A stretch of DNA of 64,000 nt from positions 31,198,501-31,262,500 of the forward strand of contig NC_080567.1 of assembly GCF_030253575.1 (NCBI RefSeq), written 5' to 3'. The DNA is from Rhododendron vialii (taxonomy: Eukaryota; Streptophyta; Magnoliopsida; Ericales; Ericaceae). The translations under genes and the position numbers were made by a program. The notes under the pieces were generated by a model. The model saw only the letters and a program-made list of their open reading frames with translations, was not told the DNA's origin and made no database searches. The first letter of the stretch is position 1. Each line of letters begins with the position of its first letter. Shown here in pieces: positions 1 to 64,000 of this stretch.

Positions 1-56
1 TCTACTATTAGTTTGTGGATTAACTCTTCCATAATGGATTAATTGTTACGCAGAGT

Positions 57-191
57 TGCCAAGAGGCCTTTGGCCCAATAGCATCGGGGGGTGCACTTAG
101 GTGCTAGGAGTAAGGAGGTCAGGAGTTCAACTCCTCTAAGGTGCTAATATAACTATACTAACAATATGAACTTTCGCCGAGCAAAGAAAAA
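57..191 (+). mobile_element. tRNA-related SINE in a SERK intron
   Basis: A 135-bp insert with a tRNA-like box B (GGAGTTCAACTCC, about 131-143) and an A-rich 3' end. It is flanked by an imperfect 16-bp target-site duplication, AATTGTTACGCAGAGT at 41-56 and AATTGTTATGCGGAGT at 192-207. The same SINE sits at the orthologous place in the second SERK copy (41374-41513), so it inserted before the SERK duplication. It is not a functional tRNA, because no cloverleaf or acceptor pairing was found. Confidence 0.7.
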
Positions 192-337
192 AATTGTTAT
201 GCGGAGTCCTCCATTGGATCACATGTTGGATGTGTTATGGGCATCTAGCGTTGATCAGGTGAATTTTTCCCACGAATGACCACTATGGTTATATGGTGTT
301 TACTGATGTCTGGTTCTGTACTTGTTTGCAAGGATAG

Positions 338-3300
338 GCGGCTTAACAACAACACTCTGTCGGGAACAATTCCTATGATATTGACTACTATCGAATCCCT
401 TCAAGTCCTGTGAGTATCAAGTGGATGTGTTCTTGTTCTTTTATGATTTAATGTCTAGTTAAGGCATTTCCTTTCCTCATTCTCTTTTAATTGTGCCTTT
501 TACTACAAAAATATGACACCTTAGCTTCTTGAAATGTGGTGTGCAGTGATCTATCGAATAATCGGTTAACAGGAGACATCCCAATTAATGGCTCCTTTTC
601 GCTTTTTACTCCCATTAGGTTTGTTCCTAGTAACATCTCTTTTCCAAGGTAGTGGAGTTGGGTGTCTCATCTCTATGTATGCTGACTGCCTTACCTCTGT
701 TTTTCAGTTTTCAAAATAATCTGTTGATAACTCCTCCAGCTGCTCCTCCTCCTCCTGTTTCGCAAACACCCCCTTCTCCTTCTCCAGGTTAGTTGCATTT
801 ACTGTTACTTTTATTTCCAGTACTCGCTTAGTTGTTGCGCTATTGGGTATGGTTATATCTACGGTTATGCTTGTTATCGTTGCAACCCAATTCTGCATTC
901 CTCAAACTTGAAGTCTTCTACGAATCAGATTTTGGGACAGAAGACATACACTTTTATGAATTTTCTTGCTTTCTTAGCTTTATATGCCTGAATTATTTAA
1001 ACGGAAGTAGAGTGTATTTGAGGTTGGATTCTTTAACTAGTGTTGGTGGGGTTTTGGTTTTCACCAAAATTGTCAACTGGTTGATTCTTTAACTAGCGTG
1101 GGTAGGGTTTCAGTTTTCACCAAAATTGTCAACACTCAATCGATTTCAGATAAATTAAAATGGTTAAACTGACTTTTCATTGTCCAATTTTCTTCCAGTA
1201 GGCAGTGGTACCACTGGAGCCATTGCTGGAGGAGTTGCTGCTGGTGCTGCCCTGTTGTTTGCTGCCCCTGCAATCGCACTTGCTATGTGGAGACGAAGAA
1301 AACCACAGGATCATTTCTTTGATGTACCTGGTCAGTGGGCTAAGCAGAAAATTGCTTATAAAGATGTTTTTTTTCTGGTAACTAAAACTCGTTTCACGAA
1401 TGCAAGACCTTACAAAAGGATCAACAGGGGGACATCTGGACATGCTCCTGGAACCACAAACAAAAAACTAGCAAATCATTCTTACATGGCGAAACAATTG
1501 TAGCAACCATCAAAACTCTATTCAAACTATACTCAAATCGGTAAAGAGAAACCAGTGAAGTTAATTCATTTTACCTTATCATTGCAGCCGAAGAGGACCC
1601 AGAAGTTCATCTAGGACAGCTCAAGCGGTTTTCTTTGCGTGAACTACAAGTTGCAACCGATAATTTTAGCAACAAAAATATTTTAGGGAGAGGTGGATTT
1701 GGTAAGGTCTACAAAGGACGCTTGGCTGATGGCTCTCTCGTGGCAGTGAAAAGACTAAAAGAGGAGCGTACTCAGGGTGGGGAGCTGCAGTTCCAAACAG
1801 AAGTGGAAATGATCAGTATGGCTGTCCATCGAAATCTACTCCGTTTACGTGGATTTTGCATGACACCAACTGAACGGTTGCTTGTCTATCCGTATATGGC
1901 CAATGGCAGTGTTGCATCGTGTTTAAGAGGTAATACTTGGTGGCCTCTTTATATGCTTTTCTTTTCTTCTCTGTTGCTTTTTTCAGGGAATGATTTAGCC
2001 CCCCTTTTTTTTTAACTGCACTCCCTTTTTGGGCTCTACTGACGTGAATTATAATGTTGCCCTGTAATTTGCAGTAATTGTGGTGAGGACTACATTATTT
2101 GAATTGGCAGTTTAGTGATTTCACCTAAATAAAGACGACAAAAAGGAATGGGAGTGCACAAATGGGCAGTGTTAATATCGTTTCCTTTATTATGGGTGAA
2201 TCTTAGATGGATTTGGTTATATCTTCTTTAATCCCTTTCAATTTCTGCTTTGATGCTAAGAAAATTCGTAAGACTTAAAAACCATGATCAAAAATACTTC
2301 CCAGCTTATGCTGTGAAGGAAGCTTGAATTTTTCTGCATTATGGAATTCTGTACAAGAATATCAAAGCTTGCTAATAAACTTGCCATTTGTATATATTAT
2401 AGTTTTCCCTATGTCAGATAATACGGGAAATTTCAATAAATACCAATATTCAGAGTCTTGATTCCTAAATCCTAACCTGCTTAATCTCTAAATATTTGCA
2501 TGATCTTGCTGGTGCATTGTGTAGAGCGATCTGAAACGCAGCCCCCGCTTGATTGGCCAATAAGGAAGCGAATTGCTTTGGGATCCGCTAGAGGTCTTGC
2601 ATATTTGCATGATCACTGTGACCCGAAGATTATTCACCGTGATGTCAAAGCTGCAAATATATTGTTGGATGAGGAATTCGAAGCAGTTGTTGGAGACTTT
2701 GGCTTGGCTAAACTAATGGATTACAAGGATACTCATGTTACCACTGCTGTACGTGGGACCATTGGGCACATTGCTCCTGAGTACCTCTCAACTGGAAAGT
2801 CCTCTGAGAAAACTGATGTTTTTGGTTATGGGGTCATGCTTCTGGAGCTCATCACAGGACAGAGGGCATTTGATCTTGCTAGACTTGCCAATGACGATGA
2901 TGTCATGTTGCTTGATTGGGTAAACCTTTATTGCACTCATTCGATTTGTTTGCATGGTGTTAGTAGATTTCTAAAATTGGCCATCTTTTTACGACTCCTA
3001 CATTCGTCTTAAGGGCCTCCTGTCAAAGCTGTATTTTAGTTATTGGCTATAGGAGGTGTTAGAAGTGCATCAAATGAAACATTTAATCGGGAAAAGTATG
3101 TATTGCTTGATAGAATTGAAGGCCAGGCATCTCAACAGTTAAATTCTATACTGAAAACTTTTAAATTCTATATTGGAACTTTTGGAAGTAAAAAACAGTT
3201 AAATTGCTTGAAGATACGGATTTTGTACTGAAATGAAGAAACACAATGAAAATCATGAGGCCTTTTTATTGCTTTTATGTAAATTGAGGTTGCTCTTCCT

Positions 3301-3701
3301 TGGTAAGAAAAGCATTTAACTTCATATGCAAATTCACTGCCTGATAAATGTTTCTGAAAATTCAGGTAAAAGGACTTTTGAAAGAGAAGAAGTTGGAAAC
3401 ACTGGTTGACGCAGATCTGCAGGGTAATTACATTGACGAAGAAGTGGAGCAACTCATTCAGGTGGCCTTACTCTGCACACAGGGCACCGCAATGGAACGT
3501 CCCAAGATGTCTGAAGTTGTCAGAATGCTTGAAGGCGATGGATTAGCTGAGAAGTGGGAAGAATGGCAGAAGGAAGAGATTTTCCGCCAAGAATTCAACC
3601 ATACCCACCACCAAAATGATGAATGGATAATTACTGATGGAAATGCCCTTCCTGATTCCACTCCCAATCTCCGCCCAGAAGAATTATCCGGTCCGAGATG
3701 A
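338..3701 (+). CDS. SERK3/BAK1-like: BAK1/SERK3-like LRR receptor kinase (5' part outside window)
   Basis: Somatic embryogenesis receptor-like kinase, the plasma-membrane co-receptor used by brassinosteroid and immune LRR receptors. Seven exons are visible: 338-409 and 547-618 (two 72-nt exons, last LRRs), 708-787 (Ser-Pro-Pro hinge), 1199-1330 (transmembrane segment, then WRRRKP), 1588-1929, 2525-2919 and 3366-3701 (kinase and tail). All junctions are GT-AG and keep frame. The kinase shows GRGGFGKV, the VAVKRL lysine, HRD (2635-2643, an RD kinase), DFG (2695-2703) and APEY, and ends in the family hallmark [14 protein letters not shown], the acidic EEVEQLIQV stretch and a tail with RQEFN...HH...WII favour the SERK3/BAK1-SERK4 branch over SERK1/2. 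Signal peptide, leucine zipper and first LRR exons must lie upstream. No lesion is seen in this copy. Confidence 0.93.
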
Positions 3702-4020
3702 TCTTCAGTGGTTTTAAACGACCACTCTTATTCAAATGTGGTATTTATCGGTTTTGTGCATATGCTTTTCTTCTTTTTTGCATCCATTTTTCCAAAGCCC
3801 AGCGTATATGTCGGGAGTTTTTAGGTTGCTGTAATGTTTATAAGGTCACCGCGTGGCATGATGAAATTTCCAGGTGCAGGAAAAATCATGTCTGGTCATG
3901 CCGTAGTGCCAGTACACATTATTTTAATGCTTCGGAATAGTATAGGTTGTGTACACGAATAAAATGCATTTTTTTTTTAATCTCAGTGAATAACACTTGT
4001 TTGCATCGACCTACAATAAA
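3702..4020 (+). terminator. SERK 3' UTR with polyadenylation signals
   Basis: After the TGA at 3699-3701 there is a T-rich 3' UTR with two AATAAA signals, at 3958-3963 and 4015-4020. Either could define the transcript end. The RAE1-like gene converges from the right, with its stop at 4766. Confidence 0.5.
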
Positions 4021-4159
4021 AGTCCATATGTTGTATGTCCTTTGTTTGCTGTTTTCCTTTTGGGAAGATTCAAGCCAAGGAAAGATTAGTGCAGGAAAAA
4101 TCAGGTCTGGCATTTGATTGTAGGCATTTGAGTATCATTTACTACTCTTTTGTGTGGGT

Positions 4160-4450
4160 GGGAATCTCTCTCTCTCTCTCTGTGTTTACTAATCTTTAGT
4201 GTGGGTGGGAATCTGTGTGTGTGTGTGTTGCACCTTGTTTGTTAGAACCCACAAAGCAAAATCCCGCCTGTTTGTACATAAACAGTCTCCAAAAGATTTG
4301 CTGGAAATCTTCATCAGTAGGACAGACAACCACCACAAAGGTTATTTTTTTAACCAACGTACTGAAGCTGACCGTTGGATTATAAAAGTTTACACATACG
4401 TGCATGCATATACAGAGAGAGAGGGAGAGAGAGAGAGAGAGAGAGAGAAT
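4160..4450. repeat. Microsatellite cluster between convergent genes
   Basis: Short TC (about 4166-4181), GT (about 4214-4228) and GA (about 4416-4449) dinucleotide runs lie in the spacer between the SERK and RAE1-like 3' ends. The short frames here are made of these repeats and are not genes. Confidence 0.8.
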
Positions 4451-4765
4451 CCACGACTAACTTGAAATCCAACTGGTCATAGAGAAAAACATTCGCTGTA
4501 CTTGCAACAAGTAACAAGCTAATTCGTGAAGTTACAATGGTGAACTGCATACCTAAAAGGGAAAAGAACTATATTACTAGGAGACTGAAGATTCACAATC
4601 TAGATTGAAAAAACCTGAGCGGCCTCATCTCTGCCCCTAACTTCTAGAATTAACAAGAAAAAAGAACTCATAGACCAAAAGTAAAGTAGGAAAAGGAAGA
4701 TGAAAAACTGTTCTCCATTTACAGAAACAACGATGTATTCTTCTCGAGGCTGACAAGCAGCAGCT

Positions 4766-7700
4766 TCACTTTCTGCCACTGGTTCCCGTTCGTGGTTTGC
4801 CTTTCACCTCAGACTCCTGCAACATTCGAGTAAACATAACCTTGATTATGAATCGTCAAGTAAGGATCTAGACCTCTTGAGACCTCTTGAAAGTTCTGAC
4901 GTTAACTACGGAAGGAAATATTTGAGAAGAATGAATGATGATGTCTATAAATCTACCTGTGGCAAGTGCAGGAAAATGTTGGTCTTTGCGGTGGCTGGGT
5001 TATGATTTTCTGCACCCTTACTCCAATCGTAACACACCTGTAGGCAAATAAAATCCAGTTAAATCCCAGTGCCAAATCAAACCTGGGCGGAGGAGAAACT
5101 GATACAGAAGTATTTCCACAGAATTTTATAGTATGTAACAACACACGTGAGAATAACAAGAAGCAGGTCCATGCCGAGCAAACATCCAGCTTTCACACCC
5201 ACATCAGATTAGAAATAGAAGAAATGCAGCCTTCTCAAGCCTTTTTGGTGATTAGGCTTTTAGACACCCAGTCCCAAACTCAAACAAAATTAGCCTTATC
5301 CCCACATGCTTACAAAATGATAATGTACATTTGCAAAAATTAAGCAGCGTGTAATGTGGTTATGATGCTCCACATAACTTCACCCCAAGTTTCAAAAAGC
5401 CATGACATCATTGCATTGGATAAAGATTTCAGATCTTTGTCCTATGGTAATCCAATTTCACAATGTCACACACACACACAGTACACATTTTAGAGGAAAC
5501 ATACCGCGTAGGCATAGATCGAGCCATCACTGTTGAAAGCACTGCAAGGTATAGGTTGACTGCATCTTGACATTGCCTAGATATCAACAAGACCAAGATA
5601 AGACAAACTAAAAATATACCCATGACAACTGCCATCTATTGACGTTATACGAAAACAACAAATACAACAGCATGTTATGACAGTTTCCCCGGGCATTCAA
5701 CTACACAATGTGTAAATCTTGCGTTTTTTTACATTGTCTCTTAAAATGAGTGAATAACTCCAAAGAATGACATTTTCTCTCAAGACGAATGGCCGAATGG
5801 GGTTGATAAGCATGAAAGTGTAGCAAATGGCAAGTATATTGACATGGAATTATTTGTTCTTAGGTTTGGAGAATGCCAATCCATGGGCCTTCAAAATAAC
5901 CCCAAAACGTCCCTCCAATATAATAACTTGCCTAAATAGAAAAAACTTAAGCAGCTTGTAATTTGCAACAAAAAAAATTGGTCACTTGTGTAGGCATGCA
6001 ATGATATCAAAAAGATCTCTCACCCCAGCACAATTGTGAGAATAATCAGTCTTTAGAGATGATTGTATCGTCTTTAATTGGTTAGTCAAACCAAAACAAG
6101 TACATGAAAAACAAAAGGACAGTTAAAAAGCAAAGCAAGTAATGAATCCTCAAAGGAAAAGACCTTAAGCCTCTGTTTGCTATCCTTGTCCCAAAAGTTA
6201 AAAGCACCATCAGATCCTGCAGTTGCGAACGTGTGATGGACCTGGGACAAGAAACAGATCGTTCAAATACACATAAGAGGACAACAACTCAACACCAAAA
6301 ACCAATACAGTAGATTCTCGAAGAATTTGCACCGCTCAAGCCCTGCACACTTGGCATGACAAACACAAAAACAGGTTTATCCAATAACTTAGGTTTAGAA
6401 AATAACAAATCCATGAGACATAATATCTCATAAACTTCTGGTTCTATTAAACAAATAGTGAAGGCGGCAAACTTGTAGACACAAGAGAGGAGTTTCCACG
6501 AGCAATTACAAAAGCCCACAGAGAAACGAGAAATCAATTTTGACTCAACTCAGCCAATTTCTAACTTCTAATTTGTTCCAGCGACCCCGATATCTGTAGA
6601 TTGAGATGCAAGGATCTTACATAACAATTGCAACTAGTTTCTTAGTAATTGGTGGTGCTTCGATGGATGTTTCTGATTTGAAGAAAAGGAATGCACAAGC
6701 AAAAATCCAGTTATTAACAATTAATTGCTCAGAAACTCTGGCCAAAGTTTATCTTCTGAGCATATCTTATGTTAGGTTACTTAGGTATTATGAAATCTCG
6801 TTAACACCCCTAAATTTGAATAGCAATGGATCAAAATAAGGAGTTGAACAAGGCGGGACCTGAATAGCTGGACAGCCTGGACATGAAACACGATGAAACA
6901 CGGAATGCAGTTAGCTGGCCTCCTAAAATGTAATCGGAAGTTCACATACAGATATGGAGAATAGCAATATTACACCCCTTTCTCAGAGATTGACAGGAAC
7001 ATTTCATCCAAAGTAAGATTCCCACTGATTTATGTTCTTAAAATGAGAAATACGATTTCTTGGGTGCCATTTGAAGATGCAAAGAACTAGAGAATGATTA
7101 ACCTTTGCTCATAAAAAGTGAGATTCCGATGACTGTCAAATGCATATTTATGCATATCCTTTTGCAGGGACATATTACTATATCATATACATGCACATAA
7201 AACGTTTTTGCACATATAAGATCTAAAATGGAAAAGAAATGCTAATAAAATTTCACCAAACCACTTTTTCAGTTAATGGAAAAGATGTGCATGCTTTATA
7301 TAACTACTAGTCTACTAGTGGACCTAGTAAGGCAACACAATGCACTATAAATACAAATGTAATTTACAACGTAGCAAGAGTCAACAAGCTAACTAGCAAT
7401 TGAGATCACCAACTTTATAGGGAAAAACTGCAGTTGCAGTGTAAGATCTTACAGGATGGAAGTCCAGCGAGTTGACTGAGTATATCTCATTGCCCTCTCT
7501 ATGACATTTGAAAGTAAAATTTTTAGCTTGCTGCGATTCATCAAGATGATGTACACCAACCCTGCCCTCAATTGAACCAACCTGAAAAGAAACAATGCCA
7601 AGATCAAATTAATATAGCACAAAAGTCAAGGATTGGTGAAGAACAGTGAGTCTCGATGAAGCACAGTTACAGGGATGGTATCCTAAGTACACATCCCTTT

Positions 7701-9974
7701 AAAAATGCCCACTTTCCCGAAGTGAAATCTGATTTCCCCTCATAAAAACCGATGATATCAGGATTGAACCATAGAAGATACATATGCCTTCAATTAACAG
7801 TATTTGTACATGTCTGTTTTATAACTAACGATATTTGTACACATAATTCTACGTGTATAACCTGTCAGTACTGGAAAACCAAGCCACTGAACTACTGAAA
7901 TTTCTCTGGCACCAAAGATGTTCCTCATCCCCATATTGAACCACTGAAACACTGATAAAGCTGAATCTTTCTATGCCCTCTGCAGCAGGGTTGGTTCAAC
8001 ACCCGTCTGGCATACACTTTGCAACATTTATAGGCATGCTATGAAAATTAAGTTCATCTTTAGAGAAGACACAAAACTTGGACTAGGATTTTGCATATAT
8101 GTGAATCAGAACATTTAAAACAAAAATGAGGTCAAAGTAAACATACTTGTCTGTGTGGAGAGAGAGTGAAAGAGAGGTACAAAGCAGAAGGGATACTTAC
8201 CAAGAAACCTTGCTGATCAGGAAAGGCAGCAACACACCTTGTTTGATACTTCAAGGGTGAGGTGATCCTTTTAAATTCAGTCTGGCATATGCAAAGGAAG
8301 AAAGATTATTAATGTAGTGCAATTTTAAGGTAACAAAGAAGAAATCAAGAAACAGTCCCAGCACTCTACTGGAACCAAATGGAACTCAAAAACATGATCG
8401 AGAAAAGGTTGAATAGTTGAAGCAAGATTGTGTTCCTTGAGCATCCTTATTTATTAAAAGCAGTTGTTTTCTTTTTTGGTGCAAGGAAGCATTATCCATT
8501 TTGTTAAGGTAGACCATAACATACCACAAACCATGAACCCGCATAAGTCTACCATCGCGACGTGGACCTAGACATTAGCCTTTTAAATCCAAGTTGAACA
8601 TGCGCCATGAGGAGCAGGTAATGGTGAATTACTCATGTCACCAGACTAACCATGACAGAGACATTTTGTGGTGCAAAACTCAACCAGCGCCGCCAAGGAC
8701 CAAAAACTAAATGGGGAAAACAAATAAAAAGTAGAAAAATTTCTCCCATATCAATCGATGACTAGCCTTTGGTAAAGAAGACAGAAAAAAAGCTGACTAG
8801 ATTTAACATATTTGCAAAGGATCCAACATATTGGAATAAAAAATGTTTATTGATTTCAATCATTTCGTGATGCAACAAAAAGTACCTGAGGGTTTTGTAA
8901 GTTGAAAACGATAAGATTCCTATCCGCAGTTCCGACGACCATCAGTGGATGTCTCACTGAAATTGAATAGCAGCGCTCAGGAAGTTGTTGCGTATGCACT
9001 GGAGTTGACTGTCTCAGATCCCAATACCTGAGATCAGATGATGGACAACTCAAACCACAAACTTGACAAATTATACATATGCATATCACCGTGGAAATAT
9101 CTAACAAGAAGTCTTAAAAATGAAGAATTGATAGCATAAGAAATCATATAGTGTGTGAAAGAGCACATGGTTAAATATAAACGAAAAAAATGCTAAGAGA
9201 ACTTCAAAGTTCCCATGCAGCCAAGACCAAAAAAGTGTGATAATTCATAATTAGAATAAGGAAGAGCATAAACAAGCAAGAAAAATGCTACAATGGGACA
9301 TGTGGAAATATATGCCTCTTAATGTACAGGAAGTAATGCTTACCTCAGGGTTTTGTCCCAACTTCCACTCACTAAGAGGTTCATCTCTGGGATCCATGCA
9401 ATATCCTTAACAGGTGCATCGTGCATGGCCACAGTAACTGGTTGGGCACCTAACGGCCACATTTTAACTTGCTTGTCGCATCCCCCAGAGAAAACAGTTG
9501 TACCGTCATCCTTCCAAGTTGAGCATAAAACCTTCAAAAGATAAGAATAAAAGAACTTATCAGTTACCACACTTCAAACTAAAAAATCAGATGCATGATT
9601 TGCAAACAATATGGCCTAGGGAGATTTGATGTCATACCGGCTGGTCATGTGACATTGATGCCTTGGGCACACTGCCAATGGTGGTCCCATTCCGCATTAT
9701 CTCCCAACATCTCACCTATATGAATGCACAAGAGAAGAATAACTGAATAAGTGGATATCAGCATTTTGAACACTAACAAGTACAAGACAGCATTTGAGAC
9801 ACAGAACAAAAGGAAATTGGCAAAATAAATTAAACAAAACATAAGTGTTCATGAAAAGGGAAGAAACGTGGAGCACATGGAAGAACAGTCCCCATAGTAG
9901 CTCAAATTAAGTTCAAATAAACAACTTTTCTGCACTTTCATTGGATAATCGAACAAAAAAAGTCCATCCTTTTA

Positions 9975-10068
<94 letters not shown>

Positions 10069-13000
10069 AAACAAACCACACCTTTCATATGTGTATCTGA
10101 TCTGGCCCAGCTCGGTTTTGTTTCACATGACCAAAAGAAACAGTTACAAAACGTTTAATCTGGCCTCACTTACAAACCCAAACAGACAAGCTTATAAACG
10201 AGCCTAAGTGAACACTTTATTTGTATCGCTACTTCAAGATACTTAAAATAATGCAACAAGGAATGAAAGAGCAACAAAATGCAATTAACTAAAACAAACC
10301 TGGTTATCCCACGAAGTTGCCACAAGGAAATTACCCTTGGGACTGAAAGCAAGACTTGATACAGAATCACTTGGAGGTTGTGCTACCTATGCATTAATAA
10401 AGAAACAAACGTTAAATAAATAAAAAAATTACCAGAAGCTCACATTCCATCTTCAAGCTTCGAAGTATAACCAATACTAAAGGCTCGAGCGAAAAGATGT
10501 GGATTTCAAATGAACAAATTTGCTGTTAATATCCAATCCGAATACCTCAATTTAAGTACGATAGCTTATATATGCATCTCTACATTGAGTTTGGGAGCTT
10601 TATCGCGACATTAGGGTTGTATTTACACAAGGATCCCAACAAAGTATGTCCCTCCACATGAAATCCGAATCTATCGAAACAGAATTGCAACCATAAAGAA
10701 ACACAGATGCGTACATGACAACGGAACCATATGACGAAACCATATTCAAGGTTCAATCAAGTTCAAAACTCAACGAGAAGTAACATGAAAACCCTTCACT
10801 TGAGAAATCCACATATATCCAAACAGAATTGCAAGCATAAACACAAACACCAGCGTACATACAGATGCATACACGACAACAACCGAACGATACAACGAAA
10901 CTGTCTAATCACTAAATACATTAAAGGTCCAATTAAGTTCAAAAATAGACTTAATGAAGGCGTACGACTCAGTTGATTGGGATTTCTTGCTTGAGGTTAT
11001 GAGTGCCATGGACTTTCCTCCCCTGTTTATCTCTTGGATTAGGACATGTATAACCTCTGCTATGTTCTCTGTGGTAATTAATGGGGAGCTAAAGGGATAC
11101 TTTAAGGGAGAAAAACGGCTTCGACAGGGAGATCCCACCTCTCCCTACCTATTACTTATGGTAATGGAGGGTCTGTATGCCATTCTTCAAAAGAAAATCT
11201 CTCAAGGTCAGTTTACATTCCACCCCAAGTGTAGCAATTTGAGCATATCATATTTAGCCTTTGCTGATGATCTTTTTCTACTGGCTGGGGCTGATATCTC
11301 TTCTATTGGGGTTATAAAATCTACTTTGGAGGAATTTTATCATTCTTCTGGTTTAAAACCTAATCTTCACAAAAGTCAGATCTTTTTTTCTGGGGTTGAG
11401 GAATCTGTCAGGCTGACATTCTGAATCTTCTTCCAATTCCTGAGGGTACTTTACCAGTTTGTTATTTGGGTGTGCCCCTTATTTCCACTAGGCTTTGATA
11501 TGAGGATTGTGTTCAGTTGAAGGATAGAACCCAACAGAGGATTGCCAGCTGGACTAATAGTCGCCTATCTTATGGTGGAAGAGCTCTCTTGATACAATCA
11601 GTTAAGTATGCAAACTTATTGGTGTTCATTGTTTATTCTACCACAGAAAATTATTAAGGAAATTGAGGCTATGCTGAGAGCCTTTTTGTGGTCTGGTATT
11701 CATCTCAAAAAAATTGGGGCTAAAGTTAGTTGGTTAGAAGTTTGCTCTCCCAAAGCTGAGGGTGGTTTGGGCTTGAAGTCCCTGCAGGTTTGGAACAAGG
11801 CCATTTGCAAGAAAGAGGACACCTTGTGGGTCAAGTGGGTTCACAGTTATATGATAAGAGATCAAAATATATGGGCTATGAAGGTGCCTCAAGACTGTTC
11901 ATGGACTGTTTGAAAATTGTTGAAACTTAGACGTGTGGGTCAGCCTTTTGTGAAACATATTATAGGAGATGGTCGCAATACTTTTATAATGGTTTGACAA
12001 CTGGCATCCCAAAGGCCCCCTGTACAAACTTCATGATGATCGCTCAGTTGCTACCATGGGAAGATCTTTATTTGCAAAAGTGAGTTCTGTTATTCTTAAT
12101 GGTGAATGGCACTGGCCTAGGCCTAATCCAATCTGATGCAACAGATTCAGCTTTCAATTCCAGACTCTTTGAAGCCTCAAAGGGACAGATGTGATGAAGT
12201 GGTGAGGACTCTCTCTCCGACTGGTGCTTATACTACAAAACACACGTGGGAGGCTATTACACACAAAGGACCAAAGGTTCCATGGGTCTCTCTTGTTTGG
12301 TCTTCAAATAATGTTTCCAAATGGTCTTTTATTTTATGGTTAGCATGTTTGAAGCGGCTGGTAACTAAGGAAAGGCTTTGCAAATGGGGCATGGACATTG
12401 AACCTGGTTGTGTTTTGTGTTCCCAATGCGATGAGACATTGCAACATTTGTTTTTTGAGTGTGGTTTTTCCAGCTCTATTTGGGAAGTGATCTTACATAG
12501 ATTCCAGATTCACCGGGGAGCTGAGGCTTGGAACATGGAAGTGACTTGCGCAACTAGTTTCTGTCAAGGCAAAAGTTTCCGTTCCATGCTGTTCAAATTA
12601 GCTTTTGCTGCAGGAGTGTATTTCATCTGGGGGCTGAAAGGAATTCCATAGTATTTGGGGGAAGGCCTAGAAGTGCCAATGAAGTGCTAGCTCATCTTGA
12701 TGAAAATATAAGGCTAAGGGTCTGTACTTGGAAGCACTTCCCAAACTCACTTGAGAATCAAAGGCTTTGTAGCCAATGGAATATCTCAAGTAGAGTCCTT
12801 TGGAATGCTACCCCGGAATTTTGTTTTCTCTTTGTTTCTACAAATGTAGATTGTAGTGAGGTTATACTTCTGTGTATAGGTACTTGTATTGGGATTTATT
12901 CCCTTTGTTTTCTGGTTTGGTTGGTTAAAAAATGGTACACTTACCCAAAAAAAATAACAATAAAATCAACGAGAATGAAAAAAAATGCAGTGAATGAAGT

Positions 13001-13078
13001 TGAGGGAGGGCAAATCGAATTTACCTCAGCCGACTTGTTGGGATTATTAGCATTCGAAGCGGCACCGAAAGTGGCCAT
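4766..13078 (-). CDS. RAE1: RAE1-like WD40 mRNA export factor, 11 exons
   Basis: Nuclear-pore-associated WD40 beta-propeller for mRNA export (RAE1/Gle2 family, partner of NUP98). Coding exons on the minus strand: 13025-13078 (starts MATFGAAS), 10300-10386, 9638-9715, 9344-9531, 8886-9027, 8201-8281, 7453-7581, 6164-6241, 5505-5576, 4957-5037, 4766-4816. Every junction is GT-AG. The total is 1,041 nt, 346 residues, close to the roughly 349 of Arabidopsis RAE1. Recognisable blades include TSWDNQVRCWEI, FSGGCDKQVKMWPL, SGSWDKTLRYWDLRQ, HPLMVVGTADRNLIVFNLQ, GSIEGRVGVHHLD, TAGSDGAFNFWDKDSKQRLK and the C-terminal CYDWSKGAENHNP. Intron 1 is expanded by an antisense LINE and intron 2 by a long CT run, but the reading frame is intact. 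Confidence 0.95.
9978..10067. repeat. (CT)45 microsatellite in RAE1 intron 2
   Basis: About 90 bp of uninterrupted CT dinucleotide (GA on the gene's sense strand) within the intron between exons 9638-9715 and 10300-10386. The plus-strand frame across it is a low-complexity Ser-Leu artefact. Confidence 0.95.
10950..12955 (+). mobile_element. 5'-truncated L1-type LINE in RAE1 intron 1 (antisense)
   Basis: About 2.0 kb of non-LTR retrotransposon. Starting near 10954 it encodes the reverse-transcriptase core (KAYDSVDWDF, RQGDPTSPYL, then the catalytic FADD at about 11260). After several frame breaks (near 11420, 11490, 11910 and 12000) it encodes the zinc-binding C-terminal domain (KWSFILWLA..., C-x2-C...H-x4-C, about 12320-12470). 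It ends in an A-rich tail at about 12945-12960. Endonuclease and ORF1 are missing, typical of 5' truncation. No clear target-site duplication could be matched, so the ends are approximate. It lies antisense to the host gene and is dead. Confidence 0.85.
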
Positions 13079-13279
13079 TGAAGCTGCCTAATCAATAGTA
13101 TCCGAGAAATCCGTATCAACAGCTGAATCTAAATCAACGAAACACTACTAGTACTACTTTTCGATACTCGCGGAGCGAGAAGCCCTAATTTGTCAAAACG
13201 AAGGATCCAGAAAGGTTCAGAATATACAGGCGAATACGTATGCAATTATATATGTATATACATATTGCGTACAAGTGAG

Positions 13280-13301
13280 ACAGAAGAGTACCTGTAGGTA
13301 G

Positions 13302-13343
<42 letters not shown>

Positions 13344-13395
13344 AAACGGAGGAGAGGGAAGAGAGAGGAGGAGGGAATGTATATATATAAGTACG
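13280..13395 (-). promoter_or_regulatory. RAE1 core promoter and CT-rich leader
   Basis: On the minus strand a TATATATATA-type box (about 13378-13390) is followed downstream by a long CT tract (13309-13338 as GA on the plus strand). This is a common arrangement of plant core promoters with a pyrimidine patch or leader. The coding start is at 13078. A CAG/GTACT sequence at about 13290 could be the donor of a 5' UTR intron, but this is inference. Confidence 0.5.
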
Positions 13396-14170
13396 GTTTG
13401 TTCGCCGAGCCAACCTGCGTTTCGAGAACGCTACGGGAGCGTTCCGGCAACGCTAGAGTTGGGCCCAAACTCTGCCCTTGTGGGCCGACGCGAACTGTGG
13501 GCTGAAAAACAATCTTTTCTTTCTTTCGATATTTGGGCCATGAGCCCAAGTACATGTCAATTTTGTTTATTTGGTTCGGTTTCATTTGGTTTCGGCCCGG
13601 TTTTTTTTCCGTTTGGAACGCTTAGGGCTAAAAATTGAATAATGGGCCTGATTGAGACAAAAAAAACCTCACAAACTTAGATAAAAATCCGACTTTCTAA
13701 CAATTAAATATACTTAAATCGACACACACACACACATAACATACCTAAGGAACCAGAGTTTATGTTTAGTACTTAGTAGTTTACCTTGTGATTTTGGATG
13801 ATGGAGAGAGTGAGAGAGAGATGCTGATTGCTGAGAGACCGATAGTCTGAGAGAGATGAAGTGAGACGAGTTGAGACGGAAGTCGGTTGAGAAGAGTTTG
13901 AGATTTTAGAGATTTTATTAGGTGTAGCCGTGTATCATATACGTTGAAACCAAAAACACGTGTTCGGTTCAGTTTGGTCTGAAATCGGTTCTTTTCCAAT
14001 AAAACATAAACCAAACCGAAGCCAAAATTAGTCTAAAAATAAAACCGAACCGAACCAGTTCTTATTAAAAACCAGACCAAACTGTTATTTTTTTTCGGGT
14101 TTTTTCCAGTTGGCTCGGTTTTTATTAACACCCCTACTACTTACCATCCGTTTATGAGCATCTCTATTAG
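13396..14170. other. Intergenic sequence upstream of RAE1; no gene seen
   Basis: AT-rich spacer with short CA (about 13721-13736) and GA (about 13801-13850) runs and several AACCGAACCGAACC-like stretches around 13930-14140 that look like repeat debris. No frame with recognisable protein content was found on either strand. Confidence 0.5.
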
Positions 14171-14174
14171 TGCA

Positions 14175-14373
14175 CCCTCCATTTCACCATATCTCTATAT
14201 ATATGTTACTCTTCCAAAAAAGGTAAATATAGGATGAAAAAGGTTTGAAGGACCAAAATATGAAAGGTATGGAGGAATTAATAAAGGATGAATTGGAGTA
14301 ATTAATACATCCTCCAAAACACCTTTTTGGAAGAGTAAAAATATGGAGATACGGGTGAATGATGGATTGACGG
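14175..14373. repeat. Small foldback MITE
   Basis: The left arm (TTACTCTTCCAAAAAAGG, about 14206-14223) pairs with the right arm (CCTTTTTGGAAGAGTAA, about 14322-14338). The complementarity continues outward through CACCATATCTC / GGAGATACGGGTG. This inverted-repeat structure of about 200 bp with no coding content is typical of a MITE. Confidence 0.65.
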
Positions 14374-14522
14374 TTCGAGGAAGTATGGATTATTCTTCGA
14401 GATGAAATCTAAAGAGAGAGGATTTAACCCGCTGTCATTCATGGATATAATAACACTAGCTGTTGCTTGGAACTTAAAATTACGTTGCTGAACAAAAAAT
14501 AAATACTACTAATTAACACTAC

Positions 14523-14763
14523 GGCTCCATTTGTTTCAACGTAAAATGTTTTTTCCAAAAATATTTTACTTATTTTCCAGTGTTTGGTTAGATGAATAAC
14601 AAGTAAAACATTTTCAAGTGTAAAATAATTTCCATCAATGGGCGTAAAATGACTTACCACGTAATTGGCTGTAAGTTGTTTTCATGATTCCTTTCCCGTC
14701 TTCCATGTGAAATTCTCGCAATCAATTCCTATTGTTTCCCCTTTAATTTACCCACAGAACTCT

Positions 14764-14806
<43 letters not shown>

Positions 14807-15874
14807 AAGTACCCCACTACTAACAGGAGAACACAATCTCTCTTTACATTATTTTGTCGATTTTCGGAATCGAATTCCACCATCTTATCTAAGGCCCCGT
14901 TCCGGAAACCTTCTTAAAAAATAAGTACTTATTTTGCCACTTCTTATTCAAAAATAAGAAGGGTCATTCCACAAAACCCAAATAAAAAGTTCCTTTCACA
15001 TTTTCAAACTCAAAAATCATGTAAATGAAAAAAAAAATCAATTTTTTTTGCACCGTATTAAAGATCTCAATGAGATCTATCAAACAAGATCCATAGTAAT
15101 AGGAAAATTATTTGCGTAAACACATGATTTTTGAGCTTGAAGTTGCCTTATACAAAAAATAAGACTGTTGCTATGATAATGGGCGCCGGCGGAGGGAAAT
15201 CGTACCGGCAGCCGCGCAGGGCCGTCTCCGGCCACCGGACGGCTGATCCCAGCCGTCCAAAAATTCTTAAAAAAAAAACCAAGGGGGCTATTGCGGGAAT
15301 CAACGGCATCCAAAGTGTGTAGGGTGCTTGATTCGAGCACCCTTTTTCCGTGTATATGTGATGATCATATATGATGATCATATATACACGGAAAAGTAGT
15401 GCTCGGATCAAGCACCCTACACACTTCGGATGCCGTTGATTCCCGCGATGGCCCCCTTGGTTTTTTTTTTTAGAATTTTTGGACGGCTCGGATCGGCCGT
15501 CCAGTGGCCGGAGATGGCCCGGCGCGGCCGCTGATACGATTTCCCTCTCCGGTGCCCATTGGTTCCTATATAAATTCTGAAAAATAAGCACCTCCTTCTT
15601 ATTTTTTGGGGAACAAGCCTTCTTATTCAACAAAAAATAAGTTCTTATTTGGGCCTAAGCCCTCTCCCTTTACATTATTTTGATGATTTTCGGAATTGAA
15701 TTCCACCATCTTATGATTCTTATCTAAGCCATCTCTCTCCCTCTACACTATTTTGTCGACTTTTGAAAATATTTTTTATCTGCCGACCAAACACTGGAAA
15801 ATAAAAGTTTAAAGTTTATTTTCTGAAAAAATATTTTACATTGTAAAACATTTTACATCGAAACAAATAGAGCC
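14523..15874. mobile_element. Tourist-like MITE (outer), split by a nested MITE
   Basis: Terminal inverted repeats start GGCTCCATTTGTTTCAACGT at 14523 and end with the complement of GGCTCTATTTGTTTCGATGT at 15874, flanked by a 3-bp duplication TAC. After removing the nested element at 14893-15655 the outer element is about 590 bp. A relative lies at 18710-19032. The 3-bp duplication and GG..CC ends suggest the PIF/Harbinger superfamily. Confidence 0.8.
14893..15655. mobile_element. Nested TIR element with giant internal hairpin
   Basis: A 763-bp element inserted in the outer MITE and flanked by TAA on both sides (14890-14892 and 15656-15658). Its ends (GGCCCCGTTCCGG... / ...TTCTTATTTGGGCC) are inverted. 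Inside, about 15178-15556 forms a near-perfect palindrome with arms of about 180 bp around the loop ATGATCATATATGATGATCAT near 15360-15380. The arms are GC-rich (about 15181-15265 and 15475-15556), unlike the AT-rich surroundings. Frames called across it are mirror images of the same arm and not genes. Confidence 0.85.
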
Positions 15875-16447
15875 TACGTTTGGAACTTGTGGAAAACAAA
15901 AGAAGAGAAGGGAAGGAAAATGTATTTTAAAAAAAATTACTGTGCTTTATAGTTGATTTTGTTATTTTCTCTTCTCCTTCTTCACAAACCAAATAATGTA
16001 GGATAATTTTTTAATTTTTTTTTTGCACGCTCTATCCCCTTATTTTCCCCACAAATTCTAAACAAATCCTTTTAGGACGGGAACGTTAGGAAAAATAAGC
16101 AAGACTCTCCCTTAAAAGAAATAACCAAACAAAGTACGTACACATTAACATATTTTCCTCCATCTTTTTTTTTTTTCTTAATTAGTAGTATTTTTCCTTT
16201 TTTCTCTTTCCCCCTCCCCCGTCCCTAAGAACCAAACAAGGCATAAGAGGAAATTGCCAAGATGTTCCTGATAAAAGGGTGTGTTTGAAACATAGAGAAT
16301 TAAAGAAGGGAAAATAGTTATCCCTTTTGTTTGAAACCTAAAGAAAATGAGAAGAAAGTTAAAAGAAAACAACTACACATATATGAATGCATGTTCTCTA
16401 CAATTTCTCCACACTTTCTTCTCTTCTTTGCTTTATTACAAGTCCAG

Positions 16448-16998
16448 ACTCCCCAAGCACTAGAGAGAAAACTTTCCCCCATAATTTTTCAAACTTGACT
16501 CAAAAGCACGTTCTTATTTGCCACCCGCAATACGATAGAAGTTCCCAAGCACTCCCTAAGAATTAAATAAAGATACAAGAGAAAATTTTTCCCCATAATT
16601 TTTCAAACTTGACTCAGAAGCCCGGTGGTATTGCCACCGGTAATACGATAGAAGTTCCCAAGCACTCCCTAAGAATTAAATAAAGATACAAGAGAAAACT
16701 TTCCCTCATAATTTTTCAAACTTGACTCAAAAGCCCGTTGGTATTGCCACCTGTAATACGATAGAAGTTCCCAAGCACTCCCTAAGAATTAAATAAAGAT
16801 ACAAGAGAAAACTTTCCCTCATAATTTTTCAAACTTGACTCAAAAGCCCGTTGGTATATATTGCCACCTGTAATACGATAGAAGTTCCCAAGCACTCCCT
16901 AAGAATTAAATAAAGATACAAGAGAAAATTTTCCTCCATAATTTTTTAAACTTGACTCAAAAGCCCGTTCGTATTGCCACCCGCAATACGCTAGAAAT
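16448..16998. repeat. 113-bp minisatellite, about 4.8 copies
   Basis: The phrase GATAGAAGTTCCCAAGCACT recurs at 16534, 16647, 16760 and 16877, with a degenerate fifth copy near 16990. The period is 113 bp, with one 117-bp unit caused by an extra TATA. Each unit contains AATTTTTCAAACTTGACTCA. No open frame runs through it. Confidence 0.9.
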
Positions 16999-17169
16999 GC
17001 ATGTGAATTTCGACTTTATTCAAAGTTGAATTGACTAAGAACGAGCACTCCCCAAATTCTTTTCTTGCATTGCCATATGTAATTAATCTGTATTTGCTGA
17101 TAACGCATCTGAATTAGGTCTCACGTCGAATCCGTTGAACTTTTCGGGTGCTATTTATTACTAGACTAA

Positions 17170-17350
17170 TTCATATAAATGTGCGAGTGAGTTGACCTAG
17201 GCCTATCAATGTATGGGCCGAATCTGACAAATCCAAATCCGATCCGAATCAGAACACATGGAGTTCATATAAATGTGCGAGTGAGTTGACCCCTAGGCCT
17301 GTCAATGTATGGGCCGAATCTGACAAATCCAAATCCGAACACATGGAGTT
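17170..17350. repeat. Direct duplication, about 94-bp unit
   Basis: TTCATATAAATGTGCGAGTG recurs at 17170 and 17264. The second unit is slightly shorter, lacking a GATCCGAATC piece. Both units contain GTATGGGCCGAATCTGACAA. Confidence 0.85.
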
Positions 17351-18042
17351 ATCGAAGACATAGGATTGTTATTGCGCCAATTAAAATCTTTATTGATTCT
17401 GACTCTCGATGCACCACCACATCTCTTGATAATACTACTCAATTAACCCCCACTAGCACTAGCTAGTGTGAAGTGGTTGGGTGCTTGGCGTCATCAAATC
17501 TTGGGGAACAAAAATGTCCCAACCTACCACAACTTGTGGCAAAGAGATTCAGCAAGCATTATCTGTTTACAGTCATCATCAGCATTTGCCTGATTTTCTC
17601 ACTTACACATGCATTAATTGTGAACAAGGGAAGGGTTACAGTAGCAGAATCGTTGAAAGATTTTCAAGAATGGGTTTTGAATCTTTGAGTATTAGGAAAG
17701 TATATATTTGGGTTAATCTTTGTTTGTGCGGATTAACTCACGGTCTAAGCTGGGGCTTCATTGTACATTGAGACACGAACACACACAGTTATCAAAATTG
17801 GTGGATTCTTACTGGGTATTTGTGAATTTCATTGTTTTGGCATGCAATGCGATTAGTTTCGGTCTGCAGCTCCATGGATTATTTTTGCTACTGAGAGTGC
17901 AAAATTAATCCTGTCAATTCAAAATTAGTTGATTCCAGAAAAGAAACTGAAGATTAATTGGAATGGGGCTTAGGCAGCTGAGGCTTCTTGGTTTTGAAGA
18001 CGCTGCTTCCTTTCTGTGTATGTATTAGATATTAATCGTATA
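17351..18042. other. Intergenic; short unassigned frames only
   Basis: Two overlapping plus-strand frames (17473-17688, 71 residues; 17481-17771, 96 residues) begin close together. The first contains a hydrophobic stretch (LFTVIISICLIFSLTHALIV). I recognise neither and see no splice context or promoter that would support a gene. They could be a remnant exon. Otherwise nothing is evident. Confidence 0.3.
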
Positions 18043-18317
18043 GGGAAAGTCTACAATACACATCTCTTAAAAAGGTGTACTATATGCACATATTTTATGG
18101 TTCATTCATAACATTTTAGCGTGTTTTGTAACTTTTGTTCTAGAATTCATAACTTTTCAGCAGTACGATTCATAACATTTTGGTGTATCTTTCGTAACCT
18201 TTATAGGATTCGTAACTTTTTAGCAATATGATTCGTAACATTTTCTCTATAATTCATAACATTTTCGGAGGTGCATATGATACACACACAAATAAAGAGT
18301 GTATTGTAGTCTTTCCC
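18043..18317. mobile_element. MITE with 19-bp perfect terminal inverted repeats
   Basis: GGGAAAGTCTACAATACAC at 18043-18061 is the exact complement of GTGTATTGTAGTCTTTCCC at 18299-18317, and GTA flanks both sides (18038-18040 and 18318-18320). The 275-bp interior carries repeated ATTCATAACATTTT / ATTCGTAAC motifs (at least six between about 18105 and 18270), which could be subterminal binding sites for a transposase. Confidence 0.8.
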
Positions 18318-18494
18318 GTATGTGTATACATACATATATAGTTGGTTGATTTCAGCAAATACAAAGTTGAAGTCCAAAGATGTGGTTCTGCCTGGTATTT
18401 CCTGGGTTTGATTTCTCCAATTGACTCTTTCTTTTTCTGTTTTTTTGGTACGTCGGAAATTCCCAATTGACTCTTTCAACATTACAAAGTATAA

Positions 18495-18702
18495 GTGTCA
18501 ACCCTAGGGATTTGGTTAAGTGGTTATAAGAAAGCAATCAGTGCTCATTCATGAGGTCATATGTTTCATTCCCACGGAGGTCAAACATTCTAAATCTTGG
18601 GGCCACAGGGGGTTATGTTTGATCATTACCTTCAGGGCCTTGGAATTAGTCGAGGTGCGGGGCGCGCAAGCTGACTCGGATATTCAGTTATAAAAAAAAA
18701 AT
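18495..18702 (+). mobile_element. SINE, Au-like 3' end
   Basis: A box A-like TGGTTAAGTGGTTA (about 18512), a degenerate box B (about 18565) and a 3' half TTCAGGGCCTTGGAATTAGT...GGCGCGCAAGCTGACTCGGATATTC ending in poly-A (18691-18701). The 3' half recurs in reverse at about 22240-22310, 19258-19300 and 38280-38335. It resembles the conserved 3' end of plant Au-type SINEs, but the family name is from memory. Confidence 0.65.
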
Positions 18703-18709
18703 AGTTTAA

Positions 18710-18823
18710 GGCTCTGTTCGTTTTGATGTAAAATATTTTTTTAGAAAATAAACTTCAAACTTTTATTTTTCGGTGTTTAGTTGACACTTGAAAAATATAT
18801 TCAAAAATTGACAAAATAGTGTA

Positions 18824-18860
<37 letters not shown>

Positions 18861-19032
18861 CTAAATTGTGGAGAGCTCTGAGAAAGTTGAACAATGAGAA
18901 TTGCAGTAGAAGGCAGAAAGTTCATTTCAAAAAATAACTTACGGAAGATTTAATGGTAAGTCATTTTCATCCAATTAATGAAAAATTACACAACCAAACA
19001 CAAAAATATTTTACGCCCAAACAATCGGAGCC
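18710..19032. mobile_element. Tourist-like MITE with a 35-bp poly-G tract
   Basis: The terminal repeats GGCTCTGTTCGTTTTGATGT and the complement of GGCTCCGATTGTTTGGGCGT are flanked by TAA on both sides (18707-18709 and 19033-19035). It is the same family as the element at 14523-15874. An uninterrupted G run fills 18826-18860. Confidence 0.85.
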
Positions 19033-21157
19033 TAAGTGTCTGTCTGTACGTTAAACATAAATAGGACCAATGTACATTGGTTGATATCGATCAACAAATG
19101 GAAAAATAGCCAAAAGATGTTATTTCGTTCGGGACTTTAATTGGTTTGATATGATCGGATTAAGCAAATCTTGCTTTTGATGGGCATTATCAAATTGGCA
19201 CTGATTAAGAATGATCACTTCCGAAGTTCTTTCCAATTTTGTTTTTTCACAATTCAGGTGTTCGGGCTAATTTAGGCACACCTCGACTAATTCAATCAAT
19301 TCTGAGTTGTTTCCGGAAATCTGTTGAATATGTTGTTGTTTGGTGATTAGTTTCCATTTCAATAATGCTTTCAATTCAACATCGGTGGATTTCAAAAAGG
19401 AGAAGTTATGATTTAGGCCCGCTTGGATGCGGGTAAAACATCAGGGGTAAAAAATATGATGGGAGATAAGATAGCAGGGGGTATTAATTTTGATGGGTTA
19501 GCCCACATCGATTTGATGTTTATGGAGGGGGGATACAATATTATGTGGTTTGGATGAGATATTAAAAAGGTGGATAAAATTTGACTTTGTTTGGATGGTT
19601 TATAGAATGGGAGGATAAGAAGGAGTGGATGATGGAAAAAGCTATCAAATGACTATTTTGCCCATGTGCAGTGTTAAATTTGATTATGTATTAAAGTAAG
19701 TATATAAATGTCTATTCTAAAAAATTTATATCAAAAAATATTTTTTTAACTATATTTTTTAATATATATATAAATGGTGTAAAAAAATAAGGGTTCCAAT
19801 TTTCAATCCGTTTGAATTGGTGCGAAAATCTTATTTTTCTAATCATTTTATCTTAAATGGTCATAATGGATTTTTGGCTCTAAGGCCTTTCAATGAGCAC
19901 CCTAAGAAAGTTCTGAAACTAAATAAGAAGTTTTCGGATGCTCGTTACCAGAGAATGTTACTAGTACGTAAGATTTTGTTGTATGTTACACATATTTTTT
20001 ATTATTATTGTAGTTACAAAAAGGGTGTATGTATGCATATTTTTTGCCTAGTACGAATGTTTTTGGTGTATTTATGGTACGCACATTGTTTGGTTCATTT
20101 GTCACGCATTTTTATGTTATAAAGTACGCATTTTTTAGGTTGGTTACGCTTTTCTTTGTTATCAACGGCCATGCATTTTTTTTGGTGGGAGGTGTATATA
20201 TTATATATACCATAGTCTTCTCTTTTTAAAAAAAAAGTTGGAAACTCAGGAATGGGACGACCAGGCTTCTCGATTTGAAGACTTCACCGACTCCTTTATG
20301 CGGGTATTTTTTCATACAAGTTGTGGATTTAATGTACTCTATACGAAGAGAGAGTCAGTGTTTGTTCTATCAGCATCCGCTCGAACGCTGAACCTCTCAA
20401 CACTTAGACGTAAGCGCGATCAACCGACTCCTTTTATTTGCTTATGAAAGCATATGACTGACGTACTACGCATATATATACAGTACGTACATAGCCATGT
20501 ACGCACGTAACATGCGTCCATTTGAACATTTGTTGGTTTTCAACCATATTATTAAATTAAAAAGTTACGGTCCAAGGATTTTGGTCTGCCAGCTGGTAGC
20601 TTTCTTGGTACTATTTATGTCTTCATCGACTCTTTTACAAGACCATTGAACATTGGTTGATTTCAACAAATTGATCAAATCTTTGTTCAGAGAGATGTAC
20701 GTACGTGTTATTCTGCATGGGACTTTGGTTTGATTCTTTCATTTCATTGACTCTTTACATACACATAATACACGTTCAGACCCTTTAGCTAATTCCTAGC
20801 TAGTGCTGGGATTCTTCAAAAAAGTTGGTTCTTTAATTTATTGTTGAAAAACAGCTTGGGTCCAGTCGGTTGAGAGAAAGGACTTTTATTTTTTTTGTCT
20901 CTTGCATTGAAGACGGATGCGTAACTAACGCAAAAAAATGCGTAGTTATTTTGGGGTGTACCGTACATGTATTCATATTCGTAACTTCAAAAAACAAAAA
21001 AACGAACCTGATATCGAAAAATTTGTTTAAAAAAAATACGTAACTAATGAAGCAAAAATTATGTCAATCATACACTAAAAATACTCGTAAATGTCACAAA
21101 AAATATGCGTACCATATTTCAAAAAATATGCGTGCCATGTAACAAACTTATACAACT
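19033..21157. other. Intergenic repeat debris; no gene seen
   Basis: Contains a reverse SINE tail (about 19258-19300), a GGGG/ATGG-rich segment (about 19430-19640) resembling a degenerate TIR element, and very AT-rich stretches with many GTACGTAC- and TGCGTAAC-like motifs (20460-21140). The frames at 19817-20447 are AT-rich with no family resemblance and no splice context. Confidence 0.45.
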
Positions 21158-21158
21158 G

Positions 21159-21621
21159 AGAGTATCCACATTATAATAAGCAAATGAGCGTGGATAAACA
21201 AATTTAACAACAATGCTCAAAAAACACCCCACATTGTAATAAGCAAAATTACAAGTATTTTAGCAAATAACCAAATTCCACCCATTCTATAACCAAACTT
21301 AACAACTTTTACCAATAACCAAAAACTCAATAACCAAACTCAATAATCAAACTCAAAACTCAAAAACTCAAAAAACACCCCACATTAGAATCATCTCATC
21401 GAGATGAATAATTTGGTGTGGTCGGGTACGTGATTGGAACTCGTTTGCGATTGGATAAATGTACATTGTGTATTGTGGGATTTTTTTTGATTAGGAATGC
21501 AAAAATAACCAATGTGGAGGTAGATGTTGTTAAGTTTGATTATAAACTAAATGAATAATCAAATGCTGACGTGACACATTTTGGGTTATTGATTTTTGAT
21601 TATTACCATTGCAGATGCTCT
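21159..21621. mobile_element. MITE with imperfect TIRs, about 460 bp
   Basis: The left end GAGAGTATCCACATTATAAT and the right end ATTACCATTGCAGATGCTCT are imperfect inverted repeats. The interior contains tandem AACCAAACTCAATAA-like motifs (about 21290-21380). Ends of the GAGCATCCRCA type are common in plant MITEs. Exact ends and target duplication are uncertain. Confidence 0.55.
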
Positions 21622-21861
21622 AAGAGATTAGAGCAATGCGTACCATATTCCTAACTTATTCGTGCCATGTAGTAGAAATGAAAGATTTTACTCAAATGAA
21701 TCCATCGTGCCAATACACTAAGAGATTACAGCTATTTATACAACTCAGACTCTCATTAGCCACTAACTAATCACAGCAACAACCACTAATTAAGCAACAA
21801 CCACTTAGTGTAACAAACTAATTTTTCTCTAACTAATTCTCTTAACTGAATTAGTGGAGTG

Positions 21862-22012
21862 GAGTGGACAAAAATGCTAGAGGCACATCGGGTGGGGCAC
21901 ACCTCAGCCACACCCTTCTCACATACAAGTGAAGCCCACTGAAACAGGCCCCACTTGTATGTGAGAGGAGTGTGGCTGAGGTGTGCCACACTTGATGTGT
22001 CCCTAGCACTAC
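21862..22012. repeat. Foldback element, about 150 bp
   Basis: GGCACACCTCAGCCACACCC...CTCACATACAAGTG on the left pairs with CACTTGTATGTGAG...GTGTGGCTGAGGTGTGCC on the right, with a loop of about 20 bp. It can form a long hairpin. The minus-strand frames covering it are by-products. Confidence 0.8.
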
Positions 22013-22224
22013 TCGAGTAGAGAGGTGAGCTGTGTCTTCTGACTCATCTGCTGACTCAGCTTCAGTGTGAGCTGTTGAGCTGGAACTGTGTTTGGTTAAC
22101 ACTTCCAAGACACACCCATTTTGTAACCAACTAAAAATAAGCATGTGTAACATACATCAAAATTACTCATAACATACACACACAAAAAACATATAACATT
22201 GTGTCGTACAGGTGTATCGTAGCT

Positions 22225-22385
22225 TTTTTTTGGGGGAGTTAATAACCGAATGTCTAAGCCAGTTTGCGCGCACCTCAACTAATTATAAGGCCCTGAATTT
22301 TAACGACGAGACAAATCTTTCAATGTCCCACCATTTGGTATGTCTGTCCTCCTCCGCGTAAGTCAAACATATAGCCTAACTCGTA
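22225..22385 (-). mobile_element. SINE fragment, reverse orientation
   Basis: On the minus strand this reads TTCAGGGCCTTATAATTAGTTGAGGTGCGCGCAAACTGGCTTAGACATTCGGTTA in pieces matching the 3' half of the SINE at 18495-18702. It ends in an A-run (T-run at 22225-22233 on the plus strand). Confidence 0.6.
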
Positions 22386-24468
22386 GAGTACAAACACTTT
22401 TTTATTTTCTTTTCTCATATCCACTTTGATTAAAATCCCTGGTGTTTAGGTGTTTCCATATCTTTGTCAGATGCATGTGTTTAATAATAAGTATGAAGTC
22501 ATGACATTTCCAAGAATTAAATGCTTTTTGCTCCCTTTTCCAATTTTTATGGATGGTCAATTTCCTTCTTGTTTCTTCTTTTGTTTTCCTCCCTATCATC
22601 AATGGAGAGCACATTGTTTTATAGCTATAGTTGTCAAACTCGTTTAAATATTTTTTGTCTTTTTGTCACGAGTCTCACGACCCCATCGGTCAAAATGGAA
22701 TTTTATTGGTACGCACTACACAGTTGCTTACAATTACACGAATCCTAAACCATTCTATTCTATTCTATCATCGTCTACTTATTATCCCATAAAGTTAGTC
22801 TCCGTCGGAATTATGTGTAATTTTTTAGCTTAAAATAATGCACTTATAATGAAATATTTTTTTTTATTCAATATGGATATTGTTTGATAGATTTCGATGA
22901 GATCTTTTAAACGATGAAAAAAAAAAAAACAAAAACTATTTTAGTAAATGCATTATTTGTAAGTTTAAAAATTGCACATATTTTTCTAGGGAACTAAGAG
23001 GGAGACAATATTTTTTTACCAAATGGATTCGGTTTCATTGCATTTGGCTCCTTCTGCTACCAATAAGTTAGGAAAAAGATAGGAAAAACACATAGTCCAA
23101 TGCATCTTCATATACTTTTCAATATATTTTCACCACACTTTTATATATTCTTCACATATTTTAATACATTTTTTAAATCTTAATGGTAGCCCACTGAACC
23201 ATTTTTAGCATTTTCCTAAGTACTCTTTGTGTCTGGGCAGACTTTGTGCATTGGTCAAGTTGAATTAATTGCTACCTAAGAACTTCATTAAAACTCTTGT
23301 TTGTTTTAGAAGAGAGATCAGGGGAGTATCTAGATGAATTTTATTGCGACTTATTGTACCAGGCAAAGAAAATCCCATTGCATTTTCCAACGATTTTTTG
23401 AGGAGCCAATCCCACCGTCCACTACCATTATGAATTTTCCATGAAAGAAAAGTTATTCACGGCTCCGCATCCGTTTCGGCAATTAATGGTCCGGATTTAA
23501 AAAAAACTATTCGTAGAATAGTATATAGTTTTTTTAAAAATCCGGACTGTCCAAAACACTTTTGGGCGCGCGATTTAGTGCCATAAACTTCATTTACTGG
23601 TTGCTCCGCAAAGTAGTTTTTCTCATTTACCACACGTTCCTTCTTGTTTTTCGCTTTTGGTATCTCTAGCAGATCAGAAAGGGTTGGTGAGTTTCGCATT
23701 TTCTTGGAAAATCCTTGTTCCATTACAATAGTACTATTACATTGAGCACAATTCACACAGGAATAGAAGATGAAGCTTACGATCTTAATTAACAACATAC
23801 ATCATCTTGGACATGAATTCTCACCTGCAGGCACATGGAAGTTTAACAGAAAGGGACATGAAAAAGTTTGACAAGTTTCACAAACTACGGAAGCATCTGT
23901 TAGGCCTGCTGATTATCGATCGAACAGTCACGATGACATTTTCTTCTTGATTCGTGTTGTGTTTAGTTTGTGTGTGCGCACAAATGTCCAGATTTGTGAG
24001 TGCGCACAAATCTGGACATTTTCTTCTTAACCGTCCGATACACGTGGACGTTTAATGAGTACGTACTGGCCTCAGTCACTCGTGCATTGGACGGTTCCGA
24101 ACACATCTGTGTGCACAGATCTATACACTTTCTCTGCATGTAGCATTGCTCAATCGTAGTTGCATACGCTTGAGTAACCGATCGAGGCTAGTTATGTGTC
24201 CTATAGCGGTAAGAGTTGTGTCTGGTCTATTCTCTGATCAAGGATTACGTACTATCGTGAATTGTTACTTTCAATATTTTTTAAGCACACTATGGATATC
24301 GCAATGATCAGTCGCTAGTCATGGAAAAAGGTAGTAGTAGTAGTATCAAGGAAACCTCATTTAACTTTCCATGCATTGCAGAAGTAAATATACCTTGGGG
24401 GAAAATTAGGAAAAGCAAAGAAATTAGGTAGATTTGTGGAAAATTAGGATGAAAACACCACAACCCAA
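22386..24468. other. Intergenic; hairpins but no gene seen
   Basis: AT-rich. Two small inverted repeats are visible: GGTCCGGATTTAAAAAAAACTA with its complement (about 23489-23550) and GCGCACAAATGTCCAGATTTG / CAAATCTGGACATTT (about 23975-24022). The latter may belong to a MITE reaching about 24130 (ACCGTCC / GGACGGT around 24030-24090). The frames in this stretch match nothing I know. Confidence 0.45.
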
Positions 24469-24492
24469 CCCCCCCCCCCCCCCCCCCCCCCC
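24469..24492. repeat. 24-bp poly-C run
   Basis: Uninterrupted C homopolymer about 340 bp upstream of the ALD1-like start codon. Confidence 0.95.
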
Positions 24493-24574
24493 AGACATTC
24501 ATGGGTGGTCAGTGGTGTGTGAACCGACAGATTTCACATGTGTTTGCATCTGAGGACCTGATCATACTTCCGAC

Positions 24575-24735
24575 TCACTTTTGACATTTTGGTCAGGTCC
24601 AGGCTGAGGGTGCCCGCTCGTTCAGATACTTGAATATTCCGCGCTTTTTCTAGTTGTTCAGTTCAATGACCAACCCACCCCCACACCCACTGTTTTTTTT
24701 TTCTAACACTTTGACATGAGCCTATATAATGGTCG
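24575..24735 (+). promoter_or_regulatory. ALD1-like core promoter with W-box cores
   Basis: A TATATAA box at 24723-24729 lies about 100 bp before the start codon at 24828, a plausible spacing. Two TTGAC cores, the minimal WRKY-binding W-box sequence, lie just upstream at 24581-24585 and 24711-24715. WRKY control of a systemic-resistance gene would fit, but short cores occur by chance and this is inference. Confidence 0.45.
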
Positions 24736-24827
24736 ACTTAGGGGGTATTGTTGTTACTACTTGTCTAGCAAAAGCCGAAAAAAGAAGAAACCTTTGGTGG
24801 AGTACTGTCATTTGAGCAGGAAGTAAG

Positions 24828-28679
<3,852 letters not shown>

Positions 28680-29095
28680 ACAAATGATTCATATGTTTTC
28701 TAATAACATCTCACATCTGTACTAATTACTAAATAAAGCAACTCAGGTTTGTAATTGAGCTCAGGTTTGTAATTGAGCTCAGGTTTTTGATGATTTCATA
28801 TGTCCAATATTATTATGCTACATGTTAACAAAATTTGCCGAACAATTCACAATATCATTTGAGTCCACACAATCCCATATAAGTATAATGTATCTAAAAT
28901 GCAGCCAATCTCTCAAGCAGTACTGTGTACATAAGCAGAAAATGGATTTTTTTACAAGAACATAAAATTAGGGATATAAATACCTCCGGAGACAATAAGG
29001 TGATAAACTTGATGGCCTCCAAATAAACTGGTGTATGAAATGCGGAGTTCGGAAAAGAAAAAAAAAGGAGCAGAGCCTTCACGTATATTGTACAT
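28680..29095. other. Spacer between convergent ALD1 and F-box genes
   Basis: Holds both 3' UTRs. AATAAA at 28731-28736 could terminate ALD1. A 19-bp unit (CTCAGGTTTGTAATTGAG) is tandemly repeated about 2.5 times at 28742-28789. Confidence 0.55.
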
Positions 29096-30586
29096 CTACA
29101 ACTCAAGGATTTGACAGTTGAGCAGTTCTTCGGAACCAGCATTCTTAGTGGCAATGACTTTCCAAATGTTTGTTTCAGTTTGTTCTTCCAAATGGGAATC
29201 ATCCAAAGGAATTGTTGAAGTTGAAGCAACCGAACTCGAACGATTTTGCCTTTCAGTCTGCATAACCGCAATATTATGGGAATCATCCAAAGGAATTGTT
29301 GAAGTTGAAGCAACCGAACTCGAAAGATTTTGTCTTTCAGTCTGCATAACCGCAATATTATGATTCACATCTTTCGTGATAACGTGAAGCTTACCAAGAA
29401 AACCAGCAAGTAAATAAGGAGACTCAGAATCAAAGTCACGGACGGGAACGTCTCCGGAAACAACTTTCCAAGCATCATTTTCATGGTCATATGATTTGAT
29501 CTTAGAACTATTCAAAGAACTCGAAGGATCCAAGGCGTACAATTCGCCATCGACAGTGGCACTCAATTTGGTTCCTGCCTGCCTAGCAGGCCACCCCTCC
29601 CCCATTCCAATCGGCATATCAACCCATGAATTTGTATCCGGATCATAAACCTCTCCTCCAACATCAACAAAAAATGGCCAACAATACAAACTCTGCGCGA
29701 CATATAATTTCCCCTTGTAGGATGTCATTCCAGTTGCAATGGGCTTAAGCAAATCAGCCAGAAAAGCAGTTGGAAGCAACTGAGAAAATGGCATGCTTGG
29801 GATTTGGGACCAGAGGCCAGTACAAGGATCAAACACTTCAGCAGTCCGAAGAGGTGTCAGACCTCCACGACCCCTGGTGACCCCTCCAACGACATAAAGC
29901 TTGTTGTTTAAGACACCTGTCTTACAGTATGCCCTACCAATGGACATAGGACTCACTTCAATCCACCTGTTAAGAATTGGGTGATAACGCCAGACGCAAC
30001 TCATGGCTGTTGCCCTAGAAAATCCCCCTAGCACATATATGCAGCCGTCAATGACACCAGCAGCACAACCACAAAAAGGCATTCGGTCCAAAGCGTCCTT
30101 CCTCCCAAGCCATCCCTTTATGACATCTGCAATCCTGATGCTTGATCCCATCATATTCCACATCCGAAGACCAGATAGGCTCCTTTTAGAGCCGTCTTCT
30201 CCAGCAAAATTGGGCATTGGTGGAAGCCTTTGCCATTTTCCAGACAAGGGGTCCAAAGCATACCACATAAGCTTGTCATCTTCAACCTTGGTCAAAATAT
30301 AGAGCCACTCTTCTGTTGTCCCGAGCTCTTTTCTGACTTCATAGAGTTCAGTACTCAAAATGGCAGATTTCCAGCTCTGCGAGACCAATTTTGCACTCAA
30401 GTAGCAACTTCTAGGAACTCTGGCAAGAATCTGGATTGATATCTCATCCGGAAGGCTGGGAAATAGTCGTTGATTAGCCTCGTAAAAGCTCGAAGATGTC
30501 CTTTGCCTTTTCCTGGTCTCACCACTTGGAACCTCATAGAACCCACTACTTCTGCCCCTACGACTACAACTCAATACAGCTCCCAT
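29096..30586 (-). CDS. F-box/kelch-repeat protein (At1g22040-like), 496 aa
   Basis: A single uninterrupted coding exon. The F-box (about residues 42-84, LFPSLPDEISIQILARVPRSCYL) would bind the SKP1 subunit of an SCF ubiquitin ligase. Kelch repeats follow (about 100-405), for example GCIYVLGGFSR, KLYVVGGVTRG, GEVYDPDTNSWVDMP and GELYALDP, and would recruit a target. The N-terminus MGAVLSCSRR resembles an N-myristoylation/palmitoylation signal, as I recall for the At1g22040 group. An unusual feature is a tandem 28-residue duplication near the C-terminus (about residues 409-464). The start is the first Met of the frame and agrees with the family N-terminus. Its substrate is unknown. Confidence 0.93.
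   Translation of the reverse strand: MGAVLSCSRRGRSSGFYEVPSGETRKRQRTSSSFYEANQRLFPSLPDEISIQILARVPRSCYLSAKLVSQSWKSAILSTELYEVRKELGTTEEWLYILTKVEDDKLMWYALDPLSGKWQRLPPMPNFAGEDGSKRSLSGLRMWNMMGSSIRIADVIKGWLGRKDALDRMPFCGCAAGVIDGCIYVLGGFSRATAMSCVWRYHPILNRWIEVSPMSIGRAYCKTGVLNNKLYVVGGVTRGRGGLTPLRTAEVFDPCTGLWSQIPSMPFSQLLPTAFLADLLKPIATGMTSYKGKLYVAQSLYCWPFFVDVGGEVYDPDTNSWVDMPIGMGEGWPARQAGTKLSATVDGELYALDPSSSLNSSKIKSYDHENDAWKVVSGDVPVRDFDSESPYLLAGFLGKLHVITKDVNHNIAVMQTERQNLSSSVASTSTIPLDDSHNIAVMQTERQNRSSSVASTSTIPLDDSHLEEQTETNIWKVIATKNAGSEELLNCQILEL
29194..29361 (-). repeat. 84-bp in-frame tandem duplication inside the F-box gene
   Basis: Two adjacent 84-bp units encode nearly identical 28-residue segments (HNIAVMQTERQN-L/R-SSSVA... 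ending IPLDDS). The only amino-acid difference is Leu/Arg. The near-identity implies a recent event. Confidence 0.95.
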
Positions 30587-31600
30587 CAGAAACTTTCTTG
30601 CCCCTTCAAATCCAGATTAAAAGAACAGGCCTCTTAGCTTTGAAAGTCGATTTTTCTTGCCTAGGAATAGGTTTTTTCCTCATAAGACGTATCATTGAAA
30701 ATGATATCACCTCTGGAAAAGCTGAGCTCGCAACAGTGAGGAAAGGAGTGTTAGCATGGAAGATCCTGGTATCAATCGCATTGAAACTGAAAGGGAAATA
30801 CCATAATAATAAAAATTGCAATTATACCACGAAACAGAGATATTCCTACATTTGTAGCATCCCAAAAAGGGATACCTCAGGCATAAACTAACAAAACTAA
30901 AATTTTGATGCTTTTAATTAAAACCAAACAGCAATTAGCATTCTCATATCTCAATCACGGAATTGCTTCCAGAGCCTATTGAATAGTTTCTATAGATTCT
31001 GTCATTTCACCAATTCGTACTAAATACCGAGCTAATGAATTGGATAGACGAATACATAGAGTTAAACATAGTAATTAGTAAGATAAGAAACTGAAAGATT
31101 TCACTGAAATCATTTATTTGGAAATTTCCCGAAAAGCTCATCAAAGTTCTTCTCTCCATCAGAACAATAGGGCAAAGTGCTTTTGATTATTCTCTCTCCA
31201 CATAATAGAAATAATAACCATTGCTTAGCAACTAAATAACAGTAAATTCATAAGTACGATAGTCAAACAACAAGAGTTCAGATGGCAGAGAAAACAGAAG
31301 GACAAAAAAAATCCTAATCAACAAAAAATTCCCCAAACTCATCAATCACAGGAGACGTATAAACGTCAGAAAGAAGCAAAGCAAGGCGAATACCGTTAAT
31401 ATGAACACAAAGCGTCAAACGAAAACACAATTAGGTTAATAAATTCAGATCAAAGTGACGATCAAAAACATAAAATTACAAATCAAATTCATGCAAATTC
31501 AGACATGCCTATACACATACACATACACATACAAATAAAAATTGATGTTTGAGCATCTCAATTAACCTTGATAACAAAAAGCTGAAGGATGGATCGATGG

Positions 31601-31639
<39 letters not shown>

Positions 31640-31690
31640 AGACCTGTTCTCGTTGACGCAACCCCAGCAGAGCTTTGTCCGAATAGGTTT
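30587..31690 (-). other. F-box gene 5' UTR/intron and CT-rich leader
   Basis: AT-rich non-coding sequence upstream of the F-box start codon. A GA run on the plus strand (31602-31637, CT on the gene strand) is probably in the 5' leader, as seen for the RAE1-like gene. A 5' UTR intron is likely but its ends cannot be fixed. Confidence 0.4.
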
Positions 31691-33130
31691 ACGATTTTGG
31701 TGTAATTCTTATTTAAGTATTTTGATCGAATACTATTTCTATTTTTGGGCTGACAAAGACAAAATAATCCTAGATTTTACTTTTACCAATTCTAACCCGA
31801 CAAAGATAAATGTTCCTAGATTTTACTGTCAAATTCTAACCTTCCTATATTTAAATATAACAGTTTTACCTCGTAAAAGCTTCAAAGATGATTACGATCC
31901 CAATTTAGATATGGCAATTCAACCCGCCTCGATGCTTCGATTAGGTGGGTTTTTGTTAAATTCTCCGGGCATTGGGTCCGGGGAAAATTGAATAAATCCA
32001 GTCGGGTTCAAGTAGGCATTACCTCGTCCCGGTACCAGTCCTGAAATTATTTTATACATGAAAATTTGTTTTTATTCTTGTGTTTTTATCTTTACAACTT
32101 AAATACCACATGAAATTTTAACTATTTCTTCCATTTTGCTTTAAGATAGTAATAATTATTTTCGTGAACTTTTATTATTTGTGCTCACTTGTTTTGGAGT
32201 CTAGAACATATATTCTCAATAAATAAATAAATAAAGAGCGGGGCGGGGCGGGTAAACCTGATGGGGGGTGCCGGGCAGAGGTACCCATACATTATCCGGT
32301 CGGGTTTCGAAGCGGAGTCAGAGAATAGCAAACCCCGGCCCGTCCCGTTACCATTCCTAAGATTCACGTAAAAGACTCCATAAAAATTCTATAGATTGAC
32401 TGACAAACCTGTAAGCAAGAACTAAAACATTGGAGTGGCACCAACAAACCCCTCTCCAATACCTAAGCCACCTAGATTTGTAAGTATATAGTGTGAATAA
32501 GTGCTTAAGGAATCGATTAGCAACAGTTGCATAAACTAAATTGAAAACTGTTTGAGAAGTAGAATCGCTTTAGGATTAGATCCCGTGGACTTAATAGTGC
32601 AGATTATGTTGGCATCTAAGGCGTTCAATGACCGTAGTCATCCCACTCTCTCTACGGGCAATAGTTCTTGTAAATTAGGACCTTTAGACTTACATTAGAA
32701 GAGGTCTGTTGTTGCGTAAGAATGCCTTACATGCCTAAAAATACCTTTGGATGGAGAGCTAGTCAGTCACCACTTAACTCTTCCCGAGTGGAGTAGGGTA
32801 GGTCTGATTTGTCGTCGGTACTTGTGAATCCATTTTTTTGTTGTTTTGATCTTGGACTCTATATAGAATTCGTAGCTATTTGGGATTGGGAAAAATAAAT
32901 AAAATACTTCGAATCCTATAGCTATTTGGGGAAAAAATTCAGAACAATCTCAAATTTATTATGGGTGGCCTAATAAAACATTGGACTACAGAAGGCCCAA
33001 CAATTAATTGAAAGCCCAAAGACTTTGGGCTTCGAATTAACCAATAGAAAAAGGGCTCAAGTCCGGGAAAGGTGGTACTACTAAACTTGCCGAAACCAAA
33101 CTCTCAACCCAGCGAAAACTACATAAATCC
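31691..33130. other. Intergenic; no gene seen
   Basis: AT-rich. The segment 32230-32360 holds GGGGCGGGGCGGG and CCCGGCCCGTCCCG-like GC blocks, possibly a degenerate transposon. The short frames resemble nothing known. Confidence 0.4.
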
Positions 33131-33260
33131 GGCCCCGTTTTGTTAAGAGAAATAAGTATTTTTTTTGTTGAATTAAATGTAATATATTGTGAAAGAATAA
33201 TTTGTCTCGAAAAATGAAAAATAAGTATTTAAAAAATAAGAACTATAACGGAATGGAGCC
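33131..33260. mobile_element. 130-bp MITE
   Basis: GGCCCCGTTTTGTTAAGAGAAATAAGTATT and the inverted end AATAAGAACTATAACGGAATGGAGCC are flanked by TCC on both sides (33128-33130 and 33261-33263). The ends resemble the nested element at 14893-15655, so it is probably the same family in a short form. Confidence 0.7.
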
Positions 33261-33688
33261 TCCGTCGCTGGAAATTAATTTGAAATACTCTAATTACACT
33301 TGTGGTGGAAGACAAGAAGGAAAACAGAGCTTTCCCATTGAAGCTCTGGATATGCACACAAAGTAAGGAACTTTCAAGGATTTAAATAGTGGCCGCAACA
33401 TACGTGTATTTGGTCGGCACGTATTAGTTTTTCGACCCTCCGTTACCATCACACTTTGACGTATAAGTGCTACTAAAAAATTGCACTTTTGTCGCCTTGG
33501 TGAACCGTACGTATGTCTACGGTCTACCTCTCTTATACAAAGAAATATACTTAGAATATGTTGTATGGAATCTGGAAATTAGTGTGCTAGGCAGAAAATG
33601 GGACTATAACCAAGTTGAGACCTTTGAGTTGCTTGCAACTAGTAAATACACAAAAGTGTCAGAATGAATTCAAAAATTTCACATTATG

Positions 33689-34890
33689 TGTAATAACCCG
33701 AATCTTGGGCCAATATTTTTTCTGAATAAAATTAAATATTTTATTGAAGTGTTTTTGTAGATATAATTGATTGTGTTACTGTAATAGATAAATCTAAACT
33801 TAGACTTTCTAGGAAACCCTAGCCCTACTTCATAATCCTAAAAATCTAGGATAAGATTAGATTGGATTTTATTAGATATGATTAGGATAAAATTAGATTG
33901 GATTTTATAGATATGATTAGGATAAGATTGGATTGGATTCTATTAGATATTATATAGATTTTGCTAGATATTGTTAAATTTTATAGGATTATATAATATA
34001 TAATTAGGATATTGTAGATATGATCTAGATCCTTCCTTCATTAGTATAAATAGGCCCTCTCCCCTCCACACACCACCAAGAGAGAAAAGAAAGAGAGAAT
34101 AGAAGGGGAGAAAGAGGAGAGGGAAAAAGCTTGAAAAATTATTAGTGATGTTTTGAACGGTGGATATTAGTAAGATAGTGATGTATTTAGTCCAAATGTG
34201 GAAAAATAGTTTAAGGAGTTGATTCGTAGACAAAATGGCCGGTCATATTTGAGGTAATCCGGGAAGTATACGATATACTTTCCACTTCCGGAATCCTTTC
34301 TTCACTCTCATTTTTGTACTTCTTTTGATTATCTCGTGATATTTGTTCAATCTTGTGGATATCATTGGAAAGTGGAATAATTGGTATCAAATATGATGTT
34401 GTTGGCTGAGTACTATAGAACTGTTTAGTACAGGGATCGAGTGAACTCATGCACCAATAACCTATCCAATATCCAAGATGGGTCGAGGATGACTCGGTGA
34501 GGAAGGTATTGGAGGAGGGTCACTGGTCATGTACTGAGGAGGACATGGTATGAAGTCTCTTGTGATTGTTGCTTCGACTTGGTAGTCAATTATCGTTTAT
34601 TGATTCCACTTGAACATGAGCTTTGTTATTCTGTTATATCGTATACTTCCCGGATAATTTCTTTTTCAGGTATGGAGTTGGATTAGTGAAAATTGAATTG
34701 AAGCATATAAGGATTAATTTGGAGAGGTCTTGGAAAAGTTGATAATTTTAGAGCATCTAGAAGATTATTTAGAAGGCGGGTTAAGTTTATTTTGGTGATG
34801 TAATTTATTTATGGAGAAAATAGGGGCTTAGAAGTGTTTGAAATGTGGTGTATTTTGGAGTTTATTTTTAGAAATTAGCGGGGCGTTACA
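33689..34890. mobile_element. Solo LTR, 1,202 bp
   Basis: It begins TGTAATAACCCGAA and ends GGGGCGTTACA, the TG...CA ends of a retrotransposon LTR. A perfect 5-bp duplication TTATG flanks it (33684-33688 and 34891-34895). No internal domain, primer-binding site or second LTR is adjacent, so this is a solo LTR left by recombination. The TGTAATA...TTACA ends are frequent in plant Ty3/gypsy (Tekay/Del-like) elements; that placement is inference. A TATAAATA (about 34046) lies inside, before a GA-rich stretch. Confidence 0.88.
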
Positions 34891-34914
34891 TTATGGAGGT
34901 TATAAAACAACCAT

Positions 34915-35039
34915 TACAGAGAACCACTTCTTGTGAAGTTGGTTGCTTGTCTCCCTCCCCTAGTGGTGACCAGGTTCGAGTCCCACAGGGGCGGAGCTTT
35001 GAGGGCCAGAGCTATGGATAGCCTCTGGACCCCTGTGCT
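34915..35039 (+). mobile_element. tRNA-related SINE-like fragment, split by a CACTA element
   Basis: Contains a box B-like GGTTCGAGTCCCAC (about 34973-34986) and a GC-rich body that stops at CTGTGCT where the CACTA element begins. The sequence after the element (36732 on, GCTAACTCTAACACC) may be its continuation. Family unassigned. Confidence 0.45.
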
Positions 35040-36731
35040 CACTACAAGAAAAAGTATGTTCAGTGACAAAAAAGTGGCGACAAAATTATTTCGTCACCAA
35101 TTATAACTATTTAGCGACGAAAAAGATATTTTCGTCGCCAAAAGAGTAAAAAAGGAGACAAAATTATTTTTTGTTGCCAAAGATAACTATTCGGTGACGA
35201 AAAAAATATTTCGTCGCCAAATGGACCAATTTGGTGACAAAAAATATTTTCGTCTTCTTTTTTATGTTTTCAGCGATGAAAAATTTATTTCATTGCCAAA
35301 TGAATACCTTTGGTGACGAAATTTATGAATTACGCTTTGTCACCAATATATTTCAGGCATAACTCTTTGCTCAGAACTGCGATTGAGATAATTTAAATTG
35401 GGTTTGAACAATAACATAAAGAGTTATGACTTTCATGTTTATCAAAATTTCTAATTTTAATGTTTAATAGTTCAAAATGCCGTTCAAAATATATTTTAAT
35501 GTTAAATGTATGTGTTATATGTTTGATATTTCAAACATATGTTGAAAAGTGTGTGTGGTGTAATTGATTAAAGCTTGCGCGCAAAATTTAGTAGACTCGG
35601 GTTTGAAACCTAGTTGGAGCAAGAAAGTTGATTTTTTTCACATATGAGAATGTCTTTTGCAACGAAAAATTTCGTCACCTATTTATTATATTGGCAACGA
35701 AAAATTTCGCAACCAATGATAGTGCCGGCTCATAAGTTTTGGAGGCCGAAAGCGAATCTCTTGAATGAGGTCTCCTTATATTTTTTATACAAAAGTGGTC
35801 TACATAGAGTCTCATAAAAAAAACCATTACAAAATAGAAGCATATATATAATCATCCCCCCAAAAAATGCAACTATTACTACAATACCTCAAAATCCATC
35901 ATTTGAAAATTAGTTTTCTCACACTTTTTGGTGCAAATGTACTAATTAAGTCTTTATAGTCAAGCTGATTTACCAACTCCTTCTCGATAGACAATATAGC
36001 CAAACCATTTAATCTTTCTTGAGACATGGTTGACCGAAGATAATTTTTAATCAAGGAATTCCGTATGCAAGTATTTTCCATCCACTATTTTCGGTCGTTG
36101 TCTTCTCTTTCCTTCGACTCCTCAAGCGTGAAGCATGAAGCGTTTGCAGCTTGCTGTGTTTCTTTCTTCTTCTTTTTTGGACCAGCGCAATATATTCTTC
36201 CGGCCTCCCTTATTTTCTTTCTTTCTTTTTTTAATGCCTTAGTGTTTCTAATGAGTGATTTTACCGTTTGGGCCTATTTCGTAGCTCCTAAATTTCAATT
36301 TAAAGGAGGCTAGTGCAAATTTTTTGGGGCCATGTATATATATAGAGAGATCTTAGAATTTTGGGGGCCCTCATTTTAAATTTTTTTGGGGGGCCGGAAG
36401 TGCAGGCTTCTCCTGCTTTTGCCATAAGACGGCCTTGACCGATGGGTCACCTTTGACTATCCAAAGGGAATAATTTGTGACGAAATTTTTTGTCGTCAAA
36501 AAGCACAATAGGTGACGAAGAAAATTTCGTCATCAAGTCATTTTTCCGTGATGAAAATTTTCATCGCCAAAAGGCACTATAGGTGACGAAAAATAGATTT
36601 CGTCACCAGGTAAGAATTATCGACAACCTTTAGTCGACAAATTTTTTTTCGTCACCTATATTATTTGTGAAGAAAAATATGCAATTTGTGATGATTTTTA
36701 TTCGTCACCCAATGTAATTTTTCTTATAGTG
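35040..36731. mobile_element. Non-autonomous CACTA (En/Spm) transposon, 1,692 bp
   Basis: The terminal inverted repeats are CACTACAAGAAAAA at 35040 and TTTTTCTTATAGTG ending at 36731. The 3-bp duplication GCT is at 35037-35039 and 36732-36734. Many subterminal copies of GGCGACGAAAA / TTTCGTCACC occur in both orientations (35070-35340, 35660-35720 and 36470-36710), as expected for transposase binding sites. No CACTA transposase is present, so it must be mobilised in trans. The middle carries hAT-related sequence. Confidence 0.93.
35725..36430 (-). pseudogene. hAT/ZMYM1-type transposase C-terminal remnant inside the CACTA element
   Basis: The minus-strand frame 35899-36081 includes LRSTMSQERLNGLAILSIEKELVNQLDYKDLISTFA. 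This is the C-terminal hAT dimerisation segment of the TTF-zinc-finger/ZMYM1-like transposase group. Only about 50 residues are recognisable. The flanks (GGAGGCCGAAAG near 35742 and GGGGGCCGGAAG near 36390) suggest the whole 700-bp block was acquired together. It is non-functional. Confidence 0.7.
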
Positions 36732-37506
36732 GCTAACTCTAACACCTTCACTAACCCCCACTAATGGATACAATATTTGGGAAAAAAAACCATTAATAGG
36801 CCACTGGACCTTTGTGTTGTATTGGAGGATCCTTTCGGTTGTTTCTAGAGACCCTCCGAATTTCCCAAGTTCATTCACCAAATTTCCAACATAATCATCT
36901 TCCAATAACAATTGATTGTTAAGGTACCTTCTTAGAATCATCAAAATTCGATACCAAGCCCATAAAACGATCAGGGTAGTATGACGATTCAAAAGGCTTC
37001 TTCTGTTTGAAAGTTTACTGGGCTGTCAATACGTTAAGAAAATGACAAAAACCACACATACTCGAATACACTTTTTGTATTTTTCAATACATTTTCACAT
37101 CTTTTTATACCCTCTTCGTAAAATCACATACTCATTTTCAACATTAACAACAGCCCAGTGGACTGTAGCTTGTTCCCTTACTTATTTTGTTGTCATTTCG
37201 TTTTGTTGGGTACTAAAGGGTAAGTGAGAGGATGAAGGTTGGGCTTGGGAGGGATATATGGTCCCCTAGTGCTGAAGCAGAGGGAATTAAAAAGGTTATT
37301 CAGTTTTCACTGGCCGAATGATTTCTCCATAGCAGGCCTTTGTAAATTAGTTGTTATATGTACTACTCATAGACTAATCACGAGGAAAATAGAGAGGGAG
37401 GGCTAGAGTGGACCCTTCTTCTTCTATCCAACTAGTCTCCTATCAAGCTGGTAGCTAGTACTACTGTTCTGATTTTTGCTTCTCTACAACGTTGAACCAT
37501 GGAGTA
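36732..37506. other. Intergenic; no gene seen
   Basis: AT-rich sequence right of the CACTA element. Short frames only, with no family resemblance or splice context. Confidence 0.4.
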
Positions 37507-37949
37507 GAGATTAACTTGTTTACAGTAGAGGTGTAAACTCAAGTTTACACCCTCACCATGTGTGGGCTCAATTGATAGTTTATCGTAATAATTTGAATCA
37601 TTCATTTTGTAGGGTCTATAAAATAGTGTATATAAGTAAAAAATCAGCTTGACCCAGCATCGGTAGTTATATCAAAAATTAAATTTTGATTTATAAAATG
37701 CACGGCTTGGATTCTGTCAATAGTTTTTAAGTTAAAATGATCTAGGCCATTGAATATATAAACCAAAATTTAAGTTTTGATATACCTACAGATGTTGAGT
37801 CAAGCTGATTTTTTGCTTGCGTGTACACTATTTTATGGGTCCTACAAAATGAACGGCTCAGATTATTGCGATAAATTGTTGATGGGGCCCACACATGGCG
37901 AAGGTGTAAACTTGGAGTTTACACCCCTATTGTAAACAAGTTAATCTCG
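37507..37949. mobile_element. Long-TIR foldback MITE, 443 bp
   Basis: GAGATTAACTTGTTTACAG at 37507 is matched by TTGTAAACAAGTTAATCTC ending at 37949, and the inverted pairing continues through GGTGTAAACTC...AAGTTTACACC and most of the interior (TGTGGGCTC / GGGGCCCACA, AAAATCAGCTTGAC / GTCAAGCTGATTTTT). It is nearly a complete palindrome with no coding content. GTAGA sequences occur on both sides. Confidence 0.8.
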
Positions 37950-38034
37950 GGGTAGAGTGTATTCTCTTTAGGACCCACTGAACAAAATCATACTCTACCC
38001 GGAGAGAAGCTAGTTTGACAATATTGTATGAAGA

Positions 38035-38225
38035 GAATGCTAAGTGTAAAGAAAATAGGCAAAGAACAGACCTTTAAAGTGTACATGAACGGTTCAGATT
38101 CACTGCACAAGAAAAGACCCTTAAAGTGTACATGAACGGCTCAAATTTATTGTGCAGTGAATCTGAGCCGTTCATGTACACTTTAAGGGTCTTTTTTTTT
38201 GCCAATTTTCTTTGTCTTTAGCACA
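38035..38225. mobile_element. Foldback MITE, about 190 bp
   Basis: AATGCTAAGTGTAAAGAAAATAGGCAAAGA and its approximate complement near 38205-38222 bound a hairpin. Its inner arms (CAGATTCACTGCACAA / TTGTGCAGTGAATCTG and CTTTAAAGTGTACATGAACGG, three copies) are nearly identical. Confidence 0.75.
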
Positions 38226-38257
38226 GCCCATTGTATGAACGATACAATCTTTCTCAA

Positions 38258-38345
38258 GTTTTTTTTTTTTTTTTTTACGAAATGTTTAGGCCAGCTTGTG
38301 CGCACTTCGGCTGATTTTGGAATCCTAAAATTCCGTGAGCTATAC
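38258..38345 (-). mobile_element. SINE 3' fragment, reverse orientation
   Basis: An 18-bp T-run (38259-38276, poly-A on the minus strand) is followed by GAAATGTTTAGGCCAGCTTGTGCGCACTTCGGCTGATT. This is the complement of the 3' half of the SINE at 18495-18702. Confidence 0.6.
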
Positions 38346-40018
38346 TGTTAGTCACTGGAGGTTGACAGAAAGCTTTGCCATGAGGTAAGCTATTATTGGT
38401 CTGGAAGATTTATTTGTTGTTGTTTGTCGTGCTTTTCCCTTCCCTTGTTCTATCTTAATGTTGTTGCATAGTTTTCGTCCCATGAGTAGATATGTTCAAG
38501 ACTTGACTGTGGAATGTGTATGTGGAACTCTGAAACATCCTCAACCTCGTGCCCCTGCCTCGAAATTTCAATCTACTATTAATCTCTGACTTGGTTGTAT
38601 AAGTTGTTTGGCTTGTAGACGTTTGTATTGCCTTATTTATTTTCCTTCTTCTTACTTGTTTTCAACCTTTTTGCATTGCCTTTGCTCTGGATATTGTTTT
38701 AATACGTTTCAATGACAGGGAACTTTACAGTAACAACATAAGTGGGAGAGTTCCCAACGAGCTTTGATCTTTACTTGAACGTTTTGAACGGTCCCATTCC
38801 AGACACACTGGGCAACCTTCAGAGATTACGTTTCATGCATGTACAATCTTCCTTTTATTTACTCGTTATTAATATTATTGTACGTGTGTTAAGTTTTCTG
38901 TCTTGTTGATGTTAGTTTTTTATGACAAGGTTTTGAGCGAAGAGGCTTGTTTGGGCATTGATATGTCGAATATGGATTTAGTTAGAAGCGTTCAAGTTTT
39001 TCATTACCGTTTGAGAATGAAATCTCCATATTTTTCTTGCTTTCAAAGGAAGACGGTCTCATACAGTTCAAGATATCAAGCTCAAAGATCAAAATGTCTA
39101 TTTCTTTTGAGAGTGACGTTGATTGTTAGTGCTTTGCTAAATACTCTATGTGCAAACAGATTATTGGTTAAGAATTAACATCCGCTTTGATCCAGCTATC
39201 CTGATGTTGCATTCTCTTTACATTTAAAGAAAGGCAAAGAATGCATATCTTTAGGTTCACCTGCAGCGCCAATTCTCTGGAAGTTTATTTATTTATTTAT
39301 TTATTGCACTTGCCCCTTTTTTGGATTGAAATCTTGCTTATCATTGCTAGAGCAACGGACTGAAATGCTTGATCATGGATTCTGCTTGAAGGGTGACATG
39401 GCAATAGAAAGGCCAATGGGTGGAGAATCTTTGGAAAAGTGAAGGCTTGTAAGTAAAGGAGCTAGTAGGGCGAGAACACAACGTACCTGGAATATGCAGT
39501 TGATGATGAATCTGGATGAGTTGGGTTTGGATTGAAGCCTATAGAATATGGTTATTTGATCGAGTTTTGAGCATGACATAATGAGGTCTATGATTTCATG
39601 CCAGAACATGGAACATTAAATGCCCCAAAATGTTTTATGGAAAGAAGATGGGAGCGAGTTTGACTTTGTTTGGTTTTTTGTTTTGAGAATTTTTTTTGAT
39701 GTAATGAGTGGAGAGAGAAATTTATTGAGAATCGTGTAGAAAGTAAAAAAAAAAATTCTTAAAACTTGAAAGTGAACAAAGTGTTTGAAACTCATGATGA
39801 CAATTTGACAAGCAAACATCAAGTGTTGATTGACAACATGCAGAAGGACTTCCTTCACTTGTGCATGGTGTGGGACGTTCAAACTTCCATTGCCACGAAA
39901 ACTAGGGGCCTGTGACACCTTGCTCAGGATGCGAGATGATGAGAAACATAGAGTGGCAAAAAGGAGCTGAAAAAGGAGCATAGTAACAAAATTGGAGTGT
40001 TACTTGGAAAAGCAATTT

Positions 40019-40123
40019 TTCTTACCTTTGTTAGGAATTTGATGCCATTCTCCTTGTTCCTATTGGTCTTTGTATCTATTTCAAAGATTAATGAAATTTT
40101 TTTGCCGTTCAAAAAAAAAAAAA
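40019..40123 (+). mobile_element. 105-bp LINE/retro-insert tail with exact TSD
   Basis: A short insert ends TTAATGAAATTTTTTTGCCGTTC plus poly-A, the usual 3' end of plant LINEs. It is flanked by the 17-bp direct repeat ACTTGGAAAAGCAATTT (40002-40018 and 40124-40140). It is an extremely 5'-truncated insertion in a SERK pseudogene intron. Confidence 0.85.
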
Positions 40124-40797
40124 ACTTGGAAAAGCAATTTAGGCAACACGCCATAATCGATCAAGAAGCACAATTCCTACCTTAATTTTTTCGTGGCATT
40201 CGAGAGGCATAATTCCTGATAGCGAGCAGGTCATCTTTTTCCAGAAAATACTGGTCTAAATAACTCCGCATGAATCTGATCTTTGCATATTACTTTTATG
40301 CATCTTTACCAAAACTGTCATTGTTACGTGCTATAGTTCCACTTACTGGTCGAGGATCACAAGAAAGGGGATGGATGGTTATCACAGGGAAGGGGAAATG
40401 AAAAGAAATGAGTGATGTCTAGGGAAATCTATGGCACTCATGGCAGTCTCATTACCTTCATGTTTCTCATCATTCAATTTCACAGATTGGGGGAATACAT
40501 GCTCTCAAATCATTGTGGAGTGGTAACTTATTGCGTGCTATTCTTCTTTTGTAACCACTGGGGAATTTCTAATTTAAATCAACGGTTACAGTTTTGTCAA
40601 ACAACCAACTTCAAATGAAAACTGAAAGTACCTGGAATCCGAAGTCATACATGTACTGACTGAAAATAATGACATCCCTTAAGCTTTTACAATTATTGGT
40701 TTGTGGCTATGCATTGTATTTTGTGAAACATTTTCAGCGTCTATTTCAAGTCTAGCTGTCTAGGTAAATTTTCTTAAGTAGTAGTCCGTTGTAATGG

Positions 40798-40986
40798 AAG
40801 CAGACTTCTTTTTGTGCTCTCGTGCTCTCTGAAATTCCTTCAGTATCTTTCTTTGACTTGTAATACAAAAGAAGCCTCAACTTTAATTTCGAAGCAGACT
40901 TCTTTTTGTGCTCTTGTGCTCTCTGAAATTCCTCCAGTATCTTTTCTTTGACTTGTAATACAAAAGAAGCCTCAACTTTAATTTCG
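40798..40986. repeat. Tandem duplication, about 94-bp unit
   Basis: GAAGCAGACTTCTTTTTGTG begins near 40798 and again near 40892. Both units run through TTGACTTGTAATACAAAAGA to TTTAATTTCGAAG with a few substitutions. It lies in an intron of the SERK pseudogene. Confidence 0.9.
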
Positions 40987-41373
40987 AAGACAGAGAAATA
41001 CTAGGTTGCTAAACTTGGTTCTCTCCACTCTCTCAATGCTTTAGACCTGCCGCCCAGCATCTAGGCTCAGTACACAGGCGTCGTTCTCTTCCCACTTTAC
41101 TGTGTACAAATCTTGGGGTCATTCAGGAATTCAAGAGTAGATGTACTGTATTAAGTCCCTTTTTCCTAGCAAAATCAGGTTCATGTTCGATAAAGATCCT
41201 ATACTTGGATTGTGGATGATCATTACCCAAGATTTAGCTGTCTTGATATGAAGCACGCTGGCCGCACCAAAACAGCCTTGTTTTGGTCATATATACTTGT
41301 AACAACTAACTCATGCATCTACTATTAGTTTGTGGATTAACTCTTCCATACTGGATTAATTGTTACGCTGAGT

Positions 41374-41513
41374 TGCCAAGAGGCCTTTGGCCCAATGGCA
41401 TCAGGGGCCGCACTTAGGTGCTAGGAGTAAGGAGGTCAGGAGTTCAACTCCTCTAAAGGTGCTAATATAACTATACTAACAATACGGACTTTCGCCGAGC
41501 AAAAAAAACAAAA
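41374..41513 (+). mobile_element. SINE, duplicate of the one at 57-191
   Basis: Same element, same intron position and same flanking duplication (41358-41373 and 41514-41529) as in the intact SERK copy. It marks shared ancestry of the two loci. Confidence 0.7.
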
Positions 41514-41847
41514 AATTGTTATGCGGAGTCCTCCATTGGATCACATGTTGGATGTGTTATGGGCAACTCGCGTTGATCACGTGAATTTTTCCCATGAATG
41601 ACCACTATGGTTATACGGTGTTTACTGATGTCTGGTTCTGTATTTGTTTGCAAGGACAGGCGGCTTAACAACAACACACTGTCGGGACCAATTCCTATGG
41701 TATTGACTACTATCGAATCCCTTAAACTCCTGTGAGTATCAAGTGGATGTGTTCTTGTTCTTTTATGATTTTGATGTCTAGTTAAGGCGTTTCCTTTCCT
41801 CAATCTCTTTTAATTATGCCTTTTACTAATGCCTTTTATACTACAAA

Positions 41848-41875
41848 CTAGGTGCTCCTTCGTGCACAGCACGAA
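41848..41875 (-). other. Helitron 3' terminus: hairpin plus CTAG
   Basis: On the minus strand TTCGTGC-TGT-GCACGAA forms a 7-bp perfect stem with a 3-base loop. After 7 bases comes CTAG, then host sequence beginning with T. This is the rolling-circle termination signal of Helitrons. Confidence 0.9.
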
Positions 41876-42249
41876 TGGATGCCCGTCAAAGAGAATAAGT
41901 TTTGAGATAAGTTAGGTATATATTGTTTGCAGTTTTAGAGTTGGAAGCAATAGAAGAGCCTGCAAATAGGTAGAGCACCCGAATAGACAGGTAGGTATAT
42001 TACATAGATTGTTGAAAGCACCAAAAGCATTGGTTGATCTAGATATGTAGATATATTATACAGATTGATCAAAGCATTAAAAGCAGCAGTTGTTTCGGAT
42101 AGGGAGAACAGAGTGTTTGGCTGATCCACACAGGTAGATATATTACATCAGCTGCGGTTGGAGCAGTCATATACAGGAGTGCAAAAGCAGCTAGAAGGAG
42201 AGCCTTTGATAGCAAAATATTGTCTTTCCAATCTTTTGTGGTTTCAGTT

Positions 42250-44509
42250 TAGGTTGGGTTTTTTGCCCGGATTTTGTTCGGCGACATGGGTGGATGCTGA
42301 TGCAGTGGCGCTTTTTTCGTTTTTGATGGGTGTTGCAGGAGGTAAAGCCAGCGGTTGTTCCAGATTCTGATGGTGATCCAATGTTGGTTCTGCGATGGTG
42401 GACATTGAATAGACATTGAACTTGCACTGGGAAATTCCAGCGTAGGTGTACTCATGTAAGCTTTGAGGGTGACATTGCATTTCTTTGGCTCAGCAAGCTG
42501 GTCAAGGAGTTCAGGCGAGAGCGGGGCCTGAATCATGTATTGAAGAAGCAGCAGCTATTTATTTATTTTGTGTGGGAAAGGCAGTATGTTTAAGGTATGT
42601 TTGGTGGAAAGAGGAATAGCATTCTTACATCAGGCTCAGTTGTGTCTATGTTGGCTCCTGTAATGCCATAGAATTGTTGCGTCGATTGATGCCGTTGGAT
42701 CGCTGACTTGAACGTTGAATTTGACCCTGTGATTTTGTGACATAGCAGGAAGGTTAAATGCGGATTGTACACTGCACAGATATTTTTTTTTTTGAATGAA
42801 AACTTGTTACCTTGTCACTGGCGAAACTCGTCGGGAACAATAATTGCACCAGAGTTCATCATTTTCATAGGCATTTGATGCTTTGTTGCACAGTGAGCAA
42901 GCCAAGTAATGGAAACGCTGATTGAAATTGGTGACCCTTGCTATGCCTTTGACATTTATGAGTTGGACCTGCAATGGGCTTGTAATATAAGCATGGTTTT
43001 TTTTTTTTTGGGTAAAGTGGAGCGAAACCTATGAGTTAGTATGAATGCCAGGAAACATAAATTTTGAGAATTTTGTGAAATTTTAGTGATAACTTTGTCG
43101 GGTGGCCTTGAATTAATTTGGCACAAGAAAGAAAAGATGAAGAGCATACATCTCGTTGGAAGAAGTTCATTGCATTGGAAAGAACAAAAAGGAAGAATGG
43201 CTTTAACGGGAAAGCAATGAAATGCTAAATTGTGTATGTGAATGATGTATGAGTAGGAGCTGACATGTACTGGGAGTGGACAAATGGTGTGTTTGCATTA
43301 CGAATATTTTGATGCATAGGGATAGTAAAGACAAAAGAGGTGTGGATAGTTTTGCATTAGTATTACCTTGTCCACTGATGTGGGAAGATTGATAATGTTG
43401 ATTGCATCAGTTGGTGGAGGGGCAGCAGATTTGACCATGAGAGCTTGCATTGATGTCATTGGTGGTAATTGTTTTATTTTTTTGGCATTTGCAAGGCACA
43501 TTTTCTGGGATCTGTGGATTGAGGATAAACGATGAGGTAATTTTGGTGGCAAGGGAAACACCTGAAAAAGAAAATGAATTTGGCTGTTTATGCAGTTGAT
43601 GGAAGCATAACGATATACGCAGGAAGTGATGATTACCGTAGTATGTCGAGGTCTTCAGCCTGTGTCCAAGTGCGACCGGAACGTGCCAGGCAAAGTTTGC
43701 ATTGCGAGTGCCTCATAATCGCTAAATTGATCCCAGAGAGATATGATGGTTGGTTGGAAGCTGAGAATTGTAGCATTTTTAGCATAGATTACTTTTGGCA
43801 AAGAATTGGGAGGGTTATTGAGTTTTTGTTTGTTTTTACCTTTGATCTATGACACGAACATCTGTAACATGCGATTGATTTGCTGGCTTTCGGGTGCCAA
43901 CTTCAAGAATGGCAAACAGCACATCTAGCAAAACAATGAGTAATGCGTGAGTTGGAATTTGGGTAGCGTAAATAGTGCAGGAGAGAGGAAGAAAAGTTAC
44001 CTAAATTGGGATCTGGATCGTTGATTTGGCCGAGGCTAGCGAGTGGAGTGAAGTCATACTTAATAGATCTTTGTGTCAAGCCATCAATTTTGATTGCCTC
44101 TACCGGTGTATGGGCATTGATAGTCAGCTGACATTTTTGCTCAAGGAAGCGGAACTGTTCTGGGGTAGCGGTGACAACATCGTTGCTTATGGAGTAGGTG
44201 TGGTACAGCTTCAGCGTGTCCTCTAGGATACGAATGTTGGTGCCAAAGACTGTTGCTTGAATTTTTGTTCCCTGGTGGTTGTAAGTTTTTCTCATTAAAA
44301 GTGGCATTAATTTGCGTGCATATAATCAGTATTTTGTGTGATCTAGGGGGCAGATTTTTTACCTCTTTATCTTGTAGCATGAAGCGCTGGTATTGCGAAG
44401 AACCCTTGGTTGACTGCTTTGGCATACTCTTTTCAACAATGATTGCTTGGATTGTGTAATTCTTGGAGTCAAGGTTCACTTCCTTGAGCGGCAAAATATT
44501 TGGTGCCAT
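42250..44509 (-). CDS. RPA70-like single-strand DNA-binding protein of the Helitron
   Basis: Helitron-encoded relative of the replication protein A large subunit, thought to protect single-stranded intermediates of rolling-circle transposition. Supported exons: 44363-44509 (MAPNILPLKEVN... to MLQDKE), 44001-44271 (GTKIQATVFGTNIRILEDTLKLYHTYSISN, an OB fold like DBD-A) and 43840-43924, in agreeing phase. Later exons are recognisable but not exactly bounded: about 43640-43775 (IISLWDQFSDYEALA, DBD-B-like), about 43370-43510, about 42800-42925 (zinc ribbon: ACSLCNKAS...ELWCNYCSRR, DBD-C), about 42640-42755 (RVKFNVQVSDPTASINATIL) and about 42300-42540 (LSPELLDQLAEPKKCNVTLKAY). Whether the lower exons are all intact is not settled. 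Confidence 0.8.
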
Positions 44510-44748
44510 TTGTTCCTGCAACGTGCACATGTTAGTACTTCATAAGCCAAGAACTACAGGAAAAGTATTGCATGCATGAATATTGTTTGAGTGGGTTTTT
44601 TGGTCATTTTTTTTTCTCTTTGTTGTTTTTTTGTTTCGTGTGTGATAGGGCTTTGTTGCTGAATGTATGGCAAGATATATACCTGTTCGCAGGTGAGTTT
44701 ATTTGGCTATACATGTACATAGAACAGTATTGTTTAGTTTATATATCG

Positions 44749-47700
44749 TCAAGAGCAGTTTGCTTCATGTAGTAGCTCTTTGTATACTATATTTTTGGTG
44801 CAAAAATAAGCTAATGGATCATTTTCTGAGTGCTTCAGATGTACTCTTATTTTTTCAGCTGTTGTTGCCCGCGATAATGCAACATAAAGCTGGCCATGAG
44901 AGAATACTGGCTCTGGCAAGTATACACCAACTTTGTTGAGCGTTTGTCCTTGAGCTTTGTTTATTGTCATAGCAAAGCATGGCCTTATTGGGAACTGACG
45001 ACGCGTGAACTGGACTGGGTATTGCTGAGGATTGCTTGGCTGGAGTGGAATCCTAGGAATGAAAACAATTGTGCCTTTTTTCTCACCAGCGGTGATTTGA
45101 GCAGTAATCAAGTGTTTGCTGAATTCCTTGCATATTAATCTTGTTCCGTTGCACAACCCCTTTGATGCGTTAATGTTTCGTAGTAGCAGAATTGGAATAT
45201 TTTTCTTCAAAAGCAATTGGTGTGCTGGCATTCCTGTGGGTAGCAAGGAGTGCAGGAAATCAATATACAATCCCTGTTGCGCAGGGTCAGTTGTTTCATC
45301 AAAACTTAGGTATGTATGCTCTTGCCCAGGAAATTTGGAAGTGATGACTTCATTGATTTCATCGACTGCACTATTTTTTGGTGTGAGTATAGCTGAATTT
45401 GAGAAGGATAATAGGTCAAACGAAGCTGTGGATAGACCTGGGAATACAAATTCGATCAGTTCATTCAGTGCTGGCACCATTTTTGTTGGCCTGAGAGCCA
45501 AGATGGGAGGAAGCTTGATCTGGCCAGTCTCATCCTCTTGTTCTAAGCCATTGCCGACGCGAAGAATGTAGCTACTGAATGCAGGGTCTGCTCTAGCACG
45601 CATATTTTGTTGTAATTTAAGCTTCGTCAATGATTGCCAAATGTAAGATCTTACCGAACTTGCATTTATACAATCTTGCTTTGTACCTCTTGGTATAACA
45701 GGTAGCACCTGCCTAAAGTCACCTCCAAGAACCACCACTTTTCCTCCAAAGAGAACATCACTGTCTGTAATATCTCGCAATAGATTGTCCAATGCTTCAA
45801 TTGCCTGTTTTTTGGCCATTGAAGCTTCATCCCAAATTATGAGGACCGCTTTTCTTAATAGAGTGGCCAAACCAGTTTGTTTACCGACATTGCAACAGAG
45901 TTTACCTTCTCCATGTATTGGGATTTTGAAACGGGAGTGGGCAGTTCGGCCATTGGGCAAAATCGATGCCACTACTCCAGAGCTAGCTGTTGCCAAGGCA
46001 ATTTTTCTCTGTGAGCGGACTGCCGCGAGTATGGCACGGTAAAGGAATGTTTTGCCTGTTCCTCCGGGTCCGTCGATGAAAAAACACTGTGATTTGTTAC
46101 TGAAAACTGCATCGAGGATTTGGTTGTAGGCTATGGTCTGTTCAGTATTTAGCAGAGCTGAGCTTTGGATATCTTCTTCAGAAATATGAAGATTCATTTC
46201 ATCTTGGAGTTCCCTACAAATTGATTCGTCATTTGCCGATGGAGTGAGAAGATAGGACAATTGATAATCGTGCAAAGTCTTGCCCATTGATTGCAATTCG
46301 GAGTTTAATGCTGCAAGCAGCTGCTGGCGTGCAGTTTCCTTTGTGAACTTTTGGACTGAAATGTAGTCCTCCATCATGTCATCTTCAAACTTGAACAATA
46401 ACTCTGCTGGATTTACCGGTGTGCAGTACACAAGAATTGTGCAAAACAACTGTCTCAGAGACATTGGCATTCGATATGTACATGCTTCTTGCATGCATTT
46501 TTCATTGCTGTCATCTGTTTGTAGGAGGCCATGAGCCACTGCTGCCTCTCTGTATGAATCATATGTTACTCCTTGGATAGTCCTCACATAAGCAAATGAA
46601 GTAGGACCTGGAACATGAGTTAACAGGAGCCTGAAGTAGTATTTCTCAGCTTCTTTTGGATTTACTGTGATAATTCTTCCAATCACCTCTTGTAGTTTGC
46701 GTTCGTGCCATGTTTTTGATTGGTAGTCCCATACATATTCTTCTGGAAAATTAGCATAGAGCAGCTTCTGTTCCTTTGCTTTTTTATGATTAGCATTCAT
46801 CCAAAAAAATTGTGTGAGCATTGTCTTGGATTTGAATTCATTATCTGCTATGCTCTGCAGATTGGCATCCTTTTTAAAATTGATCTTGTTGCAACCTTCA
46901 AGATGCAAGTGCAAGCTTATAACAGCAGGGCGCATCTCGTATAGAGGAAAACGATAGATTCGCCACATTGCCTCTGGTGGCGATATCCATCTTGCATCTT
47001 GGAATTGTCGTATCTCATCAATTTGTTCAGTCTGATCTGCAGTAACTAACTGATAGATGATCTTATCATGCCCCTTGTAGATGTACTTGTAAAGATATTT
47101 CACTGCCTTGATAGTCGAGCATACCTCAACATTAATATGGCAGTCAAACATAGCTAATAGGTAAGGATTATAGGGGACCACCCATCTATTATCCATCATA
47201 TGGCCATGTATCTTGACTTGCTGGCCATCTGGTCGTCTTCTGTATAAAGGGTATCCATCTGGGCAAAAACTGGTTTCTGTTGAGTAGCTCTTTGGGTAAT
47301 GGTTTTTGCATTTTTCCTTTTGCATACATGGGTTCTGGGGATTGAATTCTCCGCATGGTCCATGGAGCATATGCTTGATGACCATTGCATATAAATGTGG
47401 ATATTGACGTTTGTCTGGGATCTCTGCCGAAATGAAAGCATTAATCTTTTCAACTGTGTTGAACTTGTAGGCCTTCTTTAATATTATCAACATGTGGACA
47501 TGGGGCAGTCCTCTCTTCTGAAATTCAACTGCAAATGTGTACGCAGCTACTGGCCCAAAAAGCTCGTTCTTTATAACTTCTTTGCGCAGGTATTCGAATT
47601 TGCTCCGGAAAATTCTGGAAACCAAGTCAGGCCTATTCTGTACTTCTTCATGTGGTTTCAGCTGCGCTTTAATCTCTGCCCAATTTGGGTTACAGGTCAT

Positions 47701-49713
47701 GGTCAAGAAAAGATCCGGTTTGCCATATTTGCCAACAAGTGCCATTGCATCTAAGTACTGTCTTCGCATATCTCTTGGGCCACCAATAAAAGTTGCTGGG
47801 AGGATGACTCTTGTACCGATCTTGTTGGCATCAGATTCGCCATGGTTGACGCTATCAACAATGCCTTGGTATAGGTCTGCCCGGATTTCTTCCTGTCGAT
47901 TCTTGAAGTAATCCAACCTGATGTTTCAATTTTAACATACATATCGACAGCATATTGCTGTAGAAGTCGACCTGACTCGAGGAGGATTGAGTTTGTGCTT
48001 TTTCTGATCTGGAATCGATATGCATAAAATTCTCGAGCAGATACCATATATGCTTTGTCACCATTTTCCTGACGCACTGAATATACAAAAGTTTGTTAGT
48101 GTTTGCATGGATAAAAGAGAAAAGTTAATCAGAGATGCATTGTTTAGTTTGTGAAATCATAGGAACTGTTTTTTACCTGCTGCTTCATTGGCAAGGAGCT
48201 GTTCAGCTGTTGCTGAATGCCTTGGAAAAACCTTCCTTTGGCTTGGAGAAGGCTCTAATGCAGTGGTGGTCTTGGTCTTCTTAATTCCTTGATGCCATCC
48301 AGGTTCACCGAGGGGGAAAAGCAATGGATATTGGAGGGGATCATAACAGCCAAAGTAGTAGCTAATTCGTTTGCTATGACCGTTGTGTTTTTGCACAACT
48401 ATATCACGTTCCCTCAGCTCTTCCAGCTCTTCATCTTCTATCCACATGGCAGCAACCTGTGAAACAGTAGGTGGAAGTGCAGTTTTGTCTTGCATTTGAG
48501 GATTTGCTCTTAGCCTTATTTCATATTCATCAATATTTGGCACCTGACTGAGGCTCCGGAAGAACTGGGAGTATGGATTTGCCCTGAGCACGTCAATTAA
48601 TTGTTCTATAACATGTGGCAGCAATTTATCCTTGTCGCCTTTTCTGTTGCTGACTTCATTGCTTGTGTCGTAAAAGTAAAGTTGTAAGTATGATGACACC
48701 TGACCAGCTGGATAGAGGCTATCAAGCAAATGATAAATTTGGCCTTGCGCACGAAAAGTATAAATGCCATTAGTGCGCTTTGCGTAGATGGGATCAAGAT
48801 GGACACCCATTGAGGTAAATGCAAAAATATCATTATATGGCTTGATATATTGCAGAAAGTTGGCGGAGTCTGTCCCAGAACCTGAGTATAGCTGCTGGAG
48901 TTCTTGTGGAATAAGAATTGGATAAAGTGAGATGTCACCGGCAGAGCAGCAAAACTTTTGTGTTTCATGCGGGAATTTTATGGCTCCGCAAAATCTGCAG
49001 TTTTGCATTGATGGCAACATGAATGGTTCTGTTGGTATGGGACGCTGCTGAATAGTTGGTGCGAGCATTAGATTGCCAACTGTCACACCTATATTTTTAT
49101 GGATTAGGAATCAGGGATAGAAAGTGGAATTTAAGTATTGGTTATATGGTATAAGTCTGAACAAATACCTATGGAAATGTCGAATAGCATACCTACATGA
49201 AAGGAGGAGCATTAGAATTCGATCAACACGAAACAGAACAACCTGGAAGTGGGAAATTGCGTTTAAAAAAATGCGAAATTTACATACATGGTTCATCGGA
49301 GATCGAAGTTGATGGTAATGCTGAAGGGCCTGCAGAAAATAGAGAAGATCATTTGTTATCAGCTATAAAATTTCTGAATGGATGGGAAAAATGTACCTCG
49401 ATTGTTAAAACTAACCGAACAATAGTATGGATGACTGAAATCTGTGGACTGTACCTGCATTTTCTGCAGGCAAAACAGCGTGGTTGGGTGACATTTGCTG
49501 GTGATCATGAATGCGCTGCGGCAAATTGTCGGAGAAAACGCCTGGCTCTGTATTTTGGTTTGCACTGATTTGGTCTTGTATCTCAACTGTGAAGAGGTCA
49601 TCTTCCCTGTTTTTCTTTCGTGATCTCCAGGCTTTTTTTCTTGCATTTATTTTATCTTTTTGCTCTTGCGATAGCTGTGAATATGGTGTTCTTTTACGTT
49701 TGTTGTCGGGCAT
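44749..49713 (-). pseudogene. Helitron Rep/helicase (RepHel), one frameshift
   Basis: Four exons with agreeing phase: 49455-49713 (MPDNKRKRTPYSQLSQEQKD), 49288-49329, 48177-49088 (Helitron N-terminal region with the zinc-finger-like QNCRFCGAIKF...CCSAG) and 44749-48076. The last exon holds the HUH Rep motif (GLPHVHMLIIL), the two-tyrosine motif (YLYKYIYKG) and a PIF1 helicase with Walker A (GPGGTGKT), Walker B (IIWDEAS) and the C-terminal INKAQGQTLNKVGVYLP...HGQLYVALSRA. The frame breaks near 47920: upstream reads VDMYVKIETS and the conserved continuation RLDYFKNRQEEIRADLYQG is in another frame, consistent with one lost base. Apart from that about 1,510 codons are open. Autonomy depends on whether this base loss is real. 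Confidence 0.9.
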
Positions 49714-52700
49714 TTTTTGCTGTGCACAAATAAGTTCATGGTTTGTTTGGAGTCTTAGTTCTGTGTTATGGTATAGCATTTGTACATGACAAAGGCACAG
49801 GAGATGTTTTAGCAGTACAAACACCATATGCCAAGGAGAAACAACAGTGCACAAATGGAACCATAAATATGCCGAAAAAATGGGTATATGCAAGCATGCA
49901 GCACATAAGAGGACAATGTAAACCAGGAAACATGTTTGATCTCTTTAGATATGCATGTTCATAAGTTAAGGAAAGAGATAGAGGTACCAGAGGTTGTCTT
50001 TCCTAGCAATGATCAAGGATGAACCGGATGCTGCAGCCAATGTGGATGAAGAACTGGCCCTGATCTTGGAGCTATAGCCGCACTTGGTAACGGGCACAGT
50101 ACTTTGGTGCTGACTGTGGTTGGTGGAGAAAGTACGTGGGAGATGTAGGTGGTGGCTCACTATTATCCAGGCACACACTCTTCAAAAAAAAAAAATCCAG
50201 GCACACACAGTGTTGGGAAAGCACAATAAAAAAAAGATTTGTTTGGTGTAGCATCGGTTTTATTTTTTGGTTTGCCCTTTTTTGCTGAACATTATTTTGC
50301 GTAATCAGTGTGGTGTTTATGGAATAGGAGCGAAAGTTTTAAGCGATGGTAGAAATCAAAATTTTTCTGAAAAGGAATATAAATAAAGATTCATGTTAAT
50401 TTGATCTGCAATTTTTTTTTAAGTTGGCTGAGATTTTGTTCGCTAATTTATGATTAGTTCAATAATACCATGTTTATAGAATCCTCTAACACGTTACCAA
50501 AATTATTAAAAGACAGAAGCACTATGCTTTGGTTTTTTGGTTTTAGACCTTTTTGTAAAAGCAGAGTGAAAACCAACATTTTAGTTATTAATGCGCAATG
50601 AACTACAGACTTAATATACCTGTTGTCCAACAGTGCTTGATCAATTCCTTTTGGGGGAATGACTTCGGTGTCCCCGGTCATTTTGGGGACACCGTAACTT
50701 TTGACATAACAAAACCATTATGAGTATAACCAAAACCCATTACAAGCATAACAGAACTATAACAAGGCATAACCAAAACCATAGCAAGGCATAACTTATT
50801 TGTTATGCCTTGGTTGGATTTAGTTACGCCTTGGTTGGTTTTTTGGATATTCCTTGGTTATGCCTTGTTTGGGTTCTGTTATGCTTGTAATTGATTTTAA
50901 TTATGCTCCTAATGATAAAGTTATGGTAAAAATTACGGTGTCCCCAAAATAACCGGGGACACCATAGCATCATCCATTTTTTGGTATTGTTCTTGTTTAG
51001 GCAACATAAGATATCAAATAAATTTGTAAAATAAATGCACTGAAATGCAAAATATTACTTTTTTGTTTTATATAGTAAATGTTTTGCATTCTGAAGACAT
51101 GCGTTTTATTTCTAAATTCCATATATTTTTTAATCAACATCGTTTTACATAATTTTTTGGATTTTGTTTAATAAAATAAAATTTAATTTATAAAATATTA
51201 TTTACATTATCTATAAATTTTCAGCAAGGATAATTAAATTAAGATGGAAGGGCTAAAGATTTGCGTAAAATATGCATTGGACTCCGATTTTGATATTCTT
51301 GAAATTAATGGAAGGACTACAAAATTGAACTATATATGAATATGAAGAAGAATGCCATCTTCTAATTTCTCCATCAAGATTTAGGCCTTGCTGTAAAATA
51401 GGTTCTAAGTTGTATTTTTTTAAGAAGGCAATTTTAAGCTTAAAAATTGTGGATCTATTAAAATTTAAAAATATACAATATAGATCTTGTTTGTAATATA
51501 TTGATGCGATCCCTACACAATTAAAAAAAATTGGAAAATTATTTTCTATTGATATCATTTTTAAGTTTAAAACCGTGAAAGAAGCTGTTTATTATTTAGG
51601 ATAGGAAAAAGAAGGGTTTTCGAACGGGCCTCAGAGTGTTAAAACTAATTTGCTAATGCACTATGTATATATGTCTATATGTCTATATTGTCGGGGACAA
51701 TGATGCGACCATGCATGTAATTAATTGCAGATTTCAAGAAAGTGGGTGGCATCACTTGGCTGTGAGTGAATGATGTAGGCAGTTTAGAGAAGTGCACATA
51801 ATGATTATTTTTTTCAGCCTGCCACGAAACACATATTTTGCAGCATCTGAAAACGTGTAATCTAGTTTGCTTGTTAGCCAAGCGGACGGAAGGTTTCTTT
51901 GGTAACGAACCAGACCGATATTGATAGAACAGTACGCCAACCATAATGCAAAAGCAAGCCCTGCACCGCCGGTTTTGGTGTTCGCTGTCCTGCACACAAA
52001 AACCACATAGTTTGGCCCTTAAGATCTCTTGTTTTTTTGGTGCGCACTCTTTTTTGTTTTTCTTTATCAAGAATGGTCCTTTTTGGTTTTGCGATCGGCA
52101 AAAACTGGAATATCGTTCCCTTCTTGCTTGCGCAAAACTGTTACAGCACGAAAGAGAAGCCCTTTTTTTTTATGGAAGTTCTGTAAGTACTTTCGCACTG
52201 CCTTATTTTTTGTCCGACCTAGTAATCGGCAACGTAGATTTTCCGAATATACATACTACTTGCCAAAAACCCAAGTATCTAAACTATTCACATAAATAGT
52301 CAATTTAGAATCTAGATGGACCTAATCACTTTTAAATTCACGAAATCGTTGACCAGTGAACAATCTAAGTGTTGCATGCGACAAAAACAGCCATGGACGG
52401 CAAAACAATAATCTGAAAATCGTGTAAAGAAGACAGTAAACTAAAGCATTGCACTAATGCACGATCACCCCAAAATACCTGCATTCTAGTAATATATATA
52501 GATTTATCATTAGATGAGAAGAGATTGTGGCACCATTTCTCCTAGGCTGAGCACACTGAAAGAGAGGCTGAATATACAAAGCGTACACCCATCACAAAGG
52601 ATAACAACAACCAGTACATGCACACACATATACATAAGCTACAACGAAGCACAAATTTACACCAAACCCATCCGAAGCTGCCCAGAACAAGCCGAAACCA

Positions 52701-52791
52701 GTCGTACAGAGGATCCAAACCCCAAAAAAGGTGCAAAATAGTCCATACATAACATATATGCAGCAACTCCAAGAAAGCAAAAACCAGCAAA
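49714..52791. other. Helitron interior between RepHel and the B3-like gene; no clear gene
   Basis: About 3 kb, AT-rich in 50200-51600. It contains a foldback MITE (50660-50978). A minus-strand frame at 51675-52070 (131 residues) includes several cysteines (CGFCVQ, CRACFC) but matches nothing I recognise. The RepHel promoter should lie immediately right of 49713. Confidence 0.4.
50660..50978. mobile_element. Foldback MITE nested in the Helitron
   Basis: CGGTGTCCCCGGTCATTTTGGGGACACCGTAA on the left (from about 50666) and TTACGGTGTCCCCAAAATAACCGGGGACACC on the right (to about 50971) are inverted repeats. Each is itself partly palindromic (GGTGTCCCC...GGGGACACC). The interior carries repeated GTTATGCCTTG / CAAGGCATAAC motifs. 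Confidence 0.8.
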
Positions 52792-54244
52792 TCAAGCAAA
52801 GAACAGCCCAGCTAAAACTAGCCATAAACTCTCACTGTCATAGCGGCCATCGAAGACAATTACCCGGAACTCGACAGTAGGCAGCATGACAACCATGACA
52901 TGATTGAGACACTGAACAAAAAGCGCAGCAGCAAATTGATTGAATGCCTCAACATTCACCTGGAAATTTTGAATTGGGACAATCCAAGTTCGGCTACCCA
53001 TTTTGATCTCCATTTGCTCCAGCGCAAGCATCTTGAAAACATGCCTAAGGCGAAAGTTGAACTCCTGGGGAGGGGGCAATGAACACATACTGGTCAACAC
53101 AAAGGAATAAGCTTTTGAATGTAGCACACAATGAATGGCAGTGAACACAAACAAAAGAAAGGCAGGACATACACTGCGCAGGTCAGGCCCATATACATCA
53201 AAGTAAATGAACTTAACCACTACATGAGAATTGACAAGGATTGAAGGCAAGCAAGCAGTGCGCAGATCACCTAAAACCGAAAAGACAAATTACATAAATA
53301 TTAGCCAAAACCAATGGGATATCATGCACAAAGACAATCTGCTTGAAAAGATTGCACTGCTAACCTGAAGGCGGGGGCAAATCCTGCCAACGGCCAGCTG
53401 GGCTAGACCAATCAAACAAAAGTTCATAGCCATCTTTATCAAACATAGCCGTATGGAAGATCCACGTACGCTCACATGAAAAAACAATCCTATGGTCAAC
53501 TTCCAACTGATGTGCCTGACGGAACTCATTCCAATTTTTGCGAAACTCATGGTCGACAATTTCCACTGACCAAGCTTTTTTGCCATGGCGTAGGAGAACC
53601 CACACACTTGAACCATCAGTGGAGAAGTACTGACAAAGACCACGGGGCAACCTCTGCGAAAAAGCCGGACAACTCTATTACTGTATGCAAGCACCCCGAG
53701 GGATAATTCCCGGGGGGGGGGGGGGGTATTTGGGAAGGTAAGAGAATGCTGTACTTAACCTCAGTGATATCAGGCATGCAAAGTTTCTTCAGATACCAGC
53801 ATTCATCAACGACTGTGTAGCAAAATTTGAAAAGTAAATACCACAGAAAAAACGCAGAAATGAAAGGCTTTGTAAACACAAGATGAAAATTGATAGAATA
53901 GAAAACACCGCCAAATTCGCGAAGCAAAAAAATAGCCTCAATCAATATATACCTTCCTCGCTGTACCTCACAAATGAATGGTACACAAGATCATCCAACC
54001 ATGCGTTCAACTGGAAGCCATAATCCCACTCACCAACATCGCCCAAATTGAAAACACCGTGGTAGCTTTCAATAAACTCATGAAACAGCCGGTAAACCAT
54101 ACGATTATCAGCACGACGCACCGCAAAAGCAACAACCACCTGCTGCCCTTCAGCAGTTTCTAGATAATACGAAGCCACTGTTGAAGATAAGGGCGAAGGG
54201 TTGGGAATTTTATCCCAACGCAGAAACGGAACAGTAACCACCAT
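52792..54244 (-). CDS. Two-B3-like-domain protein carried by the Helitron, 334 aa
   Basis: Five exons with GT-AG borders: 53953-54244, 53760-53812, 53365-53653, 53173-53270 and 52792-53064. They add to 1,005 nt with agreeing phases and no internal stop. Exon 3 encodes a B3-like DNA-binding fold (VWVLLRHGKKAWSVEIVDHEF..FRQAHQLEVDHRIVFSCERTWIFHTAMFDKDGYE). Exon 5 holds a second, more divergent one (MEIKMGSRTWIVPIQNFQVNVEAFNQFAAALFVQ...VVMLPTVEFRVIVFDGRYDSE). The first exon (FLRWDKIPNPSP...VAFAVRRADNRMVYRLFHEF) is unassigned. It lies in the 5' part of the element, in the same orientation as RepHel. It may be a captured host REM/B3 gene or an accessory gene of this Helitron lineage. An ATG further upstream in a 5' exon cannot be excluded. 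Confidence 0.7.
53712..53726. repeat. 15-bp poly-G in an intron of the B3-like gene
   Basis: G homopolymer within the intron between exons 53365-53653 and 53760-53812. It does not affect the coding frame. Confidence 0.9.
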
Positions 54245-55091
54245 CCTGCAATGAAAACACAATCAGAAAGTAGAAAGTCACGTCGAACTACGAAAAGCAG
54301 AGTCAAACCGAACAACATTTATCCACGTCGAGATATCACAAAAACAACTCTGCAGATAAACCCGAAACTGCAAACGGAGGCAACCGCACGGAGGGCACGA
54401 ACGCAGACAACAACTCCGAGCAGATATATATATATATATATATGTTATATAATAACTAAAGCTGAGAAGCCAACACAACACAAACAACAATCAGAAATTA
54501 GCAGAGGAGATAACTCCAGGAAACACCTTTCACATGGAAAACGCAACAAAATCACACAAACACTCTGGACCTGTAAAAGGGAAACACATTATCTCATCCT
54601 CTCACCACTATATCCACAACGCACCACAATCCAAAACACAGACTGAATCCCGAAGGCATGACCAAACCGAGCCCCCCACGACAGCAAGCAGAACCCAAAA
54701 AAAATCGACAACATCATAAAGCATACCAGAGCCGTAGAAACGAAGAAAGAGACCAAGGCAGAACCGTCACCTGAAAAATCACCCAGCCGAAATCTCTAGA
54801 AACACAGAGGAGAAAACCAGAAATCAACGGAGCTTGCTCCAAGAAAAGAACCGAAATGCAAAGGAAGGGGGAGAGCGGACAGGGAAGACAGGCGAACGAA
54901 CGGCCAAGATTTTGCACGCATCCCGCAGAGCACCCAGATCACGCCAGACAGCCCACCGCCCCAGGCCCGCGCAAAATTACAATTTTAGACACCCAAAACC
55001 CTCAAGCCTAGAACCTCTAGGAACATTATTGGAAAAATTGGACAAAAATTGGCATCCCACAACCTGGTTCTTATTATTTAGGAGGATGGAA
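54245..55091 (-). other. Helitron 5' terminal region
   Basis: A-rich on the plus strand, with a short TA run (54424-54443). The minus strand begins TCCATCCTCCTAAATAATAAG at 55091, a plausible Helitron 5' end. It is likely to hold the leader or promoter of the B3-like gene. No further coding sequence recognised. Confidence 0.5.
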
Positions 55092-55522
55092 ATATGACAC
55101 CTTAGCTTCTTGAAATGTGGTAGTAGAGTTGGGCGAGACGTCTCGTCTCTATTTATGCTGACTGCCTTTACCTCTGTTTTTCATTTTTCAAAATAATCTG
55201 TTGATAAGTCCTCCGGCTGCTCCTCCTCATCCAGTTTCGCAAACACCCCCTTCTACTTCTCCAGGTTTAGTTGCATTTACTGTTACTTTTATTACCAGTA
55301 CTCGCTTAGTTGTTGCGCTATTGGGTATGGTTATATCTACGGTTATGCTTGTTGTCGTTGCAATCCCTTTAATTGTTCGAGATATTGGGTTCTATTCAAT
55401 TTACTAACATCCAATTCTGCATTTCTCAAACTTAAAGTCTTCCACGAATCAGACATTGGGACAGAAGACATACACTTTTATGAATTTTCTTGCTTTCTTA
55501 CCATTATATGCCTGAATTATTT

Positions 55523-58067
55523 TGGTAGAGACCCAAATTTTTGGTCCGTATTATTTTTTTTTAAGAAATATTGTAATTATCAAGTAAAGGTGTAAATTGC
55601 GGAAATACGAATAGTGCCGTGGTTATATGATTAGCGGGTTGATGTGATATTATTACAAGTGCAGGGGTACAAGTATGATAAGTGTATTTATATATGTGTG
55701 CGTGCGTGTGGACGTACAGGGGAAAAACCCATTTTCCCTTTTTCACTTTTTTTTCTCTTTCTCTCTCTCTCTCTCTATTCTCTGCGCTCTCTCCCTCCGA
55801 AACTCTCCCTCACTTTCTCTTCTCGATTTCATCTACTTAGGGCGCGATTTCGGACAAAGTCCAAAAATTAAAATTGTTCTATGGAGCGCGGGCTTCCTAT
55901 CTATCCCAGAAAATTCACGATCGGATCACGTTGGAGTTTCGGTTTCGCTCGGATCTTTGGGGTTTTGCTCAAAACAGAGGTAGGGATTTCTTACTCTTGT
56001 TATGCATTTATGCAATGTTTATGTACCTAGATCGTGTCTTGTTTCGTTGTTTGAGGCTGTTTCTTTCAATCTCGAAAATCTGCAGAATAGGGTCTCGGTT
56101 TTTGGGGTTTTTTGTCTTCTTAAACTTGGAATTGAATTTTGGTTCGTTCATATGAAATAGAGTAGACTTAAAGCTTGTTCTCATACCGCAAGAATCACCC
56201 AAAACCGTTGAGAGAATTGAATTAAAGGTGGATTTTAGAAAATTGGTAAGCAATTTGTCACGTTGTTGCTGCGTGACAGATTCATGTAGCTACTGAAAAT
56301 GCCTATTTTCCATCTTTGGAGTGCAGATTTGACAAGGGTTCCTTCGCGTCTTTTAAAATTTGTTCAATTGCGCAACTTTTGGGACTGGAATCGCTCAAAA
56401 ATATTAAGAACTCGATTTATAGAGATTTTTAAAAGATTGCTCTGTAATCTGGAAATCTGGGCAGTTTACTGAGTTGCGTTTATCATCGTTTGTTATGGTT
56501 GAACAACCCTATTGGTTATGGGTCCTTATGGGTTTTAAAGATTGGTAAGTTAGTGATGATTTGGCATTGGAATCATTGAAAAATATTGAGTATGTAATTT
56601 TTAATGAATTTTCGAACACTGACTGCTCTGCTGTCTTGGATTGTTTTTGCTGTTGGGGTATTGATCCCCATGTTGTGGGGGATTGATCCCCATGCTCTTT
56701 GGGACAGTTTTGGTCCGTTTGATTTTCGTTCGACAGTTTTGACCCCCGATCACTTCTAACACCTTTAAATATCGTTAAACCATCCCCCATCCCTAAGCTT
56801 GATTACTCGGGTTCCAATGATTCGATGATTATTCAAATTTCTTCGATACTCGTCAAGCATAATTTTAGTGTCATTGTAAACAGAATACGTGATGTAAGGT
56901 TGTTTAGGAGTACCGTAGGCTATGTGGGGCATTGTAGAGAGTATAGTTGGTAGATGTGAGCTTTTCTAGTGATCCAAGTAGTAGCATAGTAATGTGTGTC
57001 CGCATGACTCATTTATCCTTCAAACTCTTTTGGCGCTCGTTCCATGAGATCTAAGTGTCAATATTAGCGAGTAGTATGTTGTAGAGTCGCTATGGGGTTG
57101 GTACAGTATTGTGATATACTAAGGGAAAAAGACGTGTACTCATTTATCAGTTGATGTTCTGTTATGATTGATTGTTTGGAATACATTGAAAGGTGATTGT
57201 CGACGCGTGTTTGACCTGTAAGTCAGTTTCATTGACATGCTTTATTGTGACATGAGTTTAGAGAAATGTTTGTTGGAGTTGCATGATTATTGGAATTCGA
57301 GTGGCTGTAATTGAGAATTGGATGAGGAAGTAACTGCAACGCAAGGGGTGGTAATGCAAACTGCAATGCAAGGGGTGGTAGTGCAGAGACCTAAATAATA
57401 GGTGATGTTGACTGTAACGCAAGGGGTGGTAATGCAGACTACAACACAATGGGTGAAAATGCAGAGTGTTGAGATTTTGAGGAGTATCGAAATGGTTGAC
57501 AACCTATTGTGAGTACGTTTTGATTGATGTGAGTTTATTAATGCTTCTACATGACATGCAAATTGTTAGGAATACTTATAAGATGTTTGGAACCTTTTGG
57601 CCGTAGTCTGCCTTCCGTTGTGATAAATCCATGTTTCTCATGTTCACTTATCGAAATTCTTTCACTCTTTGTGCATACTTTATCGCATTTTCATTTAACT
57701 TGAGTATGGATTTCTCTACTGGGCACGTGTATGCTCAACCCTATCATTTTAAGGTATAAATCAAGGAATTGACATGGCGTGCTGGACGTGCTTGATTGAA
57801 CATATCATTAAAAAGGTATTCAAGAGGGACTTCATAGCATAAAATTTGAAGGACCATTTTGAAAATTTGATTATTGTAAATAGTAATATTGTTATTCCTT
57901 AGACACTGGTATTTTGGTAAGTTGGGGCCTTGAACCAGGGATGTACTCTTTGAATTTTATTTGAGATCAGTGAACAGAAAAGTCTTTTAGGTTATTATTT
58001 GTATAATAGCGAGGACTTTATTTATTAAAAGTGTTTATTATTTATGTTGAAAATTGAGGGCGTGACA
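55523..58067. mobile_element. Solo LTR, 2,545 bp, in the SERK pseudogene
   Basis: It begins TGGTAGAGACCC and ends GAGGGCGTGACA (TG...CA), flanked by a perfect 5-bp duplication TATTT (55518-55522 and 58068-58072). The intact SERK copy has a single TATTT at 994-998, so this is an exact empty-site comparison. No retrotransposon proteins or second LTR are present. A GA/CT-rich leader-like block lies at about 55755-55830 and 24-25-bp GCAAGGGGTGGTAATGCA repeats at about 57335-57455. Probably a Ty3/gypsy family by its GGGCGTGACA end; that is inference. Confidence 0.92.
57335..57460. repeat. Short tandem repeat inside the solo LTR
   Basis: AACGCAAGGGGTGGTAATGCA-type units occur four times (about 57337, 57363, 57415 and 57441), two pairs separated by a diverged spacer. 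Minus-strand frames over it give repeated HY-HPL-C peptides, which are artefacts. Confidence 0.85.
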
Positions 58068-59316
58068 TATTTAAACAGAAGTAGAGTGTATTTGAGGTTG
58101 GATTCTTTAACTAGTGTTGGTGGGGCTTGGTTTTCACCAAAATTGTCAACTGGTTGATTCTTTAACTAGCGTGGGTAGGGTTTCTGTTTTCACCAAAATT
58201 GTCAACAGTCAATCGATTTCAGATAAATTAAAATGGTTAAACTGACTTTTCATTGTCCAATTTTCTTCTAGTAGGCAGTGGTACCACTGGAGCCATTGCT
58301 GAAGGAGTTGCTGCTGGTGCTGCCCTGTTGTTTACTACCCCTGCAATCGCACTTGCTATGTTGAGACTAAGAAAACCACAGGATCATTTCTTTGATAAAC
58401 CTGGTCAGTGGGCTAAGCAGAAAATTGCTTATAAAGTTGTTTTTTTTTCTGGTAACTAAAACTCGTTTCACGAATGCAAGACCTTACAAAAGGATCAACA
58501 GGGGGACATGCTCCTGGAACTACAAACAAAAAACTAGCAAATCATTCTTGCATTGGCGAAACAATTGTAGCAACCATCAAAACTCTATTCAAACTATACT
58601 CAAATCGGAAAAGAGAAACAAGAGCAGTTAATTCATTTTACCTTCTTGTTGCAGCCGAAGAGGTTCATCTAGGACAGCTCAAGCGGTTTTCTTTGCGTGA
58701 ACTACAAGTTGCAACTGATAATTTTAGCAACAAAAATATTTTAGGGAGTGGTGGATTCGGTAAGGTCTACAAAGGGCGCTTGGCTGATGGCTCTCTTGTG
58801 GCAGTGAAAAGACTAAAAGAGAAGCGTACTCAGGGTGGGGAGCTGCAGTTCCAAACAGAAGTGGAAATAATCAGTAAGGCTGTCGGTCGAAATGTACTCC
58901 GTTTACGTGGATTTTGCATGACACCAACTGAACGGTTGCTTGTCTATCCGTATATGGCCAATGGCAGTGTTGCATCGTGTTTAAGAGGTAATACTTGGTG
59001 GCCTCTTTATATGCTTTTCTTTTCTTCTCTGTTGCTTTTTTCAGGGAATGATTTAGCCCCCTCTTTTTTGAACTGCACTCCTTTTTTGGTCTCGACTGAC
59101 GTGAATTATAATGTTGCCCTGTAATTTGCAGTAATTGTGGTGAGGACTACATTATTTGAATTGGTAGTTTTGTGATTTCACCTAAATAAAGACGACAAAA
59201 AGGAATGGGAGTGCACAAATGGGCAGCATTAATATTGTTTCCTTTATTATGGGTGAATCTTAGATGGATTTGGTTAATATTGTTTCCTTTGGTTATATCT
59301 TCTTTAGGCAGGTGAA

Positions 59317-59934
59317 GTGGGAGATTCTTGCGTTGATGGGGGTGTTTTTTCAAGGGGTGATTTGGTTTTGGGCAGGGTGTCTAGGGGTTGTTTTTCTGAT
59401 GTAGAGGAGGGGAGTGCGAGCTCAGTAGGGCTGGAAATAGTTCCTTTTTCCGGTTTGGATCAGAGGGAGGGTTTGGCGTGGGATGTTGCAAGTGAGGAGG
59501 AGTTACTCAACCATTTGGGGTGGGTGCATGATCTAGTTGATGACATGCTGGTAATGAGTAAGGGGTTGCCCAATCCGTTGGCGGTTAAGGAGCCTGAATG
59601 GACGTTGAAGGAGGGAGATAATCTGGTCCCTGGAATGTCTCAAGCGGAAGTCTCTAGATGGGTTCTAAAGATAATTAAAGGCTTCAGTAAATTCTTGGGT
59701 GTTTCTTTTGATGGCTTTGAAGATAGAACAATGCAGTTATTCTCAAAAATTGAAGAAAAGTGGAAGAAAGGGGCAGCATCGAAAGTTAAAAAAGGGAGGA
59801 GCAAAGTAAGCAAAAGAGTTAGAGAATTAAAAAGGTTACAGAGTTCTGTTAACTATGAGGGTTGTAAGAAGGTGGGAGAGGGAGATAGCGTAGGGGTGGG
59901 AGGAGTTAACCTTGTATCTTTCTATGAAAATTAA
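59317..59934 (+). pseudogene. LINE ORF1 C-terminal part
   Basis: A 205-residue frame that starts inside the truncated element. The segment MSQAEVSRWVLKIIKGFSKFLGVSFDGFED followed by a basic KKGRSKVSKRVRELKRL tail is the type found just before the endonuclease in plant L1 elements. N-terminal nucleic-acid-binding parts are missing. Confidence 0.6.
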
Positions 59935-60670
59935 AATCCTTAGTTGGAATGTGAAAGGATTGAGTGCTAGGGAGAAGAGGATGGTCATTAAATCTCTTCT
60001 TCAGGAATGGAAGGCGGATGTGGTTTGTCTTCAAGAAACTAAGTTAAAGGAGGTTTTGAGGGAGAAAATTAAGGAGATTTGGGGGAGTCGTTGGGTAAAG
60101 TGGATCCATCTAGATGCGTGTGGGACAGCAGGGGAATTTTGTTGATGTGGGATACTAGAGTGGTGGAGAGAATTGATGTGGAGTATGGTGTTTTTCAGTG
60201 TCCTATTTGTTCAAGACAGTGGAGGATGATATTGAATGGGCTATCACAGGAGTATATGGGCCAGTGATTAATGGCCATAGGGAGGATTTCTGGGAAGAGC
60301 TTTTGGTAGTAGCATTTCGTTGGGGCGTTCCGTGGTGTGTGGGAGGAGATTTCAACGTAGTTCGGTTCCCTCATGAAAGAATGGGATGTAATTCTATTTC
60401 GCGCAACATGAGAAGATTCTCAGATTTTATCAATGATTTGGAGCTTGTAATGGTAGTAGATTCACATGGTCCGGGAATTTGGATGATAGATGTATGTCTC
60501 GCATTGATCGATTCTTGATCTCTTCTTCTTGGGAGGAGCTTTGCCTGGAGCTGATTCAACATGCGCTTCCAAGACCTACCTCAGATCATGTCCCAATTTT
60601 ATTAGACAGTGGAGGGATTTGTCGTGGAAGGACCCCTTTCCGGTTCGAGAATATGTGATGGTTGTTCGAG
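59924..60670 (+). pseudogene. LINE endonuclease domain, frameshifted
   Basis: Begins MKIKILSWNVKGLSAREKR and contains LQETKLKE, both endonuclease motifs (WN, QE). The frame shifts near 60130 and again near 60200, after which AITGVYGP and WCVGGDFNVVRFPHER continue the domain. It shifts once more near 60490, where MDRCMSRIDRFL would be expected. Not functional. Confidence 0.75.
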
Positions 60671-61015
60671 GGCTTCTTAGAAAGAGTGGGCGAATGGTGG
60701 AATAGTTATGAGGTAGTGGGGAAGCCAAGCTTTATCTTAGCTAAAAAGCTCAGATTGTTAAAATAGGATTTCTGAATATGGAATACCGAGATCTTTGGAA
60801 ATTTGGCGGCTCAAAAGGCCAAGGTGGTTGATGAGATCAGTCGTTTGGATTTGGATGAACAAGTTTGGGATTTAAGGGAGGAAGAGAAGGTTCGGAGAGC
60901 CAAGGCAAAAGATGAATTCGGAAAAATTGCAAAGTTTGAAAAAATTAATTAGAGATAGAAATCTAGAAACTTGTGGTTAAAATAGGGAGATAGAAATACT
61001 AGATTCTTTCACAGA

Positions 61016-63530
61016 ATGGTCAATTGTAATAGGAGAAAGAACTTTATTGGAAAGATCAAGATTGGCAATAGTCTATTGGAGGAGGAAGAGGAGGTAAGAA
61101 CAAGTATTGCTAACTTCTACGCTAGTTTGTTCAAAGAGGAGGGAGTGTATCAGTCTCGAGTTGATAATTTGGAGTTCGAATCTATCTCGGGGGAGGAGGT
61201 TCATTGGTTAGAAAGACCGTTTGAGGAATCCTAAGTCCTTGCTCTTAAATCGATGAATGGAGATAAAGCGCCCGGTCCAGATGGTATGTCTTTAGCCTTT
61301 TTTCAACATTGTTAGGGAGTGGTGAGGGAGGAAGTGATGGGCATGTTCCATTATTTTTGGAGGTTTGGAGAGTTTGAACGCGTCTTTTGTGGCCTTGATC
61401 CCGAAAAAAGGAGGCGCGGAGGACATCAAGAACTTTAGACCTATCAGTTTACTTGGGGGAGCATACAAGTTGTTGGCTAAAGTGATGGCAATTCGTTTGA
61501 AGAAGACAGTAGGGAAGGCTGTGTGCGAAGCCCAAAATACTTTTGTTGAGGGTAGGCAAATTCTTGATGCATCCCTGGTTGCTAATGAGTGTGTGAATTC
61601 GAGATTAAAGTGCAGAATTCCTGGTATCATGTGCAAGTTGGATATTGATAAGGCTTATGATCATGTTAACTGGGACTTTTTGATCTATATTATGCAACGA
61701 ATGGGGTTTAGAGAGCGGTGGAGGAAATGGATAAAATTTTGCATCTCATCTGTTAGCATGTTAGTCTTGGTGAATGGGTCTTCAGCCGGTTTCTTTCAGA
61801 CTTCTAGAGGATCGCATCAAGGCGATCCCCTTTCATCCCTCCTTTTCATTTTGGTCATGGAGGTACTAAGTAGGGGGATTCTTGAAGGGTGTTGAAGTTG
61901 GGAGGGCAGACGGTGCGGGGTTGATGGTCTCTCATATTTTTTATGCCGACGACACGCTGGTGTTTTGCAATGCGGAGGTAACTCAAGTGGGCTATCTTAG
62001 ATGTGTTCTTTTGTCCTTTGAGGCTGTGTTAGACCTTAAAGTGAATTTGGGAAAGTTAGAAATGATTCCGATTGGGGCGGTTGAGGATATTGGTGCTCTT
62101 GCTCAAATTTTGGGTTGTTGGGTGGCGTCTCTCTCATCGGTGTATCTTGGTTTGCCTTTGGGATCTTCTTTCAAATCTAAATCTGCGTGGGATTCGGTTG
62201 TAGAAAGATTTGAGAAGAGAATGGCAGGTTGGAAACGCCAAGATATGACAAAAGGAGGTAAAGTTACTTTGATTAAAAGCTCCCTTTCAAATCTGTCTAC
62301 TTATTTTATGTCATTGTTTACCATTCCGGTTTCGGTGGCGAGGAGGTTAGAAAAGATTCAAAGAGACTTTCTTTGGAACGGCGTAGCGGTTGTGGTCAAA
62401 TGTCACCTCGTTGACTGGGATACAGTTTGTGCTCCCATTAGAGAGGGAGGTTTGGGTGTGAGGCGCTTAAAGTTTTTCAATCACGCTTTGTTGGGCAAAT
62501 GGCTTTGGAGGTTTGCGAGTGAAAGGGAGCGATGGTGGAGGAAAGTAGTTGCTGCGAAATATGGTTTCAGATGGGGAGATTGGTCGTCTTTGGGTGTGAG
62601 ATCGCCTTATGGGGTGTCGTTGTGGAAGGGGATTATGAATGGGTGGGATGTCTTCGTAAAGAACACCCATTTTTTGGTTGGTGATGGGAGAAGGGTAAAG
62701 TTTTGGGAGCAAGTGTGGTGTGGGGAAGTGACCTTGCGGGAAGAGTTCCCGAGTATTTTTAGTTTGGCTAGTGACACAAATGTTAATGTTTCCGAGTATC
62801 TCCATTTTCGTGAAGGAGTTGTGGTTTGGGACACCCGTTTGCGAAGGGATGTGAATGAGTGGGAGGAAGAGGCTTTGATGGCGTTGCTTTCTATAGTGTA
62901 TGGTCTGCAAAGACTAGGAGGAGGAGAGTATGAAATTCGGTGGAATTTATCCATAGATGGCTCCTTTCGGGTGAAATCCTATTATGAATCTTTTCATGCA
63001 AGGGATACTTCTTTTTCTTGGAAAGCAATCTGGAAGACGAAGGCACCTTTAAAGGTGAGTTTTTTCGTTTGGTGTGCGGCTCAAAGCAAGATTCTTACCA
63101 TTGATAATTTGATCCGAAGGTTGAGAATTATTGTCAATTGGTGTTATATGTGCAAAAGAGATGCGGAGTCGGTTGATCATCTCATTCATTGCCCGGTGGC
63201 TTGAGAGCTTTGGACTATGGTTCTTTCTTGGTTTGCTATGCGATGAGTCATGTCGAGGAGTGTGATGGACCTCTTAATCGCTTGGAGAGGTGCAAAAGTT
63301 GGAAAGAAGCAGAAGCAAGTTTGGTTTTTGATCCCTCTTTGTCTAATGTGGATCATTTGGTGGGAAAGAAATTTGAGATGCTTTGATGGGGTGGAAAAAC
63401 CTTTATATAGAATCAAAAGTTTTTTCGTGAATAGTTTGTTTAGTTGGGACGAGAGAGAATGTGATCCTTCTCTTCACCAATTTTTAGATTGGTTTGAGCT
63501 TTTCTTTTCTCTTGGAAGTGTATAGGGCCT
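61016..63530 (+). pseudogene. LINE reverse transcriptase and zinc-binding domain, broken
   Basis: The RT core spans a stop near 61232 (after FEES, before MNGDKAPGPDG) and another at about 61314. It then has LIPKKGGAEDIKNFRPISLL, DIDKAYDHVNWDF and HQGDPLSSLLF, a frameshift near 61885, and the catalytic FYADDTLVF at 61938. The 61882-63204 frame continues through thumb and connection (GLPLGSSFKSK) to the zinc-binding segment (SFFVWCAAQSKILTIDNLIRR...CYMCKRDAESVDHLIHC), and the rest of the C-terminus is in a third frame (63250-63525). Several independent breaks make it inactive. Confidence 0.85.
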
Positions 63531-64000
63531 TTTTGTCTCGTGGCCTATTTGTATTCGGGTGGCATTATCTTAATGCCTTCATCTATATAGTTATTTACTT
63601 GTCAAAAAAAATAAAAAAATCTTCTTTAATCTCTTTCAATTGATGCTTTGATGCTAAGAAAATTCTTAAGACTTAAAAACCATGATCAAACATACTTCCC
63701 AGCTTATGCTGTGAAGGAAGCTTGAAATATTTTTCTGCATTATGGAATTCTGTACAAGAATATCAAAGCTTGCTAATGCTAATAAACATGCCATTTGTAT
63801 ATATTGTAGTTTTCCCTATGTCAGATAAAATGGGAAATTTCGATAAATACCAATATTCAGAGTCTTGATTCCTAAATCCTAACCTGCTTAATCTCTAAAT
63901 ATTTGCATGATCTCGCTTGTGCATTGTTGTAGAGCGATCTGAAACACAGCCCCCGCTTGATTGGCCAATAAGGAAGCGAATTGCTTTGGGATCCGCTAGA

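Follow-up and report, generated by a model that had tools for sequence, protein, structure and literature searches.

A B3-like gene as a probable accessory gene inherited within a clade of plant Helitrons in Rhododendron vialii

Introduction

Why does a Helitron of Rhododendron vialii carry an open, multi-exon gene directly behind its 5′ end, and does this gene belong to the transposon or to the host? The question is raised by a stretch of 64,000 nucleotides (hereafter the window), in which the initial annotation recognized a five-exon gene for a protein with two B3-like domains and suggested that, if conserved in related Helitrons, it would be an accessory gene of the element. Helitrons are characterized by TC/CTRR ends, insertion into AT or TT, no target-site duplication and a 3′ hairpin (PMC4683698). 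The extra Helitron parts named in the papers covered here are RPA, OTU and AP endonuclease (PMC6431247, PMC4683698). Here we describe the element in the window, its relatives in one genome (532.6 Mb in 13 contigs) and the selection acting on the B3-like gene, and we conclude that the gene has very probably been inherited as an accessory gene within a clade of plant Helitrons. The order of parts in this clade would be 5′ end, B3-like gene, RepHel, RPA and 3′ hairpin. How the encoded protein may serve the element is then considered together with the alternatives.

The Helitron and its parts

The ends of the element were fixed from an empty site in the same window, which confirms that the gene lies inside a Helitron (Table 1). 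A block with a kinase domain, which we take to be SERK-like, is duplicated in the window (1-505/41318-41828, 648-998/55119-55522, 986-2229/58060-59285 and 2221-2592/63619-64000). The first copy lacks the 13-kb segment and is therefore usable as the empty site, at about 509/510, beside which there are small further differences. As expected of Helitron ends, this comparison gives T^T as the target and no target-site duplication. Besides the Helitron, two insertions occur in the second copy of the block and are absent from the first: one of 2.5 kb at about 55522-58060, and a LINE-like one, with a zf-RVT protein, at about 59285-63619.

Helitrons have a G/C-rich hairpin about 10-12 bp before the 3′ end, and in the element it is followed by 11 bases. 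Its 7-bp stem is shorter than the 15-20 bp motif given in PMC4683698, a figure that counts everything; with the loop the hairpin measures 17 bases. RepHel combines Rep and PIF1-like helicase domains, and its frame is broken, as noticed at first sight, between the main open stretch and the nearer upstream piece, both of which match Helitron_like_N. The genome contains 42 matches to the terminal 300 bases at the 5′ end of the element, 32 of them beginning at base 1 and the rest between bases 3 and 15. At 33 further places from this search only the 5′ end region is matched, over stretches of 46-224 bases and mostly from base 1; these are probably small non-autonomous relatives.

Several other features were observed in the window. 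Between the B3-like gene and RepHel there is an inverted repeat (50667-50963; 110-bp arms, 85% complementary) that may be a small nested MITE, and nested inverted repeats at 37507-37948, with arms of 34, 91 and 79 bp, are possibly another. A tandem array occupies 16464-16996 (113-bp unit, 4.7 copies, 92% matches). An F-box/Kelch gene (29099-30616, minus strand) and a partial class I/II aminotransferase gene (27206-27751, plus strand) are probably ordinary host genes.

Table 1. Features of the window element and other complete elements of the family (positions without a contig name are those of the window).
Feature	Position	Strand	Remarks
Whole Helitron, 13,243 bp	41848..55090	minus	5′ TC at 55090, 3′ CTAG at 41848
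3′ terminal hairpin	41848..41875	minus	7-bp stem, 3-nt loop, then 11 bases ending CTAG
5′ leader, 846 bp	54245..55090	minus	between Helitron 5′ terminus and B3-like ATG
B3-like accessory gene (probable)	52792..54244	minus	five exons, 334 codons then stop
Exons of the B3-like gene	54244-53953, 53812-53760, 53653-53365, 53270-53173, 53064-52792	minus	from splice assembly
Exon 1	53953..54244	minus	conserved N-terminal domain, without Pfam match
First B3-like domain	53365..53812	minus	exons 2-3; Pfam B3 at residues 116-177
Second, weaker B3-like domain	52792..53270	minus	exons 4-5; final 12 residues unlike the family
Upstream RepHel piece	48160-49110	minus	without Pfam match; assigned by position and resemblance to the ORF preceding the L040 RepHel
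Upstream RepHel piece	47754-48095	minus	Helitron_like_N, E 2e-4
RepHel main open stretch	44752..47925	minus	Helitron_like_N, E 3.9e-48; PIF1 helicase, E 1.6e-70
RPA-like pieces 3′ of RepHel	43906..44539	minus	by-eye alignment with L037:471-743; without own Pfam match
Element, about 13.6 kb	C1:7501273-7514851		B3-like gene first, RepHel second
Element, about 13.6 kb	C4:18790669-18804297		B3-like gene first, RepHel second
Element, about 14.0 kb	C12:12351432-12365447		B3-like gene first, RepHel second

Gene structure and copies in the genome

Reading of the frame and splice assembly reproduced exactly the 334-residue frame, with its five exons and agreeing phases, that had been reported for the window; all four introns are GT-AG, with phases 1/0/1/0. 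An Rfam search gave no match. When 18 other copies were scanned, the C-terminus proved to be ER[IV]Y-x-W[FL] followed by a stop in all 11 readable ends. The window copy alone has a divergent tail of 12 residues, which a small length change shortly before the end of the gene could explain; its frame is open, yet its last residues are not those of the family.

How common is the gene? A DNA search of the genome returned at least 36 matching pieces, and two protein searches at least 136 and at least 153; among viral, bacterial and archaeal contigs no relative was confirmed. Seven near relatives (C6:6.59, C1:14.1, C7:17.2, C4:10.0, C6:1.66, C6:10.7 and C6:25.2 Mb) are Helitrons of 4.1-5.1 kb that combine the 5′ end region with a fragment of the B3-like gene and with a hairpin region at the 3′ side, whose last bases are CTAG and T. 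At the DNA level nothing in them matches the main RepHel stretch; one, C7a, retains about 210 bases of the piece preceding it. In three of the seven (C1a, C7a and C6b), the outermost bases at the 5′ side are altered. As these short elements were located via the B3-like gene, their retaining it proves nothing alone. A 95% copy on C8 has only 51676-55090 in common with the window element.

In the divergent part of the family, splice-aware alignment gave exons of 292, 62, 292, 98 and 243 bases with phases 1/0/1/0 (the final figure being cut at the query end) in five of the eight loci adjoining divergent RepHels, namely L029, L030, L031, L034 and L036; L032, L033 and L035 have other junctions or frame steps. 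The near copy on C8 has exons of 292, 53, 289 and 98 bases. L030 and L031 are the two among the eight that are free of both stops and frame steps. The five-exon structure thus persists at 32-35% protein identity, and an exon model arising by chance is ruled out by the exon lengths and phases kept across loci.

Three other elements have 5′ and 3′ termini of the same kind enclosing both the B3-like gene and RepHel (Table 1). They represent two subfamilies, the C1 and C4 elements belonging to one (B3 92% identical) and the C12 element to another. The divergent clade was read directly in eight stretches of 4.5 kb and three 3′ stretches, RepHel being placed from its genome-wide matches. In seven of the eight stretches a 5′ end (for example TCCTCCTCC, TCCTACTCC or TCCTCTCCC) lies 0.7-1.4 kb before the ATG; that of L034 was not placed. 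Each 3′ end has a hairpin and GCACCTAG, then a T, and coincides with the point at which the elements cease to be similar. The hairpin architecture of the window element recurs in L037 and L038, and with an imperfect stem in L039. L037 also contains a piece of RPA that matches the C-terminal model (PF08646) below the cut-off, with E 8.1e-4. In at least one element, the B3-like gene and the main RepHel stretch are both stop-free.

Linkage to RepHel

Is the gene inherited together with RepHel? The 52 RepHel matches in the genome were joined by hand into 37 loci, one of which (C11:9.42-9.43 Mb) was assembled from pieces 12 kb apart. These were set against 74 B3-like loci from the first protein search and 30 matches from a search with L040, a far relative that lies 5′ of a 64% RepHel; the protein search with at least 153 matches was left out of this count. 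A B3-like match was found within 15 kb of 18 of the 37 RepHel loci, two of the 18 being loci that supplied the queries, against a mean of 0.24 and a maximum of 4 in 2000 trials of random placement.

The linkage is clearest for RepHel loci of at least 70% identity. Twelve of these 14 loci have the B3-like gene within 15 kb, always at the 5′ side and on the same strand; for the remaining two the distance is 26 kb and about 50 kb. Two of the twelve, both on C1, are equally spaced and may be one duplicated region. The initial annotation had looked to independent insertions with the same gene next to RepHel as support for an accessory role; beside divergent RepHels of the nearest class, gene, side and orientation are all conserved. 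At lower RepHel identity, linkage within 15 kb was seen at two of seven loci (60-69%), three of five (50-59%) and one of eleven (40-49%), the two queries giving no B3-like match within this distance at the remaining five, two and ten, respectively. All three linked matches of the 50-59% class are 5′ of RepHel yet on the opposite strand (C4:30.11, C11:16.53 and C11:20.99 Mb). B3-like matches also lie 3′ of RepHel at C2:32.70-32.71 and C11:13.70 Mb and on both sides of it at C1:33.39 Mb, and some loci have several at the 3′ side.

Selection inside the transposon

Comparison of copies from different Helitrons by dN/dS, which had been recommended at the outset, indicates purifying selection. Nei-Gojobori rates were obtained for the 28 pairs formed by eight divergent RepHel-linked copies: dN/dS is 0.19-0.37, with upper bounds of at most 0.50, in 25 pairs (dS 0.35-0.76) and 0.34-0.53 in the three closest. 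Because both members of each pair are Helitron genes, this selection acted inside the transposon.

For the window copy, dN/dS is 0.17 (0.11-0.25) against L028 at a dS of 1.34, which is near saturation, 0.26-0.43 against the divergent clade, where the values are saturated, and 0.44 (0.22-0.90) against C8; L028 against C13a gives 0.15. Among copies lacking RepHel, the pair C6b-C4 gives 1.25 (0.75-2.23), with broken frames and an alignment that may add false changes, and the pair C6a-C1a gives 1.13, from five changes. Since the window copy or C8 paired with RepHel-less copies also yields 0.34-0.44, RepHel-less copies are set apart by two pairs only.

Host genes and origin

These results bear on the most obvious alternative, that a single Helitron recently captured an intact host B3 gene, which it now carries as a passenger without a role. 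Helitrons do take up host gene fragments (PMC4683698, PMC6431247), and the introns of the B3-like gene are kept, as they would be in capture of DNA. Against this, copies of the gene are many, and those examined share their termini; the gene also stands beside divergent RepHels and has been under selection while inside elements. Nor does a donor appear: at least 139 host B3 matches were found in the genome, and when these 139 were compared with the 109 listed loci of the Helitron family (74 plus 35), the nearest pair was 32 kb apart. With no host B3 match close to the listed Helitron loci, no recent donor is seen. Among the 31 loci from the L040 search, one is a host B3 gene itself, and another (C2:34.24 Mb) is separated from a host match by about 13 kb. 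The initial annotation had envisaged a gene found in one Helitron copy only and nearly identical to a single host locus; what we found is a gene of many copies, and no listed Helitron match coincides with a host B3 match. Recent host capture was accordingly rejected, and we consider the passenger explanation very improbable. An old origin of the gene from a REM-like gene is likely.

The encoded protein

Does the gene encode a B3 protein? The B3 fold is an open beta barrel. Of the two B3-like domains claimed initially, what holds is a consistent match to the Pfam B3 model (PF02362); the match is weak, and every score lies below the curated cut-off. Residues 116-177 of the window protein match with E 0.0068 and 16.8 bits, under the cut-off of 30.1. 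Five of eight family members match, the best with E 8.7e-4, again below the cut-off. The best support for two B3-like domains comes from alignments of L040, which has the N-terminal domain and two B3-like domains. Its second and third parts match Pfam B3 with E 0.013 and 0.0019, and the higher of its two domain scores is 18.5 bits and the lower 15.9, both below the cut-off. Compared with the family, its N-terminal domain aligns with P 1.3e-4, its first B3 domain with P 1.1e-9; the first B3 domain of the family also aligns with the third part of L040, at P 1.3e-5. Within the window family, the first and second domains compared with each other reach P 0.013 only.

A different beta-rich fold, and hence an accessory gene of other biochemistry, is suggested by the sub-threshold Pfam scores, by PDB sequence searches that gave no meaningful match and by the structural models. 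Two AlphaFold models made without an alignment were both poor (pLDDT 36 and, for exon 3 as a single sequence, 57.7), and a Foldseek search of the PDB gave no match at E of 0.001 or less, the top matches being proteases and no B3 chain occurring among the best 50. Nevertheless, none of 24,736 Pfam models fits the window protein or either L040 domain better than B3. A weak sequence bridge to the host also exists, through L040 and not through the window protein: its first B3 domain reaches the host locus C11:36359022-36359291 (E 6.9e-4, 31% identity), which overlaps a B3 match of 45.2 bits, over the cut-off. We therefore regard another fold as unlikely, and the product is probably, as far as profiles and alignments can tell, a B3-like, double-strand DNA-binding protein with a conserved N-terminal domain.

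Possible function and the 5′ leader

What might such a protein do for the transposon? It would bind DNA sequence-specifically, and its substrate would be the element's own DNA. The most likely target would be the 5′ leader, through which the protein would activate the element's transcription or free it from silencing, in the way VANC acts for VANDAL transposons; the alternative target would be the element ends, where it would guide RepHel. VANC proteins target fast-diverging noncoding tandem repeats of their own VANDAL elements (PMC10398659, PMC13317346) and induce loss of silent marks (PMC10398659). We give regulation through the leader somewhat less than an even chance. A narrower version would be VANC-like self-recognition: the protein would bind fast-changing leader repeats and lift silencing or drive RepHel and RPA in its own subfamily only, protein and leader evolving together. 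We propose this tentatively, the balance being against it. Such co-evolution, if real, would account for a protein that diverges far faster than RepHel, and the B3-like proteins are 32-35% identical where RepHel has 71-73%.

In favour of the leader as target, the B3-like gene comes first in the element, and the leaders have some of the properties to be considered here. They change fast between subfamilies, those of L031 and L033 being alignable only in pieces. Direct repeats, which differ between subfamilies, cover 27-70% of the length of six of 11 leaders; host windows have a mean of 7.5%, and 13.5% of them reach 20%. The repeats are not wholly specific to the leader, as repeat content exceeds 0.2 in four of eight stretches just downstream of the B3-like gene; it is 0 in 14 other stretches (three from the window element and eleven from L037, L038 and L039). 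No such repeats were found in the leaders of the window element, L030, C6a and C4. The L031 stretch contains direct repeats of 107 and 162 bp at 522-735 and 980-1303, and others occur in the L029, L034 and L035 leaders. TGCATG is the RY motif of some B3 proteins. It occurs 19 times in five leaders against 3.7 expected and is enriched in four of the five, all from divergent elements, a post hoc count that consists partly of repeat copies; the window's own leader has none.

The other target would make the protein a transposition co-factor, which binds the Helitron ends, either at the 5′ TC region or at the 3′ hairpin, and assists RepHel in recognising them. The B3-like gene is the one nearest the 5′ end, elements carrying it resemble one another in their termini, and the seven short copies, which lack the main RepHel stretch, have retained their 3′ end and most of their 5′ end along with parts of the gene. 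It was the gene itself, however, that led to these short copies, and the first bases are altered in three of them. The 33 places with the 5′ end region alone fit action in trans and show nothing. We consider a co-factor role rather doubtful. The protein might instead act on host genes, by host manipulation or by mimicry of REM regulators, B3/REM proteins being described as plant regulators. Co-evolution with the noncoding DNA of the element itself, however, would explain the fast divergence of the protein no less well, and action on the host seems to us quite unlikely.

Relation to known systems and significance

One of the closest known systems is the plant B3 superfamily (PF02362), presumably its REM-type members, with which the product shares a weak profile match over the conserved core and two B3-like domains. 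The present gene differs in scoring below the cut-off, in its additional conserved N-terminal domain, in being transposon-borne and in that no host B3 match lies close to the listed Helitron loci.

VANC is likewise an accessory protein encoded by a transposon (PMC10398659, PMC13317346). Its carrier is a VANDAL-type MULE, whereas the present carrier is a Helitron and so of another transposon class, and the resemblance is one of logic. PHRPA of Mothra and its relatives is, like the B3-like gene, an extra gene in plant Helitrons with and without RepHel, and has been proposed as a transposition helper (PMC4683698). It is a homologue of RPA, which binds single-stranded DNA, whereas the present gene is B3-like and lies 5′ of RepHel, in addition to RPA-like pieces at the 3′ side. 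The OTU protease and AP endonuclease of Helentrons are also accessory coding parts of rolling-circle transposons; as described in PMC6431247, they are different proteins, from animal and certain fungal elements. Among open-licence PMC papers, a scope that leaves Repbase reports outside, we found no literature on a B3-like gene in Helitrons.

The B3-like gene would provide a known transposon with a new class of accessory gene. In the literature searched, plant Helitrons have so far been described with RepHel and often RPA, and the B3-like gene would add a third, intron-bearing gene under selection. Selection on this gene across deep divergence suggests that the element encodes its own, probably double-strand, DNA-binding protein. 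The protein is a candidate for how Helitron proteins recognise their own ends and also for how Helitrons escape silencing, and some genes annotated as B3-like in plants may belong to transposons.
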